Assembly (NCBI RefSeq): GCF_000165485.1
Contig: NC_014623.1
Coordinates: 2,437,501 to 2,501,500 of the forward strand
Length of the DNA: 64,000 nt
Reading direction: 5' to 3'
From: Stigmatella aurantiaca DW4/3-1
GTDB taxonomy: Bacteria; Myxococcota; Myxococcia; Myxococcales; Myxococcaceae
Part shown: positions 1-64,000 of the stretch, in pieces
Position numbering within the stretch: the stretch's first letter is position 1
Layout: every line of letters begins with the position of its first letter
Program-made: the position numbers and the translations under genes
Notes under the pieces: generated by a model
Seen by the model: only the letters and a program-made list of their open reading frames with translations
The model's database searches: none
What the model was told of the DNA's origin: nothing

Positions 1-756
1 CGTGCCCGACGTGCCCGACGGTGCCCGGCCTGGACGCTCACCGCGAGCCCCAGCGCTCACCACGAGGCCCGCGTCCGACGGTGCCCGCCGGGGCGCTCAC
101 CGCGAGCCCCAGCACCACGAGGCCCGCGTCCGACGTGCCCGGCCTGGAAGCGCACCGCGAGGCCCCAGCGCTCACCACGAGGCGCGCGTCGACGTGCCCG
201 CCTGGACGCGCACCACGAGGCCCCAGCGCTCACCACGAGCGGCGCGTCGACACGGCCCTCGCTGCGCGGCGTCGGCGCGAATCCCTGCCCTTTGGCGCGC
301 GGCGTCCGTGCCCTTTCGGTTGCCCTTTGGCGCGCGGCGTCCGTGCCCTTTCGGCTGCCCTTTGGCGCGCGGCATCGACCGGCGCGAAGTCCCCGCCCTC
401 GGGTGCGCGGCGTTGGCGCGAAGTCACCCGCCCGCTCGCTGATCTGAAAGGCTGCCCGCCTCGTATACCTGGGCCAGCGCCAACGGCTGCCGCGCTCGCC
501 CGCCCGCCCCACGGCGTTTTTCCGGCGTTGCTCCCGGCGTTTTTCCGGCGTTGCTCCCGGCGTTGCTCCCGGCGTTGCTCCCGGCGTTTTACCGGGGCCA
601 CGTCCGGCGTTTACCGGCGCCACCACCGGCGCCACCACCGGCGCCACCCCGGCGCCACTACTGCGTCCCATCGTGGCGGCGTTTGCACCGCACGCGGGCC
701 ACGTCGACGCGCGCCTCGTGGGCGCGCTTGGGGGCCTCGTGGCGAGTGCCTAGGCT
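1..756. repeat. GC-rich minisatellite region, no credible gene
   Basis: Several short-period tandem arrays lie side by side. Positions 1-250 repeat a unit built on GCTCACCACGAGGCCC. Positions 280-420 repeat a unit around TGCCCTTTGGCGCGCGGCG. Positions 507-600 repeat GGCGTTGCTCCC about six times, and 600-660 repeat CACCGGCGC. All long open frames here are arginine/proline-rich consequences of the repeats and lack ribosome-binding sites, so I call no gene. The last array, read on the other strand, resembles the GGTGGCGCCGG repeats near 14.05 and 31.9 kb, suggesting the same kind of element-associated non-coding DNA in opposite orientation. Confidence 0.75.
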
Positions 757-2506
757 GTAAGGGGCACCCCTTTCAAGGTGATGGAGGGGGTAGTCCCCGG
801 ACGAGCGAGTCGAAGAGCCGTCCGGGCACGGGGAGGGGGTAGAGAGCGAGGCCCATGCGAAGAGCCAGTGCGTTTTGCAGGCTTTGACCCTTCGAAAGAC
901 GCCTCGTTGCTCAGGGTGCGCTTGGCAACGCCTGACTGCAGGCAATCTGCTCGCCCCCAGGTGCAGCAGAAACGGGTCCACCTGCGCTGTGGCTACCCGG
1001 TGCTCTCGTCTCCTCGCAGCACTCGGGCCGTCGACACCTGTCTCCGGGCTTGCTCGGCAGGCACGTAACCTTTCTTCACCTTCTTCTTTGGCCCTCGCGG
1101 GTGCTTGCGCAGCTTGGCAGGGTTGATCTGCCGGGCCATCTGCCGCAGCGTCTGACTCAATGCCTCGTCTGACTGGGACTCGAAGGTGCTCCAGGTCTTC
1201 TCAGGCAGGGCAATCATCATTCCGCTGTAGGTGGCCTTCACCTCGCCCGCCACGTAATAGGAGGACACCTCCGTCGCTTGCAGGTGGTGCTCCTCCTCGA
1301 CTGCCGCCAGCAAGACGGCCAGCACGTTGTAGGCCATCACCGACACGCCAAAGGCCAGCAACGCCGCCCGCGGATGGCCCAACGCGTGCACCTCACTGTG
1401 CAGCACGGATTCCAGTCGGCCGAACATTCCCTCAATGCTCCACCGCCGCCGGTACAATTCTGCCACTTCCAAGGCCCCCATTCGCTCGGCGGGCACATTC
1501 GTCAACAGGCGGATGCACGTGTCGCCATTCTCGGTCGGCTCGTCCAGGTGCACCTCAACACGCCGCAACGCCAAACGCTTGCCTCCCTCGGCTTCTATTT
1601 CGACGGCCTGCTCAAACACCACCCCCGTCTTGCTTCGCCCCACTTCCTTCAGGGTCCCCACCTCCTTCGGGTGGGGCGTCTGCGCATGCTCGCGAACGAG
1701 GAACGCGGCCCCCGTCTCCTCGATTCCGAACAGAATGTTCTTCGTACTGAAGTTCCTGTCCGCCAGCCACAATTCCCCAGGCTGCACTCGCTCCAGAATA
1801 GGTCCCATCAACGCTCGCTCCTGCGCGTGCGCATCCTCCGCAGGCAAGATATCCACCACCAAGTCCCACTCGGGCGCATACACCACCAGCGATTGGCCCG
1901 GCATCGCCGCTCCTCGAAATCCTCTCAATGGCTTGAGTCGCTTCTCGCTGGCCGCCAGTTTGTTTCCATCCAGCACTCGTACCCGGTAGCCCGCTGCCCA
2001 CGGCTCCTGCTGCAACTTCAGCTGTTTCACAATGGGCGTCAGCCTCTCCCCGCTGCCCTGCACCAGGGCTCTCACCAACTCCGGTTCCGTGTGATTGACT
2101 TTCTCGTAGAGCGCTTGCTGCGACACCTTCAACTCCTCGCTGTCCTGGGCCGCCGCATGCAGCGAGGGCCTCAATCCCAAGGCCACAAGCTCCATCAACC
2201 CCACTTCCGCCGAGAACAGCAGTTCCTTCGTGTACTGCCTCTGGCGGTGCTCCTGGAACAGCCCCTCCATCCACTCGGCGCTCAGCGCACGCTGCATCAG
2301 CAACCGCGCCATGACCGACAAGGGGCTCTTGCGCACGAAGCGCTCGAAGACATCATCCAGGGCCATGGTCCTTCCTCCCGCAAGGCGCTCCTTACAAAGA
2401 TGCTCCCGGCCCTCGCCCCTTGCTGTCCTCACAAGCCACCGCTTTCCCCCTCGCTTCCCCTTCCTACTGCCTGCCTCCTCCATCACCTTGAAAGGGGTGG
2501 CCCTTA
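757..2506 (-). mobile_element. IS4-type insertion sequence
   Basis: The transposase gene at 993-2366 is bounded by imperfect terminal inverted repeats of about 29 bases. The left copy spans about 757-786, the right copy about 2476-2506; both contain the core ACCCCTTTCAAGGTGATGGA (in opposite orientations). The flanks on both sides carry a GCCTAG-containing string (left 748-756, right 2509-2516), but they do not match well enough to claim a target duplication. The element separates the minisatellite block on its left from the sigma-factor gene on its right. It appears structurally intact. Confidence 0.8.
993..2366 (-). CDS. IS4-family DDE transposase
   Basis: A 457-residue transposase starting at MALDDVFERF; this start was preferred over one 40 codons upstream because the upstream stretch is basic, low-complexity and enters the inverted repeat. 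It catalyses cut-and-paste movement of its own element. Visible family features are a DGNKLAASEKR segment (first catalytic Asp region), WLADRNF (second Asp), and a YRRRWSIEGMFGRLE segment, the YREK-like signature of IS4 transposases with Glu where the last Lys is usual. The length is normal for the family and no frameshift is seen, so it may be active. It lies wholly within its inverted repeats and has no operon partner. Confidence 0.88.
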   Translation of the reverse strand: MALDDVFERFVRKSPLSVMARLLMQRALSAEWMEGLFQEHRQRQYTKELLFSAEVGLMELVALGLRPSLHAAAQDSEELKVSQQALYEKVNHTEPELVRALVQGSGERLTPIVKQLKLQQEPWAAGYRVRVLDGNKLAASEKRLKPLRGFRGAAMPGQSLVVYAPEWDLVVDILPAEDAHAQERALMGPILERVQPGELWLADRNFSTKNILFGIEETGAAFLVREHAQTPHPKEVGTLKEVGRSKTGVVFEQAVEIEAEGGKRLALRRVEVHLDEPTENGDTCIRLLTNVPAERMGALEVAELYRRRWSIEGMFGRLESVLHSEVHALGHPRAALLAFGVSVMAYNVLAVLLAAVEEEHHLQATEVSSYYVAGEVKATYSGMMIALPEKTWSTFESQSDEALSQTLRQMARQINPAKLRKHPRGPKKKVKKGYVPAEQARRQVSTARVLRGDESTG

Positions 2507-2647
2507 GGAGCCTAGCTTACCTGACCGCCCCGACGGAGCACGCGCCATTTTGGAGCACTTGGCGCTGCCTCTGCGGCTTGCTCAGTTGGCGTCAGTGCCA
2601 AGATCACCCCAGACTAGGTAGTACCGGGATTATCATCCCTCCAGCCT

Positions 2648-3790
2648 ATGCGCCGCACATCCCTTATCCGCGATGCACTCCTCGATCTCAGCATCCACGA
2701 TGATGCTCAGCGTCCCTCGGCTGCGCTACAGCGGCAAATCTACCAAGCAGCCGTCGACTTTCTCCCTCCCAACGACAGTGCCAGCCAGAGCCATGACGTC
2801 CGCCAGAGTGACTCTGACGATGCCCTCCTACACGCTTTCCTCATGGGGGATGCAGACTCCTTCAAGTTGCTCATGGAGAAACACCTGAAGTGGATGGTCC
2901 CTTGGACGAGGAAGTACCTACCCGAGGCTGAGGCCGAAGATGCGATACAGGATGCCTTCATCACCCTGCTACACGAGGCCACCAAACTCCATCCCGGAGT
3001 AACCTTTCGCAGTTTCCTCTTCGGAATTCTGCAGAATTCAGTGCTCCACTCGCTGCGCTCTCTCGCTCGTCACTGGCACGAACCGTTCGACGATGAAGAG
3101 GGAGCGAACGACACACGCGTGGACCCTAGCCCCAACCCCGAACTTGAGTTGCTCGATAAGGGCTCCTACCAGGAAATCGCGAAGGCGCTCTTCAGCGAGT
3201 GTAGCCTGCGTGAGCAGCAAGTGATTCTCTTGACGCTTGAGAGCCAGGACGACGCAACCATCGCTAAGGCCCTGGGCACCACGGCTAATAACGTGCGTGT
3301 CGTACGCCACAGGACCATTGTTAGGCTGCGCAAGGTGCTCGTGCCCCCTACTCAGGAGTTTGCTGGGCAGCTTGCTGTTTCCCTGGGGACCGACCTCAGT
3401 GAGACCGACGTGCAGGAAGTGGAGAGTCGACTGAAGGAGTTCGAGGACCTTGAGCCAGGATGGCTCGACGGTAAGGAGGGAGAAGTGCCCTCCAAAGAAG
3501 GGATCGCCTGGGTGCGCAGGATCATTCTGGCGTTGATGGCCTCCTACAAGGTGCCGCTTCCGTACCTGTACCCCACGCCCGAGGGTGGAGTGCAGGCAGA
3601 GTGGTCCTTCAAGCCGTGGGAAGTCAGCGCCGAGTTCAACCTCACAGAGCGGTCAGCTTACCTGCATGCAGTCAAAGGCTGGACCCACGAGACGATGATA
3701 GCAGAAGTAAGCTTCGATGCTGAAGGAAAGGCGCTGGAGGAGAGTGCAAGATTCATCATCCGCATCCAGAAGCGTGGGGAGTATGCATGA
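2648..3790 (+). CDS. ECF-type RNA polymerase sigma factor with C-terminal extension
   Basis: A 380-residue protein. Residues about 57-125 form sigma region 2 (an AFLMGDADSF start and an AEDAIQDAF core, the usual polymerase-binding helix). Residues about 172-230 form region 4, with a helix-turn-helix ending in VRVVRHRTIVRLRKVL. A normal ECF factor would end here. This one continues about 150 residues into a separate domain containing GWLDGKEGEVPS and YLYPTPEGGVQAEW. From memory, that domain also occurs as a stand-alone uncharacterised bacterial protein paired with relatives of the next gene; the fusion is my inference. The gene overlaps its downstream neighbour by four bases, so the two are translationally coupled. 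No anti-sigma gene is adjacent. The sigma assignment is firm; the extension's function is unknown. Confidence 0.85.
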   Translation: MRRTSLIRDALLDLSIHDDAQRPSAALQRQIYQAAVDFLPPNDSASQSHDVRQSDSDDALLHAFLMGDADSFKLLMEKHLKWMVPWTRKYLPEAEAEDAIQDAFITLLHEATKLHPGVTFRSFLFGILQNSVLHSLRSLARHWHEPFDDEEGANDTRVDPSPNPELELLDKGSYQEIAKALFSECSLREQQVILLTLESQDDATIAKALGTTANNVRVVRHRTIVRLRKVLVPPTQEFAGQLAVSLGTDLSETDVQEVESRLKEFEDLEPGWLDGKEGEVPSKEGIAWVRRIILALMASYKVPLPYLYPTPEGGVQAEWSFKPWEVSAEFNLTERSAYLHAVKGWTHETMIAEVSFDAEGKALEESARFIIRIQKRGEYA

Positions 3791-4263
3791 CCGTGAAGAG
3801 TGACTTAAGCCCCGCGCCTCCTGAGCCAAGAGGGCCCAAGCGCAGCCCTTCGGAGGAACAGTGCTTCCGGCAGATCCATCCGAAGTTCCTCCTCCAGAAG
3901 GGTCGTCTCACGGAGATGGCCTTCCGGCTGCGTGACGATGAGCACGGCCTGTCGGTATCGCTGCAGTCGAAGACGACGGCCGAGAAGGCTTTCGCGCTCT
4001 ACACACGACCGGAGCAGGACGGGGGCAAAGGGCTTGTTGCATGTGGAACTTGGGCTGTGACGACGGCGGAGTGCCTTCAGGAGACCTGTGACGTCTACGA
4101 GGACCGGACTGACATCGATGAGGCGCATGGAAGCATCGACATGCGCCACCTCAAGAACGACAAGAGTCGTCGCAAGACGGTCCAGACCCATCTTCGGCTC
4201 TTTGCCGAGAAACGCGGGTGTATATTTAGCCCGGGGCCTATGCCTGTAGGCATCGAGGACTGA
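3787..4263 (+). CDS. conserved protein coupled to the sigma factor
   Basis: A 158-residue cytoplasmic protein starting in an ATGA overlap with the sigma gene, so the two products are probably made in step. After a proline-rich N-terminus comes a CFRQIHPKFLLQKGRL segment, then MAFRLRDDEHGLSVS and a segment ending GTWAVTTAECLQ. I recognise this layout as an uncharacterised family often found next to proteins carrying the PTPEGGVQAEW domain that here is fused to the sigma factor. No catalytic signature, membrane segment or signal peptide is visible. It could be a partner, inhibitor or substrate of the fused domain; its function is unknown. Confidence 0.75.
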   Translation: MTVKSDLSPAPPEPRGPKRSPSEEQCFRQIHPKFLLQKGRLTEMAFRLRDDEHGLSVSLQSKTTAEKAFALYTRPEQDGGKGLVACGTWAVTTAECLQETCDVYEDRTDIDEAHGSIDMRHLKNDKSRRKTVQTHLRLFAEKRGCIFSPGPMPVGIED

Positions 4264-4714
4264 ACTCGCGGCTTTAGTCCGGTAGGTGTCTCCTCACCCG
4301 CGAGAATGGAGAAAGGCTCCATCAAACCTCCGTCTTGCTGCAGAGAAGGGGCCTGACGATCTCGTGCCGACCCATCGCCTACCCGGCTGCGGACTCGGAA
4401 GCTGTGGGCGATGCGAGGATCGTCAGGGCGTCACCGCTGAGGCTGTAGTCCACCCAGACGGGATTGGCGTTCGCGCCGAACCGCACATAGAAGCGTCGCC
4501 GTCCGCGTTCTACTCAGCGACCGTCCAGCGGATCGCGCCGCACCCGCATGCCACGGATTCCCGTGCGGCGGCGCGCATGAGGGCGTATCCGACGCATTCG
4601 CCGCACGCGCGCTCGGGCACGCACAACTCCTGACCTGTTCAGTAGATTCCCTTCTGCTTTTATGCTCTGAATACATGAACCGGGCTGCCACCTCACTACT
4701 AGGAAGGAGCAGGA
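4264..4714. other. intergenic region with a possible minus-strand gene remnant
   Basis: No complete gene is visible. On the minus strand, about 4379-4500, a frame ending at a stop at 4379-4381 reads RFYVRFGANANPVWVDYSL, which looks like real protein sequence. Upstream of it the frame is interrupted by a stop, and a neighbouring frame reads on toward 4620. I regard it as a decayed gene end of unknown identity. The last 60 bases turn A/T-rich and hold the strong ribosome-binding site (AGGAAGGAG) of the next gene. Confidence 0.4.
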
Positions 4715-6070
4715 GTGGTCGAGCAAAGTTCACATGAGGCAAGTGACTCCTACCTAGGATACGCGTACCAAGGGCTGTATGCCTTGTTAATACTCCTGGA
4801 TGCACAAGATGGAGCATCAGTGTGCATCGAATCTGGAGATGATGTCTCCCTCACGTCTCCCGGAAGCGCCTCGCTTTTTCAATTAAAGCATAGCCTCAAC
4901 AATCCGCCTGCACTGACCACAAAAAATGACGGATTCTGGAAGACGCTTCGAATCTGGGTTCCCCGCGCCAACGATTCGCTAGTTTCTCTTCATTTCGTAA
5001 CTAGTGCAGAAGTATCGGCTAGCGATCCGCTCAAGAGTTTAGCAATCCCAGGAAGTGACCGGACGAAACTAGTCGAAGCTCTTGTGGCCGAGGCACATCG
5101 TGTGCGAGACAGTCGCAAAGAGGCTGTCAGCAAGAATGCTAAGCTTCCCTATGCTGAGCGTGCACCTGGATGCGAAGCATTTCTGAGCCTCTCCACGACA
5201 GAGCGCCAAGCACTAGTCGACCGCATCAGCATACATGCTCAGAATGGCTCTATCGCCGACGTACCCACTAAAGTAAGCGATAAGTTACGAACGTTCATTC
5301 CTAGAGAGATAAGACCCAAGGTTGTTGAGCGCTTGATTGAATGGTGGGACCGCCAGGTTACCCTAGCTTTACTTGGCAAGCGCACAAGGGAAGTTCCGAA
5401 ATCCGAGTTGGTTTCCAGGCTTCAGGAACTGGCTGCTGAGCATTTAGAGAAAACTCTTCCTGACGATTTCAGCAAACTGAAGCCTGTTAACCCGGAAGAA
5501 GATCGAGGAGGCCCCTGGGAACAACAGATATTGTTAGTCCGAGGAGGAACGTCCCGTATTCACCGGGCACTTGTAGCAAGATGGAGGGCGAGGGAACAAA
5601 GAAACCGCTGGATGCGTGACGATGTAAGTCTTGCCACCTTATGCAATGAATATGACGACCGTCTAGAGGAACACTGGCGGGACAGACATGAACCAATGTG
5701 TGAGGACTGTTCGGGTGTATCCGAGGAGCAGGCCTGCCAAGAAGGACTAGAACTACTTGACTGGTCTCACCTTAACGCAGCGAACGAGATTCCTCCCATA
5801 CGTTCAGAATGGCGACTTCCTTTCTACGTGCAAGGGAGTTATCAGCAACTAGCCAATGATCTCCGTGTAGGGTGGCATCCTGAATATCTCTCAAGACTCA
5901 AGGGCTTGGCCGAAGTGCCTGCCCAAGTGGATGCAATTGCTGACCACGAATCTCCTGAATCAGGATCAGGCGGCACGCAACCACCCTCCGATGCTGGAAT
6001 AGCAAAGGACAGCGGTTCCGAGGCTCTTCCCTCTAGCAAGATTCCCAGCGCAGAGGAAAACGACACATGA
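4715..6070 (+). CDS. ABC-3C conflict system: nuclease-type effector with ABC-3C C-terminal domain
   Basis: A 451-residue protein with a GTG start five bases after AGGAAGGAG. Residues about 13-70 carry the pattern GYAYQGLYALLILL, then IESGDDV (acidic residues about 39-43) and FQLKHS (Gln56-x-Lys58). This fits the E/D...QxK arrangement of restriction-endonuclease-fold (DUF4297-like) nucleases. The middle is helical. The C-terminal part, with RIHRALVARWRAREQRNRW and DWSHLNAANEIPPIR, resembles the conserved C-terminal domain of effectors in ABC-three-component systems (Krishnan, Burroughs, Iyer and Aravind classification). The gene overlaps the next by four bases. The inferred role is to cut invader or host nucleic acid when released by the ATPase. 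The block is visibly less GC-rich than its surroundings, which suggests recent transfer. Confidence 0.8.
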   Translation: MVEQSSHEASDSYLGYAYQGLYALLILLDAQDGASVCIESGDDVSLTSPGSASLFQLKHSLNNPPALTTKNDGFWKTLRIWVPRANDSLVSLHFVTSAEVSASDPLKSLAIPGSDRTKLVEALVAEAHRVRDSRKEAVSKNAKLPYAERAPGCEAFLSLSTTERQALVDRISIHAQNGSIADVPTKVSDKLRTFIPREIRPKVVERLIEWWDRQVTLALLGKRTREVPKSELVSRLQELAAEHLEKTLPDDFSKLKPVNPEEDRGGPWEQQILLVRGGTSRIHRALVARWRAREQRNRWMRDDVSLATLCNEYDDRLEEHWRDRHEPMCEDCSGVSEEQACQEGLELLDWSHLNAANEIPPIRSEWRLPFYVQGSYQQLANDLRVGWHPEYLSRLKGLAEVPAQVDAIADHESPESGSGGTQPPSDAGIAKDSGSEALPSSKIPSAEENDT

Positions 6071-6549
6071 AGACGGCCTCGGACGTATACGCAATGACTA
6101 ATCCTGCATTGTGTAGCCTGATAATTTGCTCATTCCTTGAGGGACACGAGGCTTCTAGTGGGCGTGGCGCAGAATTTCCACTGTTGTTTCTCCCCATTCC
6201 TCTTGTCCTGTCGGAGACCTCGCGCAACACTTTTTCCAAGACCAACAGTCGCACCGGTTTTTTTACCTGGATACAACGCAACCCTGAAATCCTGATTGAT
6301 TTAGCAGCGCGCATCAACAGGACCGCTACGTACTCCCGCGAGGGGTTGCTCTTCGGGGCGCGCTATCGCATGCTTGCTGGTGATAACGAGGGAGGAATGA
6401 GAACGGCGAAAAAAATTGTCTCCTCTCAACTTCAATCTATACATGCAGACTTGCGTTCATACTTCAATATCGCACGCCGATTTGGTTATTGGGTTGCCGA
6501 AGTGGGCTCGACACGCATGATTCTACATTCCCTCGGGCTAACGCCATGA
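6067..6549 (+). CDS. ABC-3C system middle component
   Basis: A 160-residue protein in an ATGA overlap with the effector gene. It opens with YAMTNPALCSLIICSFLEGH and contains LFLPIPLVLSETSRNTF and GLLFGARYRMLA, matching the small middle component that links effector and ATPase in ABC-three-component systems. Its C-terminal RFGYWVAEVGSTRMILHSLG is typical of this family. No enzyme motif is expected or seen. It is inferred to be a structural adaptor. Its end overlaps the ATPase start by four bases, so all three genes form one coupled transcript. Length is normal. Confidence 0.82.
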   Translation: MKTASDVYAMTNPALCSLIICSFLEGHEASSGRGAEFPLLFLPIPLVLSETSRNTFSKTNSRTGFFTWIQRNPEILIDLAARINRTATYSREGLLFGARYRMLAGDNEGGMRTAKKIVSSQLQSIHADLRSYFNIARRFGYWVAEVGSTRMILHSLGLTP

Positions 6550-8501
6550 AGCGCTGGAATCTAAAATCCCTTCTTTTTTATAGCCATGATGGTCAACGTC
6601 GTGACATTGATCTCAAGCCCGAATCCGTGAACATCATTACGGGCAATTCACACACCGGAAAGTCAGCTATTGCAGAAGTCATAGACTACTCCATGGGCTC
6701 AAGCGAGTGCCATATCCCGGGCCGCGTGCGCGATGCCTGCTCGTGGGTAGGGATGATCTGGGTGAAAGATCAGACCCAATGCATCATTTGTCGCAAGATG
6801 CCTCCTGGGCCCAAGGCAGTATCGAACGATGTGTACCTTGACGTTGGGGCAAACATTATTGCGCCAAAGTCTGCCACTGACTTGCGGCGAACAATGGATT
6901 GCGAAACCGCTCTGCGACGGATTGAGCAGTTGCTAGGGATCGGGCAGGTTCAAACTGAGCTATTCGGCGCTCCATCGCGTACTCCTGTGAGAGTGTCGCT
7001 TCGCAGCGTGATTCCCTACCTTTTGCAGGATGATCAACACATCATCAACAAGAACGCCTTACTCCGAACATCTGCATCTGACAGGCGCGAGCAGTACATC
7101 ATAGATACTCTTCCCTATGTCGTGGGAGCTATCGACGAGACCACCGTTGCTCGTGAGGCTGAATTACGCAGACTCAAAGCAGCACTGACTTCAGAAGAGC
7201 GTAGGCAGGCAGCGCGGCAATCAGTCGTTGCAGAAGAATCCACGCTGACGGAAGCACTAATTCAAGAGGCGGCCCAAGTAGGGTTGCTGAAAGACATTCC
7301 CGCGAATATCACGGCTCAAGCTGCCCGCGATATATTGCGTGCGCTTGATGCCGATCCTCAAGAGGAAAGTAGTCCATTCGCAACTGATGAACAGCTTGAG
7401 CTCCTCTATGCAGACGACCGGCGTTTGTCAGGCGAAGGCAGCACTCTCAGAAACCAAATCTCAGCAGCCAAGCGTGCCATTCAAGCATCTGAGAGTTTCA
7501 CCGCTACTGGGAGATCTGAGGAACGGCGCTTGAGCGTGGTGAAGCTCATTCCAGACGAAGCCACGGAGGATGCATGCCCTCTCTGCACGCAACCAGTCCG
7601 TGATCGTGTTGACTCTGTTGAGAAGGTACGAATGGCAGTCAGGCGCGTACAGGGGGAACTCCGAGAAGTACTGCGAGAACGTCCCAAAATAGATGCAACC
7701 ATCGCTGAGCTAGAAAATAGGCTAACTGACGTCACCACGAAAGTTGCGGCAGTTCGCGAGAAAATCAAGACATTGGTGGGCGAGACCGAGGCTCGTCGTG
7801 CAGCACAAACGCTGTCGGAACGAAGATCGCGTGTGCTTGGCAGAATCAGCATGTATCTCCAAGCTGCTGAGCCGACGCCCGTTTTGGAAGCACAAGCCCA
7901 AAGCAAAATTCCTGATTTGCAGTCACGTATTGAGGAACTTGAATCGGAACTGGATCCAGAAGCTAAGCTCAATGGGTTGGACCTTGCCAAGGCACGGCTG
8001 AACGCAATGGCTTCCGAGATCGGGGCACTTCTTCCACTCGACTCTCGATACAGACTAAGTCCTTTTGATATTAACCTAAGAAACCTTTCTGTAGGAATTG
8101 TAACCTCGAAACGACGCGAGGATATGAGGGATGTCGGATCTGATGAGAATTATCTAACGCTTCACGTCGCATTTCTGCTGGCCTTCCATCGCCTTTTCGC
8201 GGAGCGTGACCGCCCAGTGCCAGGCTTTATCCTCTTCGACCAATTGAGTCGCCCTTACTATCCTCCTGATCCACTTCGGCCTACACAGGAAGAAGTAGTG
8301 ACCTCAAGGCAACCAGAAGTTTCCAGTCTCAGAAAGTATTTTGACGTACTCTTTAATGAAGTGGGACGTGGGGAATCGCTCCAAGTTCTTGTGTTAGAGC
8401 ACGCATACTTTTCTGATGATCCGCGTTTCGTAAGTGCTACACGAGAGCGTTGGATAAACGGAGTTGCACTCATCCCCGAAGACTGGCCAGAACCTCCTTA
8501 A
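6546..8501 (+). CDS. ABC-3C system ATPase, DUF3732 family
   Basis: A 651-residue SMC/Rad50-like ATPase. The start at 6546 lies in an ATGA overlap; an upstream in-frame ATG at 6489 would read through the preceding gene and was rejected. The N-terminus MKRWNLKSLLFYSHDGQ and the Walker A motif GNSHTGKS (about residues 33-40), followed by DYSMGSSECHIPG, are typical of DUF3732. Residues about 210-500 are charged and predicted coiled coil, interrupted by a CPLC segment that could be a zinc-hook-like tip. The C-terminal half has GFILFDQLSRPYYP (Walker B region, with Asp but not the usual DE pair). By analogy with family members it senses invading DNA or another trigger and controls the nuclease effector. 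Confidence 0.85.
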   Translation: MKRWNLKSLLFYSHDGQRRDIDLKPESVNIITGNSHTGKSAIAEVIDYSMGSSECHIPGRVRDACSWVGMIWVKDQTQCIICRKMPPGPKAVSNDVYLDVGANIIAPKSATDLRRTMDCETALRRIEQLLGIGQVQTELFGAPSRTPVRVSLRSVIPYLLQDDQHIINKNALLRTSASDRREQYIIDTLPYVVGAIDETTVAREAELRRLKAALTSEERRQAARQSVVAEESTLTEALIQEAAQVGLLKDIPANITAQAARDILRALDADPQEESSPFATDEQLELLYADDRRLSGEGSTLRNQISAAKRAIQASESFTATGRSEERRLSVVKLIPDEATEDACPLCTQPVRDRVDSVEKVRMAVRRVQGELREVLRERPKIDATIAELENRLTDVTTKVAAVREKIKTLVGETEARRAAQTLSERRSRVLGRISMYLQAAEPTPVLEAQAQSKIPDLQSRIEELESELDPEAKLNGLDLAKARLNAMASEIGALLPLDSRYRLSPFDINLRNLSVGIVTSKRREDMRDVGSDENYLTLHVAFLLAFHRLFAERDRPVPGFILFDQLSRPYYPPDPLRPTQEEVVTSRQPEVSSLRKYFDVLFNEVGRGESLQVLVLEHAYFSDDPRFVSATRERWINGVALIPEDWPEPP

Positions 8502-8821
8502 GGGCAAACGAATCAATCTTGCTCATGAGCCTGACAGTGCTTCCCTGATAGATGCGTTGTTTTCTTCCAAGCAAATATCGACCCGGAACGCGTGGTGTTG
8601 ATGCTTCTGCCACCTCAGATCCAACAGGCCCAGACGCCGGCAGCGCACCTGATAGGAAGGAAGCCTGGGCAAGCGTGTGCCTCAAGGAACTGCGCGGCTT
8701 CTCCACCGACCTAGGCACTGCCCGGGCGGCCCCTGTAAGCGGCCCTCCTTGGCCCTGCGCTCCAAACCACCACCCCTCCGTAGGCCTTCCATTCTTCCTA
8801 TGCTTCGAGGATCGCGGCCCC
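8502..8821. other. intergenic, nothing recognisable
   Basis: About 320 bases between the end of the low-GC ABC-3C operon and the convergent helix-turn-helix gene. Open frames on both strands are short, proline/arginine-rich and without ribosome-binding sites. Composition switches back to GC-rich at about 8.6 kb, which probably marks the boundary of the transferred operon. No strong terminator hairpin was noticed. Confidence 0.5.
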
Positions 8822-9310
8822 TCACCTCTTGGCGTTCCGCGCCCCCGGCAGAAGCAAGGCAACCAACCGCGCCAGTGCCTTGATCCTCGGACTGTCCAAG
8901 CGAGCTAGACGGCGCAAGAGGCGGCGCTTCTCAGGCGTGTCATTCAGGCCAGGCGGCACCGTGTTTGCCCTGGGGGCGCTCTGCCCCAGTTCCACCTCGG
9001 TAAACCCCATCAGTTCATGCGGCCCGCTTCCGAGAATCAGGCACAGGCGCAGCAACGTGGGGACACTCGGCAGAATTCCCCCCCGCTCCATGCGCCCGTA
9101 CACCTCGGGAGCGTTGCCGATGCTCTCGGCTACTTCTGCCTGAGTCATGCCCGCTCGCTTGCGTGCCTGCTTCAATGCCGCGCTTAGGGTGGCCGGTAGT
9201 TGGCGTTGACGGATCTCAATGTGCCGCGGCAGAGGGGAGGGATTGCGGTTTCGCTCCGTGGGACGCCGGGAGCGTGCAGCGGTGGGGGGAGGCGCGGGGG
9301 CTCGTGGCAT
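8822..9310 (-). CDS. XRE-family helix-turn-helix regulator
   Basis: A 162-residue protein. The start at MPRAPAPPP was chosen because the upstream extension is not protein-like. After a basic proline-rich N-terminus, residues about 43-100 form a lambda-repressor-type helix-turn-helix: LSAALKQARKRAGMTQAEVA, then EVYGRMERGG and a hydrophobic helix. The C-terminus (TPEKRRLLRRLARLDSPRIK) is a short basic helical pair. It lies downstream of, and in the same direction as, the degenerate kinase at 9506-10705, 195 bases away. It may therefore belong to the DUF2381-kinase cassette and regulate it, although the second cassette lacks a counterpart. Confidence 0.85.
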   Translation of the reverse strand: MPRAPAPPPTAARSRRPTERNRNPSPLPRHIEIRQRQLPATLSAALKQARKRAGMTQAEVAESIGNAPEVYGRMERGGILPSVPTLLRLCLILGSGPHELMGFTEVELGQSAPRANTVPPGLNDTPEKRRLLRRLARLDSPRIKALARLVALLLPGARNAKR

Positions 9311-9505
9311 GCGGAACCTGCGTGCGTGGTCCTGTCGGCCGGGTTGAAGCCCCAGGAGCCACCGGTAGATAGCTACGGTTAGAGAGGGAGAGACGCGCAC
9401 ACGGTGCCTTGTCTCCCAACCTCCCCGGAGACAAGCCACTCCCATCCTCGGCACGGCGCCGAAGCAGGGACTGCTGGGAGCGTGAGAGAGGAGCGTGGCG
9501 GGGGG

Positions 9506-10705
9506 CTAGGTGGTCCCACCCCGCTCAGCGATGATGTCCGCTTCCGTTACCATGTCGGGCGGCAACTGGCTCTCGTTCGTGGGCCCGAGAACGTTCCGGC
9601 TCATGCTGGCCCCTGTCAGCGAAATCTGAACTTCGTCCAGCGCTTCCTTGGCTTCGTAGGGGGCGCCCAACGAAGCGAGGCCCGCCCGTAGATCAGCCTC
9701 CACGCCCGACGCCGACTGATAGCGATCTTCTGGGTCGCGTTGGATCAACCTGCGGACGATGGCGCGCAGCGGATGCACCAGCGGCTGGGTGAGCTCGTCC
9801 ACTTCTTCCCGGGTGAATGTGGCAGCCCGCAGGATGCAGTCTTCGGCATGGTCCGGTAGGTCTGCCTCCATGGCCGTAATCGCCGCGTCCAGAACCTTCC
9901 CCTTTACCTTCTCCGTTAGCGCCTCCTCCAAGTCGTCGGGCCGCACGGTGGCGGTGCTGTAGAGGTGTCGCCAGGTGGCCAATTCCAGCAGCACCAGCCC
10001 CAGTGAGAACAGATCCGAGCGCGGATCCGTCTCCTCGCAGAGCAACGCCTCGGGGGAGCAATAGAACACGTCGCCATGAGGGCGCGGCAGCGTCGTTGCC
10101 ACGCGGCCCGGCAGCAGGGAGCGCGCGCGGGCAAAGTCCGTCAGTATCACCCCACCCTCTGGCTCCAGGAAGATGCGGGCGGGGTTCAAGTCCCGATGAA
10201 CGATGCCCAGCGGGGCGCCGTTCTCGTCCTTGCAGGTGTGTGCGTAGTGCAGGGCTCCCGCGACTTCGGCGCCCACGTAGAGGCAGAACGCCGGGGATAG
10301 GAACCTCTCGCGCATCTGCGAGTAGGTGATCAGGGTGTTGATCGAGGTGCCCTCTACACGGTCAGACACGATGTAGAGAACGCCTTGGACTTCGTAGGGC
10401 CCGAGGCTGCGGGCGATTCTCGGGTGTTGCAGGTACGTGGCGAGGTGCGCCTCTTCCCGGAGCCGCGCGCGCATCCTCTCCAGCGTTTCGGGCTCGTCTG
10501 ACGACGTGGGCGGTAGAGAGCGGACGATGACTTCCCGCAGGCGCGTCTTCTCGGTGCGCTCCCAGGCTGGGACGGTCATTTCCCCGAGCCTGGATTGCGC
10601 CAACTCTTCGACCAACGGGCGCGACAGATCCACCTCATACGAGAGATCGCCCTGAGAGAAGAGAATCACCCCCGGGACGCTCCAGGGTTGGCGAGAAGTA
10701 GCCAT
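9506..10705 (-). CDS. degenerate Ser/Thr kinase (pseudokinase A)
   Basis: A 399-residue cytoplasmic protein with a protein-kinase fold; the start at MATSRQPW is preceded by AGGAG about ten bases upstream. The catalytic loop HRDLNPARIF (His170-Arg-Asp172) is kept, but the ATP-anchoring Lys is replaced in REVIVRSL (Arg62), the glycine loop is not recognisable, and DFG is DFA (190-192). The C-terminal lobe features SDLFSLGLVLLEL and DPEDRYQSA are well conserved. It has no membrane segment. The family is inferred to act as a scaffold or allosteric partner of the neighbouring kinase at 10944. It aligns along its length with the protein at 16327-17457, which has lost different residues. Weak catalysis cannot be excluded. 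Confidence 0.85.
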   Translation of the reverse strand: MATSRQPWSVPGVILFSQGDLSYEVDLSRPLVEELAQSRLGEMTVPAWERTEKTRLREVIVRSLPPTSSDEPETLERMRARLREEAHLATYLQHPRIARSLGPYEVQGVLYIVSDRVEGTSINTLITYSQMRERFLSPAFCLYVGAEVAGALHYAHTCKDENGAPLGIVHRDLNPARIFLEPEGGVILTDFARARSLLPGRVATTLPRPHGDVFYCSPEALLCEETDPRSDLFSLGLVLLELATWRHLYSTATVRPDDLEEALTEKVKGKVLDAAITAMEADLPDHAEDCILRAATFTREEVDELTQPLVHPLRAIVRRLIQRDPEDRYQSASGVEADLRAGLASLGAPYEAKEALDEVQISLTGASMSRNVLGPTNESQLPPDMVTEADIIAERGGTT

Positions 10706-10943
10706 GTGGGATCGGCTCCTGGCAGCACGCAAAAGGGCGCCGCGCAACGGAGGGAAACACTACCTGGCATGTGCAGGGACATGGAACGACGCCCAAGGTT
10801 AGACGCGGCGCGATCTCTGGCTACAGCATCAGCGGAACGCCTCGGCAGGCCCACCTCGATGCGAAAGGGAGCCACCGGGCCAGCTTCACCTGGCCGACGC
10901 GCGTTGCCTGTCCAATGCCCGCAGGCGCTCTACCGGGCCCGGC

Positions 10944-12848
10944 TCACCTCCACCGCTCAACGGCTACCGTCCCGGACACCTTGGAGGCCACAGGGGCGCC
11001 GGGCTTAGAGCCCTCTTCCAGGGTCGAGCCCAATTCGCCCTGGTTCGCCAGTTCGAGGCAGATCGGCACGGTGCGCCCGCCTGGAAGGTGGGCACGGACG
11101 TATCGTCCATAGATGCGATCTCCCGTCGTCCACAGATGCCCATCTACCCTCATCCCCGCAGGCGCCTTGCCTTCCGCCCTGATCAGTGCCCCCGTAACGG
11201 GCCCATCCTTCCAAACGGTCGTGGGTTGCTCGCGTTGCTCCTCGTAGGTCCCCTTGGTCACGTCCAGCAGGATGCCGGGCCCGGAGTATTGGTAGCCCAC
11301 TGACCACCCTAGCTCTTTCCGCATCGCCTTAACGGCTTCCTCGGGACACGGCTCGGGATCCGGGCGCGTCTGCACGCCAGTGCAGCCCGCCTCAAGCCAT
11401 GCGACGGAGGCCACGAGCGCCGCGCACTTCTTGATGAGCGCGCGCCGCCCGCTGGCCTTCTGGACCTGCTGCGGGTCGGGTACGCCGTTGGTGAGCGTTG
11501 GGGAGTTGTCGGGCAGCTTCACGGACAGGCTCGCCTCCTTCTGGGTAGGGAGAGGCGAGGCTAACCGTTCGGGGCGGCTTGTCGGCTTTTCGGCCGGAGT
11601 GCTTGAGGCTGGGGGCTGCTCTGCTGATGCGCTCCTAGCCACGGCGGGCGGTTCCGGTTGCGCTGGCCTATGCAGCGCGAATGCGGCCACGACAGCCGCA
11701 AAGACAGAGAGCGCCAACGCCCCGAGGACCACCGGACGCAGCCACGCACGGCGCGGGATGTGCTGCACAGGCCCCCCCGCCGCAGCAGAAGGCACGGGCG
11801 CCGCATCCGCTGACCCCGCCTGCACCGGGAACGGATGGGAAGGGATCGGCTCCTGCGGGCCCTCGGGTTGTCGCGCTTCCACTGGCAAGGGCTCCGCTGC
11901 CGGGGGCTCTGGCGGTAGCTGCGAGGATGCCGGGTGAATGGGGAGCTCTCGCCACTCGGCGCCCTCGTAGCGCTCCAAGTCCGCCAGCAGGCGCCGCGCA
12001 TCCTTCGCGGTCGCAGGCCGCACCTCCAGGTCACGATGGATCAGCTTCATCGCGTAGGCGCTCAACTCCCCTGGAACGCGCCCCTTGGTTGCCCGATACG
12101 GGGTGGGCGGCATCAGCAACATGCTATTGAGCACGGGCCGCCGCTCGCTGCGTTCCGGTGTCGGGTCCGTCAGCACGTCGTAGAGGTTGGCCCCGAGCGC
12201 GAAAATATCGTCCGTTTCCTTGAACGTGTAACGGGCCCCGTGCTTGAGGCGGTTTTCATCCCAGAAGCTTTGAGCTTCGGGGCTGCGGTTGCGCGGCGTT
12301 CCTGGGGGTAGCGGCCCGTCGGTCAAATCTTCAGCGGTCGCATAGTCCGCCGCTCCAAAGTCGATGATCACCGGCTCGCCATCCTTGGTGACCATGATGT
12401 TTCTCAGGCTCAAATCCCGATGGAGCACCCTTTTCGCGTGCATGTGCTCCAGGGCGTCAAACAGCTTGAGAAACAGGACGACGACTTCATGCGGCGTCGG
12501 GTTAGTCCGCTCGACCCAGCGGGCGAGCGTGTAGCCGTCCACGAAATCTAGAACGATGTAGTGGAAGCCAGAGCGCGCATGCGGCCACCGGCCACTCGTC
12601 AACATGCGGATAATGTTCCGGTGGCTGAGTTGCTGGAGGCACGCCACCTCGCGCCGCGCGCGCGCGTCCGTTTGCCTCGGATCACTGCTGCGCTCTGTCT
12701 GACAGGCCACCTTGAGCGCGAAGCGCTCGCCGTCCCTCTCCACCTCGTAGACGACGGCATAACCGCCGCTCCCGATGCGTCGAACGATGCGCCAGTCGCT
12801 CACCATCTGGCCGGGCTTCAAGTCCAAGGGATCAAAATCCGCGAACAT
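10944..12848 (-). CDS. membrane Ser/Thr kinase with internal lipobox-like segment (kinase B)
   Basis: A 634-residue kinase. The ATG at 12848 is preferred over a GTG three codons upstream because GAGAGG sits eight bases before it. Residues about 20-295 are a complete kinase domain: GSGGYAVVYE loop, FALKVA (Lys about 46), HRDLSLRN and DFG (about 164). A Pro-rich linker leads to a transmembrane helix at about 372-393. The outer part contains RRALIKKCAALVASVAWLEA followed by GCTGVQ, which looks exactly like a lipoprotein signal with a lipobox Cys near 489. The remaining residues form a compact beta-rich domain with a Cys pair. The gene lies 22 bases downstream of the DUF2381 gene and upstream of pseudokinase A. 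It is inferred to sense an envelope signal, perhaps via the DUF2381 protein. Confidence 0.88.
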   Translation of the reverse strand: MFADFDPLDLKPGQMVSDWRIVRRIGSGGYAVVYEVERDGERFALKVACQTERSSDPRQTDARARREVACLQQLSHRNIIRMLTSGRWPHARSGFHYIVLDFVDGYTLARWVERTNPTPHEVVVLFLKLFDALEHMHAKRVLHRDLSLRNIMVTKDGEPVIIDFGAADYATAEDLTDGPLPPGTPRNRSPEAQSFWDENRLKHGARYTFKETDDIFALGANLYDVLTDPTPERSERRPVLNSMLLMPPTPYRATKGRVPGELSAYAMKLIHRDLEVRPATAKDARRLLADLERYEGAEWRELPIHPASSQLPPEPPAAEPLPVEARQPEGPQEPIPSHPFPVQAGSADAAPVPSAAAGGPVQHIPRRAWLRPVVLGALALSVFAAVVAAFALHRPAQPEPPAVARSASAEQPPASSTPAEKPTSRPERLASPLPTQKEASLSVKLPDNSPTLTNGVPDPQQVQKASGRRALIKKCAALVASVAWLEAGCTGVQTRPDPEPCPEEAVKAMRKELGWSVGYQYSGPGILLDVTKGTYEEQREQPTTVWKDGPVTGALIRAEGKAPAGMRVDGHLWTTGDRIYGRYVRAHLPGGRTVPICLELANQGELGSTLEEGSKPGAPVASKVSGTVAVERWR

Positions 12849-12870
12849 GCCGTGCACCTCTCGCCAGTGG

Positions 12871-13773
12871 CTACAGCTTCACCTCGGGAATGGACAGACA
12901 GCGGCTCCCGTCACTGTTGCACACCCGCACCGCGTGCAGCGCTCCCAGCCATGCTTCCTCCTCACGCGCGGGCATCTCCACTTCCACGGCCACGCTCACC
13001 ACACCGCCCGGCGGGATGGTTGCTTGCCCAGAGAGGACCGCGCGAGCGCGGCGCGGCTCCCCTCCTGCGGGCGTTACTTCGGCCCACTCGGGTGCCCACG
13101 GCTCTCCCCCGGTGTTGCTCACTTCAAGGACAACCACGCTCCACGTTGTCCCCCCGAGGCCCCAGCACACGACGGGGCGAAGCTCGCTCCCACGCGCGGC
13201 GAAGCACGCTTTCTCAAACTCTGCTCCCCTCATGCCCTTCTTGGTCACGAAGCCCGCGAGCGCCACGGCAGCCGGGCTCAAGGCTGCGGGCCGGGCCTTC
13301 AACGCCTCCAGTTCCTTGGCTTGCGCCTCGCACCGCTCGTGCGTGGCGGACAGTTCCACGCGGCACGCCTCGAAAGTTTGCGGCGGGCGGCTCACGTTGA
13401 CCAAGCCATCCGCCGCGCCCGGCTGCCCAGTCAGCAGGACCACGACGCTTGCGGGTGAGCCCTCGCGGTAGGTGACTCGCAGCGCGAGCCGTTCACCGGG
13501 ACCGAGCGCTGCCAAAGGCGAGAGCGTCACGCCTTGATCACTCACCTCGAATACAGCGAAGCGGGCGCGGCCCTCCACCTGGACAGACTCACGCAGGATC
13601 GGAGCGCCCAGCAGGATCGCCGTGACGGTGCCAGGCGCCACATAGATCAACGGTGAATCGCTAGCCTTGCCCGTGAGAACGACGGGGCGCCCTGCGGGCG
13701 CGGCCTGTGCCGCAGCGGTGAGGCTCACCAGCAGGGAGGCGAGCGCAAAACCTGGGGTGAAGGGTCGGAACAA
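12871..13773 (-). CDS. DUF2381 (TIGR02268-type) secreted protein
   Basis: A 300-residue protein with a TTG start ten bases after GGGAGG. Residues 1-24 form a Sec signal peptide ending in AQAAPA. The rest is a two-lobed beta-rich secreted protein with VVLTGKASDSPLIYVAPGTV near the N-terminus, a central Glu/Lys-rich helical stretch (CEAQAKELEALKARP) and a C-terminal half resembling a beta-sandwich (PPGGVVSVAVEVEMP). This matches the myxobacterial paralogous family DUF2381, usually found beside Ser/Thr kinases; the molecular function is not known. It is the first gene of the cassette continuing into kinase B. The paralog is at 19396-20262, and a truncated third copy begins at 23784; all three use TTG starts. 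Confidence 0.85.
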   Translation of the reverse strand: MFRPFTPGFALASLLVSLTAAAQAAPAGRPVVLTGKASDSPLIYVAPGTVTAILLGAPILRESVQVEGRARFAVFEVSDQGVTLSPLAALGPGERLALRVTYREGSPASVVVLLTGQPGAADGLVNVSRPPQTFEACRVELSATHERCEAQAKELEALKARPAALSPAAVALAGFVTKKGMRGAEFEKACFAARGSELRPVVCWGLGGTTWSVVVLEVSNTGGEPWAPEWAEVTPAGGEPRRARAVLSGQATIPPGGVVSVAVEVEMPAREEEAWLGALHAVRVCNSDGSRCLSIPEVKL

Positions 13774-14593
13774 GGCGGGGGAACCTCCCGGGTAGGCCCC
13801 CAGAGTAGCAGACAGGGGAGCGCCCCCGCGTCGAAGTCAGGCGCTGTCCATGCGCCAGCCGTCGGCGTCCTTTCCGCGCGCCGTTCACGGCCCCACTGCG
13901 CACGCCACGACCCATGCTTGAGGGCTCCACGCGCCCAGCAGGTGAGCCTGGACGCGGGCGACTCCACCGGGCGCAACTTCACCCGTCCGACGCACGGGGG
14001 CTACTGGCGCACAGGCCCGCCCCGATACGCGCATGGTGGCGCCGGGCGTGGGGCCGTTGGTGGGCTCCGGTGGCGCCGGGAGTGGGCTCCGGTGGCGCCG
14101 GGCGTAGGCTCCGGTGGCACCGGCCGTGGCGCCGAGCTGCACCCCGTAGAAGTCCCGTAGAAGTCCCGTATGAAGCCCCGTCACCGCTCCGCGTCCGCCA
14201 CGGTTCAGCCGCCCCATGCCCTGCACCGCGCACGCTCCATCCACCCGCCCGCATGGGCCCTTGGTTGCCCGGCCGCACGCTTGCCAATCACCGCTCGCGC
14301 TTCGCCCCGCGTCTGGACACAAGGCGCTGCGCTGTGTCACTCCTGCTTTGGGTAGTTCTGGGCAGGTGGGCGAGTTTGTGAAGGGCGGGCAGGGCGATGG
14401 GTGGGATCAACTCCCTGGAGGGGCAACCCTCCATGTGCGGCGCAGTCGTACGCCGTTGGCTAGCCGGTGACACCACCGGCAGAAACGCCGAGACCAGTGG
14501 CAGAAGCTCTGGTGACACCGCGAGGAACGCCAGCAGCAACGCCCGGGCGCGTCGCTGGTCACTCCAGGCGACGCCGCAGGAGGGGGAACGGCC
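13774..14593. other. non-coding region upstream of excisionase, with repeats and a conserved segment
   Basis: Positions 14030-14130 repeat a unit around GGTGGCGCCGG(G/C) interspersed with GGGCTCC, followed by a repeated GTAGAAGTCCC (14147-14170). Positions 14200-14500 hold a segment with a clear diverged copy at 31.98-32.28 kb. Shared landmarks in order are GCACGCTCCATC (31.98 kb has GCGCACTCCATC), GCACGCTTGCC, CTGTGTCAC, GGGTAGTTC, an inverted-repeat-like run around GGAGGGG, and GGTGACACC. No ORF is shared between the copies, so it behaves as a non-coding module of the integrative element; it could hold integrase arm sites or an RNA. Confidence 0.6.
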
Positions 14594-14818
14594 ATGAGCG
14601 CGTCCCCTCTAGCTGCGAACACCGCGCCCGCGTTTCTCACCGTGGAGGAAGCCGCCGAACTTCTGCGGGTGAACCGGAAAACCCTCTATGAGGCGATCCG
14701 GCTCGAACAGGTGCCCGGCGTTGCTCGGCTCGGGCGAATCCTCCGCATCCACCGGGACACGCTGCTAACGTGGAGCCCCGGTAACAGCAGACCTGCGCTC
14801 GGAGACAAGAAGCCATGA
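14594..14818 (+). CDS. excisionase-type helix-turn-helix protein
   Basis: A 74-residue DNA-binding protein with the MerR-like winged helix-turn-helix of excisionases: FLTVEEAAELLRVNRKTLYE, then VARLGRILRIHRDTLLTW. The start at ATG is preceded by AGGAGGGGG about ten bases upstream. Such proteins bend DNA and direct the partner integrase toward excision. The stop overlaps the integrase start by four bases (ATGA), which confirms that the two are an operon. The length is typical. Confidence 0.85.
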   Translation: MSASPLAANTAPAFLTVEEAAELLRVNRKTLYEAIRLEQVPGVARLGRILRIHRDTLLTWSPGNSRPALGDKKP

Positions 14819-16002
14819 GCGTCAGACTGCGGCAGTGGAAGACCCAGGAGGGCAAGGTGCAAGAGGCGTGGTGGGTGGACGTCAAGTACCAGCACCCCAG
14901 TGGCAGGGTGGAGCGGATCCGCAAGGCCTCGCCCATCAACACCCGCCGGGGGGCTGAAGAGTACGAGCGACAGATACGCCATGCACTCCTGACCGGAACC
15001 TTCGGAAAGGAGAACGGCGCGGGTCGGGTTCTCACCCTCGGGGAGTTCGTCCCGCGCTTCCTGACGTACAGCGAGAACAACAACAAGCACTCCAGCGTCG
15101 TCACCAAGCGGCAGATCCTGGATGATCACCTGATCCCCGCGTTCGGCAACATGCCCCTTGATGCCATCGGCCCAGCGGAGATCGAAGACTTCAAGGCGGC
15201 CATGCGTAAGAAGCCCTCGGGGGCGCGTGCACGGAAGGAAGCTCCCACGCGGGCGGCCCTCCTCAAGCGCAAGGGCTCCGGTGCGGTGAAGCTGCTCTCC
15301 CTCAAGTCGATCAACAACGTTCTGACGGTCCTGCACAAGTTGCTGGCACTGGCTCAAGAACAGGGCGTGCTCCAACACGTCCCGCGCGTCAAGCTGTTCA
15401 AGACGGACAAGCCCGCCTTTGACTTCCTCTCCTTCGAGGAAGCCGAGCGCATGAGCAATGCCGCTGAGCCGGAGTGGCGGACGTTGATCCTCGTGGCGCT
15501 CAAGACGGGGTTGCGGCTTGGAGAGTTGATCGGGCTTCAGTGGGCAGACCTGGACTTGCAGCGCGGCAAGCTGAACGTGCGCCGAACGATCTGGCGCGGC
15601 GTGGTGGGACTGCCCAAGGGTGGACGGGAAAGGACCGTGGACTTGCCCACGTCGGCGGTGGAAGCACTCAAGGCACACCGCCACCTGTGCGGCCCATACG
15701 TGTTCTGCCAGACGGACGGTCGCCCGCTCACCGCTGGGATGACCAAGCACCCGCTCCTGCGAGCGCTGCGTAGGGCAGGAGTCAGCCGCCCGGAGGGCTC
15801 CATCGGCTGGCACGACCTGCGCCACACCTACGGCAGCCACCTCGCGATGCGGGGCGTTGCTCTCAAAGTCATCCAAGAGTTGATGGGCCACGCGACCATC
15901 GAGATGACCATGAGGTACGCGCACCTGTCGCCCGAGGCGCGGGAGAGTGCGGTGCAGGAGTTGGATCGGCCCATCCCCCAGCCGCGCGCCGCTCTGGGCT
16001 AG
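14815..16002 (+). CDS. phage-type tyrosine integrase
   Basis: A 395-residue site-specific recombinase. An N-terminal arm-binding domain (about 1-65) is followed by a SAM-like core-binding domain (about 70-190) and the catalytic domain. All six catalytic residues are visible: Arg234 in TGLRLGE, Lys268 in LPKGGRE, His333 and Arg336 in HDLRHT, His359 in GHA, and Tyr368 in RYAHLS. It should therefore be active. It inserts circular element DNA at a short core. Only 69 bases after the stop codon lies a tRNA/tmRNA-3'-end-like core (16071-16113), as expected for an integrase next to its attachment site. The gene is coupled to the excisionase upstream. Confidence 0.93.
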   Translation: MSVRLRQWKTQEGKVQEAWWVDVKYQHPSGRVERIRKASPINTRRGAEEYERQIRHALLTGTFGKENGAGRVLTLGEFVPRFLTYSENNNKHSSVVTKRQILDDHLIPAFGNMPLDAIGPAEIEDFKAAMRKKPSGARARKEAPTRAALLKRKGSGAVKLLSLKSINNVLTVLHKLLALAQEQGVLQHVPRVKLFKTDKPAFDFLSFEEAERMSNAAEPEWRTLILVALKTGLRLGELIGLQWADLDLQRGKLNVRRTIWRGVVGLPKGGRERTVDLPTSAVEALKAHRHLCGPYVFCQTDGRPLTAGMTKHPLLRALRRAGVSRPEGSIGWHDLRHTYGSHLAMRGVALKVIQELMGHATIEMTMRYAHLSPEARESAVQELDRPIPQPRAALG

Positions 16003-16010
16003 AGACGCCA

Positions 16011-16117
16011 GAGGGGCACACTGAGGGCACATGATGAAAACGAGGACAAAGAAAAACCCAGCAACCCGTTAAGATTGCTGGGCTTCTCGGGATGGAGGCG
16101 GCGGGAATCGAACCCGC
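16011..16117. other. attachment site 1: arm motif plus tRNA/tmRNA-end-like core
   Basis: Positions 16071-16113 recur at 26091-26133 in the same orientation with only three mismatches. The right part (16094-16117) recurs at 27395-27418 with one mismatch. Read on the minus strand the core is a perfect T-arm (GCGGGTTCGATTCCCGC) followed by the acceptor strand CGCCTCCA, i.e. the last bases of a tRNA or tmRNA, but the 5' part of such an RNA is absent. A 26-base motif at 16011-16036 (GAGGGGCACACTGAGGGCAC...) has a near copy at 27543-27568. Together they look like integrase core and arm sites. Which RNA gene served as the original target is unknown. Confidence 0.7.
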
Positions 16118-16326
16118 TCCGGACGGTGCGAAACTCCCAGCGGAATCGCGCCCTTACCTCGTAACCGCCCGGAACGACTTGGAATCGATATCCCGCCGCG
16201 TCCCCTGCTGTCCCGCCCTGTTCCAGCCCGTTCCGCACTCTCACGCGACACTGACGCAACATGGGTGAGGGCACCTACGAGCCAACCGCCCCCCCCACGG
16301 CTACGGGGAGCCGGTGCCGGGGGCGA

Positions 16327-17457
16327 TCAGGCGGTCGTGATGCTGTCCGAGCCCTTCAAGCCCAGGTCGACCATGAATGCGCCTGCCTCCCTCTTCATCT
16401 CTTTCAGCTCGGCCGCAGCCTTTTCCTTGCCGAATTGCCCCCCGAGCCATCGGCGCAGGTCCGTCTCCAGCTCCGCTGCGGTCTGGTAGCGCGCGCTAGG
16501 GGAGCGCTGAAGCAGCTTGCGAAGGGGGACACGCAGCGTATCGGGCAGGCCCGCCGTGACCGCTTCGAGGTCTTCCTGCGTGTAGGTCGCCGCACGCCAG
16601 ATCGTCTGCTCAATCGCGGGCTCACATCCGGCCAGCCGAGCGCGCTTGATCGCGCGCTTCACGCGGGCGAGCTGTCTCTTTGAGAGTGCCGACTTCGCCG
16701 CGTCGGAGACCCCCATATCGGTATCGAGCAGGTTCCGCCCCGTGGACATTTCGAGCATGACGAGCCCGAGCGAGAAGAGATCCGAGCGTGCATCCACCTT
16801 GCCGCCGAGAAGCATCTCGGGCGAAGCGAAGTAGGTATCCCCTTGCGGTCGGCGCACGGTGGAGGCGACGCGGCCCGGCAGGGTGGCAAGCGCGAGCCCG
16901 AAGTCGGAAACCTGAACCTGCCCCTCCCAATCCATGAAGATGTGACTCATGTCGATGGCCCTGTGGACAATGCCGAGCGGGAGCCCCTGTGCGCCTTTGG
17001 CCGCGTGCGCGTACTGCAACACGTCAGCAACCTGCGCGCCGACGTACAGCGTGAAGAAGGGCGAGAACCAGCGGTCGAGTTCGGTCGCGAGCCCCATCAG
17101 GTCATCGAGATCCTGCCCCGCAGGATGGTCGGTGACCACGTACCAAGCCGATGCGGTCTTGTGCAGGCCGTGGGTGCGAACAATGCCCGGGTGGTGGAGA
17201 CACGCTGCAAGCCTCACCTGCTCTTCGAGCTTCGCCCGCGCCTTGAAGACCCGCAGCGCCTGCTCAGCGCCGATCGGATTGCCGACTGCCTTGAGCAGCA
17301 CCTTCCCTTGCGCGTACCCATTGACGCGTTTCCGCGCCAGAAAGAGGCTCAGGCCGTGATGCGCCTCGCCCAAGGCTTTACGAAACTCGTAAGAAACCCC
17401 AGCCCCATCGGAGAACAGAATCGCCCCCTGCGGAAGCTTGAACTCGATCGCTGACAT
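16327..17457 (-). CDS. degenerate Ser/Thr kinase (pseudokinase C)
   Basis: A 376-residue cytoplasmic kinase-fold protein; start at MSAIEF. It keeps the ATP-anchoring Lys (KVLLKA, Lys56) and DFG (185-187), but the catalytic loop reads HRAIDMSHIF, so the proton-accepting Asp is Ala (167). It is therefore probably an ATP-binding pseudokinase. Conserved C-lobe motifs SDLFSLGLVMLEMSTG and SPSARYQTA are present. It is a full-length paralog of the protein at 9506-10705, sharing the N-terminal pattern ILFS-D/QG-G/D-(x)SYE and the LYVGA-VA--L-YAH segment. It is the third gene of the second DUF2381-kinase cassette, 163 bases after kinase D. Confidence 0.87.
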   Translation of the reverse strand: MSAIEFKLPQGAILFSDGAGVSYEFRKALGEAHHGLSLFLARKRVNGYAQGKVLLKAVGNPIGAEQALRVFKARAKLEEQVRLAACLHHPGIVRTHGLHKTASAWYVVTDHPAGQDLDDLMGLATELDRWFSPFFTLYVGAQVADVLQYAHAAKGAQGLPLGIVHRAIDMSHIFMDWEGQVQVSDFGLALATLPGRVASTVRRPQGDTYFASPEMLLGGKVDARSDLFSLGLVMLEMSTGRNLLDTDMGVSDAAKSALSKRQLARVKRAIKRARLAGCEPAIEQTIWRAATYTQEDLEAVTAGLPDTLRVPLRKLLQRSPSARYQTAAELETDLRRWLGGQFGKEKAAAELKEMKREAGAFMVDLGLKGSDSITTA

Positions 17458-17620
17458 GTTCGATCCCCATCTCGCTCGCGCGGGCACCATGCCAGCGCGA
17501 GAGGGGCTCAGGTTACCCACTGGATGGGGCTGAAGGGAACGCCCTGCTAGGTAGGTGATCGTCCCGCCCAAAACCGGCCGATTTTGACCACCTACCTGCT
17601 ACGTCACCTTGCGGGGGCTA

Positions 17621-19399
17621 TCAGGGTCGCCAGTCATCCGTGACGAATCCTGCATTCCCGTTCGCGGTCTTCGCGGCACCGTCCTTCAGTTCACGCGCGC
17701 CCACGTCAACGACGAAGCACACGGGAACCTCGTCCTGTCGTGGCAGCTTCACGCGCTCGTACTTCACGACGACCCGACCCGGCCTGCCGGATGCCGTCTT
17801 CTCGGGCCACACGTAGACCTTCCCGCCGAGAAAGCGCGTCCCTGGGGGGGCTACTTTGGCCTGCGATGGGGTCACACCCTCGGGAACAACCCCGACAACT
17901 GTGTCGCCCGCGCGAAGCCACACGTCGGCCTCTCGATCGTATCGGTCATCCAGCACGACGCTAAAGCGGTCTCGGTCCCCCCAGTGCAACTCTTTTCGCG
18001 TTGCGACCGCGCCTTCTGGGCAGGTGAACGGGTCGGGCTTGAGTTGAACGCCGGTGCATCCGGCCGCGAGAGCACAGCCGACTGCTACGGCTTTGCGCAT
18101 GTCCGAGCCGGGAGAGGTCTTCTGGCGGGGTGCTTCTTTCGGATCTTCAGGTGGGGATGTCTTCACGGTTGAACCTTCCTCCGATACGGGGGCGGGTGTT
18201 GGCAATGTGCCCACCACAGGCGCGGGGGCGAGGGGTGACATATCAGGGGCGGATATCGGGGGCGTCGGGCTCGTGGCGCCGATGGGCTCGACGACTGACT
18301 CAGGCGTTTGGGGACGGAGCCAAAGGGCTGCGGCAACGCCGAGCACGACGGCAGCGACCGCGCCAACCGCGAGCCGCTTCCCCGAGCGACGGACAACGGC
18401 ACCCACCCTGCCGCCCAACGCACGCAGCTTGCTCCATCGGCCCGCGTCCTGCTCGACCGGCTCGTCGACGTTGGGCCGCTCGGGTCGACGCTGCTCCGAG
18501 GGGGGATGCGCGAGCGCTTGGTAGTCAGCTCCCGGATGCGCCTCCAACTCGGCCAGCTCGCGGTGAAGAGCATCGGTATCAACAGGGCGGTCTGCGGGAT
18601 CGCGGGACAGCATGCTTTCGACGAGATCGCCGAGCGCTTCGGGCACGCGGGGGTTCCGAGCCCGGGGCGGCGTGGGCGGATCGAACGGGCTGTTGAGAGT
18701 CTCGCGCGGGCGCTCTTCGGTCGGTCGCGGGTCCGTTAGCAGTTCGTAGAGCATCGCGCCGACGGCGAAGATTTCGTCGGCTACCTGGAAGGCATACTTC
18801 GCCCGGTGCTCTTCCCTGTGCTCGCGCAGGTATGTGAACTGCTCGGGGGCACGGAAGCGATCGGTTCCGGGCGGAAGTCCGCTCTCGGTCAAATCCGCCG
18901 CTTGCTCGTATGTCGCACAGCCAAAGTCGATGATCACCGGCTCGCAGTCGCTCTTCCGGATCACCACGTTAGCGAGCTTCAAATCCCGGTGAAGGATGCC
19001 CCGGCTGTGCATGTAGGCCAGGGCGGTGGCGATCTTCACAAAGACGCGCAGGATTTCGTGAAAGGTGGGGTGCTTGCGCTCTTTCCACTCGTCGAGCGTC
19101 CAGCCATCTACATACTCAAGAGCGAGATAGAAATTGCCTGCTTCCGCGTACCCATGGCCGCAAAGCGCGACGATGTTCGGATGATCCAGCATCGAAAGAA
19201 CCGTCAATTCGCGCTTCAAGCGAGCGTGTGTCTGTTTGTCGTCCCCGCTGGCCTGACGGTGCCGCGCCACCTTGACCGCGCGACGCAGCCCGTTCTTCTC
19301 AACGAGATAGACGACGGCAAACCCACCGTTGCCAAGTTCCTTCAACACGTGCCAGCCGTCAATGAAAAGGCCGGAAGGCAGCCTGAGAAGAGTTCTCAT
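17621..19399 (-). CDS. membrane Ser/Thr kinase with internal lipobox-like segment (kinase D)
   Basis: A 592-residue kinase with an intact catalytic domain at about 12-285: GNGGFAVVY, AVKVAR (Lys43), HRDLKLAN (137-144) and DFG (158-160). A transmembrane helix lies at about 341-361. Residues 434-450 read MRKAVAVGCALAAGCTG, which would be a textbook lipoprotein signal with lipobox AAGC (Cys448) if translated separately; an in-frame ATG exists at 18098-18100. The remaining 140 residues form an outer beta-rich domain. The gene overlaps the DUF2381 stop by four bases. The layout equals that of kinase B. It is inferred to transmit an envelope or DUF2381-derived signal to the cytoplasmic pseudokinase encoded next. 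Confidence 0.9.
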   Translation of the reverse strand: MRTLLRLPSGLFIDGWHVLKELGNGGFAVVYLVEKNGLRRAVKVARHRQASGDDKQTHARLKRELTVLSMLDHPNIVALCGHGYAEAGNFYLALEYVDGWTLDEWKERKHPTFHEILRVFVKIATALAYMHSRGILHRDLKLANVVIRKSDCEPVIIDFGCATYEQAADLTESGLPPGTDRFRAPEQFTYLREHREEHRAKYAFQVADEIFAVGAMLYELLTDPRPTEERPRETLNSPFDPPTPPRARNPRVPEALGDLVESMLSRDPADRPVDTDALHRELAELEAHPGADYQALAHPPSEQRRPERPNVDEPVEQDAGRWSKLRALGGRVGAVVRRSGKRLAVGAVAAVVLGVAAALWLRPQTPESVVEPIGATSPTPPISAPDMSPLAPAPVVGTLPTPAPVSEEGSTVKTSPPEDPKEAPRQKTSPGSDMRKAVAVGCALAAGCTGVQLKPDPFTCPEGAVATRKELHWGDRDRFSVVLDDRYDREADVWLRAGDTVVGVVPEGVTPSQAKVAPPGTRFLGGKVYVWPEKTASGRPGRVVVKYERVKLPRQDEVPVCFVVDVGARELKDGAAKTANGNAGFVTDDWRP

Positions 19400-20262
19400 C
19401 GCTTGCCCTCCGGAGCGGCGGTCGGAAGTGTCACTCGTGGAATCACAACGCTTCGGCCACCGGCTCCGAGCACTTCGAGAGTGAAGACAAGTCCTGCGCT
19501 CGGGGGCGGCACGTCTGCCATCACAAGCACACGGGCAGATTCCCCGGGGGCGATGGTGTCCCTTTCAGCCGTCACGCGAAGAGCCCGCAGCGTGACGCCA
19601 TCCTTGCCCCTCAACGTCGCTTCGTGTGGCGCGAATGACGGACGACCGGACAGGTTCCTGATCACGATGTCAAAGAGCACCCAACCATTGCCGCGATAGG
19701 ACACGCCCGCGTCCGACTTAAGCCCCTGCGCATCGTCCGTGGCTTCATCGAACTTAGCTGTGGGTACGCCGGATTCATTCACGTAGCCCAGCAACACGAA
19801 GTCTTCCGGCTGGGGATCGCTTTGCTGCACTTCGACCGGGCAGGCTCCGTTCGGCGGCTCGGGCCGCTCCACGTCGATCCGCGTGTCCACTTCGGCCGGA
19901 TCCATCACGAGCACGAACGCGGCCCGAGCGGGCGACTTTCCATCCGCGAAGTAAACCTCGAGTTCCTGCCGCTCGTTGGGCCGGTAATCCTCCACCGCTT
20001 GCACGATGATCGATCGCGCCCCCGTGTCCACAACCCGGATCCGTGACTGATCGACCGTGATGGTCTTCTTCTGGATGTCGGCGGGAAAGAGCAGGACCGT
20101 GGGCACATCAGGCGCGACGTGGATCTCGGGTAGTGGCTCGGTGGGGTTGACGGTGACGGCGACGGGCCGATCTCGCTTCGTGCGGCTCGGCGCAGCTTCG
20201 GCTCGCGCGGCAGCTCCCAGTAAGAGCGCGAGCAGAAGGGCCAATCTGACGGGTACGATCAA
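19396..20262 (-). CDS. DUF2381 (TIGR02268-type) secreted protein
   Basis: A 288-residue protein with a TTG start ten bases after AGGAGG and a signal peptide ending near AARAEAA. It has PTEPLPEIHVAPDVPTVLLF near the N-terminus and a C-terminal beta-sandwich half (IAPGESARVLVMADVPPP). It lacks the long central helical stretch of the copy at 12871-13773 but otherwise corresponds to it. Its last codons overlap kinase D. The promoter-proximal 115 bases and the first codons have a near copy at about 23.78-23.90 kb, preceding a truncated DUF2381 gene. The function is unknown; linkage to a receptor-like kinase suggests an envelope sensing or binding role. Confidence 0.85.
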   Translation of the reverse strand: MIVPVRLALLLALLLGAAARAEAAPSRTKRDRPVAVTVNPTEPLPEIHVAPDVPTVLLFPADIQKKTITVDQSRIRVVDTGARSIIVQAVEDYRPNERQELEVYFADGKSPARAAFVLVMDPAEVDTRIDVERPEPPNGACPVEVQQSDPQPEDFVLLGYVNESGVPTAKFDEATDDAQGLKSDAGVSYRGNGWVLFDIVIRNLSGRPSFAPHEATLRGKDGVTLRALRVTAERDTIAPGESARVLVMADVPPPSAGLVFTLEVLGAGGRSVVIPRVTLPTAAPEGKR

Positions 20263-20332
20263 AGGTGGGTGACCTCCTGGATTCGCACCCTACCATCGCC
20301 AGCGCCCGCGCAGCGCGGCCCGAGCCGAGAGG

Positions 20333-21088
20333 TCACGGAGAGTCGCGCCCGCCGATCGCCGGGAAGCGCTCGTAGGCACGTTTGAGCGCGTCCAGGTGCG
20401 CGGGGATGTCGAGATCGAGCGGCGTATCGGTGAGCTGCACGACCCATCCGCCCAACGGCGTGCGCCGCGCTCGCGTGAGCAGCTCGGCGTCGCGGGCCAG
20501 GTCCGGGAACCCGATGGTCTTCGCGGCAGCGGCAGACCAGTAGTTCAGCCACCCAAGGTAATAGGGAATCTCAGGCGAGCGAATGTGCTGGAAGAGTTTC
20601 AGGGCAGGCAGCCCCCTGCGTGGAGACGGCGGCCCTTGCAGCGTGGGCGCTGTCTGATACGCGATGTCCACCTTAGCGGCGTATGGCGTTGCACACCCCC
20701 AGAACGCGCGTGCGCCCTCCGCCACGGCTTCAAGCACAGCCGCCGATGCCGCGGTCACAGGCTCGTCCAGTGGCATTTCTGCATGGACTTCAAACTGGGG
20801 CTGACCGCCCGCGGTGAAGAGTCCCGAATTTTCCATTCCAGAAACCGTCACGGGGTAACTCTTGTCCCCGTTGCACACAATAGGGAATCCCCCGTTCTCA
20901 ATGCTTTCTACGAGCCATGCGTCGCGCTGTGGCAATGCGATGGGGCGCCCACTGCCTGAGAGCCGCCACTTCAGCCTCAAGCCGGGGAGCGCCTTTTCCA
21001 TCCCATGGATGACGTCGACTGTGCGGCTGTCTTTGCCCATGAGTGCAGGCGCGTAGGTGATAAGGGTGAGGGTTCTTTGCTGAGTCAT
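20333..21088 (-). CDS. SitI/DUF5953-like immunity protein
   Basis: A 251-residue cytoplasmic protein starting at an ATGA overlap with the toxin gene. It opens with QRTLTLITYAPALMGKDSRT and has VVDVIHGMEKALPGLRLKW-like and IALPQRDAWLVESI segments, ending in GGWVVQLTDTPLDLD. I recognise this as the myxobacterial family usually paired with DUF6310-type lipoprotein toxins (DUF5953, from memory). It is inferred to neutralise the toxin encoded just upstream. The final codons (FPAIGGRDSP) are duplicated at about 23.87-23.90 kb, showing that a second copy of this gene end once existed there. The family assignment is moderate to strong; the immunity role is inferred from linkage. Confidence 0.75.
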   Translation of the reverse strand: MTQQRTLTLITYAPALMGKDSRTVDVIHGMEKALPGLRLKWRLSGSGRPIALPQRDAWLVESIENGGFPIVCNGDKSYPVTVSGMENSGLFTAGGQPQFEVHAEMPLDEPVTAASAAVLEAVAEGARAFWGCATPYAAKVDIAYQTAPTLQGPPSPRRGLPALKLFQHIRSPEIPYYLGWLNYWSAAAAKTIGFPDLARDAELLTRARRTPLGGWVVQLTDTPLDLDIPAHLDALKRAYERFPAIGGRDSP

Positions 21089-21990
21089 CGTGTGCATCCC
21101 GTGACGACGATATTGAGGAGTGGAGCCTTGGCGAGTAGCGCGTCTTTATGCGCTTGGGTGCTCACCCCGATGACGAAGTCATATCCACATGCCGTTGCGA
21201 TGGCTCGCTCCCTTTGAATTTGCTTGAGTTCCTTGTCGATCTCCATGCTCTGGACGAAGGAATTATATTTATCGAATTGATGGGTCTTGATCTCCCAGAG
21301 CACGCGCACACCGACTTGCAGCGCATCGAAGCGTATTCCTCCCACGCTTACGTCCATGCCGGGATAACGGTTGGGCGGAAACTTGTCGGCGCACTCGTTA
21401 TGCGGATCATCTTTGGATGCGCGCGGCACCGGGATGGCCTCGCACTCCGGGCGGCGCGGGTTGGAGTCTGGTACTGGGAAGATGTCTCCAGTGGGCGACC
21501 CCTTTGGCTTAGGTGTTTGGTTCGCTAAGGGCTCCTTAGCAGGTGTCGGTTGCGTCTTGAGCTTCGCACGCTCGCGGGCTGCGTGCCGTTGATATGCATC
21601 AATCCCCTCTTGGATGGCGGCTGCGACCACCACCGCGCCAACGACAATCACTGCACCCGCGACGATTTCGGGCGCGGCGAAGATACAGAGGGCGACGACT
21701 GCGGGAGCCGCTGCATCCGCTTGGGCGACGGCGCATTTCTTTGTCACATCCCGGAACCTCATCCTGTCGCGCTCTAGAGCGTAAAAGCACCGCTCCGCAA
21801 GGATAGGCCACTCGTTGGATGCTTCTCGCACGACGCACTGCCCGTCATCTGTCCAGGGGTACAGCGCCGCCCGCTGAAGATTGGCGAGTCTCGGGCTCGG
21901 GGCCTCAAACTCTCCCGGGCTCGGATCCATCGTTGTGCAGGCTGAGAGCAGGAGCAGGAGCAGGGGGGCGCTACAAGTTCGGCGAGGCAT
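21085..21990 (-). CDS. SitA-like lipoprotein toxin with PD-(D/E)xK-like C-terminus
   Basis: A 301-residue lipoprotein: MPRRTCSAPLLLLLLSAC with the lipobox Cys at 18. Residues about 100-140 are strongly hydrophobic (VVALCIFAAPEIVAGAVIVV), a likely membrane-crossing segment. The C-terminal domain contains VSVGGIRFDALQVGVRVLWE and IKTHQFDKYN, an FDALQ...LWEIKT pattern resembling an endonuclease E-x-K site. A short CGYDFVIGV segment follows. This matches SitA-type toxins of Myxococcus that pass between cells by outer-membrane exchange and kill siblings lacking the immunity protein (DUF6310-type, from memory). The gene overlaps its presumed immunity gene by four bases. Confidence 0.72.
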   Translation of the reverse strand: MPRRTCSAPLLLLLLSACTTMDPSPGEFEAPSPRLANLQRAALYPWTDDGQCVVREASNEWPILAERCFYALERDRMRFRDVTKKCAVAQADAAAPAVVALCIFAAPEIVAGAVIVVGAVVVAAAIQEGIDAYQRHAARERAKLKTQPTPAKEPLANQTPKPKGSPTGDIFPVPDSNPRRPECEAIPVPRASKDDPHNECADKFPPNRYPGMDVSVGGIRFDALQVGVRVLWEIKTHQFDKYNSFVQSMEIDKELKQIQRERAIATACGYDFVIGVSTQAHKDALLAKAPLLNIVVTGCTR

Positions 21991-22195
21991 GGCTGCGTCC
22001 TTTCAATCAAGCGGGGGACCGTGGGTCAAGGCTCGCCCGCCTGGAGTGTGACAGGACGCTCAGACATCGGGGGCGCGTCCATCATCGGCGGTACACCTTT
22101 CCGCCCCTGATGCACGCGCCCCCGACGCGCGGCACTGCTCGGGGACAGGTCTTCCGCATGCACTGTGCGAGCTGCCCCGGTGACAGGCTGGCGGG

Positions 22196-23044
22196 TCAGT
22201 AGGTGATCGAGCTGAACGCCTTCGGCTGACGCAGCTTGAAGTCGCCCTTCACGATCGCGCGGATGGTCGTCTCGTCGTACTCGGCGCGCGTGTCGTGCTC
22301 GGACAGGCTCAATTCCTCGTCGATCCCGTAGATGAATTGGCGCCAGTCGGCACAGAACGTGATCCGCGTCACCGGGACGCGCGTCGTCATCACGAAGGGG
22401 AAGCCGCGGATGGTCCCCTTGTCGAGCATCTCCTGACGGAAGATGAAGATGCCCGTGTCCTTGAGCTGCATCAGCGCGGTTGCCCGCGTCGGGTGGATGA
22501 CCCACGCGGCCGTTCCCATCCGCACATGCGCGGTCATCGGTAGCTCGACCGCCTTGTCGACGTCGGCGAGGTAGGCGTCGGCGGTCGTGCCCGTGCTCGC
22601 GAAGGCGTGAGCGGCGTCGAGCTGCGCGAAGAGCCCCTTCGGCGCGGCGCCCGTGCCGTCACCGTTGAACCCGGCGTCGTCGAGACCATCGGCCACGGTG
22701 GCGCGGATGTCCTCTCCGACGCCCGCGTCGCCGACCCCCGGCGTGCGCAGCAGGTCGTTGCTGATGTCCGTCAGCACCATGCCCTTGTGCGCCTTGAGCA
22801 CGATCTTCCGTACTTCGGCGCGCTCCTCGGGACGGTCTCCCCTCGCCAACCCACTTGAAGACCGAAGTCCCCGTCTCTTTGTGAACGCGCCGAAGTTCGC
22901 GACGCTGGCGTAGACGCTGCCCTCGCGCGTCGTCCTGTCTGTACCCACGCGGCCGGGGGCGCTCTTCGCCGCAGCGTTGATCAGCTCACGCGCGACCTCG
23001 GGGCCGAGCGCCTTCACCATCTCCGAGATTTGCTCGCGAGTCAT
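22196..23044 (-). CDS. HK97-type phage major capsid protein, degraded
   Basis: A 282-residue protein; start MTREQISEMV. The C-terminal two thirds (from KGMVLTDISNDLLRTPG through GLFAQLDAAHAFA and AAWVIHPTRATALMQLKD to FCADWRQFIYGIDEELSLS) is a typical HK97 capsid. The N-terminal delta domain is shortened and a segment about 22.82-22.88 kb (FTKRRGLRSSSGLARGD) looks like a local frame disturbance or deletion. It follows the protease-like gene, the normal phage order. No portal, terminase or tail genes are found, so this is a remnant of a prophage rather than a functional one. Nothing recognisable lies in the 200 bases downstream. Confidence 0.75.
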   Translation of the reverse strand: MTREQISEMVKALGPEVARELINAAAKSAPGRVGTDRTTREGSVYASVANFGAFTKRRGLRSSSGLARGDRPEERAEVRKIVLKAHKGMVLTDISNDLLRTPGVGDAGVGEDIRATVADGLDDAGFNGDGTGAAPKGLFAQLDAAHAFASTGTTADAYLADVDKAVELPMTAHVRMGTAAWVIHPTRATALMQLKDTGIFIFRQEMLDKGTIRGFPFVMTTRVPVTRITFCADWRQFIYGIDEELSLSEHDTRAEYDETTIRAIVKGDFKLRQPKAFSSITY

Positions 23045-23048
23045 TCCC

Positions 23049-23784
23049 TTACACTCCTCGGATGTGTTGCTTGAACGCCTCGACGAAGCCCTGCGCGGCA
23101 TCGGCGGCGTCGAGACCCTTCGCCTTGTCGTCTTCCTCGTCGTCTGCCTTTGGCGCGTCGGCAGGCGGCGGCTCGCCCGTCTCGGGCTTGCTCTCGTTCG
23201 GGGCTGCGGGCTCCTCGCCAGTGTTTGGCTTTGCGCCCTGCGCGTCGCCCGCGTCAGGCTTGTCGTGCTCGTCTTCGGGGGGCTTCGCGTCGGCGCACGT
23301 CGAGCAGCTCGACGACCCGTTGCGCGATGCGCTCGACAATGCCGTCGCTCTCGCCGTTGAGAGACTTCGCGCGCAAGGCGCGAGCGTTCACCGGGATCGT
23401 CACGATCGAGACTTCGAGCAGCTCTTGAGCGTCACAGTCGAAGCCGCCCCGCTCGTTCTGCCGGTAGTGCCCAGGCAGCATGAGGTAGCGGACGGAGACA
23501 GCATTGAGGATGCCCTTCGCAACCTTGCGCTCGACGCGCTTCGCGAACTCGTCATCGTCATCGGACTCGACGTCGATCATCAGCGCGTCGTTTTGGACGT
23601 AGACGCGCCTTAGCAGTGTGGGCATATCCCCCGAGACACGTACTTCGGGCAGCGGCTCGGCGGAGTTACCGGTAACGGTGACGGAGCGCATGCGCACTAC
23701 TCGCCTCCCCGGCGTAGGCTCGGCTCGTGCCACAGTCCCCCAGAGAAGCGCGAGCGCCAGGGACAATCTCAGCGGTTGGACCAA
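23049..23784 (-). pseudogene. DUF2381 N-terminus fused to phage prohead protease, frameshifted
   Basis: The first about 58 codons (TTG start after AGGAGG, MVQPLRLSLALALLWG, EPLPEVRVSGDMPTLL) are the signal peptide and start of a DUF2381 protein, closely matching the copy at 20262. At about 23.61 kb the frame passes without interruption into a different protein: GILNAVSVRYLMLPGHY and LLEVSIVTIPVNARAL, the C-terminal half of an HK97-type prohead protease. The open frame ends at 23254, but a neighbouring frame from about 23290 to 23049 continues with a Pro/Glu/Asp-rich tail ending FVEAFKQHIRGV directly before the capsid gene. This shows a single frameshift in the protease part. The fusion arose by recombination and is probably non-functional. 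Confidence 0.75.
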
Positions 23785-23896
23785 AGGTGCGTAACCTCCT
23801 GGATTCGCACCCTACCATCGCCAGTGCCCGCGCAGCGCCCTTTGCCGGACGGTCACGGAGAGTCGCGCCCGCCGATCGCCGGGAAGCACTCGTAGT
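23782..23896. repeat. duplicated leader: immunity-gene end plus DUF2381 upstream region
   Basis: This stretch closely matches about 20260-20375. Both copies contain, on the minus strand, the end of the SitI-like gene (coding FPAIGGRDSP and stop), then the short intergenic spacer with the AGGAGG site and the TTG start of a DUF2381 gene. The copy here is followed on the other side by a transposase remnant. It shows that the SitAI-DUF2381 junction was duplicated before the capsid fragment was joined to it. Confidence 0.75.
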
Positions 23897-23899
23897 AGA

Positions 23900-24329
23900 G
23901 CCCCTTCGTTCGCCGCCGCACGGCGGGCGAGGGTCTCCAGGTTCTGCACGGCACAAAGGCGGCGCAGGTCGAATGGATTCTTGCGCGTGCCCAGGCAGCG
24001 TGCTCAGGTGCTGCTTGAAACCATTGAACCGCTTGCGCTTGCTCTTGCGACCGTGGCGCATCTCGGCGTCTTCAATGCTCACGCGCCTGTCCTCGGCGAC
24101 ACCTTGCCGAATCCGCACTCCGCCTGGCACAGGCTCGCTATCCTGTGCGTTCACCTGAACGAGCGCTTCGATGTAGCGCTTCAGCGGCGTCTCCTCGCTC
24201 TCTTTCGGGCGCCTCTTCTCCACCCACGCCGACAGCTGCTCCAACTGCTTATCGTTCCAGTCAATGTCCAATGCGGCCTTGAGGCTTGAGCCCGCCAGCA
24301 GCGGTCCTCCCGCCGGGAGCTACCGGGTC
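23900..24329 (-). pseudogene. DDE transposase C-terminal fragment (IS1182/IS5-like)
   Basis: On the minus strand a frame running from the ISAzo13 junction reads LAGSSLKAALDIDWNDKQ and then GGVRIRQGVAEDRRVSIED followed by EMRHGRKSKRKRFNGFKQH. This is the central part of an IS1182- or IS5-like DDE transposase. Around 23.99 kb it shifts frame; the continuing frame reads NPFDLRRLCAVQNLETLARR. The N-terminal half is missing. It was already a fragment or was cut when the neighbouring ISAzo13 element inserted at about 24.33 kb. It is non-functional. Confidence 0.6.
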
Positions 24330-25686
24330 CTCAGGAGGCTGGAGGAAATAACTTTTCCACTTTCACGGCCGCACATTGCTTGCCTATCGTGATGGAGGAC
24401 TCGGGGCGTTGGGAAGGAGCATGTAGTTCCATTCCCCATGGAAGTCATCGCGTTCGAGGTTCAATGCTTCCATGTCCTCGTCGCGTACCTTGATGCCCGT
24501 GGGGTAGTTCGACATATCGAGGCTGGCCTGAATGTGGAGTCTCTTGGCGGTCGTCGTACTCCCAATCGGATTGACAATGACTTCTCGGCTTTCCAACGGC
24601 CGCCCGCGCCAGTTGTGAGTGATGTGGCAGAACATCCGATGCTCAATCTTGTTCCACTTGCTGGTACCAGGTGGCAGATGGCTGACGGCCATCCGCAGGC
24701 CCATTTCGTCCGCCAGATGCTGCAACTCCACCTTCCACAGGCGGGCGCGGGCGCTGTTGCTGCCACCACTATCGGCGATGATGAGCAACTCCTTCGCCTT
24801 CGGATAGCGCACACTCCCCATTTCGAGCCACCACGTCCGAATGGTCGCGATCGCGAAGGCGGGGGTGTCATGCGTCACCCCGACGCTCACCCAGCCTTCG
24901 TTGGCACCCATGTCGTAGACGCCATAGGGCAAGGCCTTGCCCAGTTCCTCGTCCACAAAGTCATGGACGCGCACCCGAGGTGGCTGCCCCTTGGGGTTCC
25001 ACTCTCGCCCGGCATTCTTGAAGTCCCCCACCAGCTCCTTCTTCTTCGCGTCTACGGAGATGACCGGTGAGCCGCGCTCCTGGAACTCCTTCACCCGGGC
25101 ATTCAGGTACTCGAACTGCGCGTTGCGGTCCGGATGTTGTGCTCCCTCACGGGTCTTTCGATTGCTCTGAAGGCTGTAGCCCTGTCGGTGGAGAACCTCG
25201 CCCACCGTATGCGCGCTGAGGCCATGGCCTTGGTTATGCAGCTCCTCTGCGAGCTTCAACGTGCTTTTGCATGTCCAACGCAACGGTGAGGTGGGATCCC
25301 CACGAGTTGCTGGGTCCACCAAGGCCTCGAGGTCTGCCAGGAGCGTCGCATCTTTTGCTGTCAGTTTCCTTCGACCTCCTCCGGGCCGACGTGCGCGGAA
25401 TACCTCCTGCGGGATGCCTTGCCTCAGCTCCCTCATTCCTCGGCGAACCGTCGGCAGCGACAATCCCGTTGCTTGGGCAACAAGACGGATTCCTTTGGGG
25501 CCCAATGCCCTGGCTTCCGCTGCCGCCCATCTTCGGCGGACAGCCTCATTTATGTCGGCGCGCAAAGCCTCATACTTGCTCTGGATGGCTTTCAGCGTTG
25601 ACTCCTCGCCCATCCGTTTCCCTCGTTGCCAAGTTCATTGGTTCAACAACTGAAAGTGGAAAAGTTATTTCCTCCAGCCTCCTCAG
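24330..25686 (-). mobile_element. ISAzo13-type insertion sequence
   Basis: Inverted repeats of about 31 bases flank the transposase: 24335-24365 (beginning GAGGCTGGAGGAAATAAC) and its complement at 25651-25681. Immediately outside both ends is CTCAG (24330-24334 and 25682-25686), a candidate 5-base target duplication. The inverted repeats are perfect over this length, so the insertion looks recent. It separates a transposase fragment on the left from a helix-turn-helix gene fragment on the right. Confidence 0.85.
24384..25613 (-). CDS. ISAzo13-family transposase
   Basis: A 409-residue DDE transposase. The N-terminus has an RRRWAAAEARALGPKGI helix-turn-helix region with TGLSLPTVRRGM, then RRPGGGRRK. 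The catalytic core shows VISVDAKKKELVGDFKNAGR (first Asp), LLIIADSGGSNSARARLWK (second Asp) and PPGTSKWNKIEHRMFCHIT (Glu). These are the hallmark blocks of ISAzo13 transposases. It is full length with no frameshift, bounded by intact inverted repeats, so it is probably active. The start is the ATG at the beginning of MGEESTLKAIQ. Confidence 0.93.
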   Translation of the reverse strand: MGEESTLKAIQSKYEALRADINEAVRRRWAAAEARALGPKGIRLVAQATGLSLPTVRRGMRELRQGIPQEVFRARRPGGGRRKLTAKDATLLADLEALVDPATRGDPTSPLRWTCKSTLKLAEELHNQGHGLSAHTVGEVLHRQGYSLQSNRKTREGAQHPDRNAQFEYLNARVKEFQERGSPVISVDAKKKELVGDFKNAGREWNPKGQPPRVRVHDFVDEELGKALPYGVYDMGANEGWVSVGVTHDTPAFAIATIRTWWLEMGSVRYPKAKELLIIADSGGSNSARARLWKVELQHLADEMGLRMAVSHLPPGTSKWNKIEHRMFCHITHNWRGRPLESREVIVNPIGSTTTAKRLHIQASLDMSNYPTGIKVRDEDMEALNLERDDFHGEWNYMLLPNAPSPPSR

Positions 25687-25687
25687 G

Positions 25688-26043
25688 TTACAGATTCATA
25701 CCGAAGGGGCATCAAGACAGCGGACGATATTGCAGCGGCATTCTCTGTCTCTCAACAGACGGCTCTCCGATTCCTACGCCTGCATGGAGTCCCGATCTTT
25801 CCAGGGGGCCGACGCCCTGGAAAGCAGCACGGACTTTCCGGCCAGGATATCGCCCGCGTCACGCGACTATACAAGCGTGAGCAGTTCACCATCGGGGAGA
25901 TCGCGGAGGAGTTTGGCGTGTCGTATGGTACTATGCGCGGCTTCTTTCGAATTCATCAGATCCAGTCATGGACACACTCGGAAGCTGCGCACCTGAGGTC
26001 ACTCCGAAGATTGAAGAAGCCAACTGGAGACGGAGGTTCCTGA
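25688..26043 (+). pseudogene. truncated helix-turn-helix gene, 3' part
   Basis: Directly right of the ISAzo13 copy a frame without an ATG start reads KTADDIAAAFSVSQQTALRF, then LHGVPIFPGGRRPGKQHGLS, IARVTRLYKREQFTIGEIAE and EFGVSYGTMRGFFRIHQI, ending at TGA 26041-26043. Two helix-turn-helix-like segments are visible, with the second (FTIGEIAEEFGVSYGTMRGF) resembling the DNA-binding end of resolvases or phage regulators. The 5' part is missing. It ends 47 bases before attachment site 2. Confidence 0.6.
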
Positions 26044-26090
26044 GAAGGACATCCCTCAGCGCAAGGCGGCCTGGGTAGGCATGTGCCTAA

Positions 26091-26133
26091 AAGATTGCTG
26101 GGCTCCTCGGGATGGAGGCGGAGGAAATCGAAC
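26091..26133. other. attachment site 2: copy of the tRNA/tmRNA-end-like core
   Basis: Forty of 43 bases equal 16071-16113, in the same orientation and beginning with AAGATTGCTGGGCT. The part that corresponds to the RNA T-arm has two of the three changes, so it no longer forms a perfect stem. It lies between the truncated helix-turn-helix gene and the lipoprotein pair and bounds a 10-kb segment with site 1. It is interpreted as a duplicated or decayed attachment core left by integration. Confidence 0.7.
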
Positions 26134-26143
26134 CTGCCGCGTC

Positions 26144-26707
26144 TCATGGAGCGGGCGTTCCTCGAACAGGGTAGAGGGTCCGGAGGCGGATCCTGTGGTG
26201 GTAGACGGCCAGGTGATATTCTCCCGCGATCAGGATGAACACCTGGCTCGGAGGTTCTGGCTGGCTGTCGAGCCACGCTTCCGCATCCTCTCGGCGGGTG
26301 AACGTGGCGACCGGCGCAGGAAGCCCCTCACGTGTCATGTCCTCAAGATAGTGCTCGAGAGCACCGGGATTGGGCAGGAGTTTGCGGACCTGGGTCTCGC
26401 GAACGTAGATGATGCGGTGATACTCGTTGGCGACCAACACCTGAGCCCCCAACGGCGGCCTGGGATGCGCCTTCAGCCATGCTTCCGCCTCATCCCGTGT
26501 CTCGAAGGACGCGATGACGAGGGGCGGCGCATTGGCATCGAGACTCTTCCGATAATCTTCGAAGTCATAGGACTGCCCGCTCGCTGCGATGAACCTGATC
26601 GCGTCGATGGCGGCCAGGAGTTTCTCCTTCCTCTCCGGAGAGACCTCGTCTTCTTGCAACTGTCCGAGCAGTCCTTCTACGTCAAGGCAGAGGTCCACAA
26701 TGCTCAT
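26144..26707 (-). CDS. candidate immunity protein with duplicated motif
   Basis: A 187-residue soluble protein starting in an ATGA overlap with the lipoprotein gene. After a helical first 65 residues it carries two repeats: ASFETRDEAEAWLKAHPRPP followed by VLVANEYHRIIYVR, and ATFTRREDAEAWLDSQPEPP followed by ILIAGEYHLAVYHH. The repeat is familiar from myxobacterial proteins encoded behind Sit-type lipoproteins. No enzyme motif is visible. It is inferred to protect against the upstream lipoprotein. It lies between attachment sites 2 and 3, so the pair is the only cargo of that short segment. Confidence 0.7.
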   Translation of the reverse strand: MSIVDLCLDVEGLLGQLQEDEVSPERKEKLLAAIDAIRFIAASGQSYDFEDYRKSLDANAPPLVIASFETRDEAEAWLKAHPRPPLGAQVLVANEYHRIIYVRETQVRKLLPNPGALEHYLEDMTREGLPAPVATFTRREDAEAWLDSQPEPPSQVFILIAGEYHLAVYHHRIRLRTLYPVRGTPAP

Positions 26708-27342
26708 GGCGACACCACCGCAGAGCAGGGCGCAAGAGCATCCCCGAATGAAGCCAGAATGACCGCTGGCGCAAGGACGACGAGCCCAGCTCCAGCAGAG
26801 ACTACGACAAAAGCAACACCTGCGATGACGACCACGCTGCCCACCAGCAGCGACTTGCGGTGGCGCTTCAACCAATCCACCGCAGTGTCGATAGCCGTGA
26901 ATTCTTGAGGCTGCAACTCTTGCAGCTTCGAACAGTCGAGATAAGGCTGCATGCAGTGGCGGTTGCAATACTCTTCCTTCCCTCCCTTGCCGCGCTCGCC
27001 GGAGGTGATATGGCCAAACCCTCGAGGAAGAGGGCGGCTCATACACTCGCGCATGCACTCTCGAAGTTCCTCATCGCAATCTCGCTGATGACTCATGGCG
27101 AGCACGATGGGCGTCGTGGATGACGGCAAGCCAGTGGCTGGGGTGACCTGTGAGGTCTCGACATCCTCTGCATCCTGCCAGATGTGGGCGACGCGGCCAT
27201 CGGGCATCTCGCGGATGAGCAGTACGAAACCCGAGAGTTTAGCGACCTCAGGAGGAGCAATGTTGCGCGTGGCGCTACAGGAAGCGAGCAGGGCGCCTAG
27301 TAGTAAGGCGAAGAGCCACTCCGAGGACATGTTAAGCCGCAT
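26704..27342 (-). CDS. Cys-rich lipoprotein, SitA-like N-terminal region
   Basis: A 212-residue lipoprotein; start MRLNMSSEW, lipobox LLASC (Cys about 22). A Cys-rich part follows: RDCDEELRECMRECMS and EEYCNRHCMQPYLDC. After AVDWLKRHRKSLLVGSVVVI comes a long hydrophobic stretch (VAFVVVSAGAGLVVLAPAVI). This matches the delivery/membrane half of Sit-type toxins, but the protein ends about 15 residues later, without a clear C-terminal toxin domain. Either the pore-like hydrophobic part is itself toxic or the toxin end has been lost. The downstream gene overlaps by four bases. Confidence 0.68.
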   Translation of the reverse strand: MRLNMSSEWLFALLLGALLASCSATRNIAPPEVAKLSGFVLLIREMPDGRVAHIWQDAEDVETSQVTPATGLPSSTTPIVLAMSHQRDCDEELRECMRECMSRPLPRGFGHITSGERGKGGKEEYCNRHCMQPYLDCSKLQELQPQEFTAIDTAVDWLKRHRKSLLVGSVVVIAGVAFVVVSAGAGLVVLAPAVILASFGDALAPCSAVVSP

Positions 27343-27394
27343 GCGCAGGCTTCTACTACAGCCCCCACTCCTCGTCCGCGCTCCATACGGCGTG

Positions 27395-27568
27395 GGAGGC
27401 GGCAGGAATCGAACCCGCATCAAGGCGGAAGCAAAACCCTAAGCAGGTCGCGCTGTTACCGGCTAACGCCTTGATCTCACGCAGGATCGTTCCCCCGCTC
27501 CGTCCCGTCTCGTCCCGTCTCGTCCCGTTCTTATCCCCGCTGGAGGGGCACACTGGGGGCACATGCTG
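27395..27568. other. attachment site 3: core and arm motifs
   Basis: Positions 27395-27418 equal the T-arm/acceptor part of site 1 with one mismatch (minus strand GGTTCGATTCCTGC, then CGCCTCC). Next comes a region with GCGCGAC..GCTTAGGG on the minus strand, similar to that beside site 1, then three tandem copies of CGTCCCGTCT-like sequence (27503-27533). The motif GAGGGGCACACTGGGGGCAC (27543-27562) is a near copy of that at 16011. The order here is core then arm, opposite to site 1 (arm then core), as expected for the other end of a related element. The remaining bases to 27716 show nothing else. Confidence 0.6.
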
Positions 27569-27775
27569 CCCCACAGGGTAAATCCGCTCCCGGATGGGCG
27601 CGGCCTGCCTTCCCCGGGCTCACGAGAGGCCCGTGGGAGGTGAACGGTAGCATGTGCCCGGCGTGGTGTAGCTGGGGAGGGGTAGGTGTAGGAGCACGGT
27701 TGGACGTACCGGCGGAGTATCCGCTGCACGAGACCCGTCTGGCGGGGTTGAGCGGGTGCGCGCAGGGTGGCGTGC

Positions 27776-28126
27776 ATGGCAAACGCAGAGCTGTGGAAGA
27801 AGCGGATTGAGGACTGGCGCGCCAGCGGGTTGAGCGCAGCAGAGTATTGCAAGGGCCAGGAATTCACGACGGGCCCGTTGTACCGGTGGTCCAGCCGACT
27901 GGCGGAGGCCGCGCGAGGAGAGGCAGGCCCTGGCGTGCCGCTGGTGCGACTGGTCCGCGGCATGGGGCCCCGTGTCTCGGCGCCTGTGAAGACCGAGCGA
28001 GGGGCTGCTGAGGTCATCATCGAAGTGGAAGGGGCGCGCATCCTGGTGCGGCCCGGGACGGATGTGGCGACGGTGCGGGTGGCGCTGGAGGCACTGGGGC
28101 CTGCGGTACGGGGGCCGGGGCGATGA
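27776..28126 (+). CDS. tnpA: IS66 accessory protein TnpA
   Basis: A 116-residue protein with an N-terminal helix-turn-helix: ELWKKRIEDWRASGLSAAEY then CKGQEFTTGPLYRWSSRL, the common start of IS66 OrfA proteins. The C-terminal half is beta-rich. It is required with TnpB for transposition in studied IS66 elements. The start at MANAELW was chosen over a GTG three codons earlier. It overlaps tnpB by four bases. Confidence 0.88.
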   Translation: MANAELWKKRIEDWRASGLSAAEYCKGQEFTTGPLYRWSSRLAEAARGEAGPGVPLVRLVRGMGPRVSAPVKTERGAAEVIIEVEGARILVRPGTDVATVRVALEALGPAVRGPGR

Positions 28127-28464
28127 TTCCGCACGGCGTCGAAATCTTCGTCGGGCTGGAGCCGATTGACTTGCGCTGGGGCTTCGAGCGGCTGGCGGGG
28201 GTGGTGGAAGAGCGCCTGGGCCGCCAGACGCGCAGCGGCGCGCTGTTCGTCTTCTTTGGCAAGCGTCGCACCGCGCTCAAGGTGCTCTTCTACGACGGCA
28301 CGGGGCTGTGCCTTTTCTACAAGCGGTTGGACGCGGGCGGCTTCCAGGTGCCACGGGGTTTGGAGGAAGGCGCCACCCACCTGGCGGTGGAGGAGCACGT
28401 GCTGGAGGAGTTGCTGGACGGACTGCGAGTCGAGGCGCCGACTCGCGGCCCTCGCCCGCATTGA
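28123..28464 (+). CDS. tnpB: IS66 accessory protein TnpB
   Basis: A 113-residue protein with the classical Orf2 signature: IFVGLEPIDLRWGFERLAGV, FVFFGKRRTALKVLFYDGTG and CLFYKRLDAGGFQVP. It starts in an ATGA overlap with tnpA. The exact biochemical role in transposition is unsettled. It appears full length and intact. Confidence 0.93.
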   Translation: MIPHGVEIFVGLEPIDLRWGFERLAGVVEERLGRQTRSGALFVFFGKRRTALKVLFYDGTGLCLFYKRLDAGGFQVPRGLEEGATHLAVEEHVLEELLDGLRVEAPTRGPRPH

Positions 28465-28507
28465 AGTCCTGGAGGCCTGGGCCACGTGCCGCGCCCCTAC
28501 TGGGTAG

Positions 28508-30247
28508 GTGGGAGTCGACAGCGCCGACGTGGGGGGTTACAAGGCCACAGTGTCCCAGCACGAGTCCCCTTCGGCCCCCCAGGCCCGTATTGCCGAGCTT
28601 GAAGCGCTGCTGAGCGCCGAGAGGCAGCGCAGCGCGCAGTTGGAGAAGGAGCGGGAGGTGCTGAAGGCCTCGCACGAGCGGCTGCGGCTGGAATTGGAGC
28701 TGCTCAAGCAGCGTCTCTTCGTGGCCAAGGCCGAGCGAGTGGACAGTCGGCAATTGGAGCTGGAGTTCGCCCAGAAGCTGCGCGCCCTGGACGAGGTGGC
28801 CGGCACGCTGGGCATGGCCTCGGGCGAGACGTCAGGCGGCGCGGGGGCGAAGCAGAAGCGCAAGCCCTCGGGCCGCCGGGACTTGAAGAGTCTGCCGTTG
28901 GAGGAGAAGCGGGTGGAGATTGCCGACCCCGTCTTCGACGCACTGGTGGCCCAGGGCAAGGCCGAGCGAATTGGCTTCGAGGAGAGCTGCAAGCTGGCCT
29001 GGCAGCGCGGCGGCATGCGAAGGCTCGTCATCGCCCGGGTGAAGTACCGCACCGTGGATGAGGGCGGCGAGGCCTTCCTGGCGTCGGCGCTGACGCCCAA
29101 AGAGCTCTTCTTCCGCTGCCTAGCCGCGCCGTCGCTGCTGGCCCACCTGGTGATTGGCAAGTACTGCGAAGGGCTGCCGCTGTTCCGCCTGGAGCAGCGC
29201 CTGGCGCGCGACGGGGTGCCGGTGGACCGGGGGACGATGGCCCGGTGGATGGAGGAGGTGGGCGCGACGGTGGGCACCACGGTGGTGGCCGCGATGCGAG
29301 ACGAGGCGCTGGCCACCGCCTTCTGCATCGCCACGGACGCCACAGGCGTAGCGGTGCAGCCGGAGCCCACGCAGGGCCAGCGCCAGGCGTGTCGGCGGGG
29401 CCACTACTTCGTGCAGGTGGTGGACAAGGGCGCCGTCTTCTTCGAGTACACACCGCGCGAGACGAGCGCCGCAGTGTTGGAGCTCTTCAAGGGCTTCAGC
29501 GGGTACGTGCAGGCCGACGCGAAGAGCGTCTACGACGCCCTCTTCCGTCCTACCGAGGAGCCGCCGCAGGAGGGCGAGGCCGAGGTGCGGCACGAGGTAG
29601 CGTGCTGGGTGCACTGCCGCAGAGGTTTCTGGGAAGCGACGGCTGCCAAAAGCCTCGTAGCTCGGGAGGGGCTGGCTCGAATCGGCCGCATCTTCGAATT
29701 GGAAGCGGTGTGGAGGGACAAGCCCCCGGAGGAGATTCACCGACTGCGACTGGCGCACCTGCGGCCGCACGTGGAGTCCTTCTTCCGCTGGGCCGAGGTG
29801 GAGCACACGCAGGTGCGGCAGGAGCGCGGCCTGTTGCGCAAGGCGCTCGGCTACGCCGTGCGGCACCACGAGGCCCTGCGACGCTTCCTCGAGGACGGTC
29901 GGCTGCTGCTGGAGAACAACCGCTCCGAGAGAGAATTGCGGAGGCTCGCCGTCGGCAGAAAGGCGTGGCTCTTCGTCGGCAGTGATGACCACGCGCAGAG
30001 CGCCGGCCACCTCTTCACCCTCATCGCCACCGCGCGGCTGCACCGCCTTGACCCCGAGGCGTACCTGAGGGACCTCTTGAGAGTGCTGGCTCACTGGCCT
30101 CGGGAGCGCTACCTGGAGCTGGCCCCCAAGTCCTGGGCCGCTACGCGAGCCCGCCTGGTGGCCACCGAGCTCGACGCCGAAGTGGGCGAACTCACCGTCC
30201 CGAAGCCGCTCGCGGCCCCGGCCGAAGAGCAGTCGCCGCCGCGCTGA
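28508..30247 (+). CDS. tnpC: IS66 transposase TnpC
   Basis: A 579-residue transposase with GTG start. Residues about 22-75 are a leucine-zipper-like coiled coil (ARIAELEALLSAERQRSAQL). A zinc-binding-like segment follows, then PKELFFRCLAAPSLLAHLVI and VDRGTMARWMEEVG. The catalytic part includes CIATDATGVAVQP (first Asp), GYVQADAKSVYDALF (second Asp) and LLENNRSERELRRLAVGRK (Glu), followed by the conserved WLFVGSDDHAQSAGHLFTLI. All three acidic residues are present and there is no frameshift. Confidence 0.94.
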   Translation: MGVDSADVGGYKATVSQHESPSAPQARIAELEALLSAERQRSAQLEKEREVLKASHERLRLELELLKQRLFVAKAERVDSRQLELEFAQKLRALDEVAGTLGMASGETSGGAGAKQKRKPSGRRDLKSLPLEEKRVEIADPVFDALVAQGKAERIGFEESCKLAWQRGGMRRLVIARVKYRTVDEGGEAFLASALTPKELFFRCLAAPSLLAHLVIGKYCEGLPLFRLEQRLARDGVPVDRGTMARWMEEVGATVGTTVVAAMRDEALATAFCIATDATGVAVQPEPTQGQRQACRRGHYFVQVVDKGAVFFEYTPRETSAAVLELFKGFSGYVQADAKSVYDALFRPTEEPPQEGEAEVRHEVACWVHCRRGFWEATAAKSLVAREGLARIGRIFELEAVWRDKPPEEIHRLRLAHLRPHVESFFRWAEVEHTQVRQERGLLRKALGYAVRHHEALRRFLEDGRLLLENNRSERELRRLAVGRKAWLFVGSDDHAQSAGHLFTLIATARLHRLDPEAYLRDLLRVLAHWPRERYLELAPKSWAATRARLVATELDAEVGELTVPKPLAAPAEEQSPPR

Positions 30248-30320
30248 GAGCGTCGCAATCATCTCTTCAGCATGAGGCAACCCTCCGGCTCACGGAAGAC
30301 GGGGCTCGTGCAGCGGATAC

Positions 30321-30430
30321 GTCCGAGCTGGACGCGCGGCGACCGTGGCTGCCGTCCTGGCGCGCCCCGGGCCGAGCTGGAGCTGTCCGACGCGCGCACC
30401 ATCATGCCGAGCTGGGATTGTACGGGCGTT
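30321..30430. repeat. GC-rich repeat unit flanking IS66
   Basis: This 110-base stretch matches 31665-31770 closely, sharing GCGGCGACCGTGGCTGCCGT and GGGCCGAGCTGGAGCTGTCC. It is therefore a detached copy of the minisatellite family. It overlaps no credible gene and lies between the IS66 right end and the stop codon of the next gene. Confidence 0.7.
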
Positions 30431-30439
30431 TCCCGTGCC

Positions 30440-30961
30440 CTACCGCTTCAATGTCGCGGGCGGCTGGATGCCGTATCGTGCTGCCTCGCGTCGGGCGTGC
30501 TCGATCCCGTCAAGCATCTGTTGGCGCGAAGAGCGATCCTTGCGGCGCCTCAATACCCTGCGCTTTGCGTCCGCCAACATCTCAAAAGCGTTTCGGGCTT
30601 GCTCCGGGAAGTTGTGCAAGGACTGCACATAGATCGTCGAGATGTGGTAGCGGCTCCAGAGATTCGGGAAGCCCAGTCGTTTGAGCCTGCGAAGCCACGG
30701 GCCAAAATCCTTCCATGGGCGATCCATCCTGAATGCCGCGTTCAATGCATCCTCTGCCGTCAGGCGCTTGAGGTGCAGGCGTTCGCCAGGAGTTCGCGCC
30801 TCTCGTGCAAACTGTCGCTCTAGATCCTTGAGCGCGGCCACGTAGGCGTCAAAAGGCACTTCTGCGAAAATCATTCCGAGGGTGAGCCACTGGCGTTCCT
30901 CGGCAACCTTGTTCCACCATTCCCAACGAAGGCGGGCCACGGCTAGGAGCCTCCGAGACAT
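30440..30961 (-). CDS. hypothetical protein partnered with a lipoprotein
   Basis: A 173-residue basic soluble protein, helical, with many Arg/Trp (RRLLAVARLRWEWWNKVAEE, WLRRLKRLGFPNLWSRYHIS, ending in RRRKDRSSRQQMLDGIEHAR). No signal peptide or membrane segment is seen, and I do not recognise the family. It overlaps the end of the lipoprotein gene by 19 bases, as in the other lipoprotein/partner pairs of this window, so an immunity role is possible but only inferred from arrangement. Confidence 0.6.
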   Translation of the reverse strand: MSRRLLAVARLRWEWWNKVAEERQWLTLGMIFAEVPFDAYVAALKDLERQFAREARTPGERLHLKRLTAEDALNAAFRMDRPWKDFGPWLRRLKRLGFPNLWSRYHISTIYVQSLHNFPEQARNAFEMLADAKRRVLRRRKDRSSRQQMLDGIEHARREAARYGIQPPATLKR

Positions 30962-31491
30962 TCAAAGTCGTTGACCTCTTTGGGCCAGTAGCCCAGACCA
31001 GTGCACTTGTCGTAGCAGGACGCGCAGATGGTCCGGCCATGCTGCCCGCGCTTCTCGTACTCGCCCCCAAGCGCTATGCACTGAACGTAATAGTCGAGGC
31101 ATTGCTGATCCCTCTTCCGTTTGTCGGGAGGGGCTGTATCCGTGGGGGGCGGCGGGTACGGATTCGGATCCGTCCGGGGCGCCTGCTTGGGGGCCCGCGT
31201 GGGTGCCTTCCCAGGGTCTATAGCTCCGCAGCGTTCGAATTCGCCCCGGTGCTGCTTAAGGCAGCAGGAAACGGTGCTGTCAAACGGGCCGCATTGGGCG
31301 GGGGCGGCCTGCGCGATGGCATCCCCGCGCTGAGCCGATCCCTGCCCACGTACGGCGGCCCCATCCGCAGAGCCCGATGCGCCGGAACCCTCATGGGCAG
31401 CTTGCGTCGAACTACAGCCCACACTCGCTAACAGGTTGGCGCAGAACAGGAGAGCACAGCGAAGGCACCACGAGTTGGCGTGCTGAAACAC
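30943..31491 (-). CDS. Cys-rich lipoprotein of unknown function
   Basis: A 182-residue protein. The start is a GTG at 31491, five bases after AGGAGG, which is far better than the upstream ATG at 31557. The signal segment CLRCALLFCANLLASVGC ends in a lipobox-like SVGC. A Ser/Gly/Ala-rich spacer, a Cys motif (STVSCCLKQHRGEFERCG) and a Pro-rich linker follow. The C-terminal 55 residues form a compact Cys-rich domain (QQCLDYYVQCIALGG, TICASCYDKCTGLGYWP). No known toxin signature is seen, but the layout (lipoprotein, linker, small C-terminal domain, overlapping partner) resembles Sit-type effectors. Confidence 0.65.
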   Translation of the reverse strand: MFQHANSWCLRCALLFCANLLASVGCSSTQAAHEGSGASGSADGAAVRGQGSAQRGDAIAQAAPAQCGPFDSTVSCCLKQHRGEFERCGAIDPGKAPTRAPKQAPRTDPNPYPPPPTDTAPPDKRKRDQQCLDYYVQCIALGGEYEKRGQHGRTICASCYDKCTGLGYWPKEVNDFECLGGS

Positions 31492-31559
31492 GGGGGCCTC
31501 CTGGGAAGAGCCCGACTGATCGGAGTTATCGCAAATCCCCCGGGGTAGGTTGCGCACGC

Positions 31560-32335
31560 ACCAACACGTCAGACGAGATTTTAGGACCTAACACGTCCCA
31601 TGCCATCACAGTCCCCCCGTGCCGAGGTGGACCCGTGCGAGGCGCCCGAGTGGAAGCTGTCCGACGCGCGCGCCACCGGCCCGAGCTGGACGCGGCGACC
31701 GTGGCTGCCGTCCTGACGCGTGCCACCGGGCCGAGCTGGAGCTGTCCAACGTGGGCGCCCACGAGGCCGAGCTGGAGCTGTCCAAAGCGCGCACCACCGG
31801 GGCCGAGCTGGGCGCCTGGGCGCGCGCCCACGGGGCAGAACTGGGACGCAGGACGCGCGCCACGCTCCGGTAGCGCCGGGGTAGGTGGCCCCGGTGGCCT
31901 CGGTGGTGGCGCCGGGCAGGTGCCCCGGTGGCGCAGGTGGAAGTCCCGCTGAAGTCCTGAGCGAACGCCGCGCACGCTGCACGGTGCCCAGCCGCGCCAC
32001 TCCGCCGCGCGCACTCCATCTGCGCCGCCCGCAAGGTCCTCGGCTGCCCGTCTGCACGCTTGCCGATCAACTTTCACGCTTCGTCCATGGCTGGGCACTT
32101 CCCGTTGCACTGTGTCACCCCTGGCCCGGGTAGTTCCGGGCTGTTTAGCGAGTGTGGAAGGTCGGGTGAGGTGAGGGTCGGGATGAATCCCAGGGGGGGG
32201 TAAGCCCTCCTGTGCGGCGCGTTCAGGCGCCTTTATTTGCTGTCGGGTGACACCGCCGGGAACAACGCCGGTTGTCACGCCAGGACGCGCCAGCCGTCAC
32301 GCCAGGACGCGCCAGCCGTCACGCCTTGAGCCTAG
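31560..32335. repeat. minisatellite array plus second copy of the conserved non-coding segment
   Basis: Positions 31640-31870 repeat a roughly 35-base unit containing GGCCGAGCTGGAGCTGTCC and GCGCGCACCACCGG. Positions 31875-31935 have GGTGGCGCCGGG-type repeats. Positions 31980-32280 are a diverged copy of 14200-14500: CTCCATC, GCACGCTTGCCGATCA, CTGTGTCACCCCTG, GGGTAGTTCCGGG and GGGTGACACCGCCGG occur in the same order. Unlike at 14.6 kb no excisionase or integrase follows; the similarity stops at about 32.29 kb before three short TCACGCC(AGGACGCGCCAGCCG) repeats. Confidence 0.65.
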
Positions 32336-32398
32336 AGGTGGAGTCGAAGGGCTCGTTCCGATGAACAGCCTGACCGGGTTCGCAGCGCGTGTCGGCAG

Positions 32399-32806
32399 CT
32401 ACCGGGGCCTCAGCCGCTCCGTCAAGAGACAGAGTCCGCACACGATCAGATGACAAACACCCAGAAGGCTCGCAGCCGCGAGCGGTGAGAGCGCATTCCG
32501 AAGGAAGGCCGAACCAAGGGCACCCAGGAGCATCCATGCCCCCCATGTGCCCAGAAACACCGGTAGCTTTTCCGGGGGACGGACGGCCAACGCTCGAACT
32601 CCCAGAAGGGCCGTGCTCCCCGCGAGAAGGCCCGCGACACCCCCCGCGAGTGCCCCCACCGCGAACAATCCCCCGGTCAGTACCCGGTCCGTCAAAACAC
32701 CCAGGGCCTCGCCGACGAAGAGAAGCATCAGCCCCATCCACCAATACACGGCAATGGAGCCCATCATCCCAAGCGTCAGAATCAAGATTCCGCTGATGGG
32801 TCTCAT
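32399..32806 (-). CDS. small integral membrane protein
   Basis: A 135-residue protein; the start at MRPISGILIL is preceded by GAGGAA. Four transmembrane helices are evident: ILILTLGMMGSIAVYWWMGL, a second from GLMLLFVGEAL into LTGGLFAVGALAGGVAGLLA, FLGTWGAWMLLGALGSAFL and AAASLLGVCHLIVCGLCLL. The family is not recognised. It lies 21 bases downstream of the broken gene at 32828-34038, so it may have been its membrane partner. Confidence 0.6.
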   Translation of the reverse strand: MRPISGILILTLGMMGSIAVYWWMGLMLLFVGEALGVLTDRVLTGGLFAVGALAGGVAGLLAGSTALLGVRALAVRPPEKLPVFLGTWGAWMLLGALGSAFLRNALSPLAAASLLGVCHLIVCGLCLLTERLRPR

Positions 32807-32827
32807 GGCTTCCTCGCAACGCATCCG

Positions 32828-34038
32828 TCAAAAGCCGAGGTTCTTCTTCAGCCAGTTCTCTGCCTCTTGGAGGACTTTTTCGGCTTCCTTCGCTCCCTTT
32901 TCGAGGTTCTCCTTGGCTTTGATGCTGCTCAAGAGGGAGCTGCCCACTGTCACTTGCTTGGCCTTGGGAGTCACAGGAGGGGCGGGAGGTCGCGCCTGCA
33001 AACGCACGCCTTGGTTCGCGTGGCTATAGACGAGGGCGTCGACGAAGACCTGCGCCACTTCCTTGGCGGCACCTACCAAGTGGAGATACGAAGCCTCAAG
33101 CAGGCTTGCCTTGAGTTGGTTGTTCTGCCGCAAGCGATTCAGCAGGTAGATACTGCCAAAATCCGCCACTTGATCAGCCAATTTCTCAATCAACTCATCA
33201 CGGTTGCCGGGCGTGGCCCCCTTGAATTCACCACCCAGCATCTTCAGGAACACAGTGCAGCGGCTCTTCCATTCACTGCCAGGGCTCCCGGGAGACAGGT
33301 ATTCCTCGAGGACATCCGCGATCAACTTCCCCTCGGGTATTTCCAGGGCGCTGGGACCCTCGTCGTCGCTCTTGTCTCGTGCGACGACGTACCCGGCGAC
33401 ATCCCCCTCCAGGTTGTTGGAGCCTCCGAAATTGAGCCCGACGAAACGAGTAAGCGCGGGGCTGTTGGGAGAAGACTCCCTGTCCTTGGCGAGCATGCCA
33501 GCGCCCCCCCCCAATGTCGCCAAGCCACGTACTCAATTCCAATCCAGTGCCCCCCTGCATCGGCAACGTTGTGTTGCGCGCGATGCGGCTCCTTCGCGCG
33601 TCCATGCCAATGATGAGATGGCTGAAATCGACTCGAAGAGGTTGTTCTTCAAGAAGGGACGAGGATCATCAGGCATGGAAGAGTTCGTGTACACCTGGAA
33701 TCCCGCTTGCGAACCGGGCTCTTCTCCCCTTGATAGTCCGCGCTCCACACGGTCCCGTAATAAACGCCACGAATGACGTGGATGCGATCTTCCACATCGT
33801 CATAATCATTCGCGATGAGACGCTCTTCGGTTGCTCGGACAAGATCGATGAGCTGACGGAAGTTCTTGGCAGGCTGATGGTTTTTGACGGTATTCAGCTT
33901 GGTTGTAGGTTTTTTTTCAAAGCCATCGGCTCCCCCATAGGACTTCAAGTAGATGGAGTTCGGCCAGCCTATCTGATCCAGGGTCCGAGGGCCACCCCAG
34001 GCAGCGGGGTGGCTACCTTCGGCTTGCGCCCGGCTCAC
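32828..34038 (-). pseudogene. multiply frameshifted gene of unknown family
   Basis: One protein can be followed across four frames. From 34038 it reads LDQIGWPNSIYLKSYGGADG through RIHVIRGVYYGTVWSADYQG. Near 33.73 kb it shifts to GFQVYTNSSMPDDPRPFLK, near 33.65 kb to PLRVDFSHLIIGMDARRSR through LELSTWLGDIGGG, and at the nine-G run (minus strand, 33504-33512) to AGMLAKDRESSPNSPALTRF. It then continues to the end (LQEAENWLKKNLGF). Removing one G from the run restores the last junction. The C-terminal 231-residue frame could still be expressed alone. The family is unknown. Confidence 0.65.
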
Positions 34039-34039
34039 A

Positions 34040-34624
34040 TCATCGAGCCGGCCACGTGGACAAGGCCTGCTCTGCGACAGTCTCCAAGATGTCGCGGCTC
34101 AACCCCGCCTTGGCCTGCACCGCGATGCCCTGAGTGACTGTCATCACGAAGGCGGCGAGGGCATGGGGCTTGGCCGTGCTTGGCAAGTCGCCTTCGGTTT
34201 TCGCCCGTTCGAAGCGTTCACGAAGCCGCTCCTGCCCAGCCGCTCTGAACTCGACCAACGCTTGCCGCACGGGCTCGGCGTCATCGGAGCCCGCCAAGGC
34301 CCCGTTGATGCCTAGACATCCCGTCCGGCCGGGGTAACGCGTATTGAGCTCGACTGCTTTGTGCAGGATGTGAGCAGCAACTTCGTACGCCGTGGGGAGC
34401 GCGAGCGCTTCCGGAATGTAGTCGAGATACCGCTCGTCGTAGCGAGCCAAGACTTTGCGAAAGAGCGCTTCCTTGTTGCCGAACGCCGAGTAGAGGGCAG
34501 GGCGCTCGACGCCCGTCGCTTCGACCAGGTCTGCGTAGGAGGCACCCTCGTAGCCCTTGCGCCAAAACACGCGGAGCGCGGCGTCGAGCGCCTTCTCCAC
34601 GTCAAACTCGCGATGACGGCCCAT
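34040..34624 (-). CDS. TetR/AcrR-family repressor
   Basis: A 194-residue regulator. The N-terminal helix-turn-helix is typical: ALDAALRVFWRKGYEGASYA, DLVEATGVERPALYSAFGNK, EALFRKVL. The C-terminal ligand-binding helices include TRYPGRTGCLGINGALAGSD, a segment common in the YjgJ/AcrR-like C-terminal type. The start ATG follows GGAGG. It is divergent from the short-chain dehydrogenase at 34782, with a perfect palindrome between them. It is inferred to repress the dehydrogenase genes and perhaps itself until a small molecule binds. Confidence 0.92.
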   Translation of the reverse strand: MGRHREFDVEKALDAALRVFWRKGYEGASYADLVEATGVERPALYSAFGNKEALFRKVLARYDERYLDYIPEALALPTAYEVAAHILHKAVELNTRYPGRTGCLGINGALAGSDDAEPVRQALVEFRAAGQERLRERFERAKTEGDLPSTAKPHALAAFVMTVTQGIAVQAKAGLSRDILETVAEQALSTWPAR

Positions 34625-34665
34625 CCGCCCGCCTCCGTGTTTTCATAATGATCGTTCTAATTCGC

Positions 34666-34710
34666 TTGACACGCCACGTCCATATTCGTTAACAACCGTT
34701 ACGGTAACGG
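34666..34710 (+). promoter_or_regulatory. promoter with overlapping TetR-type operator
   Basis: TTGACA at 34666-34671 is followed after 18 bases by TAACAA (34690-34695), a plausible promoter for the dehydrogenase gene at 34782. Directly next to it lies the perfect 15-base palindrome CCGTTACGGTAACGG (34696-34710), where a bound repressor would cover the transcription start. The divergent TetR gene makes it the likely ligand of this site. Confidence 0.55.
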
Positions 34711-34781
34711 GCATTACGAAATCTGGGCCGCCGTTCGTCGCGTTCAACGGCACCGCCGCATCGGGTTCGAGAAAGGTTCGA

Positions 34782-35540
34782 ATGTTGAGCACACTGAAGG
34801 GCAAGGTCGCGCTCATCACGGGCGGCTCGCGGGGTCTGGGGGCTGCCACGGCCGAAGCGCTCGCCGAACTGGGGGCAGACGTCGCGATCAGCTATGTCGC
34901 CTCGGCGGAGAAAGCCGAAGCCGTGGTCGAGAAGCTCAAGGCCAAGGGCGTGCGGGCAGTCGCGCTCCGCAGCGATCAGGCGGACATGGCCTCGGCCAAG
35001 CCGCTGGTCGATGAGGTCGTGTCGCAGATGGGTAGGCTCGACATCCTCGTCAACAACGCGGCCGTCGTTGCGAAGGGCCAGACCGTTGATGATCCCGCAC
35101 TCGACACGGCCGCTCTCGACCATCAGTGGCAGGTCAACGTCATGGGCGCGGTGGCCACCACGCGCGCGGCAGCGCCGGTCCTCTCCGACGGCGGACGGAT
35201 CATCTTCATCGGTTCTCTCAACGGCACCCATGCGCTGTTTCCGGGTGTTGCCGACTACGCGGGAACGAAGGCCGCCATCATCGGCTACGCCAAGGGCGTC
35301 GCTCGAGATCTCGGCGGGCGCAACATCACCGTCAACGTGGTCCAGCCCGGCGCGATGCCCACCGACATGATGCGAGAGGTTCTGGGCGAGCGTGCGCCCG
35401 ACGCCTTTCTCGACCTTCACCCCATCCGGCGGCTCGCCACCCTCGAGGAGGTGTCTGCCCTGATCTGTTTTCTGGCCGGGCCGCACGGGGGCTACATGAC
35501 AGGCGGCGTCTTCGACGTGGCCGGCGGCCTCAGCATCTGA
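34782..35540 (+). CDS. short-chain dehydrogenase/reductase
   Basis: A 252-residue classical SDR enzyme. It has the nucleotide-binding motif TGGSRGLGA, NNAA in the central strand, the catalytic Ser in FIGSLNGTHA, and YAGTKAA (Tyr-x-x-x-Lys). The segment YVASAEKAEAVVEKL after the second strand, lacking an acidic residue there, suggests NADP(H) preference. The C-terminal YMTGGVFDVAGG is typical. The substrate is not predictable. It is first in line after the TetR-controlled promoter; a second SDR gene follows 81 bases later and probably shares the transcript. Confidence 0.92.
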   Translation: MLSTLKGKVALITGGSRGLGAATAEALAELGADVAISYVASAEKAEAVVEKLKAKGVRAVALRSDQADMASAKPLVDEVVSQMGRLDILVNNAAVVAKGQTVDDPALDTAALDHQWQVNVMGAVATTRAAAPVLSDGGRIIFIGSLNGTHALFPGVADYAGTKAAIIGYAKGVARDLGGRNITVNVVQPGAMPTDMMREVLGERAPDAFLDLHPIRRLATLEEVSALICFLAGPHGGYMTGGVFDVAGGLSI

Positions 35541-35621
35541 CGCCTCGCGCAGACGCTCGCAAGAGCATCCAGCAAGCACCCACGGCACCTGCTTCTTTCA
35601 CTCAACGCTTCAGGAAACGAC

Positions 35622-36587
35622 ATGACGACGAATTTTGGTGCGAAGTCGACCGCTGACGAAGTCCTTGCTGGCGTCGAACTCAAGGGAAAACGATTTCTGG
35701 TCACCGGCACCTCGTCGGGCATCGGGCGAGAGACCGCCCGCGCGTTGGTCGCTCGTGGCGCCAGCGTCGTCGGCGTCGTCAGGAACATCGCCAAGGCAAA
35801 AGCCGCCACGGCGACGGTTCACGACGCCGGTTCCAAAGGGGGGGGCAGGCTGGATCTGATCGAGTTCGATCTCGCATCCTTGTCAAGCGTTCGCGCCGGT
35901 GCGGACAAGCTGATATCCGAAGGCCGGCCTTTCGATGCCTTGATCGCGAACGCCGGCATCATGGCGGCGCCGTATGGCCGGACCGTCGACGGCTTCGAGG
36001 TGCAGTTCGGGACCAATCATCTCGGCCACTTCGCTCTCATCAATCGAATCGCGCCCCTGCTCGTCGAAAACGGACGGTTGGTGGTGCTGTCCTCTCAGGC
36101 GCATCGCGTCGCCGATATAGACCTCGATGACCCGAACTTCGAGCGCCAGGCGTACGATCCATTCGTCGCCTACGGCCGTTCGAAGACTGCCAACTCCCTG
36201 TTCGCCGTGGAGTTCGACCGTCGCCATCGCCATCGCGGCATTCGTGCCGCCTCGGTGATGCCCGGAAACAGCCTCACCGATCTTCCCCGTCACCTCTCGC
36301 AAGAGGAACTGCAAGGCCTCTTCGAGACCGTGGGCAAAGCCCGTGCGCAGGCAGGGCTGCCGCCTGCGGAGCTGAAACAAATTCCGCAGGCCGCCGCGAC
36401 GACGGTGTGGGCCGCAGCCGTCGCCGATGGCGACACAGTCGGCGGGAAGTATCTCGAGGACTGCGCCGTCGCGCGGGTCGATGACACGCCGAACCCATTC
36501 GCCGATGGCGTGAGAGCGTATGCGCTCGATGCGGAGAAGGCGAAGCAACTCTGGGCGAGGAGCGAGGACTGGATCAGCGCTGCTTAG
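35622..36587 (+). CDS. short-chain dehydrogenase/reductase, retinol-dehydrogenase-like
   Basis: A 321-residue SDR. It has the cofactor loop TGTSSGIGR, NAGIMAAP, NHLGHFAL, VVLSSQAHR (catalytic Ser) and YGRSKTAN (Tyr-x-x-x-Lys). The C-terminal extension to 321 residues and the NHLGHF pattern are characteristic of the retinol dehydrogenase/WW-domain oxidoreductase-like group. A run of six G at 35837-35842 does not break the frame. It follows the first SDR in the same direction and is probably co-regulated by the TetR repressor. Confidence 0.9.
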   Translation: MTTNFGAKSTADEVLAGVELKGKRFLVTGTSSGIGRETARALVARGASVVGVVRNIAKAKAATATVHDAGSKGGGRLDLIEFDLASLSSVRAGADKLISEGRPFDALIANAGIMAAPYGRTVDGFEVQFGTNHLGHFALINRIAPLLVENGRLVVLSSQAHRVADIDLDDPNFERQAYDPFVAYGRSKTANSLFAVEFDRRHRHRGIRAASVMPGNSLTDLPRHLSQEELQGLFETVGKARAQAGLPPAELKQIPQAAATTVWAAAVADGDTVGGKYLEDCAVARVDDTPNPFADGVRAYALDAEKAKQLWARSEDWISAA

Positions 36588-36633
36588 AGCGAGCGTCCTT
36601 GTCGCCCGCGCCGGACCGGCCTAGGAAGCGTGC

Positions 36634-37545
36634 ATGGCCACAGCTCCCTTTTCCACGGCTCGCGCCACGGCCATCGGCACGGTGGCCATCCTGCTCTGGG
36701 CCTCGCTGGCCCTGCTGGCGACGTACACGGGCAACATCCCGCCCTTCGAGACCGTGGCCCTCTCCTTCGCCGTCGCCTCCCTGCTGACGCTCGGTAAGTG
36801 GGTGGTGCGGCGTGAGGACATCGGGCGCCACCTGCGCCAGCCCGCCGCGGTCTGGCTGACGGGTGTGGGGGGACTGTTCGGCTACCACTTCTTCTACTTC
36901 CTGGCCCTCAAGCGAGCGCCGCCCGTGGAGGCCAACCTCATCAACTATCTGTGGCCTCTGCTCATCGTGCTCTTCTCCGCGCTGTTGCCCGGCGAGCGGC
37001 TGCGCGGATGGCATGTGGGCGGAGCCATCCTCGGCCTGTGCGGCACGCTGCTCATCGTGACGGACGGAGGCCAGGTCGCCCTTCGCCCCGAGTACGCCGT
37101 CGGTTATGCCTCGGCGTTCGCGTGCGCCGTGACGTGGGGGGCCTACTCGGTTCTCTCGCGCCGCTTCGGCGCGGTTCCCACCGACACAGTGGGCGGCTTC
37201 TGTGGCGTCACGGCGGTGCTCGCCGCGCTCTGTCATGGGGCCTTCGAGCAGCCCGTCTGGCCCAGCCCCGGCGAGTGGCTCGCCCTGGTGCTCATGGGCG
37301 CTGGGCCCACCGGGCTGGCCTTCTTCGTCTGGGATGTCGGGATGAAGCGCGGCAACATCCGGGCGCTCGCCGGCCTCTCGTACTCCACGCCGCTCTTGTC
37401 CACGGTGCTGCTCATCGTGGCCGGGCGCACCCGGCCCAGCGTCACGTTGGCCCTGGCCTGCCTGTTCATCATCAGTGGGGCCGTGCTCGCCTCGCGGGAC
37501 CTGTGGGCCCGGGACGCGAGGGGCGCCACGAACCCGGCTCTCTGA
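36634..37545 (+). CDS. DMT-superfamily (EamA) exporter
   Basis: A 303-residue inner-membrane protein with ten predicted helices in two EamA halves. The first half has AILLWASLALLATYTGNIPP and FGYHFFYFLALKRAPPVEAN with LINYLWPLLIVLFSALL. The second has CAVTWGAYSVLSRRF and GPTGLAFFVWDVGMKRGNIR. The LINYLWPLLIV/NIPPFE combination is like the aromatic amino-acid exporter YddG. The substrate cannot be fixed from sequence. It starts 46 bases after the second SDR; whether it is part of that unit is unclear. Confidence 0.88.
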   Translation: MATAPFSTARATAIGTVAILLWASLALLATYTGNIPPFETVALSFAVASLLTLGKWVVRREDIGRHLRQPAAVWLTGVGGLFGYHFFYFLALKRAPPVEANLINYLWPLLIVLFSALLPGERLRGWHVGGAILGLCGTLLIVTDGGQVALRPEYAVGYASAFACAVTWGAYSVLSRRFGAVPTDTVGGFCGVTAVLAALCHGAFEQPVWPSPGEWLALVLMGAGPTGLAFFVWDVGMKRGNIRALAGLSYSTPLLSTVLLIVAGRTRPSVTLALACLFIISGAVLASRDLWARDARGATNPAL

Positions 37546-38097
37546 GCCCGGGCAGCCCCCGTCCGCCGAGGCCCGAGCCTTCAACCGGCCTCCCCCTTTT
37601 CTTAGACCCGATGGAATGCGTCGCGTTCTCGGATGGATGCTGGTGCTGGTGCTGTGCTGTGCGGCGAGCGGGGAAGCTCCCCCAAGCAGGTACGGAGCGG
37701 ATGAAGCAGAGGAAGCCGCGAGAGGTCTGCCTCCATGGCCGTCATCGCCGCATCCAGAACCTTTCCCCAGAAGGCGCCAACCTGGGAGCAGTTCCTTCGG
37801 CGGGAAATGCACATGAGTGCATGCGACTTGAAGGCCGCTAAAAAAGGAATTGAAGCATATTCCGTTTAATCCACTTTCTTTCTGGTGGAAGCAGGTTCTC
37901 AGCGTTGGACGAAGGAGCTATCCAAGCGTCCCTCTCCTCCCGCTCTGCTCTCGCCCGCTACGCCCAATGGGGCTCCGTAAGCCCTCGCGCGATGCCTTCC
38001 TGGCCTGGCAGCAAGCGGGCCTCCGGTAACGGCCACGGCATCCTATACTCCGCCGAGCATCGCAATAGACACTGCGCGATTCTTCGGGTGGAACGGG
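37546..38097. other. intergenic region with gene debris
   Basis: At 37617 an ATG frame encodes RRVLGWMLVLVLCCAASGEA, a signal peptide much like that of the TPR-CHAT gene at 38098 (RQAFGWMVALFLCCTAKGWA). The frame then degenerates and ends at 37816. Positions 37723-37767 are nearly identical to 9858-9902, inside the pseudokinase A gene (coding GKVLDAAITAMEADL there). So this spacer is a patchwork of a lost secreted-protein leader and a kinase-gene scrap. From about 37840 to 37900 it is A/T-rich and may hold the promoter of the next gene. Confidence 0.55.
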
Positions 38098-41000
38098 ATG
38101 CGTCAGGCTTTCGGTTGGATGGTGGCACTCTTTCTTTGCTGCACAGCCAAAGGATGGGCCAGTACAGAGAAACCGGATGCACGGCTGACAGAGGCTCAGT
38201 CGAACTTTGACGAGGCAACGAAGCTCAAGGAGGCAGGCAAGTATTCTGAGGCCCTCGCACAGGCGGAGCATGCGCTCTTGCTCAGGGAAGCCGTGCTGGG
38301 CGGCGCACATCCAGACGTCGCCAAATGCCTGGGTCTGGTGGGGACCATTCACCTCCTGAACGGGGAACTCGTTCAGGCCGAGTTCCTCTTGTTACGGGCG
38401 CTGGCCATTCACGAGGCCTCCCTCGGCAAGGACCATCCCGACGTCGCCTCCTCCCTCAGCCACCTCGCCGTCGTCTACACACACTGGGGGAAGTATGACC
38501 GGGCCGAGCCCCTCTTGCTACGGGCGCTGGCCATTCGCGAGGCCTCCCTCGGCAAGGACCATTCCGACGTCGCCATTTCTCTCCACAACCTCGCCAATCT
38601 CTACTCGGCCCAGGGATTCCATGGCCGGGCCGAGCCCCTCTACCAGCGCGCGCTCGCCATCCTCGAAGCCTCCCTGGGAACGGCCCACCTCTTCGTCGCC
38701 CACACCATCCTCAAACTCGCCGCTCTCTACAAGGATCAGGGATTGTATGGCCGGGCCGAGCCCCTCTTGCTGCGGGCGCTGGCCATCTTCGAGGCCACCC
38801 TCGGCAAGACCCATCCCAACATCGCCTCTTCGCTCGACATCCTTGCCGCGCTCCATTACGCCCAGGGGGGGTATGACCGGGCCGAGCCCCTCGTGCTGCA
38901 GGCGTTGACCATCCGAGAGGATGCTCTCGGCAAGACCAACCCCTCCGTTGCCGTTTCGCTCAACAACCTCGCCGCCCTCTACTCGGCCCAGGGATTCCAT
39001 GGCCGGGCCGAGCCCCTCTACCAGCGCGCGCTCGCCATCCTCGAAGCCTCCTTCGGCAAGGCCCATCCCGCCGTCGCCGTCGCACTCCACAACCTCGCCG
39101 CTCTCTATTCTGAGCAGGGGCTGTATGGCCGGGCCGAGCCCCTCTACCGGCGCGCGCTCGCCATCCGCGAAGCGGCCCTCGGCAAGGCCCATCCTGACGT
39201 CGCCTCCTCCCTCAATAACCTCGCCCTCCTCTACTTTACCCAAGGGTTGTACGGCCGGGCTGAGCCCCTCTACCGGCGCGCGCTCGCCATCCGTGAAGCG
39301 GCCCTCGGCAAGACCCATCCCGACGTCGCCTTTCCCCTCCACAACCTCGCCAATCTCTACTTTGCCCAGGGGATGTATGGCCGGGCCGAGCCCCTCTACC
39401 AGCGCGCACGCGCTCTCTGGGAGGCTGCCCTCGGCAGCAACCACCCCCGTGTCGCGGAATCACTCACCGCGATTGGCAAACTCTATCTGGCCCAGCATCG
39501 CCTCTCCGAGGCGCTCCCTCTTTTCGCTCGCTCCTTCTCCATCTCAGAGCAGCGCCTGCGCCACGAGGCCCTCGGCTTCTCCGAGTCTCGCCTTTCCTCC
39601 TTCCTGTCTCATCTGCGCGCCGACGAACAAAGGCTCTATGCCCTGCTGCGCTCACACCCCCAGGACGCTCGCATTCAACGCATGGCCCTCGGCGCCGCGC
39701 TCCTTCTCAAGGGCCGCTCCGTCTCGGAGACCGCCCACATCTCCCGGACCCTCTACCTCAGCCTGGGCCCCGAAGACCGCGACTCCTTCGAGCGCCTCCG
39801 GAGTTTGCGCACCCAGGTGGCGGCGCTCTCCTTCTCTGGCACGGGGGCTTTCTCTCCGGAAGCCTACCAACAGCGCCTTCAATCCCTCCTCTCGGAGGGC
39901 GATTCCCTGGAGGCGGACCTGGCCAAACGCTCGGCTCCCCTTCGCGCCCTCTCCTCTCTTCCAGCCCCTGGCGACATCGTCCACCGCGTCGCCTCCTCCC
40001 TCCCCAAGGATTCCGCCCTCGTCGAATTCATCGCCTACTCCGACAGCCCCCTTGTTCCCCTTCCCACGGTACCGTCCGTCCAGAAGGCCGGCCAGATGCG
40101 CTACCTGGCGCTGGTTCTCTTCCCCGATGCCTCCTCCCGCGCCGTGGATCTCGGCCTCGCGGCTCCCATTGACCAGACCGCCTCTCGCCTTCGCGATGCC
40201 CTGGCTGGCCAAGACGCCTCTTATCAATCCACCGCCCAGGAACTCTACCGGCTCGCTTTCCTTCCCTTGCTTCCCCTGCTGGGTCCCACCCGCCGCCTCT
40301 TTCTGGCCCCCGACAGTCAGCTGAACCTCATCCCCTTCTCCGCCCTTCACGACGGCCAGGGCTTTCTCCTGGACTCCTTCGACTTCTCCTACCGCACTTC
40401 CGGCCGTGAACTGCTGCTGCGTTCCCAGGACATCCCTCCTTCCTCCTCCATCTTCGTTCTGGCGGCCCCTGACTTCACCGCTTCCGCTCCGCCCGCGGCT
40501 TCCAGCGCTCCGCCATCCGCGGTGCCCTCCGGCACGCTTGAGCGCTTCTTCTCCCTCTCGCGTCCGGACCTGCCCAGAGGTGCTTGGGTTCCCTTGCCGG
40601 GCACACGTCTGGAGGCTGAGGGCATCCAACGCCTGTTGCCCCAGGCCCAGCTTTTCCTGGGCGCGGATGCCTCCAAGCAGCGGCTGCTCACTCTTCCCAC
40701 CCCGGGCATTCTCCACCTGGCCACCCATGGCTTCTTCCTCGGCGACTCCCGCGCCTCCCCCTCTTCCCGGGGCCTGGCCTTCGTCGACTCCCTGGGCGGC
40801 GCACCTCCTCCCCAGCAAGAGCCTCTGCTCAACTCGGGCCTGGTCCTGACAGGCGCCCTCGCCACGGCTCCGGACACGATGCCTTCCCTGGAGGACTCCC
40901 TGGTCACGGCTCTGGAACTGGCAGGGCTGAACCTCTGGGGGACCCAGCTGGTCGTCCTCTCCGCGTGTGACACCGGCCGCGGCGAGGTCCACCTCGGCCA

Positions 41001-41340
41001 GGGCGTCTATGGCCTGCGCCGGGCCCTGATCGCCGCTGGCGCGGAAACCGTCCTGGTCAGCCTTTGGAAAGTCAATGACGACTCCACACGCCTTCTCATG
41101 GACCTCTACTACCGCTACCTCTTGAACGGCCAAGGCCGGGCCTCCGCGCTGCGCGAGGCCATGCGTGCGCTGCGGGTGACCCATCCCCATCCCCATGCGT
41201 GGGCTCCGTTCATCGCCCTGGGCAGCGATGCCCCCTTGCGGGACATCTCGCCCATCGCTCCGCAAACACCTCCACCTGAGACCCCGCCTCGAGACTTCAA
41301 CTCCGCACGGTTTTGCCAATCTCGGTGGCGGCAACCTTGA
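38098..41340 (+). CDS. exported TPR-CHAT protein (caspase-like protease domain)
   Basis: A 1080-residue protein. A signal peptide (FGWMVALFLCCTAKGWA) is followed from about residue 60 to 450 by about ten kinesin-light-chain-type TPR units of 42 residues; the unit core is YGRAEPLYRRALAIREAALG with KAHPDVASSLNNLA, and the DNA repeats with a period of 126 bases over about 38.4-39.45 kb. A helical linker leads to a C-terminal CHAT domain from about residue 800. The His/Cys dyad is visible in HLATHGFFLG (His877) and LSACDTGRGE (Cys957), followed by GLRRALIAAGAETVLVSLWK. CHAT domains are separase/caspase-like proteases, some of them effectors of death pathways. Export is unusual for a death effector and suggests an envelope role. 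Confidence 0.9.
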   Translation: MRQAFGWMVALFLCCTAKGWASTEKPDARLTEAQSNFDEATKLKEAGKYSEALAQAEHALLLREAVLGGAHPDVAKCLGLVGTIHLLNGELVQAEFLLLRALAIHEASLGKDHPDVASSLSHLAVVYTHWGKYDRAEPLLLRALAIREASLGKDHSDVAISLHNLANLYSAQGFHGRAEPLYQRALAILEASLGTAHLFVAHTILKLAALYKDQGLYGRAEPLLLRALAIFEATLGKTHPNIASSLDILAALHYAQGGYDRAEPLVLQALTIREDALGKTNPSVAVSLNNLAALYSAQGFHGRAEPLYQRALAILEASFGKAHPAVAVALHNLAALYSEQGLYGRAEPLYRRALAIREAALGKAHPDVASSLNNLALLYFTQGLYGRAEPLYRRALAIREAALGKTHPDVAFPLHNLANLYFAQGMYGRAEPLYQRARALWEAALGSNHPRVAESLTAIGKLYLAQHRLSEALPLFARSFSISEQRLRHEALGFSESRLSSFLSHLRADEQRLYALLRSHPQDARIQRMALGAALLLKGRSVSETAHISRTLYLSLGPEDRDSFERLRSLRTQVAALSFSGTGAFSPEAYQQRLQSLLSEGDSLEADLAKRSAPLRALSSLPAPGDIVHRVASSLPKDSALVEFIAYSDSPLVPLPTVPSVQKAGQMRYLALVLFPDASSRAVDLGLAAPIDQTASRLRDALAGQDASYQSTAQELYRLAFLPLLPLLGPTRRLFLAPDSQLNLIPFSALHDGQGFLLDSFDFSYRTSGRELLLRSQDIPPSSSIFVLAAPDFTASAPPAASSAPPSAVPSGTLERFFSLSRPDLPRGAWVPLPGTRLEAEGIQRLLPQAQLFLGADASKQRLLTLPTPGILHLATHGFFLGDSRASPSSRGLAFVDSLGGAPPPQQEPLLNSGLVLTGALATAPDTMPSLEDSLVTALELAGLNLWGTQLVVLSACDTGRGEVHLGQGVYGLRRALIAAGAETVLVSLWKVNDDSTRLLMDLYYRYLLNGQGRASALREAMRALRVTHPHPHAWAPFIALGSDAPLRDISPIAPQTPPPETPPRDFNSARFCQSRWRQP

Positions 41341-41501
41341 TGAGGCCAACGAGCGCGGACGCGACGGCAAGGCCATGGCGACGTGCGTTGGCTGGAGCCC
41401 CCCCGAGTCGAGCATCGCCACCGGGTCCCGTGAGAAGCCGAAGGCGATGCTCAGGGCGAGGCAACCCACTCCCACCCCTGCCAGCCCCCACCGGCACAAC
41501 A

Positions 41502-42122
41502 TCAACCCGGGCCGTTGCCACCGCGTGGAGAGAAGGTTGGGTTGGCCACCGCTTCGACCCCGAGAAAGCCCAGCACGGCACCCGCGATGCACCCGATGAA
41601 CGCGGCAATGCCCGTGTGGAACCGGTCCCTCATCTCGAGGAAGACGCCCGCGGCGAAGACCGCGAGCAGTGCCGTCGCACACGGCGAACCGAGGATGCAC
41701 AGCACCAACGGGCGGCCCCAGCCCCCCCGGCGGTTGACCACCAGCGCGCGCACGGTCAGCCAGAACCAGAGCAGCCCCATCAACGGGGCGTATGCGCCCA
41801 TCATCAGGCCCATGCGCGACGAGTGGCGTGTCGAGGTCACTCCCGTCGCGTTCCGCCGCTGTCCGCTCGAGGTGCTGGCGCCTGCCGTATCCTTCTGCCC
41901 AGAATCATCGAGAGCCACCGGTGGCGGCGGCGTGGCCACCGGCGTGTACGCCGCCACCGGCTCCCATTGAATCGACGTGTCGGGTTTCAGGGGCGGAAGG
42001 CCGGAACTCCTCGTCCATCGGGGCGAGAGGGCCCAGCCGCCGTGCGCGGCGTAGCGCCGGGCCAGATCACGCAGCGACAGATCGAGTGTCCTGGACGGCG
42101 CCGCCTTGTTGAGATCGCGCAT
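41502..42122 (-). CDS. hypothetical membrane protein
   Basis: A 206-residue protein. The N-terminal 100 residues are polar, Pro/Ser/Thr-rich (TPVATPPPPVALDDSGQKDT). Three hydrophobic segments follow: GAYAPLMGLLWFWLTVRALV, LCILGSPCATALLAVFAAGV and GIAAFIGCIAGAVLGFLGVE. The last two give a small C-terminal membrane domain with RFHTG between them. I do not recognise the family. The 160 bases between it and the convergent TPR-CHAT stop show nothing. There is no clear ribosome-binding site, so the start is uncertain. Confidence 0.55.
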   Translation of the reverse strand: MRDLNKAAPSRTLDLSLRDLARRYAAHGGWALSPRWTRSSGLPPLKPDTSIQWEPVAAYTPVATPPPPVALDDSGQKDTAGASTSSGQRRNATGVTSTRHSSRMGLMMGAYAPLMGLLWFWLTVRALVVNRRGGWGRPLVLCILGSPCATALLAVFAAGVFLEMRDRFHTGIAAFIGCIAGAVLGFLGVEAVANPTFSPRGGNGPG

Positions 42123-42289
42123 CTCAAGAGGCAGCGAGCGGAACGCCGAGGGCTCATGAGGAGCTTGACCGGCAGTTGCTTCTCGGCGGTGCCAATGAAG
42201 CCGGGTCGCGCCCCACGCTCAGCCGCGAAGACAGCCCCAGAGCCCTTGCCGGGGAGCCCCACTTCCTCCTCCACCTGCACATTCGTCCT

Positions 42290-42400
42290 CGTCGTCCCCC
42301 GGCCACGCCTGCGAAGAAGAGCCGTCGTAAGAAGGCGCGCCGCTGGGGGGTGGAACGCACTCACTCGTGGATGAACCGCTTCCGCAGGCCAAGGAGTTCC
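42290..42400 (+). pseudogene. IS5-like transposase C-terminal scrap
   Basis: The frame reads KKSRRKKARRWGVERTHSWM followed by NRFRR, the well-conserved end of the DDE domain of IS5-family transposases (the usual RW.VERT.SW..RFRR block). Neither the rest of the transposase nor inverted repeats are present. The upstream 42123-42290 shows nothing identifiable. Confidence 0.6.
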
Positions 42401-42631
42401 ATGGCTCTCGATTACCGATTCAGCATCGCCTCTGCCCTGGACGCGAAGGAGATCTTGAAACTGGCCCTGGCGGAGCTGCAATTGACGCCCGAAGAAAGGT
42501 GCACACCCGGAGGCGAGCCCATGGAGACTCAGGGACCTGGCTTTCTCGCGAGCGCAAGCCCCACCTCTGCCCCGGTTCATCTCCTCGGTGTCGCTTCGGC
42601 TGCCGATGACGATCACCGGTCGCCTGGCTGA
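42401..42631 (+). CDS. truncated gene start, unknown family
   Basis: A 76-residue frame with ATG five bases after AAGGAG. It begins MALDYRFSIASALDAKEILK, LALAELQLTPEERCTPGG and looks like a genuine N-terminus, but after about residue 50 the sequence becomes low-complexity and it stops where the AraC fragment begins. It is probably the front end of a gene whose remainder was replaced. I do not recognise the family. Confidence 0.4.
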   Translation: MALDYRFSIASALDAKEILKLALAELQLTPEERCTPGGEPMETQGPGFLASASPTSAPVHLLGVASAADDDHRSPG

Positions 42632-42632
42632 A

Positions 42633-42974
42633 GAAGAGCTTGAAAAAACGGTGGCCGATATGGCGCGCGAGGCGGGCGTGTCGCATTCGAGCTTCGCGGC
42701 TGCATTCACGTCAGCCGTCGGAGAGCCGCCCCTCGACTACCTCACCAACTGGCGCATCTACCGCGCCAAGGTGCTGCTCACTTCCAGTGACGAGTCCCTC
42801 GCGGAGATCGCGACCCGAGTCGGCTATGACTCCGACATGGCCCTCAGCCGCGCTTTCAAGCGCAAGGCCGGCGTCCCTCCGGGAGCCTTCCGCAAGACAG
42901 CCTTGGCGCGGCCGGAAGCCGCTCAGGACAATGCCCGGATTCCGCTCGCCGCAGCGCGCCATCGTGGGCGGTAA
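42633..42974 (+). pseudogene. AraC-family regulator, C-terminal fragment
   Basis: The frame reads TVADMAREAGVSHSSFAAAF, TSAVGEPPLDYLTNWRIYRA, then SLAEIATRVGYDSDMALSRA and FKRKAGVPPGAF: both helix-turn-helices of an AraC DNA-binding domain. The ligand-binding N-terminal two thirds is missing; the in-frame ATG at 42588 lies in unrelated sequence. A product of about 128 residues could be made, but the gene is truncated. The hairpin at 43019-43040 downstream probably was its terminator. Confidence 0.75.
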
Positions 42975-43018
42975 AGAAGAGCCTAGGCAACCGTTCAACC
43001 CTCGGCGGCGCCCTGCAG

Positions 43019-43040
43019 GGGGCCTCCAGGTGGAGGCCCC
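43019..43040 (+). terminator. strong hairpin, possible terminator
   Basis: GGGGCCTCC and GGAGGCCCC form a perfect 9-pair stem around the 4-base loop AGGT. It is followed by TTCCTGG rather than a T-run, so it is at best a partly Rho-independent terminator for the AraC fragment. It lies 43 bases before the start of the next gene and could also be in its leader. Confidence 0.5.
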
Positions 43041-43082
43041 TTCCTGGTAAAATGAGCCCCTCTGCTGAAAAGGGGATCTGTC

Positions 43083-43655
43083 ATGCGGATGTTCAAGCTG
43101 CTACTCGGTGGGACCGCGCTTGTCGGCGCAGCGCTGGGGCCAGGGTCCGGAGAAGCCGCGGCCAAGGTGATCGGCCCTGGGTTCGGCCGGATCTGCTACG
43201 AGTACGCCCGGGCCGGACATGCCTCGGACGTAGGCCTTGAGGCCTGCAATCAGGCGCTCACCGAGCAGAACCTGGATCCGAGCGATCGCGCCGCGACCTT
43301 CGTCAACCGCGGGATTCTCCACATGTATGCCAGGGAGCACGCGCTCGCGCTCGCCAGTTACGAGCAGGCGTTGAGGGTGGAGCCGGATCAGGCCGAGGCC
43401 TACGTCAACCAGGGCATCGCGCTGGTGAACCTTGGCCGGGACGCAGAGGCGGTGGCGGCGGTCAACCGGGCGCTGGAGCTGAACACCGCACGGCCCGAGC
43501 TCGCCTACTACACGCGCGGCATCGCCCACGAGATGCTCGGCAACGACCGCGCCGCCTTCAACGACTACCGCCAGGCCGCGGCGCTCAAACCCGAGTGGCA
43601 GGAGCCGCACACGCAGCTTCGGCGCTTTTCAGTCGTCCCCAAGGGAGAGGGCTGA
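43083..43655 (+). CDS. exported TPR protein
   Basis: A 190-residue protein with a Sec signal peptide (FKLLLGGTALVGAALGPGSG, cleavage near AAA). Three to four TPR units follow: NRGILHMYAREHALALASYE, EAYVNQGIALVNLGRDAEAV and AYYTRGIAHEMLGNDRAAFN, ending in a short polar tail. It is a periplasmic or surface scaffold by inference; partners are unknown. It has no obvious operon mate. Confidence 0.85.
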   Translation: MRMFKLLLGGTALVGAALGPGSGEAAAKVIGPGFGRICYEYARAGHASDVGLEACNQALTEQNLDPSDRAATFVNRGILHMYAREHALALASYEQALRVEPDQAEAYVNQGIALVNLGRDAEAVAAVNRALELNTARPELAYYTRGIAHEMLGNDRAAFNDYRQAAALKPEWQEPHTQLRRFSVVPKGEG

Positions 43656-43737
43656 GCCCACGTCGTGACCCCGGTTCGCCAGGGCCTGGGTCACGGCCCA
43701 GCAGCTCCGCGCCCGGAAGTTTTCGAGCTCCACGATG

Positions 43738-44073
43738 CTAGGGAGAAGCGCATTCTTGCTGCACCTCATCTGCGTTCGCTGTCTCGAAGGGGGTGAGTTC
43801 TCCGCAGGGCACCCGCTCCTCGGTGATGCCCGAGCAGGAGCCGAAAGCAGAACTGCTGCGGTATGCGACGACGCGATTCTCCTGGATGCACTCCCAGATG
43901 GCGATGTCGTATCCCACCTCGACGCCCGTTTGGCATTCGCGATCGGGAGGGGTGTCCAGCGCTTTCCGTGGCTCACCCAAGCAGCAGGCTTGGAGCGCGA
44001 GGAACAACGGCACGAAGAGGAGCCGCCGGTACAGCGCCGGGTGACGCGAGGCGAAGGGCGGAGAAGGGCGCAT
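43738..44073 (-). CDS. small Cys-rich lipoprotein
   Basis: A 111-residue protein; the start MRPSPPF is preceded by AGGAA six bases upstream. The signal RRLLFVPLFLALQACCLG contains the lipobox LQAC. The mature part (QTGVEVGYDIAIWECIQENR, SCSGITEERVPCGEL) has several Cys and looks disulphide-stabilised. I do not recognise the family. It lies convergent with the TPR gene. Confidence 0.65.
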   Translation of the reverse strand: MRPSPPFASRHPALYRRLLFVPLFLALQACCLGEPRKALDTPPDRECQTGVEVGYDIAIWECIQENRVVAYRSSSAFGSCSGITEERVPCGELTPFETANADEVQQECASP

Positions 44074-44342
44074 GAGCGTTTCCTGGGTGGGGGGATGCCA
44101 CTCCCAGTGCAATCGCAATGCCCGGCTGAAACATCACTTCTTCCCAGGGAGATGCGTCGGGTACGCGCTTCACATGCCGTTGAACCAGGACAACAATGTC
44201 AGGCCCATTCCAACAGGTGGTTGACGAGGGGGATGGGCTTCGTCTCGAAGAAGCGGGGACCCTATTTCAGGGCCCCCATCCGGAGAGTCGCCCTCTGGAA
44301 CCCCGCCATCCGTCAAGAGAAACGTTCCAGGAAGTTCGCAAC

Positions 44343-44710
44343 CTACCCAGGGCAGTCGGTCACCTCGACGGTGCGGCTCACGGGTTGGGCAGCATTCCCC
44401 GCGCTGTCCGAGAGCGTGTACGCCCGGGTGTACACGCCATGGACCCATCCATTCACGTCACCCGCCCAATGTGAACGGTCGCGGGGTTGCTGTTGGTGAT
44501 TCCATTGCTGGCCTTGAAAACATACGAATCCGTGCCGCTGAATCCAACGTTGGGAGTGTAAATCACGCCAGCGCCCGTGCCGCTCAGCGTTCCAAAGGCA
44601 GGGGGCGTCACGATCAAATAGGTGTGGGGTGCGCCTGCTGGGTCGGTGGCTGTCAGCGCAATACTCTTGGCAGTGTCTTGGTCTGTGGAGACTGTCTGAT
44701 GATACGCCAC
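44343..44710 (-). pseudogene. remnant of an Ig-like/tandem-repeat surface protein
   Basis: One frame reads YHQTVSTDQDTAKSIALTAT, DPAGAPHTYLIVTPPAFGTL and SGTDSYVFKASNG, a Big/VCBS-type Ig-like repeat common in large surface adhesins. It runs to a stop at 44453. A second frame continues with GVYTRAYTLSDSAGNAAQPV, SRTVEVTDCPG, a typical end of such multi-domain proteins. The N-terminal part is absent and a frameshift separates the two pieces, so it is a decayed 3' end. Confidence 0.6.
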
Positions 44711-45145
44711 CGGTGGGCAAATCGTACGGCGCCTGAATCCAGAGTAGCGGACGGACTCCTGAGAGAAGTTGTAGAAGGCAAGAGGAGCGAGACATGAACA
44801 ACACCGCCCCCGGCACAGAGCGTCATGTTCATGGTTTGTTTCGTGCGGCGATCTTCGAAGGCTCGGTCGGCGCGTGAAGCGCCGCTGCCAAGCGCTCGGC
44901 CCACATGGCGTAGATCCACGCCCCTCCCGCGCGCCATCAGGCTCCGGGAGGCGGGGCGTCGTCTGCCGTGTGTAGAGCGCCTGGACGACGTAGAGCGGTG
45001 CAAGGGGAAGATTCGGAGAGCCTCTCGACGATCGACATCAGCGCACCCCTTGCACATCAGGGAACTCAGTTGACATCTCGGTCCTCTCCGGGGGCCTGGC
45101 ACACCTTGTGGGTACCGGCGCCGATGACGACGGTGTCCTGACTCC
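44711..45145. other. intergenic, nothing recognisable
   Basis: About 435 bases between the adhesin remnant and the NTF2-like gene. Open frames are short, basic and unconvincing. A Cys/Arg-rich minus-strand frame at 44653-45102 has no ribosome-binding site and overlaps the remnant. I see no hairpin or promoter I would defend. Confidence 0.45.
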
Positions 45146-45577
45146 TTACCCCTCGTTCTGGATTTTGGCGAGCGCCGCCGCCTGGATGGCCGGGAAACGC
45201 TCGCCCATTCGTGTCGCGAGCGCCTGGGCTGCCTTGAGCGGGCGGACCATGACCATGAAGTCGACGATCTTGCCGTGTTCGTTGAACACCAAGAAGTCGC
45301 AGCCGGTGAGGTGGAGCCCGTCGACCTTGGCCTCGAAGACGTAGGCGTGGTTGATACCGTCCTGAATCTCGCGCACGTAGTGGAAGTCCTCGAAGACCTC
45401 GATCACCGCCTGCAAGATGGCGCTGGTGACCGCCTTGCCCGGGTAGGGCTTGAACGCGACGGGACTGTGGAAGACGACATCGTCAGCGAGCATCGCCTCA
45501 ATGGCATGGATGTCCTTGGCGTCGACTGCTTCTCGGAAAGTGGCCACGTGTCCTCCAGACTCAACGAGTTGAGTCAT
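45146..45577 (-). CDS. NTF2/SnoaL-like protein
   Basis: A 143-residue protein of the NTF2-like cone fold: FREAVDAKDIHAIEAMLADD, VVFHSPVAFKPYPGKAVTSA (the typical 'active site' stretch of SnoaL-like proteins), then HYVREIQDGINHAYVFEAKV and GKIVDFMVMVRPLKAAQAL. Members include small isomerases, hydrolases and ligand-binding proteins; the specific activity cannot be told. Downstream of it there is no partner gene. The alpha/beta hydrolase at 45665 points the same way and ends 87 bases upstream, so co-transcription is possible. Confidence 0.85.
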   Translation of the reverse strand: MTQLVESGGHVATFREAVDAKDIHAIEAMLADDVVFHSPVAFKPYPGKAVTSAILQAVIEVFEDFHYVREIQDGINHAYVFEAKVDGLHLTGCDFLVFNEHGKIVDFMVMVRPLKAAQALATRMGERFPAIQAAALAKIQNEG

Positions 45578-45664
45578 TTCCTGTGCAAGGATGTTGTGGC
45601 CTGCACGATGTCAAACGGGGCTTGCCCCACTCAATGGGGGCAAACTCACCTTGACGCGGTGCCG

Positions 45665-46714
45665 CTATCTGCTCCGCTTGCGCGGGCTCGGCCGTCGAGT
45701 CGCCTTCTTCGCGGCGCTCTTCTTCGCGGTGCGCCCGGTGTCTGGGGGGGCGCCCGAGGGGTAGAGCGCGCGCCGCAGGGCCTGCTCGTAGTCGCGCAGG
45801 AAGGACTGAGCGACCTGGGTCTGCTCGACGAGGTTGAAGGCATGGACGGCCCGCGGGTACACGTGCAGTTCGGTGGGCACGCCCTCGGCCAGGAGTCGGC
45901 GTGCATACTCCACGGTTTCTTCCATGAAGAGATCGAGTGCGCCCACACACATCAAGGTGGGAGGCAGCCCCGCGAGCGAGTGTGCGCGCGCGGGGGCCGC
46001 GTAGGGAGACACGTCCGCGCCTCCGGGCTTCTGGCCGAGCAGACATTTCCAGCCGAAGCGGTTGGACGCGCGCGTCCAGAAGAACGCCCCCACGTGGGGG
46101 GCGGGGTCGACTCCCGCGGCCGTGCGATCATCAATCATGGGGTAGATGAGCACTTGGAAGATGACGGGCACATCGCCTCGATCCCGGAGCATCAATCCCA
46201 GGGCCGCGGCGAGGCCTCCCCCTGCGCTCTCGCCCCCAATGGCGAGGCGGCTCGCGTCCACGCCCAGCTGCGCGGCGTTCGCATGCAGCCAGCGCAGCGC
46301 GGCGTAGCAGTCCTCGACGGGACCTGGAAAGGGCGTCTCGGGGGCCAGGCGGTAGTCCACCGAGACGATGACGCATCCTACCCGGCTGGCGAGCCGCCGG
46401 TTACTCACGTCGTTCATCTCGGGCGAGCCGATGATGTAGCCGCCGGGGTGCATGTGCAGCAGTGCGGGCCACGCACCCGGAGATTTCCGCTTGGGCCGGT
46501 ATACGAGAACCCGAACCTCGGGCGCGCCCGGCGGACCCGGCACCCAGCGCTCGGACACCTCGACATCCCTGGGCAGCGTGGGCGGTGCTCCCTTCTCTAA
46601 CCCGCGCGCCAGCTCGAGCCGCATGCGAGGCAGCGTCTCGCGCGTGGGTTTGATCTCGGACCACTGTTCGATGAACGGATGCAGCTCGGGATCGACGAGG
46701 TGCCGCGATGACAT
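45665..46714 (-). CDS. HSL-type alpha/beta hydrolase
   Basis: A 349-residue esterase/lipase; the start at MSSRHLVDP was preferred over one 17 codons upstream. The oxyanion motif is HMHPGGYIIGS and the nucleophile is in GGESAGGG, the standard patterns of the hormone-sensitive-lipase family. The acid and His are in LMCVGALDLFMEE and RAVHAFNL. A Lys/Arg-rich tail (AKKSAAKKATRRPSPRKR) is added at the C-terminus, unusual for the family and histone-tail-like. No signal peptide. The substrate is probably a short-chain ester. Confidence 0.9.
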   Translation of the reverse strand: MSSRHLVDPELHPFIEQWSEIKPTRETLPRMRLELARGLEKGAPPTLPRDVEVSERWVPGPPGAPEVRVLVYRPKRKSPGAWPALLHMHPGGYIIGSPEMNDVSNRRLASRVGCVIVSVDYRLAPETPFPGPVEDCYAALRWLHANAAQLGVDASRLAIGGESAGGGLAAALGLMLRDRGDVPVIFQVLIYPMIDDRTAAGVDPAPHVGAFFWTRASNRFGWKCLLGQKPGGADVSPYAAPARAHSLAGLPPTLMCVGALDLFMEETVEYARRLLAEGVPTELHVYPRAVHAFNLVEQTQVAQSFLRDYEQALRRALYPSGAPPDTGRTAKKSAAKKATRRPSPRKRSR

Positions 46715-46966
46715 GGGGTGCTCCCGGGGTAAGGCGGTTTGTCTCCTTCCTACCTCTCGGTCCAAGCCATTTCTATCGCGAGTTCTTCGAGGTGCCGCTC
46801 GTGCGAGTTACACACGCTGGATAACAAGTCATTTCGAAGGTTGGTTTAGAAGCGCAGGACAGGGTGTCAGTGGATCGGTCGGCAGCAGTCCGCCGCCACA
46901 TGGATGAACGGCACCAGCGTCACCGATTGGCCTGACCTGGTAGTGACCCCCCAAGACCACGGGCCT
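46715..46966. other. intergenic, nothing recognisable
   Basis: Spacer between the divergent hydrolase and ilvD genes. It shows no repeat and no credible frame; the ilvD promoter begins at its right end. The sequence 46790-46850 is relatively A/T-rich. Confidence 0.4.
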
Positions 46967-46995
46967 TTGCGCACCCGGCCAGAAACCGGTAGACT
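46967..46995 (+). promoter_or_regulatory. candidate sigma-70-type promoter of ilvD
   Basis: TTGCGC (46967-46972) and TAGACT (46990-46995) are separated by 17 bases, close to the consensus spacing. Transcription would start about 25 bases before the ilvD ribosome-binding site GAGGA. The match is better than most promoter candidates in this GC-rich DNA and may have travelled with the gene. Confidence 0.5.
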
Positions 46996-47029
46996 GCATG
47001 ATCCCGAAAATCAGCTCGAGGATGACACT

Positions 47030-48865
47030 ATGCCTGCATACCGCTCCAGAACCACGACCCATGGCCGCAACATGGCGGGCGCGCGCGGGCTCTGGCGTGC
47101 GACCGGCATGAAGGATTCGGATTTCGGCAAGCCGATCATCGCCGTGGTCAACTCGTTTACCCAGTTCGTTCCGGGCCATGTGCACCTGAAAGATCTCGGC
47201 CAGCTCGTCGCCCGCGAGATCGAAGCCGCGGGTGGTGTCGCCAAGGAATTTCACACGATCGCGGTGGATGATGGCATCGCCATGGGTCATGACGGCATGC
47301 TCTATTCGTTGCCGTCGCGTGAGATCATCGCCGACTCGGTCGAATACATGGTCAATGCGCATTGCGCCGATGCGATGGTCTGTATCTCGAACTGCGACAA
47401 AATCACTCCCGGCATGCTGAATGCCGCCATGCGCCTCAATATCCCGGCCGTCTTCGTGTCCGGTGGCCCGATGGAAGCAGGCAAGGTCGTCCTGCACGGC
47501 AAGAAGGTTGCCCTTGACCTCGTCGACGCCATGGTCGCTGCCGCCGACGACAAGATCTCCGACGAGGACGTCCAGACGATCGAGCGCTCCGCTTGCCCGA
47601 CCTGCGGCTCCTGTTCGGGCATGTTCACCGCCAATTCGATGAACTGTCTAACCGAAGCACTGGGCCTCTCCTTGCCCGGCAACGGCTCGACGCTCGCCAC
47701 CCATTCGGATCGCAAGCGCCTCTTCGTCGAGGCCGGTCATCTGATCGTCGCTCTCGCTCGCCGCTATTACGAGCAGGATGACAAAAGCGTCCTGCCGCGC
47801 AACGTCGCCACCAAGAAGGCCTTCGAGAATGCCATGTCGCTCGATATCGCCATGGGTGGTTCCACCAATACGGTGCTGCATATCCTCGCGGCTGCCTACG
47901 AAGGCGGCGTCGATTTCACGATGGAGGATATCGATCGCCTGTCGCGCAAGGTGCCGTGCCTCTCCAAGGTTGCGCCAGCCAAGCAGGACGTGCATATGGA
48001 AGACGTCCACCGCGCCGGCGGCATCATGCGCATCCTCGGCGAACTCGATCGCGGCGGCCTGATTCACCGCGATTGCTCGACTGTGCATGCCTCCACGCTC
48101 GGCGATGCGATCGACCGCTGGGACATCACCCGCACCAACAATGAGTCCGTGCGCGAATTCTTCAGGGCTGCACCGGGCGGCGTGCCGACCCAGGTTGCCT
48201 TCAGCCAGTCCTCGCGTTGGGATGAGCTGGATGCGGACGGAGAAAAGGGCGTCATCCGCTCGGTCAAGCATCCGTTCTCGAAGGATGGCGGCCTGGCTGT
48301 TCTCTACGGGAACATCGCGCTCGACGGCTGCATCGTGAAGACAGCTGGCGTCGATGAATCGATCCTGAAATTCACCGGTCCGGCGGTCGTCTTCGAAAGC
48401 CAGGACGCGGCGGTGAAGGGCATTCTCGGCAACGAAGTGAAGGCTGGCGACGTCGTCGTCATCCGCTATGAAGGCCCGAAGGGCGGTCCGGGGATGCAAG
48501 AAATGCTTTATCCGACCAGCTATCTGAAGTCGAAGGGCTTGGGCAAGACCTGCGCGCTCATCACCGACGGTCGCTTCTCGGGCGGTACGTCCGGCCTTTC
48601 GATCGGCCACGCCTCGCCGGAAGCCGCCCAAGGCGGCCTGATCGGCCTCGTGCGCCAGGGCGACATGATCGAAATCGACATTCCAAACCGCACGATCAAT
48701 CTGGCGGTCTCCGATGCCGAACTTGCTGCCCGCCGCCACGAGCAAGATGCGCTGGGCTGGAAGCCTGCTGCTCCGCGCAAGCGCAACGTCACGACCGCGT
48801 TGAAGGCCTATGCCGCCTTCGCCGCCAGCGCCGATAAGGGGGCTGTCAGGATCCTGCCGGAGTAA
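47030..48865 (+). CDS. ilvD: dihydroxy-acid dehydratase
   Basis: A 611-residue enzyme of branched-chain amino-acid and pantothenate synthesis; it removes water from 2,3-dihydroxy-isovalerate/methylvalerate to give the 2-keto acids. The start at [20 protein letters not shown] has GAGGA eight bases upstream; an in-frame ATG 42 codons earlier is not conserved. Iron-sulphur cluster Cys residues are in [13 protein letters not shown] and [21 protein letters not shown] and GRFSGGTSG are the other family blocks. The gene's codon use and protein sequence look alphaproteobacterial (rhizobial), and it is less GC-rich than neighbours. No other ilv genes are near, suggesting single-gene transfer. Confidence 0.96.
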
Positions 48866-49093
48866 AACGGGTCACAAGCTGGCCAAAGAGACCAGGGGCT
48901 TCGACTGGAAGAAGCTGCCCAAGCAGCTGAGAGTGGAAGAAGCCGGGCGGGTTGACTGGAGCCTTGCTGAAAGCCTGAGCGGCCCAGCCGCGCCCCAGCC
49001 ACCAAGAGGCCTCAGGCTTGGGACAGAGGCAAGCGGAACAAGGCCATCCCCATGGCGGCTGGAGTAGGCTGCCCCTTCTTCCAGGAGGGGATC

Positions 49094-50128
49094 ATGGGCT
49101 CTGCGTTGCTGAACGGATGGCGAGCGGCGTTGCTCGGCTCGGTGCTGTTTCTTGCTGCGGGGTGTAAGGAGGATTCTCCAGACCCAGGGGACGGGCAGGA
49201 CCTGGATCCAGAGAGCACGGATGTTTGCCGCAAGCCGGCCTTTCCGCCGGATGCGCCCTGGAACAAGGACATCTCCAGCGCCCCACTCGATGCCCAGTCC
49301 GGGGCGGTGATCTCCTCGCTCCAAGCACAGGGCTGGGGAAACGGGCGCTTCCAGATCGACTTCTCCTTCGAAGTGCTTTGCACCAGCGATGCGCCGCTCC
49401 GGACGTTCCAGAAGACAGACGACTTCTATGCCGGGGAATGCGACGACACCGCCGTGCCCGTACCCGTGGGAGGCGCCCTCGAAGGGGAAGCGGGCTATCA
49501 GTGCACGGGCGATGGGGATTGCCATTTGATTGTGATTCACAAGCCCACGCGCAAGCTCTACGAGCAGTGGAGGGTCGACATCTCGGGGAACACCTACCGG
49601 GGCGGGTGCCTGGCCGTATGGGATCTCAGCCGGGTCTATCCGCCACAAGGGCGCGGGGAGCAGTGCACGAGCGCGGACGCGGCGGGGCTGCCCATCACAC
49701 CGCTGCTCTTCGATGCCGATGAGGTCGCGGCCGGAGAAATCAAACATGCTATCCGGTTCATTCTGCCCAATAGCCGGATCCGCAACGCGACGTACGTCCG
49801 TCCCGCGACCCATGCAACGCGGGCCGCGAGTGGTGGCACGAACGCGCCCCCCTATGGTGTGCGCCTGCGTCTGAGGTCGAACTTTCCCGTGGAAGGCTTG
49901 CCCAGCGCTGGTGCCCGGGTGGTGGCCCGGGCCCTCCAGAAGTATGGGATGATTCTGGCCGACGGCGGCAACATCGCCCTGACGGCCCAGAGCGATCGCT
50001 CCACGGCGGCCAAGTGGGCTGGCTTGTTGGGCCCGCTGGATCTGAGAACGATCCAGCCCTCGGACTTCGAGATGGTGGAGGCGGGTTCCCGCTTCACCTG
50101 GATGGGTGACTGTGTGCGGAGTCCTTAG
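49094..50128 (+). CDS. secreted lipoprotein, uncharacterised family
   Basis: A 344-residue lipoprotein. The start MGSALLNGW was chosen because the signal RAALLGSVLFLAAGC (lipobox LAAGC) directly follows. The mature protein includes NKDISSAPLDAQSGAVISSL near the N-terminus, KPTRKLYEQWRVD, and LPITPLLFDADEVAAGEIKH followed by AIRFILPNSRIRNATYVRPA. I have seen this block order in secreted bacterial proteins of unknown function, sometimes attached to carbohydrate-related domains. QKYGMILADGGNIALTAQSD near the C-terminus is also conserved in that group. No catalytic assignment is made. Confidence 0.75.
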   Translation: MGSALLNGWRAALLGSVLFLAAGCKEDSPDPGDGQDLDPESTDVCRKPAFPPDAPWNKDISSAPLDAQSGAVISSLQAQGWGNGRFQIDFSFEVLCTSDAPLRTFQKTDDFYAGECDDTAVPVPVGGALEGEAGYQCTGDGDCHLIVIHKPTRKLYEQWRVDISGNTYRGGCLAVWDLSRVYPPQGRGEQCTSADAAGLPITPLLFDADEVAAGEIKHAIRFILPNSRIRNATYVRPATHATRAASGGTNAPPYGVRLRLRSNFPVEGLPSAGARVVARALQKYGMILADGGNIALTAQSDRSTAAKWAGLLGPLDLRTIQPSDFEMVEAGSRFTWMGDCVRSP

Positions 50129-50176
50129 AAAATGTGAAACTCGAAATGACGAGGATCCGACGCGTCGGTTCTGACA

Positions 50177-50208
50177 TTGACGTGTCAACGCGAACATTGA
50201 CGTGTCAA
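50177..50208. promoter_or_regulatory. two phased palindromes upstream of the amidohydrolase gene
   Basis: The perfect 12-base palindrome TTGACGTGTCAA occurs at 50177-50188 and again at 50197-50208, exactly 20 bases apart, about two helical turns. The surrounding ACATTGACGTGTCAA is also repeated. The layout suits a dimeric repressor or activator binding on one face of the DNA. It is 125-165 bases before the amidohydrolase start and just after the preceding stop. No candidate regulator gene is adjacent. Confidence 0.6.
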
Positions 50209-50332
50209 TCAAAAAATGCATCGGCAGGGCATCGCCCCGTTGCACATGGGTTCGTCAAAACGATAAAGAACGATGCAGAAGCGAGAATCACTTGTATGGG
50301 TTGAAGTGACCTTTCCCTCATTCCAGAACGTT

Positions 50333-52357
50333 ATGAACCGATCCCTGCGCCAAGAACCGCTGCTCGCCTGTCATATGCTGTCACGTGCCTTTGTATCTCT
50401 CGCCGCGCTCACCCTCCTGGCTTCCTGCACGACCAGGGGAGGAATTGGTGCGGGCGGGGATGGCACGGTCCTCTTTGTCGGCAAGATTCTCACGATGGAT
50501 GACCAGGGAACGATCGCCGAGGCCGTCTCCGTGGATAAGCGGGGCCGAATCTTGAAGGTGGGCACCGAGGAGGAAGTGAGGAAGGGATTAAACGCGGAGG
50601 TGGAGCCCATCCGCCTGGCCGAGGGGCAGGTTCTGATGCCGGGGTTCATCGATCCGCACATCCACCTGCTGCCGACGCTGTTGCAGAGCCTGCCGGTGAC
50701 GCACAATCTAGCGCCCTGCCTACCGCCCCCCTACAAGGCGGCGAACTCCGAGGGCTGCCAGAACTACGTGCTGCCCGCGCTCAAGTCGATGCGACCGCCC
50801 TCTACCGGCAAACTCGAGGGCGCGGAGTTCATCGTGGGAATGAACCTGGACCCGTCGCGGCAGGCATTGGGCTCGGATGAATGCAGCAAAGACAAGATCA
50901 CGCCCTTCATGGACAGGCCGATGCAATATCTTGAGGACTGCGTGAACAGGGACCGTCCGGTTCTTGTCGTGGATCAGTCTGGCCACCTGGCCTACGTGAA
51001 CCAGAAGGCGTTCGAGGTCGTCTGCATCGAGATGACAGGGAAAAAGGAGTGCGATGCCCCCAGGTCGGTCACGGACAATGGTGGGGAATGGGTCAAAGAC
51101 AGCATCACCCAAAAATACACAGGGTTGCTCCGTGAGTCTCCTGCCTTCGAGCCGTTCTTCCAGGCGATGGGAAAGGGGCTCCTGCTGGGGCTGATGCACA
51201 CGAACCCGGTCCAATTTGTCAAAGAATCCGAAAAGGACATCCTTCAGACCATTCAAGCGCTGCGCGCAGCCGGGCTCACGACCGTTGCGGATGGAGGACT
51301 GGCGAGCAAGGGACAGATCGATGCTGTGAAGTTCCTGGCGGAGAGGCCGAATTTCCCGCTGCGAATCACGGGCCTCGTGCGGGACAACGCTGCGTCAGGC
51401 GACGCCAAGCATCCGCCGATCCTGCCTTCGGGACCGGACTGCGACCCAACCCAGGATACCCAGTGCAAGCTGCCGATGTGGCTGGGCGTTGGCGGCATCA
51501 AGCTCTGGGTAGACGGGTCGACGCAAGGCTGCACCGCACAGCTCGCGCCCCCCTACAAGTACCAGGATCCCGGACACTGCGCTCAGGCGGGGGAGGGCCG
51601 GTCCGACTTCACCACGGATCAAATCGTCACTCGATTGAAGGATCTCTGGAATACGGGGGCGTGGCGGTTCCAACTGCATGCCAATGGCAACGGCGCGAAC
51701 CAGACGGCCATCGATGCGTTCACGCAGCTCCAGATGCAGAAAGTGAACCCTCACCGGCTGCTGTTCATCCACAACACGGTGGGAGCGGAGACGATCTCCG
51801 AGCAGCTCGGCAGCATGCGCAAGGGCACCCTCTTTGTGGGCGAGAAGAAGGTGCCTGCCCTGGACGCGCGGGTGACGCACCTCATCGGCCATGTGGCGTA
51901 CTGGGGCAATGCCCTCGAGGGGATGCTGGGAAAAGAGGGCGCGCAGAACATCGACCCGATAGCGTTTGATCGCCAGTATGAAGTCCCGTTCTCGTTCCAC
52001 AGCGACTCGATGGTGACCCCCTCGCGCCCGCTCTGGTTCGTGGAGCAGGCCGTCACGCGTCGCACGTGGACGTATCCCGATTTCACGAAGACCCCCAATC
52101 CCGTCCCCGTGCTCGGGGCCCGTCATGTGGCGACAGTCGAAGAGGCGCTGCGCGCGATCACGGTGGAACCGGCCCGTCAGCACGAACTCGACGCGTGGCT
52201 GGGCAGCATCGAGGAGGGAAAGGTGGCGGACTTCGTCGTGCTGGGGGCCAATCCTCTCGACTACGACCCCTCCAAGGGAGGAGACCCCACGAAGCTCAGC
52301 CAGATTCCGGTGATTCAGACGTACCTGAACGGCCAGCCCACCGTTGGCAGCCACTGA
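50333..52357 (+). CDS. lipoprotein amidohydrolase (amidohydrolase 3/YtcJ-like)
   Basis: A 674-residue metal-dependent hydrolase. Signal MLSRAFVSLAALTLLASC has a lipobox, so the enzyme is on the envelope; the start could also be the ATG at 50375. FVGKILTMDDQGTIAEAVSV and GQVLMPGFIDPHIHL (metal-binding His-x-His) are the usual start of amidohydrolase 3 proteins. Later blocks are GGIKLWVDGSTQGCTA, FQLHANGNGANQTAIDAF (metal His) and FSFHSDSMVTPSRPLW. The C-terminal ARQHELDAWLGSIEEGKVAD closes the beta-sandwich. Insertions with several Cys-containing loops (LAPCLPPPYKAANSEGCQN) are extra compared with YtcJ and could form disulphides outside the cytoplasm. The substrate is unknown. Confidence 0.9.
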   Translation: MNRSLRQEPLLACHMLSRAFVSLAALTLLASCTTRGGIGAGGDGTVLFVGKILTMDDQGTIAEAVSVDKRGRILKVGTEEEVRKGLNAEVEPIRLAEGQVLMPGFIDPHIHLLPTLLQSLPVTHNLAPCLPPPYKAANSEGCQNYVLPALKSMRPPSTGKLEGAEFIVGMNLDPSRQALGSDECSKDKITPFMDRPMQYLEDCVNRDRPVLVVDQSGHLAYVNQKAFEVVCIEMTGKKECDAPRSVTDNGGEWVKDSITQKYTGLLRESPAFEPFFQAMGKGLLLGLMHTNPVQFVKESEKDILQTIQALRAAGLTTVADGGLASKGQIDAVKFLAERPNFPLRITGLVRDNAASGDAKHPPILPSGPDCDPTQDTQCKLPMWLGVGGIKLWVDGSTQGCTAQLAPPYKYQDPGHCAQAGEGRSDFTTDQIVTRLKDLWNTGAWRFQLHANGNGANQTAIDAFTQLQMQKVNPHRLLFIHNTVGAETISEQLGSMRKGTLFVGEKKVPALDARVTHLIGHVAYWGNALEGMLGKEGAQNIDPIAFDRQYEVPFSFHSDSMVTPSRPLWFVEQAVTRRTWTYPDFTKTPNPVPVLGARHVATVEEALRAITVEPARQHELDAWLGSIEEGKVADFVVLGANPLDYDPSKGGDPTKLSQIPVIQTYLNGQPTVGSH

Positions 52358-52389
52358 CCTGATTCTATCAGACGCTGCCCACCCGCCGC

Positions 52390-52617
52390 TCAGTACCTCA
52401 AGCCGTGGGCGGTGGGGTACAGCGGGTGGGCCGTATCATGAGGCACATCCATGGAGGAGGGCAGCTCGAAGGGGAGCTTGCCCTCCGGTCCGGCCTTGCC
52501 CGTCAAGACGTCGAACAGCGTGGTATCGCTCACGCCGAGGTTGCCGAGGAGCGCGCCGACCTTGTCTTGGAGGTGGGTCAGGATCGCCGGCCGGACCATG
52601 TAGACCGTGACGGACAT
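52390..52617 (-). pseudogene. glycoside hydrolase family 3 C-terminal fragment
   Basis: The minus-strand frame reads VTVYMVRPAILTHLQDKVGA, LLGNLGVSDTTLFDVLTGKA, GPEGKLPFELPSSMDVPHDT and ends PLYPTAHGLRY. This is the end of a beta-glucosidase-type GH3 protein (the G-KLPFELPSS..AV....P-DT-PLYP-GFGL-Y block). The catalytic part is missing, so it is a scrap left between the amidohydrolase and RtcB genes. Confidence 0.75.
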
Positions 52618-52772
52618 GCTGCATGCGGTCAGGAACTTTCGGACTGCCGCGTCGGGGTGGCTCGAAGGATGGTCTCGTGCCATCCCGAGGCCGCGGCTGC
52701 TGACCCGAGGTCTACCTCATTCGTCCACGTCCCCCCGTGCCCTTCGGGCGCGGGGTCACTCCGAGTAGGGTC

Positions 52773-54197
52773 ATGCAGCCGAACTTGAACCGGCTCCTGC
52801 GAGCGCTTGCTCGCGAGGGGCTTGAGGTGGCCTACGACGGCCGCCTCTACACCCTCCGCCTCCAGGGAGATGCGAATGCACCCCCGGCCGAGGTGCTCCT
52901 CCCGCCGGACCTGCCCGTGGAGGGCAAGGCTTTCCGTCAACTCGCCCAGCTGGCCGCCTTGAAACACCCGGGCGGTGGCGCTGTCCTGCGGGTGCGCGCC
53001 ACCCCCGACTTTCACCCTGGAGACTCCGGGGTGGCCATCGGCTCGGTGCTGCATACCCAGGGCATGGTGGTTCCTGGCGCGGTGGGGACCGACATCAACT
53101 GTGGCATGCGCCTGCATGTCGCCGACCTGAGCGTGGACACGTTCCTCTCGCGCCGGGGCGACTTCGTGGAGCGGATGAAGGGCCACTATTTCTTCGGCAC
53201 CCGGGATGTGGCCATGTCGTCGCGTGCCGCCGAGGCGCTCCTGCGCGACGGCATCCCGGGATGGCTGCTGGAGACAATGGAACACCCCCTGGGCTGCGCG
53301 GCGCGGGCGGACCTCTCCCAGCTCGATCGCGAGTCCACCCGGATTCACCTGGGAGGAGCCCTGGAGGGAACGCCTGCCTGGGCGCCCGTGGGGTACCTCA
53401 AGTCCGATGTCGTGCGGGACGCGGGGTTGGCCACCATCGGTGGGGGCAACCACTTTGTCGAGGTGCAGCGCGTGGAGTCCATCAGGGATCGGACGCGGGC
53501 GTGGGAGTGGGGCGTCCGGGAAGGGCAGCTCGCCTTCATGATCCACTCGGGCTCGCGTGACATGGGCAAGCACGTGGGAGGGGCGTGGCAGGACCGGGCG
53601 CGGGCGGCGTGGCCTGCGGGAAAACCCTTTCCGGACAGCGGCATCCTGCCGTTGTCGGAGCCAGCCTTGGTGGCGGAGTATCTCCGGGCCGAGGCCACCG
53701 CCGCCAACTACGCCTTCCTCAACCGGCTGTTGTTGGCGGAACTGCTGCGGCACACCTTGCGTGAGCTGTTTGGCGACGTCGAAGCCCCGCTGATCTACGA
53801 CGTGCCCCACAACATTACCCTGCCGTGGGAGGGGGGCTGGCTGGCGCGCAAGGGAGCGTGCCCCGCGGAGGCGGATCAGCCCGTCATCATCCCCGGGTCC
53901 ATGGGGGCCCCCTCCTACCTGATGGTGGGCTGTGGAGAGACAAGGGCCTTGGCCTCGGCCTCGCATGGGGCGGGGCGGGCGCGCTCGCGCTTCTCCATGG
54001 CCCGGGGAGGCGCGGACCGGCGGGACGAGGCCTTGGGGCTCACCGGCGTGGACTGCATCACCTTGAGAGCGGAGCGCCGCATCGAGGAGGCTCCTGCCGC
54101 ATACAAGCCCATTGGCCCGGTGGTGGCCTCACAGGTGGAGGCGGGGATTGTCCGTGAGGTCGCACGGCTGTCCCCCCTGCTGACCTTCAAGGCGTAA
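52773..54197 (+). CDS. RtcB-like RNA ligase
   Basis: A 474-residue protein. RtcB joins RNA 2',3'-cyclic-phosphate/3'-phosphate and 5'-OH ends through a GMP-His intermediate with Mn2+. Family blocks are present: GTDINCGMRLHVADL (Asp and Cys metal ligands), ATIGGGNHFVEVQ (Asn-His), FMIHSGSRDMGKHVG (His), YDVPHNI and IIPGSMGAPSYLMVG, then LASASHGAGR containing the guanylylated His. The pattern ARDRALRELFG..EAPLIYDVPHNI with WEGG in place of the E-rich loop resembles the RtcB paralogs found outside rtcR-rtcBA operons. No rtcA or rtcR is nearby. The start MQPNLNRLL was chosen over one 12 codons upstream. Confidence 0.9.
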   Translation: MQPNLNRLLRALAREGLEVAYDGRLYTLRLQGDANAPPAEVLLPPDLPVEGKAFRQLAQLAALKHPGGGAVLRVRATPDFHPGDSGVAIGSVLHTQGMVVPGAVGTDINCGMRLHVADLSVDTFLSRRGDFVERMKGHYFFGTRDVAMSSRAAEALLRDGIPGWLLETMEHPLGCAARADLSQLDRESTRIHLGGALEGTPAWAPVGYLKSDVVRDAGLATIGGGNHFVEVQRVESIRDRTRAWEWGVREGQLAFMIHSGSRDMGKHVGGAWQDRARAAWPAGKPFPDSGILPLSEPALVAEYLRAEATAANYAFLNRLLLAELLRHTLRELFGDVEAPLIYDVPHNITLPWEGGWLARKGACPAEADQPVIIPGSMGAPSYLMVGCGETRALASASHGAGRARSRFSMARGGADRRDEALGLTGVDCITLRAERRIEEAPAAYKPIGPVVASQVEAGIVREVARLSPLLTFKA

Positions 54198-54296
54198 ACT
54201 CGACTGATAAGGCAGGGCTATCAGGGGTGATGGAAACATGTATTGGCCTTATCGATGTCCCCGGCGCATCTTTCGGGGCGAATCGAGAGGAATGCC

Positions 54297-54911
54297 ATGA
54301 CCCTTGCAGCCCTTGCCGGATTGAGATCGGGAGCGCTTCACGCTGTCTCCGGGCCGGACCACTTGCTGAGCCTGGCGCCGCTCTCCCTGCGCATTCACCG
54401 GCGTGCTTGGCGGGTGGGGTTGCTGTGGGGGGTGGGGCACTCGCTGGGCACCTTGGCGTGCGCGGCGGCCGTGGTGTGGGTGGCCTCGATGCTGGAGCTG
54501 GCGGTCCTCAGCACCTGGGGAGACCGTTTGGCAGGAGGCGCCCTGCTGGTGACGGGGGCGATGGGCCTGCTCCGCTGGAGGGCTTATCGCCCCTAGGGTG
54601 AGCACCCCTCCCAGCATGGAAGCAGCACGGCAACGGCCTGGGGCGTCCTTCTCGTGGGCCTCATCCATGGACTGACGGGCGCTGCGGCGGTGTTGCTCCT
54701 GCTGCCCGCGGCGGTCTCGGCCTCGGGCGTCTGGCAGGCACTGTTCCTGGGAGGCTTCGCGCTGGAGAGCACGCTGGCGATGGCGGCGTTGACGGCGGCC
54801 CTGTCGGCCACCTCGAGGGCCTTGCCGAAGCCCGAGGTGCTCCTGCGCCATGTGCCCGCAGTAGCATCCGTGGGCTCCGTACTGCTGGGAGGCTGGTGGG
54901 TGGTGGCCTGA
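54297..54911 (+). pseudogene. NicO-like metal exporter gene interrupted by one in-frame TAG
   Basis: The first 99 codons (ALAGLRSGALHAVSGPDHLL, SLAPLSLRIHRRAWRVGLLW, GVGHSLGTLACAA) form the N-terminal half of a NicO/UreH-type nickel-cobalt transporter, with the metal-binding HAVSGPDH helix. At 54594-54596 a TAG ends the frame after WRAYRP. The same frame continues without another stop: WGVLLVGLIHGLTGAAAVLL, then FLGGFALESTLAMAALTAAL and ending LLGGWWVVA. A single CAG-to-TAG change would restore a protein of about 204 residues. As it stands only the first half can be made unless the stop is read through. Confidence 0.75.
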
Positions 54912-55090
54912 TGCGAACGTGAGTTAGACACTTCACACATACAGGGCCGAGGGGCTCAGCAGTTTGAAATGGCCCACTCGCACTTCCTGTCGCTCAGTCC
55001 TAAACAAGAGATGTTTAAGTGTTCATTGCTTCTATCCATGCGAAGTCAGGACTGGGCATCCCGAATGTGCCCAGTATCCTGCGCGCCACC

Positions 55091-56398
55091 ATGGCGGATC
55101 CAAAGAGCACGGTGAACAGGCGGTCCCTCCTGAAACTCGGAGGCGCGGGCGCGGCAGGACTGTTTCTGAGCGGCAGCAACGCCGAGGCTCAGAAACGAGC
55201 GGGCTATCCGGCGCCCACTGGCGTCGACACCGGCAAGGTCGTTGACGGGAAGGTCCAGTTTCCCCCTTGGCGCGCGCCGGAAGACCCTCCCACGCCCCCC
55301 GTGGCCGCTCCACTTCCCCCCGATCAGCGCGTGGGCTTTGCCATCGTGGCGCTCGGACGGCTCTCGCTTGAGGAACTCCTTCCCGCGTTTGCCGAGTGCA
55401 AGAAAGCCAGGCTCACCGCGCTCGTCTCGGGCACGCCCGACAAGCTGCGTGCGGTGGCGAGTCAGTATGGCATCGCGAAGGAGAACTGTTACGACTACGC
55501 GGGCTTCGACCGTCTCCGGGACAACCCCGCGGTGAAGGCCGCCTACATCGTTTTGCCCAATGGCATGCACCGCGAGTACGTGGAGCGCGCGGCCGCGGCC
55601 GGAAAACACGTCCTGTGTGAGAAGCCGATGGCCAACAGCTCCGCCGAAGCGCGGACGATGATCGCCGCGTGCGCGAAGGCGAACGTCAAACTGATGGTCG
55701 CGTACCGCATTCAGTACCAGCCGCATCAACAGCGAGCGATGCGCTTCGTGCGCGAGGGCACCTTTGGGCGCCTCGTGGGCATGAACGCCGTCAACGTGCA
55801 GACGGTGAATGAGAACGGCCCGCAGCAGTGGCGGCACAAGAAGGTGCTCGCGGGGGGAGGCGCGCTTCCAGACATCGGTCTCTATTGCATCAACACCATG
55901 CGCTTTCTCACGGGGGAGGAGCCGACCGAGGTCTACGCCGAGCTCTACAGTCCGCCGGACGACCCGCGCTACGCCGAGGTAGAGGAGACTGTCTCCTTCA
56001 CGATGCGCTTTCCTTCCCACGTCATCGCCAACTGCTTCACCAGCTATGGGGCGCGTGACGACAAGTACCAGCGCCTCCACTTCGCCAAGGCAACGGTCGA
56101 GATGCCCAACGCCTACCAATACCGGGGCCAGCAGCTCATCATCGGCGAGCGCCGGGGCGAAGATGATGCCCGCAGCGAGCTCGTACTGCCCGGGAAGAAT
56201 CAGTTCGCCGAGGAGATCGACCACCTGGCGGACTGCATCCTGAAAGACCGGAAGCCGCGCACGCCGGGCGAGGAGGGCTTGCAGGATCACGTCGTCATGG
56301 AAGCCATCTATGCGAGCGCGCGCACAGGTCAGCCGGTGAAGCTCCCACGCCACGAGGGCAAGGATGTCTTTCGCGGTCCGCTCCCCGAGCAAGACTGA
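55091..56398 (+). CDS. Tat-exported Gfo/Idh/MocA-family oxidoreductase
   Basis: A 435-residue NAD(P)-dependent oxidoreductase. The twin-arginine signal NRRSLLKLGGAGAAGLFLSG means it is exported folded, with bound cofactor, as in glucose-fructose oxidoreductase. The Rossmann part begins RVGFAIVALGRLSLEELLPA; the family block HVLCEKPMANSSAEA carries the catalytic Lys of the EKP motif. GGGALPDIGLYCINTMRFLT holds the conserved Asp-x-x-x-Tyr/His-type region. The start MADPKSTVN was chosen because the signal follows; an upstream ATG adds 24 atypical residues. The substrate is likely a sugar or inositol derivative. Confidence 0.9.
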   Translation: MADPKSTVNRRSLLKLGGAGAAGLFLSGSNAEAQKRAGYPAPTGVDTGKVVDGKVQFPPWRAPEDPPTPPVAAPLPPDQRVGFAIVALGRLSLEELLPAFAECKKARLTALVSGTPDKLRAVASQYGIAKENCYDYAGFDRLRDNPAVKAAYIVLPNGMHREYVERAAAAGKHVLCEKPMANSSAEARTMIAACAKANVKLMVAYRIQYQPHQQRAMRFVREGTFGRLVGMNAVNVQTVNENGPQQWRHKKVLAGGGALPDIGLYCINTMRFLTGEEPTEVYAELYSPPDDPRYAEVEETVSFTMRFPSHVIANCFTSYGARDDKYQRLHFAKATVEMPNAYQYRGQQLIIGERRGEDDARSELVLPGKNQFAEEIDHLADCILKDRKPRTPGEEGLQDHVVMEAIYASARTGQPVKLPRHEGKDVFRGPLPEQD

Positions 56399-56562
56399 AG
56401 ACTTCACCCTCGAAATGGCGCTGGGGGGGGAAGGGCCGCAAGCAAGCACTGGCCGGTGAACAGTGACAGTCGTGATGTGGTCCTTGCTCCCTGGAGGAGA
56501 CGCAGCACAAGACGGTCCAGGTGCGCGCGCATCAACAGGGCCGCGTGCTCCCGGCCGCTTCG

Positions 56563-57093
56563 TCAGAACGGCATGCCCTGCGTCTGCACATCGAGGGTGT
56601 TGGAGTTGAGGGTGGTGATGAGCCGACGAACCACCTCCTCGCGCTGGGCGTCCGTCATGTCGACCAGGGCTCGGCGCAGTGAGCGGGCGTCCTCATCCGA
56701 CCAGCGCCGGGTGCGGGTGGCTTCCTCGAGGATACGCTGCGCCTGTTGGTGGGCGGCCACGGCTTGCGGTGAGAGCGCGGGAGGCGGCTGAGGCTCGAGC
56801 ACAGGCTCACCCTGGGCTTGCGTGCCGAGCTCCTCGCGGAGGACTTTGGCCAGCTCGGCCTTCAACGCCGCCGCGTCCACGGGGGAGGCGACGGCGCAGC
56901 GCACCTCGGGTGGAGGCCCCGTGGGGCGCTCCTGCGTCAGGTGGGCGTCGAGCCGAGTGCGCAGGCCCGCGATTTCTCGCAGTACCTCTTCCTGGCCGCT
57001 GGCGGCGGGCGCCGTCCCACGGCCGAGCAGGAAGCCGAACGTTCCGCTCAGGAGGACGGTGGCGCTCAGCAGCAGTTTCACCTGTGTGGACAT
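56563..57093 (-). CDS. membrane-anchored coiled-coil protein
   Basis: A 176-residue protein with one N-terminal anchor (VKLLLSATVLLSGTFGFLLG). It has a charged helix (EVLREIAGLRTRLDAHLTQE), a Pro-rich linker, and a C-terminal helical bundle (AQRILEEATRTRRWSDEDAR, SLRRALVDMTDAQREEVVRR). I know similar anchored proteins from myxobacterial genomes but no function. It points the same way as the small secreted protein at 57148. Confidence 0.7.
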   Translation of the reverse strand: MSTQVKLLLSATVLLSGTFGFLLGRGTAPAASGQEEVLREIAGLRTRLDAHLTQERPTGPPPEVRCAVASPVDAAALKAELAKVLREELGTQAQGEPVLEPQPPPALSPQAVAAHQQAQRILEEATRTRRWSDEDARSLRRALVDMTDAQREEVVRRLITTLNSNTLDVQTQGMPF

Positions 57094-57147
57094 TCCGGCT
57101 CCCGCGATCCGGGAGGAGCCATGCGCCTCCCCTGACGGCTCGTGATG

Positions 57148-57546
57148 CTACGGTGCCACCTTCGGTACGTAGTACGACGAGTTGTTCACGAGCACGTACG
57201 TGCACTTCCCGAGATCGTCCCAGGTGAAATAGATGTACGAGGACTCCTTCACGTTGCGCGCTGCGTCCAGGAAGATGGGATCGCTCGACTGGCAGGCGCC
57301 GATGGATCCACTCTCGTTCCTCGCGCCGCAGTACATGAACGGGGCCCCGTTGGCGAAGGTGTATACCGAGCAGCCGATGAACTGAATCGGGTCGTCGCTA
57401 TTGTGAGCCGCGCCGATGGCGCCATAGGCCTCCCGGGCCGAGGTATCGACTCCCACGAGATAGGTCACCCGCTGACCCGCCCATGCGGCCGTCGCTGCGC
57501 CCATCGCCAGGAGACCTCCCATCACTGACTGCAGCGTCTTCATCAT
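57148..57546 (-). CDS. small secreted protein
   Basis: A 132-residue protein; start MMKTLQSVMG. The signal peptide ends in AAWAGQR. The mature part (YLVGVDTSAREAYGAIGAAH, FANGAPFMYCGARNESGSIG, SSYIYFTWDDLGKCTYVLVN) has four Cys and aromatic-rich strands, suggesting a small beta-fold with disulphides. The family is not recognised. 54 bases separate it from the anchored protein downstream. Confidence 0.7.
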   Translation of the reverse strand: MMKTLQSVMGGLLAMGAATAAWAGQRVTYLVGVDTSAREAYGAIGAAHNSDDPIQFIGCSVYTFANGAPFMYCGARNESGSIGACQSSDPIFLDAARNVKESSYIYFTWDDLGKCTYVLVNNSSYYVPKVAP

Positions 57547-57671
57547 GTTCCTCTTCCGGCGGCAGCAGGCTGCCGCTCCCAGTACACCGTCTGACCGCAA
57601 GCATGAGAGGCGAGATGCTTGGGTGAAGTCAACGCGGGTGAAACCCGAGCCTCAGAGCGCGCATCGGCACG

Positions 57672-58703
57672 CTATCGGTCGGTGATGCGGTAGCGCACCA
57701 GCTTCCCGGCGGGCAGATCGGCCGGAAAGAAGTACACATGTTGTTTGTCGGCGCTGATCGCCATGCCCTCGTTGGCAAGGGTCCTGGTGAGCTTGTAGGT
57801 GCCGTACGTGTTCTCTTGGTCTGCCGTCCCCAGTCGGACGCGGAGGGAGCCGTCCGTCCGCTTTTCGGGCACTTCGCGGACCAATTGTACGCCTTGGGTG
57901 TCGAGCGCATCTACTTTGAGCAAGTGGAGCCGCCCATACTTGATACCATCCGTTTCCTTGAGCAGGCCTGAGCACAGGATGTGCGCGTCGTCCCAGGTAT
58001 CGCAGTCCTGATAGGCGGTCGTCAGCGTGTTGGCGATCTGAGTGAGGCTGTCGTCGGCTGCCGTGCTCTTGTCCCCAGGATTGACGTAATAGAGGTTGAT
58101 GGAGTCCCAGTTCATTCCCATCAGCCGTCCATCGGGGATGAGACCAATGGTGCCGATGTGATCCTCGATGGTGACCGCGGCCGTGCCGGGGAGGGGCATC
58201 AAGGTGTCCGGGTGATAGAGGGTCATCCGGGTATGGCTCAGGGCTTTGTACACCGCGTTGGCTGACCAGATGCCACCACGTTTGGCATCGTAGATGATCC
58301 CGGAGGGGTGGCCCAGGGGCAGGGAGGTGTTGCCGACGGTGGCGGTCTCGGTGATGTCTCGCCGGGTCCAGGCCACCGGCCCTTGGTGGTTCAGCACTTC
58401 GCTCAGCTTGGCTTTCAGCAGGAAGGACTTGGAGTACTGGTCGCGGTCTGCGGTGGTCCCGAACAACGTGCAACTCAGAAAGATCTGGTCACCAACGAGC
58501 TCGAGCCCCTGCGTGTGGCAGTCCTTGATGTCCGGGTACTGGGACAGGACATCGGATGCGAAGAGGTTGGGGTCCATGCCGATGTCGAAGACTTCAGGAT
58601 CCGCGAGCATCAGGGCATTGTTGTCCAGGTTGGGAGTCTCTTCATCGCCGCAAGCCATGTGCAGTGCGGCAGTTGGCAGCAACCAAGCCATCTTTTTCAG
58701 CAT
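57672..58703 (-). CDS. secreted beta-propeller-like lipoprotein (DUF6454-like)
   Basis: A 343-residue protein. The start MLKKMAWLL was chosen because a lipoprotein signal (LLPTAALHMAC) follows; the upstream 129 codons of open frame are not protein-like. Repeated strand patterns DCHTQGLELVGDQIFLSCTL, LGHPSGIIYDAKRGGIWSA, IGTIGLIPDGRLMGMNWDSI and EGMAISADKQHVYFFPADLP suggest a beta-propeller. The CHTQG...GD-I-LS block is like DUF6454 proteins (from memory). The role is unknown; surface location is likely. Confidence 0.75.
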   Translation of the reverse strand: MLKKMAWLLPTAALHMACGDEETPNLDNNALMLADPEVFDIGMDPNLFASDVLSQYPDIKDCHTQGLELVGDQIFLSCTLFGTTADRDQYSKSFLLKAKLSEVLNHQGPVAWTRRDITETATVGNTSLPLGHPSGIIYDAKRGGIWSANAVYKALSHTRMTLYHPDTLMPLPGTAAVTIEDHIGTIGLIPDGRLMGMNWDSINLYYVNPGDKSTAADDSLTQIANTLTTAYQDCDTWDDAHILCSGLLKETDGIKYGRLHLLKVDALDTQGVQLVREVPEKRTDGSLRVRLGTADQENTYGTYKLTRTLANEGMAISADKQHVYFFPADLPAGKLVRYRITDR

Positions 58704-59121
58704 GTGCGCTCTCTCTCTTCGTGGGGCCCACGGTGGGCATTGAGGAGAAAGCCTAACGGTCATTGATTGTGGCAAATGCGACGTTCTTGTTCCTGATGTG
58801 TGGCAGCCAGGCGGGTGTTCTGACTCTGGACCCCATGGCCTTGCATAGGCCCCGGTCAACAGGAACCCAGAAACGACATTGGCCCCTCCTTGCGCAGGTG
58901 TGGTGTGACGCTTTTCCGACACCCCACCTGTTTCCCAATCGATAGAACCCGCGTCCCAGGCAGAGCATCTCAAGTTGCGCCGGTATTGACTTGCCTCGGA
59001 GTGAAGGAAGCCGCTACAAGCGCGCCAGAGTTTCTGGGGGTCGAGGAGTTCGAAACTCTGACATACCCGTAACCGGGTACTGTATCCCATTCGTCAAACC
59101 GCAGAGAAATGGAGTGCAGAC
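58704..59121. other. upstream region of the haemagglutinin gene
   Basis: About 420 bases between divergent genes. No repeat or credible frame. The right end carries the GGAG ribosome-binding site (59111-59114) and presumably the developmental promoter of the lectin gene; a TATTGACTTGCC sequence near 58983-58994 could be part of it, but no clear partner element was found. Confidence 0.4.
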
Positions 59122-59925
59122 ATGTCTCTTTATCAGGTGCAAAACCAGTGGGGCGGGCAGTCCGCGGCTTGGAATCCGGGAGGAATGTGGGCCATTGGTA
59201 ATCGTCCCAACCAGAATGTCATTGCGCTCAATCTGAAGTCCACGGATGGCGGCAAGACCCTGACGGGAACCATGACGTACGCGGGCGAGCAGGCCATTGG
59301 CGTCCAGGCAGCCCAGGCTGGCACCAACAGCTACACCGTGCAGAATCAGTGGGGAGGCTCCTCCGCCCCCTGGCAGCCGGGCGGGAGTTGGATCCTCGGT
59401 GACCGGCCCAACCAAAGTGTTGTTGCCATCGACATCACCTCCACCGATGGCGGAAGAACCTTGACGGGAACCATCACGTACGCAGGTGAGAATCCCATTG
59501 GGTTCAAGGCCGAGCAGTCCGCTGGCGGGATGTACTCGGTGCAAAATCAATGGGGGGGCTCCTCCGCAGCCTGGCAACAGGGTGGGGCCTGGGTGGTCGG
59601 CGCCCGGCAGAATCAGAGCGTCGTCGCCATCAAGGCCACCTCCACCGATGGAGGCAAAACCCTGACGGGGACCATGACCTATTCGGGAGAGGGGGCCATT
59701 GGCTTCAAGGCGACCTTGTCTGGCGACAACACCTATACGGTGCAGAACCAGTGGGGGGGCGCCTCCGCTCCCTGGCAGCCGGGAGGTCAGTGGATCCTCG
59801 GTGCCCGGAAGGGCCAGGGCGTCATCGCCATCGACGTCACCTCGAACGACGGTGGTAAGACCTTGGCGGGGACCATGACGTACGCTGGTGAAGGCCCCAT
59901 CGGCTTCCGCGGCACCCTGAACTGA
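59122..59925 (+). CDS. mbhA: myxobacterial haemagglutinin (MBHA/OAA-type lectin)
   Basis: A 267-residue lectin made of four tandem repeats of about 67 residues, each beginning VQNQWGG-SA-W-PGG-W and containing STDGGKTLTGTMTY-GE--IG. This is the exact four-repeat layout of the Myxococcus xanthus haemagglutinin, a development-linked, mannose-rich-glycan-binding protein of the OAA family that forms beta-barrels from repeat pairs. There is no signal peptide, as in the known protein. DNA repeats have a period of 201 bases. It is a marker for a fruiting myxobacterium. A hairpin follows at 59961-60001. Confidence 0.95.
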   Translation: MSLYQVQNQWGGQSAAWNPGGMWAIGNRPNQNVIALNLKSTDGGKTLTGTMTYAGEQAIGVQAAQAGTNSYTVQNQWGGSSAPWQPGGSWILGDRPNQSVVAIDITSTDGGRTLTGTITYAGENPIGFKAEQSAGGMYSVQNQWGGSSAAWQQGGAWVVGARQNQSVVAIKATSTDGGKTLTGTMTYSGEGAIGFKATLSGDNTYTVQNQWGGASAPWQPGGQWILGARKGQGVIAIDVTSNDGGKTLAGTMTYAGEGPIGFRGTLN

Positions 59926-59960
59926 TACGAATTCACATCGTATCCGCTCATTCGAAGCAA

Positions 59961-60001
59961 GGGCCTGGGGTTGAAAGGGAAACCCGGAGACTCCCAGGCC
60001 C
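59961..60001 (+). terminator. hairpin after the haemagglutinin gene
   Basis: GGGCCTGGG (59961-59969) and CCCAGGCCC (59993-60001) form a perfect 9-pair stem; an inner GGGAAACCC (59977-59985) can pair as well. No T-run follows. It lies 36 bases after the stop codon and would serve as a terminator or mRNA-stabilising end. Confidence 0.55.
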
Positions 60002-60125
60002 GTTCGCGACCTATGCATGCAGTCTCTGGGCCTACGCGTAAAAGTCCGGAAACCGGATTTTCCGGCGCAACTCCGTGCAGGATCATTCGATAACGGGGTA
60101 TTCTCCGTGACTTCGAAACCAGCAG

Positions 60126-62099
60126 ATGATCCGCATCCAATCGTGGAAGCAGTGTGCCGTTGTCCTGTCGCTCGGAATCTTCCTGTCCGCAGGCGGGGCC
60201 TGGGCGCTCACGCCGACGAATGTGACCCAGGTGGCTCGCGTGACCGGAGCCGGCCTCTCGGGAGAGTCCCTTCCCAATCCGAACCAGACCCACGTCAACT
60301 ACGAAGTGATGGGCACGGATCTCGGCATCCTTTGGGATAAGGGCGGCGGAGAGGTTTTCGCCTTGTTTGGAGACACCTTTGGCCACGGATGGTGTGGCAA
60401 TGGCGGGTGCGGGGGAGGATGGCGCAGCAACGTGCTCGCGAAGTCCTCTGACCGCAACCTCGCGGACGGATTGGCCTTCTCTACGATGATCCAGGATGCC
60501 TCGCGCCACGCCAAGGAGATTCTCCCGTCGAAGAAGCTCGACTTCGATGAGATCACCGTCATCCCCACTGCAGGAGTCACGGTGGGCTCGCGTCACTACA
60601 TCCATTATATGTCCGTCAATCACTGGGGCGACGCGGGCAGGTGGTCCACCAATTACGCAGGCATCGCCTACTCGGACGACAACGGCCAGAACTGGGTGAA
60701 GCACGCGAGTGCGCGATGGCCGAACAACGCCACGTTTTCCAATCCCTTCCAAATGGCGGCCTTCGTGAAGAACGGCGGCTTCGTCTACATGTACGCGACG
60801 CCAAATGGCCGGTTCGGCAACGTGTTCCTGGCGCGAGTGCCAGAGGGCGCGCTGCTGAACATCAACGACTACCGCTATTGGGACGGCAATGGCTGGTCGG
60901 CCTCGCAGGCGGCAGCGGTCCCGGTGGTGATAGGTGTCGCGGGCGAGTTGTCCGTGGTCTACCATCCCACGTTTGGACGCTTCCTCATGACGTATCTGAA
61001 CGAGCACCGCCAGGCCGTGGTGATGCGAGACGCCGCCACGCCTACGGGCCCCTGGAGCGGAGAGAAAATCCTGGCCTCGGGGGCACGCTTCCCTGGCCTG
61101 TACAATGCCTTCATTCATCCCTGGTCCCTGACTGGACCCGACTTGTACTTCGTCACGTCGCAGTGGACTCCCTACAACACGTTCCTGATGCGCGCGACGC
61201 TGACCGCCGACACCTTTGGCGACAACCTGCTGTCCGAGCCGGGTTTCGAGACCCAGGCGGCCACGCCCACGATGGCTCCCTGGTGGGTGATAGGTCAGGG
61301 CGGTGTGGACCGTGGCTTGGGCCAGGCCCGGACAGGGAGCAACGAAGGCTTCGTGCGCTACAACAGCGGCTGGAACGCCCTCAAGCAGAGTGTTGTCGTG
61401 CAACCCTATACGGATTACACCTTGCGCGGTTGGGTGCGGACCTCCGCCAACAACACGGAGGGGTATTTCGGCGCCCGGGGCGCGAACAATGGCCCCGTCG
61501 TCGGCGAGACGCCCTTCGGCTCGATGACGAACTACTCGCAGCTTTCGGTGACCTTCAACTCCGGGCCCAATACCATCATCGAGGTCTACAGTGGCATCTG
61601 GGCGAGAAACGGCGACACGTGGATGCAGTTGGATGACGTCAGCCTGACGCGCGGAGCCAACCTGGTGGCCCAGGGCGGCTTCGAGCAGCAGCCGGGTTCG
61701 GCCGCCACCTCGCCCTGGTACGTGGAAGGCAACGGCGGCGTAGACCGTGGCCTGGGCTTCGCGCGCTCGGGGGCCAACAACGGCTATGTGCGCAACAATG
61801 TGAAGAGCTGGAATGCTCTCAAACAGGAGGTAGCCGTGACGCCCAACACGAACTATGTGCTGAGCGCCTGGGTAAGGACCTCCAACACCTTCAACGAAGG
61901 CTATTTCGGCGCGCGTGTGCTCCGGGGAGGCCCCATTCTCAACGAGCTCAAGCTCACCCAGCCCGTGGCGGGCTACACCCAAGTCACCGCGCAGTTCAAC
62001 TCGGGCACCCAGCACAGCGTGGAAATCTTCGCAGGTTTCTGGGCCAATGCCGGAGACACCTGGCTGCAAGCGGATGACTTCGTGCTCACGCGCAATTGA
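60126..62099 (+). CDS. secreted DUF4185-type protein with two carbohydrate-binding-like repeats
   Basis: A 657-residue secreted protein. The signal peptide (CAVVLSLGIFLSAGGAWA) precedes a domain of about 350 residues with DLGILWDKGGGEVFALFGDT, RSNVLAKSSDRNLADGL, ITVIPTAGVTVGSRHYIHYM and FLMTYLNEHRQAVVMRDAA, a beta-propeller layout as in DUF4185 proteins, which are often fused to glycan-active enzymes. Then two repeats of about 145 residues, each GFE-Q-----PWWV-G-GGVDRGLG-AR-GSNEGFV followed by a YFGAR core, look like CBM4/9-type binding modules. It is inferred to bind and perhaps cleave polysaccharide. It follows the lectin gene in the same direction. Confidence 0.82.
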   Translation: MIRIQSWKQCAVVLSLGIFLSAGGAWALTPTNVTQVARVTGAGLSGESLPNPNQTHVNYEVMGTDLGILWDKGGGEVFALFGDTFGHGWCGNGGCGGGWRSNVLAKSSDRNLADGLAFSTMIQDASRHAKEILPSKKLDFDEITVIPTAGVTVGSRHYIHYMSVNHWGDAGRWSTNYAGIAYSDDNGQNWVKHASARWPNNATFSNPFQMAAFVKNGGFVYMYATPNGRFGNVFLARVPEGALLNINDYRYWDGNGWSASQAAAVPVVIGVAGELSVVYHPTFGRFLMTYLNEHRQAVVMRDAATPTGPWSGEKILASGARFPGLYNAFIHPWSLTGPDLYFVTSQWTPYNTFLMRATLTADTFGDNLLSEPGFETQAATPTMAPWWVIGQGGVDRGLGQARTGSNEGFVRYNSGWNALKQSVVVQPYTDYTLRGWVRTSANNTEGYFGARGANNGPVVGETPFGSMTNYSQLSVTFNSGPNTIIEVYSGIWARNGDTWMQLDDVSLTRGANLVAQGGFEQQPGSAATSPWYVEGNGGVDRGLGFARSGANNGYVRNNVKSWNALKQEVAVTPNTNYVLSAWVRTSNTFNEGYFGARVLRGGPILNELKLTQPVAGYTQVTAQFNSGTQHSVEIFAGFWANAGDTWLQADDFVLTRN

Positions 62100-62175
62100 G
62101 GCGGTGCTCGACAACCCTCGCTTCGAGCCGGAGTCCGCGATGAGCAACGCATAGTCACGGCAAGAAAGGACCCCA

Positions 62176-62673
62176 ATGCTGACTTTGCCCAAGATCATCG
62201 AGCGTCCCGCCCAGCCCTATCTCTACGTCACCTTCACCGTGTCGATGAACCAGATGAACCGACCGGCGGAAGAAGGCTTTCCGCGGCTCTTCGCCCATAT
62301 CGAAAAGCACGGATTGAAGCCCGTCGGGGCGCCTTTCTACAACTATCGCCGTATCAATATGGAAAAGACATTGGACGTAGAGGCCGGCATCGCGCTGGAA
62401 AACGCGGGGCCGGAGGAAGGCGCTCTCAAGACCGGCATCCTGCCCGCCGGTCGCTTCATGTCGTTAACCTGGCACGGCCACCCCGATGATCTCATCACCG
62501 TTACCGGCATGATGATCGGCTGGGCCCGGCTGACCCAACAGGATTTCGACATGGTCGAAAAACCCGACGGCGACCACTTCGCCTGCCGGCTGGAGTTTTA
62601 CGAGTCCAAGCCGGATGAGGTGCCCAACATGGATGAATGGGTGACAACGCTGGCCTTCAAACTGAAGGATTGA
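62176..62673 (+). CDS. GyrI-like small-molecule-binding protein
   Basis: A 165-residue protein of the GyrI-like/effector-binding fold: QPYLYVTFTVSMNQMNRPAE, GLKPVGAPFYNYRRINMEKT, VEAGIALENAGPEEGALKTG, ILPAGRFMSLTWHGHPDDL. Such domains bind hydrophobic cations or drugs, alone or fused to AraC/MerR regulators. No DNA-binding domain is attached here. Its composition is less GC-rich and its sequence alphaproteobacterial-looking, like ilvD. No partner regulator is adjacent. Confidence 0.83.
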   Translation: MLTLPKIIERPAQPYLYVTFTVSMNQMNRPAEEGFPRLFAHIEKHGLKPVGAPFYNYRRINMEKTLDVEAGIALENAGPEEGALKTGILPAGRFMSLTWHGHPDDLITVTGMMIGWARLTQQDFDMVEKPDGDHFACRLEFYESKPDEVPNMDEWVTTLAFKLKD

Positions 62674-63129
62674 GTTCTGCTGGGTACTGGAGGTGGGCGG
62701 CTTGAGGATGGTGGGGGACCGCGGCGTCAGACCTGGCGAACGAAGGTCTCAAGGATTGTCTGTCGCGCAATGAGCTGCGCGGAGGCTTGAGCGCTCGCTG
62801 GGTCAAGGTACGCCCCGAACAGCACTTTGTAGAGGACGTGTCCTCGCGCATCTGTTTCACTGATCCCGAAGCTCGGCTGAGGGCGTCCCGGCCGATGAAC
62901 TCGCCGGAAGGTGGACTGCGCCCCGTTCCACAGGTGGGACCCGGCCCTGGAGCACGGCCCTTCTCCGGAACCGCGGGGGTGCGTCCATCGCTCTCACTGG
63001 ACTGCCCCATGGCTCGTTCTCGCTCCAAGGATGCTTTAGGCCACCATGGCTGGTATTTTTTTGATTTCCGTGATTTTCAGTTCTGAGGCAAAGTGCTCCT
63101 GGAGCATGACTCCAGGAGGTTGTCTCTTC
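62674..63129. other. intergenic region with a gene-end remnant
   Basis: On the minus strand a frame ending at 62727-62729 reads FGISETDARGHVLYKVLFGA, YLDPASAQASAQLIARQTIL, ETFVRQV, which looks like the helical C-terminus of a regulator (TetR-like) but has no start; it is a fragment of about 50 codons. The rest up to 63129 shows only the leader of the next gene, with CCAGGAGG (63111-63118) as ribosome-binding site. Three bases short of a T-rich patch at 63054-63062 nothing else is visible. Confidence 0.4.
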
Positions 63130-64000
63130 ATGAAGACCTATCGGTTCGTTGCGGCCCTGACTGTCTTGAGTGCCGCCGCAGTTGCTGGCGTGGGATGTGG
63201 CGAGGAGGCGCGCGGCGAGGCGGAGGCGGCACTTGCCACCGCCCAGGCGCCGCTCGCATGTACCACCCGCATCGTGTACGGCGATGCGTGGATCCACCCC
63301 GGTCACCCGGAGCAATTCGACATCGCGGACGGCCAGGTGACCTGGGATGGCACCTGCGTCAACGAGGGGTCCAATTCCTACGCGGTGCTCTCCAACGGGT
63401 GGAAGCCGTACTTCACCGGCAACAACGCGTGTGTGATGTCGTTCGACTCGAACTGTGCGGGTGCCCCCGCGTGCTCCACGCGCGTCACCTATGGCCCGAA
63501 GTGGATTCACGCCAACCCGGGGACTTACGACGACGTGGCCGGGCGCGTGTTCTGGGACCGCGCGTGCGTCAATGAGAGCCCCAACTCCTACGCGACGCTC
63601 TCCAATGGTTGGAAGCCGTACTTCACCGGTGCCAATGGCTGCGCCATGACGTTCAGGTACACGGGGTGTGGAGGGCTCTACCGGAACCCGGTGTTCCCCA
63701 ACGACTGCGCCGACCCAGGCGTCATCTTCGATGGGGGCAAATACATCGCGGTGTGCACGTCGGGCGGCGCCGCCAATGCGTTCCCCATCCGGACATCCTC
63801 GGACCTGGTGACCTGGACGCAGGCGGGCTTCATCTTCCCATCGGGCAAGAAACCCGCTTGGACCTCCTCGGACTTCTGGGCTCCAGAGATCCACCGCGTG
63901 GGCTCACGCTACATCGCCTACTACACTGCGCGCGCCACCAATGGGGTTCTGTCGATTGGCGCCGCCACCGCCGCCAGTCCGCTCGGGCCTTTCACCGATT
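63130..64000 (+). CDS. secreted GH43-type glycosidase, cut by the window end
   Basis: At least 290 residues; ATG about 12 bases after AGGAGG. The lipoprotein-like signal RFVAALTVLSAAAVAGVGC has a Cys that may be lipidated. Two repeats of about 65 residues follow, each with TR-(I/V)-YG--WIH and SYA-LSNGWKPYFTG-N-C, perhaps carbohydrate-binding. From about residue 180 a GH43-like domain begins: NPVFPNDCADPGVIFDGGKY, FPIRTSSDLVTWTQAG and SSDFWAPEIHRVGSRYIAYY, with the catalytic Asp in the ADPG motif. The catalytic Glu lies beyond the window. Likely target: plant or microbial hemicellulose-type polysaccharide. Confidence 0.85.
   Translation, partial: MKTYRFVAALTVLSAAAVAGVGCGEEARGEAEAALATAQAPLACTTRIVYGDAWIHPGHPEQFDIADGQVTWDGTCVNEGSNSYAVLSNGWKPYFTGNNACVMSFDSNCAGAPACSTRVTYGPKWIHANPGTYDDVAGRVFWDRACVNESPNSYATLSNGWKPYFTGANGCAMTFRYTGCGGLYRNPVFPNDCADPGVIFDGGKYIAVCTSGGAANAFPIRTSSDLVTWTQAGFIFPSGKKPAWTSSDFWAPEIHRVGSRYIAYYTARATNGVLSIGAATAASPLGPFTD

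Follow-up and report, generated by a model that had tools for sequence, protein, structure and literature searches.

VirB9- and VirB10-like parts in a putative trans-envelope receptor kinase family on tmRNA-targeting islands of Stigmatella aurantiaca DW4/3-1

In type IV secretion systems (T4SS) VirB9 and VirB10 contact each other, and their genes follow one another in the order virB9-virB10 (TrwF/TrwE, DotH/DotG, CagX/CagY). VirB10 combines an inner-membrane transmembrane (TM) segment, a proline-rich periplasmic stretch and a beta domain on the outer-membrane side, while its alpha-helical antenna forms the outer-membrane pore. A different type of envelope protein is represented by the PASTA receptor kinases PknB/Stk1, which consist of a cytoplasmic Hanks-type kinase, one TM helix and an extracytoplasmic C-terminal domain. 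Myxobacteria use outer membrane exchange to deliver the SitBAI polymorphic toxins (PMC5562445, PMC8546572), SitB being an accessory envelope protein for some of the Sit toxins (PMC5562445). The NCBIfam family TIGR02268 is listed as a “Myxococcus xanthus paralogous family”; its entry gives no function, no partner and no relation to VirB9.

The locus described here lies in a stretch of 64,000 nucleotides of the S. aurantiaca DW4/3-1 genome (NC_014623.1, positions 2,437,501 to 2,501,500), in the following referred to as the window. It contains two groups of genes for a DUF2381 protein (D), a transmembrane kinase (K) and a pseudokinase (PK), together with the neighbouring features relevant to them:

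8822..9454, minus strand: XRE/HTH_3 regulator, the next gene after PK1
9506..10747, minus strand: PK1, pseudokinase in which Arg replaces both the beta-3 Lys and the catalytic-loop Asn and DFG reads DFA; the start probably lies near 10705, as judged by alignment
10944..12857, minus strand: K1, Ser/Thr kinase, TM, Pro-rich linker and VirB10-like domain
12871..13773, minus strand: D1, DUF2381 (VirB9-like) protein with a TTG start (Pfam)
14594..14818, plus strand: short excisionase-like ORF (HTH_17) that forms a pair with the integrase gene (mapped from locus L013)
14815..16002, plus strand: tyrosine integrase (Pfam, Phage_integrase)
16071..16117, no strand assigned: att core that includes the ssrA (tmRNA) 3' end and has related copies at many genome sites
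16327..17571, minus strand: PK2, pseudokinase, HRD changed to HRA (Pfam Pkinase, alignment); probable start near 17457, likewise from alignment
17621..19399, minus strand: K2, Ser/Thr kinase, TM, Pro-rich linker and VirB10-like C-terminal domain (Pfam, fold prediction, alignment)
17624..18058, minus strand: VirB10-like domain of K2, starting at a conserved internal lipobox-like GC
19396..20262, minus strand: D2, DUF2381/TIGR02268 protein with signal peptide and a predicted VirB9-like fold of two beta domains (Pfam, TIGR02268, fold prediction)
20333..21097, minus strand: SitI-like gene (DUF5953), flanked by the toxin-like gene and D2 (Pfam)
21085..21990, minus strand: SitA-like lipoprotein with C-terminal DUF6310, a putative toxin (Pfam)
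23254..23784, minus strand: truncated DUF2381 copy
26091..26137, no strand assigned: second att core copy, 91% identical

Coordinates and Pfam matches agree with the first-pass annotation in placing two D-K-PK triplets on the minus strand, on either side of the integrase and the att core carrying the tmRNA end. Both D proteins match DUF2381 (D1 with an E-value of 3e-48, D2 with 6e-54) and belong to TIGR02268, and K1, K2, PK1 and PK2 all match Pkinase. D1 and D2 both start with TTG, as already pointed out, and TTG is likewise the start of 44 of the 52 D genes assigned in D-then-K groups. The 4-base overlap of the D2 and K2 genes was likewise found as described, while D1 and K1 are separated by 13 bases instead of the 22 given before. 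The term “duplicated” is misleading: D1 and D2 share 31% identity and are members of two deep clades, which rules out a recent local duplication as the origin of both units. The near-copy of unit 1 is located elsewhere in the same genome (locus L013, 96% identity over 6.7 kb, integrase included).

Both window triplets belong to a large family of myxobacteria with many paralogues. In two complete genomes a search for the K C-terminal domain, conducted independently of D, detected 43 such domains, all of which (43/43) have a DUF2381 gene within 3.5 kb, a linkage beyond chance. The family is a conserved, recurrent and mobile unit of fixed order whose linkage extends across species, as opposed to scattered kinases; neither a general lack of linkage nor a single local duplication, the two outcomes that would have spoken against this earlier proposal, was observed. 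The strictly three-part composition that had also been proposed does not hold. All 13 full-length PK genes of the S. aurantiaca genome are located in D-K loci, but PK is missing from many D-K loci, and D-lipoprotein loci contain D without the kinase. The obligate three-gene unit is therefore replaced by an invariant core of two genes, D and K, to which PK is added in a subset. Stand-alone copies of the VirB10-like domain are lipoproteins and all fall into one clade.

Based on the alignment of their catalytic residues, K appears to be an active-type Ser/Thr kinase and PK an inactive one. The Lys/Asp/Asn/Asp residues are intact in 57 of 63 K copies, and none of 35 PK sequences retains all four, in agreement with the initial description of PK as a kinase-fold protein lacking catalytic residues.

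Fold prediction strongly suggests that D is a VirB9-like protein. The first eight matches of the D model are all VirB9-family structures (Z 9.9-12.6; the next match scores 9.4), led by DotH (12.6), TrwF/VirB9 (11.9) and CagX (11.6), and the alignment to VirB9 of X. citri (Z 11.2, 205 residues) spans both domains. The pTM of the model is 0.46, the N-terminal domain being firm and the arrangement of the two domains uncertain. On the sequence level D2 shows weak Pfam matches to DotH (E 0.001) and TraK_C (E 0.0097), both below the cut-off, and a comparison of the D profile with a small VirB9 alignment by hhalign gave no significant match. Within the window D directly precedes the VirB10-like K, and VirB8 is absent there.

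The C-terminal domain of K is, with similarly strong support from its predicted structure (pLDDT 87, pTM 0.79), VirB10-like. Its 13 best PDB entries all belong to the VirB10 family (Z 5.4-8.9; DotG 8.9, TraB 7.7, TraF 7.6), followed by an unrelated entry at Z 3.0. Neither Pfam nor profile-profile comparison linked the window's own K domain to VirB10 (hhalign against a small VirB10 alignment was not significant), and a search of PDB sequences with this domain or D returned nothing relevant. Furthermore, no TrbI (PF03743) match was detected in the S. aurantiaca genome or its genus, and no other T4SS genes were seen beside the D-K loci. The model contains no helix longer than seven residues, and the stretch that separates the PxG-like motif from the last strand in fusion proteins of the outgroup is missing from K of the window's lineage; it seems that this lineage has lost the VirB10 antenna. 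A simple topology is difficult to square with the lipobox-like segment within K.

Sequence intermediates connecting both proteins to the T4SS were found in the outgroup, where a DUF2381-like gene lies upstream of a kinase-TM-VirB10-type fusion in all nine loci, directly so in eight of them. The C-terminus of the fusion matches TrbI (28-36 bits at a cut-off of 35 bits) or TraM, and the catalytic residues of the kinase are intact in 9/9. The DUF2381-like partner matches DUF2381 above the cut-off and DUF4138 with 4e-5 in one locus (L159) and CagX at E 0.017 in another (L160). Upstream genes are VirB8/TraE-like and VirB6/TrbL-like, resulting in the order VirB8/TraE-like, DUF2381-like, TrbI/TraM fusion, and the operons, where read, also contain VirB4/TraC above the cut-off and VirB2/TrbC-like genes. 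Given these intermediates, K can be interpreted as a VirB10 protein with a Ser/Thr kinase as its cytoplasmic end, and presumably VirB10 originally bore the kinase while still encoded in a T4SS-type operon.

D and K resemble VirB9 and VirB10 in predicted folds, gene order, the layout of K and the operon context of their outgroup relatives. They differ from the T4SS proteins in the kinase, the missing antenna-sized stretch, the lipoprotein nature of the stand-alone domains, the lack of TrbI/VirB10 matches in the genome and genus, and the large number of paralogues. K likewise shares the general architecture of PknB/Stk1, but its ectodomain is VirB10-like, has an obligate VirB9-like partner and lacks PASTA repeats.

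We consider it rather probable that each unit is a trans-envelope receptor kinase built from T4SS core-complex parts, which relays signals from D via K to PK and spreads on mobile elements. Periplasmic D would meet K, which presumably spans the inner membrane and the periplasm with the kinase inside, a single TM helix, the proline-rich linker and the VirB10-like domain outside. Given the known contact between VirB9 and VirB10, the obligate linkage and the shared ancestry, D and the K ectodomain are expected to form a complex on the outer-membrane side. An event at the outer membrane, such as contact with a neighbour, lipoprotein exchange or the arrival of a toxin or DNA element, may alter this complex and thereby act on the kinase through the VirB10-type connection. 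From the kinase the signal might go on to PK, which probably serves as a scaffold or substrate, and at some loci also to the linked XRE regulator. Trans-envelope signalling by D-K is probable. The envelope-signalling unit suggested in the first-pass annotation stands as conserved, ordered and mobile; its three-part nature does not, and the likeness to VirB9/VirB10 had been missed. The possible self/non-self role that was also suggested is backed indirectly by the SitA/SitI-like toxin-immunity genes near D in the S. aurantiaca genome and upstream of D in named genomes.

Alternatively, D-K(-PK) could be a working part of the SitA/SitI locus by placing, stabilising or gating the toxin, or by sensing incoming toxin in order to adjust toxin and immunity expression. 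This is possible yet clearly less probable. The pair next to D2 has a lipobox-like start and matches to DUF6310 and DUF5953, which point to putative toxin and immunity roles, and because positions 23618-23895, the 5' part of the truncated DUF2381 copy, repeat positions 20099-20375, the SitA/SitI block has a copy of the D 5' end on either side. Of 25 loci in named genomes, 14 have SitA/SitI-like genes upstream of D, and two toxin-immunity families (DUF6310/DUF5953 and AHH nuclease/Imm11) occupy the same place there. In the S. aurantiaca genome 10 of 25 D copies have a SitA-like gene no more than 5 kb away compared with 0.8 expected, a test biased by the selection of the toxin families from among the neighbours of D. 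A precedent is provided by SitB. D-K loci share with SitBAI the prophage or mobile-element location and the many paralogues, but none of D, K and PK is a SitA, SitI or SitB protein, and kinases are not mentioned in PMC5562445 and PMC8546572 according to a word search. Against this reading, many D-K loci have different neighbours (dnaG/rpoD, rhomboid/NADH dehydrogenase, type I restriction), and both gene sets may simply be cargo of common hot spots.

The island itself is a tmRNA-targeting integrative element, with an integrase and an att core carrying 25-30 bases of the ssrA 3' end in the window and direct repeats at L013, where two 77-base att repeats, nearly identical and separated by 13.7 kb, enclose the copy. 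Integrase relatives are located terminally on prophage contigs in IMG/VR; relatives of the stand-alone lipoprotein and of D1 were not found among viral contigs, and an Rfam scan of the window found no RNA gene. The integrase-excisionase-D1-K1-PK1-XRE arrangement is common to the window, L013, L052 and L065, and XRE genes adjoin further D-K loci (e.g. L017, L018, L080, L082). The unit might accordingly control its own element, with K relaying contact or stress to PK and XRE and these governing integrase and excisionase. Such a role seems unlikely, since the majority of D-K loci lack a linked integrase and stand-alone D-lipoprotein pairs do without the kinase.

Even less probable is a function against invasion, in which truncated VirB9/VirB10 look-alikes would detect foreign conjugation or T4SS machines or poison them, or would report phage attack, and the kinase would trigger a response. 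The T4SS-subunit origin, the Lamassu genes LmuA/LmuB in the same island and the type I restriction genes beside L108 would fit this role, but PADLOC has no model for D and assigned the kinases to generic matches, so that a known defence system was rejected. Selfish or neutral multiplication of the kinase cassettes carried by integrative elements, with no dedicated function, would explain the high copy number, the tandem att sites and the decayed copies (L012, L016, L023, L026, L029) and is the most improbable explanation in view of the largely intact kinase residues, the obligate D-K pairing and the clade-wide TTG start.

Returning to the receptor kinase, we slightly favour a history in which VirB10 gained the kinase inside the operon, VirB9 and kinase-VirB10 then left it in the window's lineage, lost the antenna and multiplied to tens of paralogues per myxobacterial genome, and the resulting sensors, which would respond to contact, to toxin exchange or to the transfer of elements, spread on tmRNA-targeting islands, often right behind SitA/SitI-like gene pairs, and became coupled to these loci.

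New in this analysis are the VirB9-like nature of D and the VirB10-like nature of the K C-terminal domain. DUF2381 and TIGR02268 were not found in the open-access literature, and a search there for combinations of VirB10 and kinases returned only unrelated papers. An identity is proposed for a family so far named only as paralogous, and signalling kinases are linked to secretion machinery. For the outgroup this predicts a T4SS core complex that reports directly to a Ser/Thr kinase, by which signal transmission through VirB10 becomes testable. For the Myxococcaceae it provides candidate sensors for kin discrimination and for the behaviour of mobile elements, with defined partners for assay.

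Both D-K-PK triplets reported in the first-pass annotation (DUF2381 protein D, transmembrane Ser/Thr kinase K, pseudokinase PK) were confirmed in the window, with D1 and D2 belonging to DUF2381 and K1, K2, PK1 and PK2 having the kinase fold, and an integrase and an att core lie between the two units:

9506-10747, minus strand, pseudokinase PK1 (unit 1)
10944-12857, minus strand, kinase K1 (unit 1)
12871-13773, minus strand, DUF2381 protein D1 (unit 1)
14815-16002, integrase
16071-16117, att core containing 25-30 bases of the tmRNA gene 3' end
16327-17571, minus strand, pseudokinase PK2 (unit 2)
17621-19399, minus strand, kinase K2 (unit 2)
19396-20262, minus strand, DUF2381 protein D2 (unit 2)

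The 4-base overlap of D2 and K2 was reproduced, whereas the gap between D1 and K1 amounts to 13 bases instead of the 22 originally given. The tmRNA gene of strain DW4/3-1 whose 3' end is contained in the att core is intact at locus L042, and relatives of the att core are scattered over many sites in this genome. As in the window, an integrase of this family adjoins PK-K-D genes on another contig, L127/L111 (IMG/VR 2844571421_000002). The island carrying the units furthermore harbours PADLOC matches to the Lamassu-type defence genes LmuA (4715-6070) and LmuB (6489-8501) at window positions 4715-8501.

The units had been regarded as duplicates, but an origin by one recent local duplication has to be rejected since D1 and D2 are 31% identical and a tree built from 82 DUF2381 proteins assigns them to two deep clades, both well supported. 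A near-copy of unit 1 was detected at 1.60 Mb (L013; 96% identity across 6.7 kb, integrase included), bounded by near-identical 77-base att repeats approximately 13.7 kb apart, and the order integrase, small HTH_17 gene, D1, K1, PK1, XRE is conserved in two other genomes (L052, L065). In the D tree, L099 falls among Corallococcus/Myxococcus sequences, so that the organism label of its record (BNCN01000001.1), Comamonas sp. KCTC 72670, may be wrong.

The DW4/3-1 genome contains 28 DUF2381 matches over the cut-off (29 in all, fragments among them), and the family is expanded in the genus and some related genera, with 13-53 matches in the six other genus members and genome G013. The co-occurrence of D with the kinase C-terminal segment, which the first-pass annotation had proposed to examine, was borne out: D adjoins the K C-terminal domain in 40/40 sampled relative loci, and a reverse search with this domain alone in two complete genomes found DUF2381 within 3.5 kb of 43/43 matches. 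The 13 PK-type pseudokinases above 450 bits in DW4/3-1 are all located inside D-K loci. Many D-K loci lack PK, and in about one in three of the relative loci sampled the K C-terminal domain is a stand-alone small protein with a lipoprotein-type signal start. The constant core of the proposed three-gene unit is therefore D plus this domain; the kinase is a fusion partner that is not always present, and PK is an addition found at part of the loci. The stand-alone loci form a single clade in the D tree, with kinase-fused loci across that branch. The TTG start is conserved in 44 of the 52 assigned D genes of D-then-K groups (including D2, window 19396-20262) and may result in low D expression; the D-lipoprotein clade mostly has ATG.

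Sequence methods alone did not link the K C-terminal domains of the window to VirB10. For the AlphaFold2 model of the K2 domain (pLDDT 87, pTM 0.79) the first 13 VIA rows were VirB10-family proteins, followed by a fall to Z 3.0. A TrbI/VirB10 search, which gave zero matches in DW4/3-1 and in the genus, matched open frames of roughly 700-1,080 aa from other Myxococcota, whose products combine a kinase homologous to K with a C-terminal domain that the K C-terminal profile scores weakly in most cases. These outgroup fusions supplied the missing link between the K C-terminal domain and VirB10. Their C-terminus matches TrbI (28-36 bits, cut-off 35) and/or TraM in Pfam.

A DUF2381-like gene was found upstream and on the same strand in 9/9 outgroup fusion loci, as direct neighbour in eight (two small genes intervene in L159); in L160 Pfam gives weak CagX, not DUF2381. 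Based on this gene order and on upstream genes with weak matches to VirB8/TraE and VirB6/TrbL and, where read further upstream, to VirB4/TraC (over cut-off) and VirB2/TrbC (weakly), DUF2381 hence takes the position of VirB9, and the kinase fusion that of VirB10, in a T4SS-type operon. The AlphaFold2 model of D2 (24 input sequences; pLDDT 75.8, pTM 0.46) comprises two beta domains, and its first eight VIA rows were VirB9-family proteins.

The helical antenna has apparently been lost from the window's version of the VirB10-like domain: its model lacks any long helix, and its stretch from a conserved PxG-like motif to the final strand is shorter than in the outgroup domain. Upstream of this domain K1, K2 and relatives share an invariant, lipobox-like Gly-Cys behind a short hydrophobic stretch (e.g. 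window 18058), which aligns with the start of the stand-alone lipoproteins. Each of L161-L164 (G086, G027, G095, G162) encodes a kinase-family protein (about 450-670 aa) whose C-terminus matches VirB10 weakly, at a distance of 9-17 kb from true VirB9/VirB10 genes. Three of these four proteins reach 217-240 bits with the PK profile, and they may represent a second type of kinase-VirB10 fusion located within T4SS clusters.

The beta-3 Lys, HRD Asp, Asn and DFG Asp are intact in 57/63 K copies and in 9/9 outgroup fusions; none of 35 PK proteins has all four. Across 23 triplets, mean pairwise identity is highest in the kinase domain (0.74) and drops to 0.60 in the VirB10-like domain and 0.53 in the C-terminal half of D, a pattern that fits, without proving it, a constant output with varied ectodomains.

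Upstream of D2, a lipoprotein gene with DUF6310 and a DUF5953 gene are inferred to be SitA/SitI-like (toxin/immunity). SitA- and/or SitI-like genes occur upstream in conserved order at 14/25 D2-type loci of named Corallococcus, Myxococcus, Pyxidicoccus and Hyalangium genomes; two of the 14 have an AHH nuclease/Imm11-type pair in place of the DUF6310/DUF5953 genes. In DW4/3-1 a SitA-like gene lies within 5 kb of 10/25 D copies versus 0.8 expected under shifts, an excess that is biased because the toxin families had been picked by adjacency. Other D loci have unrelated neighbours. Sit toxins are known to discriminate kin and to be carried by prophages as well as further mobile elements (PMC5562445; PMC10047993).

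No mention of DUF2381 or of TIGR02268, the NCBIfam family including D1 and D2, was found in the openly accessible papers searched, where VirB10-kinase combinations retrieved unrelated papers only. The units probably encode a variant of the known receptor kinases, with an ectodomain and a partner derived from the T4SS core complex. Given their ancestry and obligate pairing, D and the K ectodomain would assemble at the outer-membrane side into a complex resembling that of VirB9 and VirB10. According to domain layout and linkage, an outer-membrane event would be passed via the Pro-rich linker and the TM helix to the kinase, from which PK and, where linked, an XRE regulator would receive the signal. 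Possible stimuli are contact, toxin exchange and element transfer, of which the toxin setting favours the first two.

What the first reader, a model, noticed from the sequence alone, without database searches (positions are those of the whole stretch)
50177..50208. Two perfect 12-base palindromes spaced 20 bases apart
TTGACGTGTCAA occurs twice with identical flanks, on the same helical face, upstream of a large lipoprotein amidohydrolase. No other copies were noticed in the window and no regulator lies next to it, so a distant regulator must read it.
Basis: seen in the sequence. Interest (0 to 1): 0.5.

Follow-up and report, generated by a model that had tools for sequence, protein, structure and literature searches.

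The report
Myxobacterial enhancer array upstream of amidohydrolase
The repeated short sequence is part of a widely shared genetic switch in predatory soil bacteria, probably read by one family of activator proteins, and the same switch sits before genes for secreted enzymes, a terpene-making enzyme and a needle-like injection machine.

Summary
The repeat is real but is not a perfect palindrome: TTGAC-GT-GTCAA has five symmetric bases on each side of GT. A third, truly palindromic site (CCGACGCGTCGG, 50157-50168) lies exactly 20 bp upstream, so the array has three sites. The exact 12-mer occurs 6 times in 10.26 Mb, at four loci. Pairs of the wider site TGACRYGTCA occur in 64 of 96 genomes of the family; the reversed control gives 0 in all 96. 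Spacing is quantised by the DNA helix (of 75 pairs, 61 at 20-22 bp, 6 at 11-12, 5 at 31-32). Of 113 arrays, 87 have a sigma54-type promoter within 240 bp (score >=10: 89/222 flank segments against 3/216 controls), phased to the array. One subfamily of sigma54 enhancer-binding proteins (EBPs) carries such sites just behind its own gene: 32 of 37 members, 0 of 10 sister paralogues, 0 of 28 other EBPs. Best reading: an operator/enhancer for that EBP; this genome's candidate lies far away, at C1:10156349. The array is conserved at 23 of 27 amidohydrolase orthologue loci. However, the window promoter has no sigma54 motif (best score 2.9) and most orthologues show a sigma70-like -10, so how the array acts at this gene stays open.

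The parts
50157..50168 (.). Third, distal site CCGACGCGTCGG, a perfect palindrome, exactly 20 bp before the first reported copy
   Evidence: GACGCGTC found as a paired site; site score 9.7; the same site is kept in the closest relative L351
50177..50188 (.). Middle site TTGACGTGTCAA
   Evidence: Sequence and counts; site score 18.3
50197..50208 (.). Proximal site TTGACGTGTCAA
   Evidence: Sequence and counts; site score 18.3
50295..50300 (+). Possible sigma70-like -10 element TATGGG; weak and picked by eye
   Evidence: 92.5 bp from the centre of the proximal site, in the helical phase of 17 orthologues; the same hexamer stands in L361
50333..52357 (+). Amidohydrolase-family lipoprotein gene, the likely target (674 aa from the ATG at 50333; the open frame starts at 50273)
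   Evidence: Pfam Amidohydro_3 E 7.3e-47 on the longer frame 50273-52357; lipobox LLASC read by eye; orthologues in 27 of 96 genomes
49052..50128 (+). Upstream gene of unknown family (358-aa frame, lipoprotein-like), transcribed towards the array
   Evidence: Open frame; no Pfam match

Best explanation
The three sites at 50157-50208 are an operator (enhancer) array of the class TGACRYGTCA, repeated at about two helical turns. Dimers of one subfamily of AAA+ sigma54 enhancer-binding proteins, whose C-terminus holds one Fis-type HTH and a second HTH-like segment, would bind neighbouring sites on one face of the DNA, assemble, and activate transcription from a promoter placed in phase with the array. 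At most targets that promoter is sigma54-type. In this genome the candidate regulator is the EBP at C1:10156349-10157953, whose gene lies next to a Ser/Thr-kinase-domain gene that may signal to it. At the amidohydrolase gene the array is conserved, but the promoter looks sigma70-like or has diverged, so the last step is open there. Shown by computation: the array, its conservation, the quantised spacing, the phased sigma54-type elements elsewhere, and the gene association with the EBP. Inferred: binding, assembly, activation and the kinase link.
For: Pairs in 64 of 96 genomes against 0 reversed controls in 96. Spacing 20-22 in 61, 11-12 in 6, 31-32 in 5 of 75 listed pairs. Sigma54-type elements at score >=12 in 67 of 222 flanks against 0 of 216 segments 900 bp away, 2 of 222 shuffled, 2 reversed; at least one >=10 for 87 of 113 arrays. 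Array to -24 distance periodic, n=77, R=0.556 at 10.5 bp. EBP loci: 27 of 32 (one gene counted twice) with a site within 650 bp downstream, 0 upstream, 0 in 51.5 kb of EBP coding DNA; 5 of 20 further paralogues and 0 of 28 unrelated EBPs; V/M/E type 32 of 37, D type 0 of 10, unclassified 0 of 4. EBP and array presence agree in 93 of 96 genomes (counted by hand). Own EBP: Sigma54_activat and HTH_8; neighbour: Pkinase. At least 3 sites upstream at 23 of 27 amidohydrolase orthologue loci.
Against: The window has no sigma54-type element (best 2.9 downstream of the array), the injection cluster none above 5.1, and only 1 of the 23 orthologues with arrays scores >=10. 26 of 113 arrays lack one. The own V-type EBP has only degenerate sites behind its gene (10.0 and 7.7). 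Five of 37 V/M/E-type EBPs have no site; the residue grouping was made after seeing the data. EBP and array presence follow clades, so the 96-genome agreement is not independent evidence. Arrays come from related species. No binding data.
Confidence: 0.7

Rival explanations
1. At the amidohydrolase gene (and the injection cluster and CBAH gene) the same EBP or a close relative binds the array but acts on a sigma70-type promoter, as a phased activator or as a repressor.
For: 18 of 23 orthologues with arrays have a -10-like hexamer 18-60 bp before the ATG, in constant helical phase with the proximal site (R=0.80). Arrays with and without sigma54-type elements share the same site logo and spacing.
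Against: The hexamers were picked by eye after looking at the sequences, and the orthologues are related. EBPs of this type are expected to work with sigma54 (established knowledge). The closest relative L351 has a sigma54-type element (11.5).
Confidence: 0.3
2. An unrelated regulator (for example a TetR- or MarR-type dimer) reads these sites, and the EBP genes merely lie next to some of them.
For: A short inverted repeat is a common kind of site for such repressors (established knowledge). A TetR-like gene lies about 0.5 kb from the array in L124 and a LysR-like gene near L096 (named by eye). 26 of 113 arrays have no sigma54-type element.
Against: Phased sigma54-type elements at most arrays require an EBP. 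Sites lie behind one EBP subfamily and not behind sister paralogues or other EBPs.
Confidence: 0.15
3. The sites organise the chromosome, like those of the nucleoid protein CdbA of Myxococcus xanthus.
For: Helically phased repeats; more than one locus per genome.
Against: Only 0-16 strict pairs per genome and strand, against more than 500 CdbA sites, whose motif is a direct repeat separated by 4 bp (PMC7156744, passages; the logo itself is not held). The arrays are tied to promoters.
Confidence: 0.02
4. A chance repeat.
For: Two-copy short repeats do arise by chance.
Against: 0 reversed controls in 96 genomes; array kept at 23 of 27 orthologue loci.
Confidence: 0.01

Closest known systems
NmpR, an NtrC-like EBP of Myxococcus xanthus (PMC11841059, passages)
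   Same: Dyad-symmetric sites, two or more per promoter, upstream of a sigma54 promoter, with spacing that matters
   Different: Site GCGCA-N5-TGCGC with 14-15 bp between sites; a two-component response regulator. Here TGACRYGTCA at 20-22 bp from start to start
Nla28, an EBP of Myxococcus xanthus (PMC9765219 and PMC7910581, passages)
   Same: Tandem repeats upstream of sigma54 promoters; a large regulon that includes natural-product genes
   Different: Half-site CT(C/G)CG(C/G)AG and irregular spacing; another sequence code
EBPs with an FHA domain in Myxococcus xanthus (Jelsbak and others 2005; seen only as a reference entry in PMC4320627)
   Same: Myxobacterial EBPs that may answer to Ser/Thr kinases; the EBP here lies beside a kinase gene
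   Different: No FHA domain was detected in the subfamily described here
CdbA, nucleoid protein of Myxococcus xanthus (PMC7156744, passages)
   Same: Helically phased repeated motif in the same bacterial group
   Different: Ribbon-helix-helix protein, direct repeat, more than 500 sites, little effect on transcription

Membership tests
Array class TGACRYGTCA (as defined here) | At least two sites, start-to-start distance a multiple of about 10.5 bp | tested here: met
   Three sites 20 bp apart; two exact TGACRYGTCA sites, the third CGACGCGTCG
Array class TGACRYGTCA (as defined here) | Conserved upstream of orthologous genes | tested here: met
   At least 3 sites at 23 of 27 orthologue loci; 2 partial genes and 2 apparently full-length ones without
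sigma54-dependent promoter with an upstream EBP enhancer | -24/-12 element downstream of the enhancer at the window locus | tested here: not met
   Best score 2.9 between the array and the ATG; 87 of 113 arrays elsewhere reach 10
sigma54-dependent promoter with an upstream EBP enhancer | -24/-12 element downstream of the array class as a whole | tested here: met
   67 of 222 flanks against 0 of 216 controls at score >=12
sigma54-dependent promoter with an upstream EBP enhancer | An EBP binds the sites | not testable with these tools
   Only gene association:
sigma54 EBP family (candidate regulator C1:10156349) | AAA+ sigma54-interaction domain and Fis-type HTH | tested here: met
   PF00158 E 2.3e-57 and PF02954 E 6.1e-10; GAYTGA in place of GAFTGA in L146 and L270, read by eye
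FHA-domain EBP | N-terminal FHA domain | tested here: not met
   No FHA match in any of 23 N-terminal domains at E<=5; no FHA structure found by profile; the model of one domain was unusable, pLDDT 34.6
NmpR or Nla28 site | GCGCA-N5-TGCGC, or tandem CT(C/G)CG(C/G)AG | tested here: not met
   Motifs; the array sequence holds neither, compared by eye
CdbA site | Direct repeat separated by 4 bp | tested here: inconclusive
   The class is an inverted repeat in 20-22-bp steps, but the CdbA logo is in a figure that is not held

The most novel reading that the evidence does not exclude
One EBP subfamily with a double DNA-binding tail reads a single operator code across the family and works at two kinds of promoter, sigma54-type at most targets and sigma70-like at the amidohydrolase, the injection cluster and the CBAH gene, under a partner Ser/Thr kinase. 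A AAA+ activator serving both polymerase forms from phased arrays would be unusual.
Probability: 0.2. Interest if true: 0.8.

Novelty: new member of a known kind. Interest (0 to 1): 0.6.

Why it matters
It turns one odd repeat into a testable regulon across a bacterial family, with a defined operator, a helical geometry and a candidate activator. Genes downstream of arrays include terpene synthases that I read as geosmin synthases (8 of 89 targets; one checked by Pfam as Terpene_syn_C_2), LodA-type oxidases (3; one checked), an arginine kinase (4; one checked), MscS-like channels (7) and trypsin-like lipoproteins (5) (unchecked names by eye), and a contractile injection cluster in this genome. 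In the searches made here (search listings; passages of seven papers) I saw no paper that describes this operator; the library lacks most subscription journals.

Tried and rejected
Perfect-palindrome reading: rejected. Known M. xanthus sites (NmpR, Nla28, MrpC TGTYN8RAC) do not match. A literature search with four of the motif strings gave 38 papers; of the 30 listed none looked relevant by title, except perhaps one on alphaproteobacterial BetI that I did not open. FHA domain in the EBP: not supported; the label 'FHA-EBP' in my notes is withdrawn. Export-signal count of targets was crude (39 of 89 against 189 of 701, with different handling of start sites) and is not relied on. Hits of the pair pattern outside Myxococcota were not followed; some chance hits are expected at that scale. 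My note gave '21 of 23' orthologues; the count is 23 of 27 loci. In one search two apparently full-length orthologues (L357, L365) had no site, but their starts were extrapolated. The 113 arrays are distinct by sequence but come from related species, and they are not all arrays known: they come from L240-L319 (most listed arrays of G002, G006, G013, G020, G040, G080, G093, G096, five of G005, one each of G067 and G050), three own loci and 33 named loci. I left the Sorangium, Minicystis and non-myxobacterial loci out of that set.

Full report
OBSERVATION. TTGACGTGTCAA is present at 50177-50188 and 50197-50208. It is a 5-2-5 inverted repeat, not a perfect palindrome. A third site, CCGACGCGTCGG (50157-50168), stands exactly 20 bp further upstream and is a true palindrome. 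The exact 12-mer occurs 6 times in the 10,260,756-bp genome, 0 for the reversed pattern. The loose form TTGACNNGTCAA finds only those same 6 sites (1 per strand for its reversed control). They lie at four loci: two are exact pairs, a third is a pair with one mismatch, the fourth a single site. The species was not confirmed by a call.

OWN GENOME. The other array or site loci are: C1:1879382, between divergent operons of a contractile injection cluster (gp25, PAAR, Pvc16_N, sheath), with a third, degenerate site; C1:4216510, between two phosphoesterase-family genes; C1:9173100, a single site before a gene of the choloylglycine hydrolase family; C1:6825105; and C1:8463169, before a gene I read as lipase-like with a sigma54-type element. 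A one-mismatch site at 316206 lies before a long secreted-looking protein. No regulator gene lies beside the window array (read by eye).

THE CLASS. The pattern TGACRYGTCA-N9..13-GACRYGTC occurs in 64 of 96 genomes of the family, with 0 reversed-pattern matches in all 96. This is quantisation by the helical repeat.

PROMOTERS. For 113 distinct arrays I scored sigma54-type elements (consensus TGGCACG-N4-TTGC(T/A), PMC7910581 passage). Score >=12: 67 of 222 flanking segments, 0 of 216 segments 900 bp away, 2 of 222 shuffled, 2 of 222 reversed. Score >=10: 89, 3, 5 and 6. 26 of 113 arrays have none >=10 on either side. The distance from the nearest site to the -24 element is periodic (n=77, R=0.556 at 10.5 bp; 71 non-redundant promoters, R=0.548). 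Trial periods from 10.25 to 11.5 score nearly as well, so the period is not sharply fixed.

REGULATOR. EBP genes beside arrays turned up first in L146 (Minicystis rosea) and L270. The L270 EBP has strong matches (E below 1e-150) in 65 of 96 genomes. Against the table is 63 both, 2 EBP only (G014, G088), 1 array only (G111), 30 neither (counted by hand). This follows clades and is weak alone. The local arrangement is stronger: of 32 EBP loci (one gene counted twice) 27 have a site within 650 bp downstream, 0 upstream, and 0 sites lie in 51.5 kb of EBP coding sequence. The sites are usually followed by TGGTACGGTGYCTGCA, and in the six modules read in full by a small protein gene; most of these have a long gene of the kinase kind facing it. 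Twenty further paralogues gave 5 with sites; 28 other EBPs of G040 gave 0 (2 of 30 control loci had no readable EBP). Sorted by the residue X in the first HTH (S-[LIV]-Y-X), X = V, M or E has sites in 32 of 37, X = D in 0 of 10, unclassified 0 of 4. The grouping was made after seeing the data. Among the two own members found, one is V-type (C1:10156349) and one D-type (C1:385596); the V-type has only degenerate sites behind it (10.0 and 7.7). The search scored only 15 of 107 first-look candidates in this genome, so another member could have been missed.

THE WINDOW GENE. Orthologues of the amidohydrolase are in 27 of 96 genomes. 23 of the 27 loci, this one included, carry at least 3 sites upstream; 2 are partial genes and 2 apparently full-length ones have none. 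The array is therefore an old part of this gene's control region. Its promoter is the exception: only 1 of the 23 scores >=10 for sigma54 (L351, the closest relative, 11.5), and the window scores 2.9. 18 of the 23 have a -10-like hexamer in constant helical phase with the proximal site (R=0.80), the hexamers picked by eye. So the class is mostly sigma54-linked, while this locus may be sigma70-linked. I do not file the window promoter as sigma54-dependent.

MECHANISM. Most likely EBP dimers bind the tandem sites, assemble, and activate a phased promoter; at this gene the last step is unproven. The adjacent kinase (Pkinase plus TPR) may supply the signal; that is inference from gene order. The N-terminal domain of the EBP is unassigned.

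COMPARISON. The known M. xanthus EBP sites of NmpR and Nla28, and the MrpC site, differ; CdbA is described as a direct repeat. The finding is a new regulon of a known kind of system, with an unexplained promoter exception at the window locus.

Noticed in passing
L012 (G000:C1:1873000-1886000), sites 6383-6437: The same array, with a third degenerate site, sits between divergent operons of a phage-tail-like contractile injection cluster; it is kept in the relative G005 (L025). No sigma54-type element above 5.1.
   Followed up: partly
L249, L254, L262, L273, L281, L294, L311, L317: Arrays with sigma54-type elements stand before terpene synthase genes that I read as geosmin synthases (the relative L128 is Terpene_syn_C_2); L281 and L294 also have one before an isopentenyl diphosphate isomerase-like gene.
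   Followed up: partly
L105, L141, L289, L299: Array and sigma54-type element before an arginine kinase gene, in Myxococcus xanthus AM003 (L141) among others.
   Followed up: partly
L378 and L391-L405: D-type sister EBPs lack the sites, but several have another sigma54-type element behind the gene, so they may read a different operator.
   Followed up: no
L086, L089, L091, L130, L146: Sorangium and Minicystis (outside the family) also have helically spaced GACRYGTC sites; in Minicystis rosea L146 the array lies between an EBP gene and a divergent gene.
   Followed up: no
L073, L077, L083, L116, L117: Five Planctomycetota contigs match the paired pattern; chance or real was not tested.
   Followed up: no
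window 35-650: Dense short direct repeats at the start of the window.
   Followed up: no
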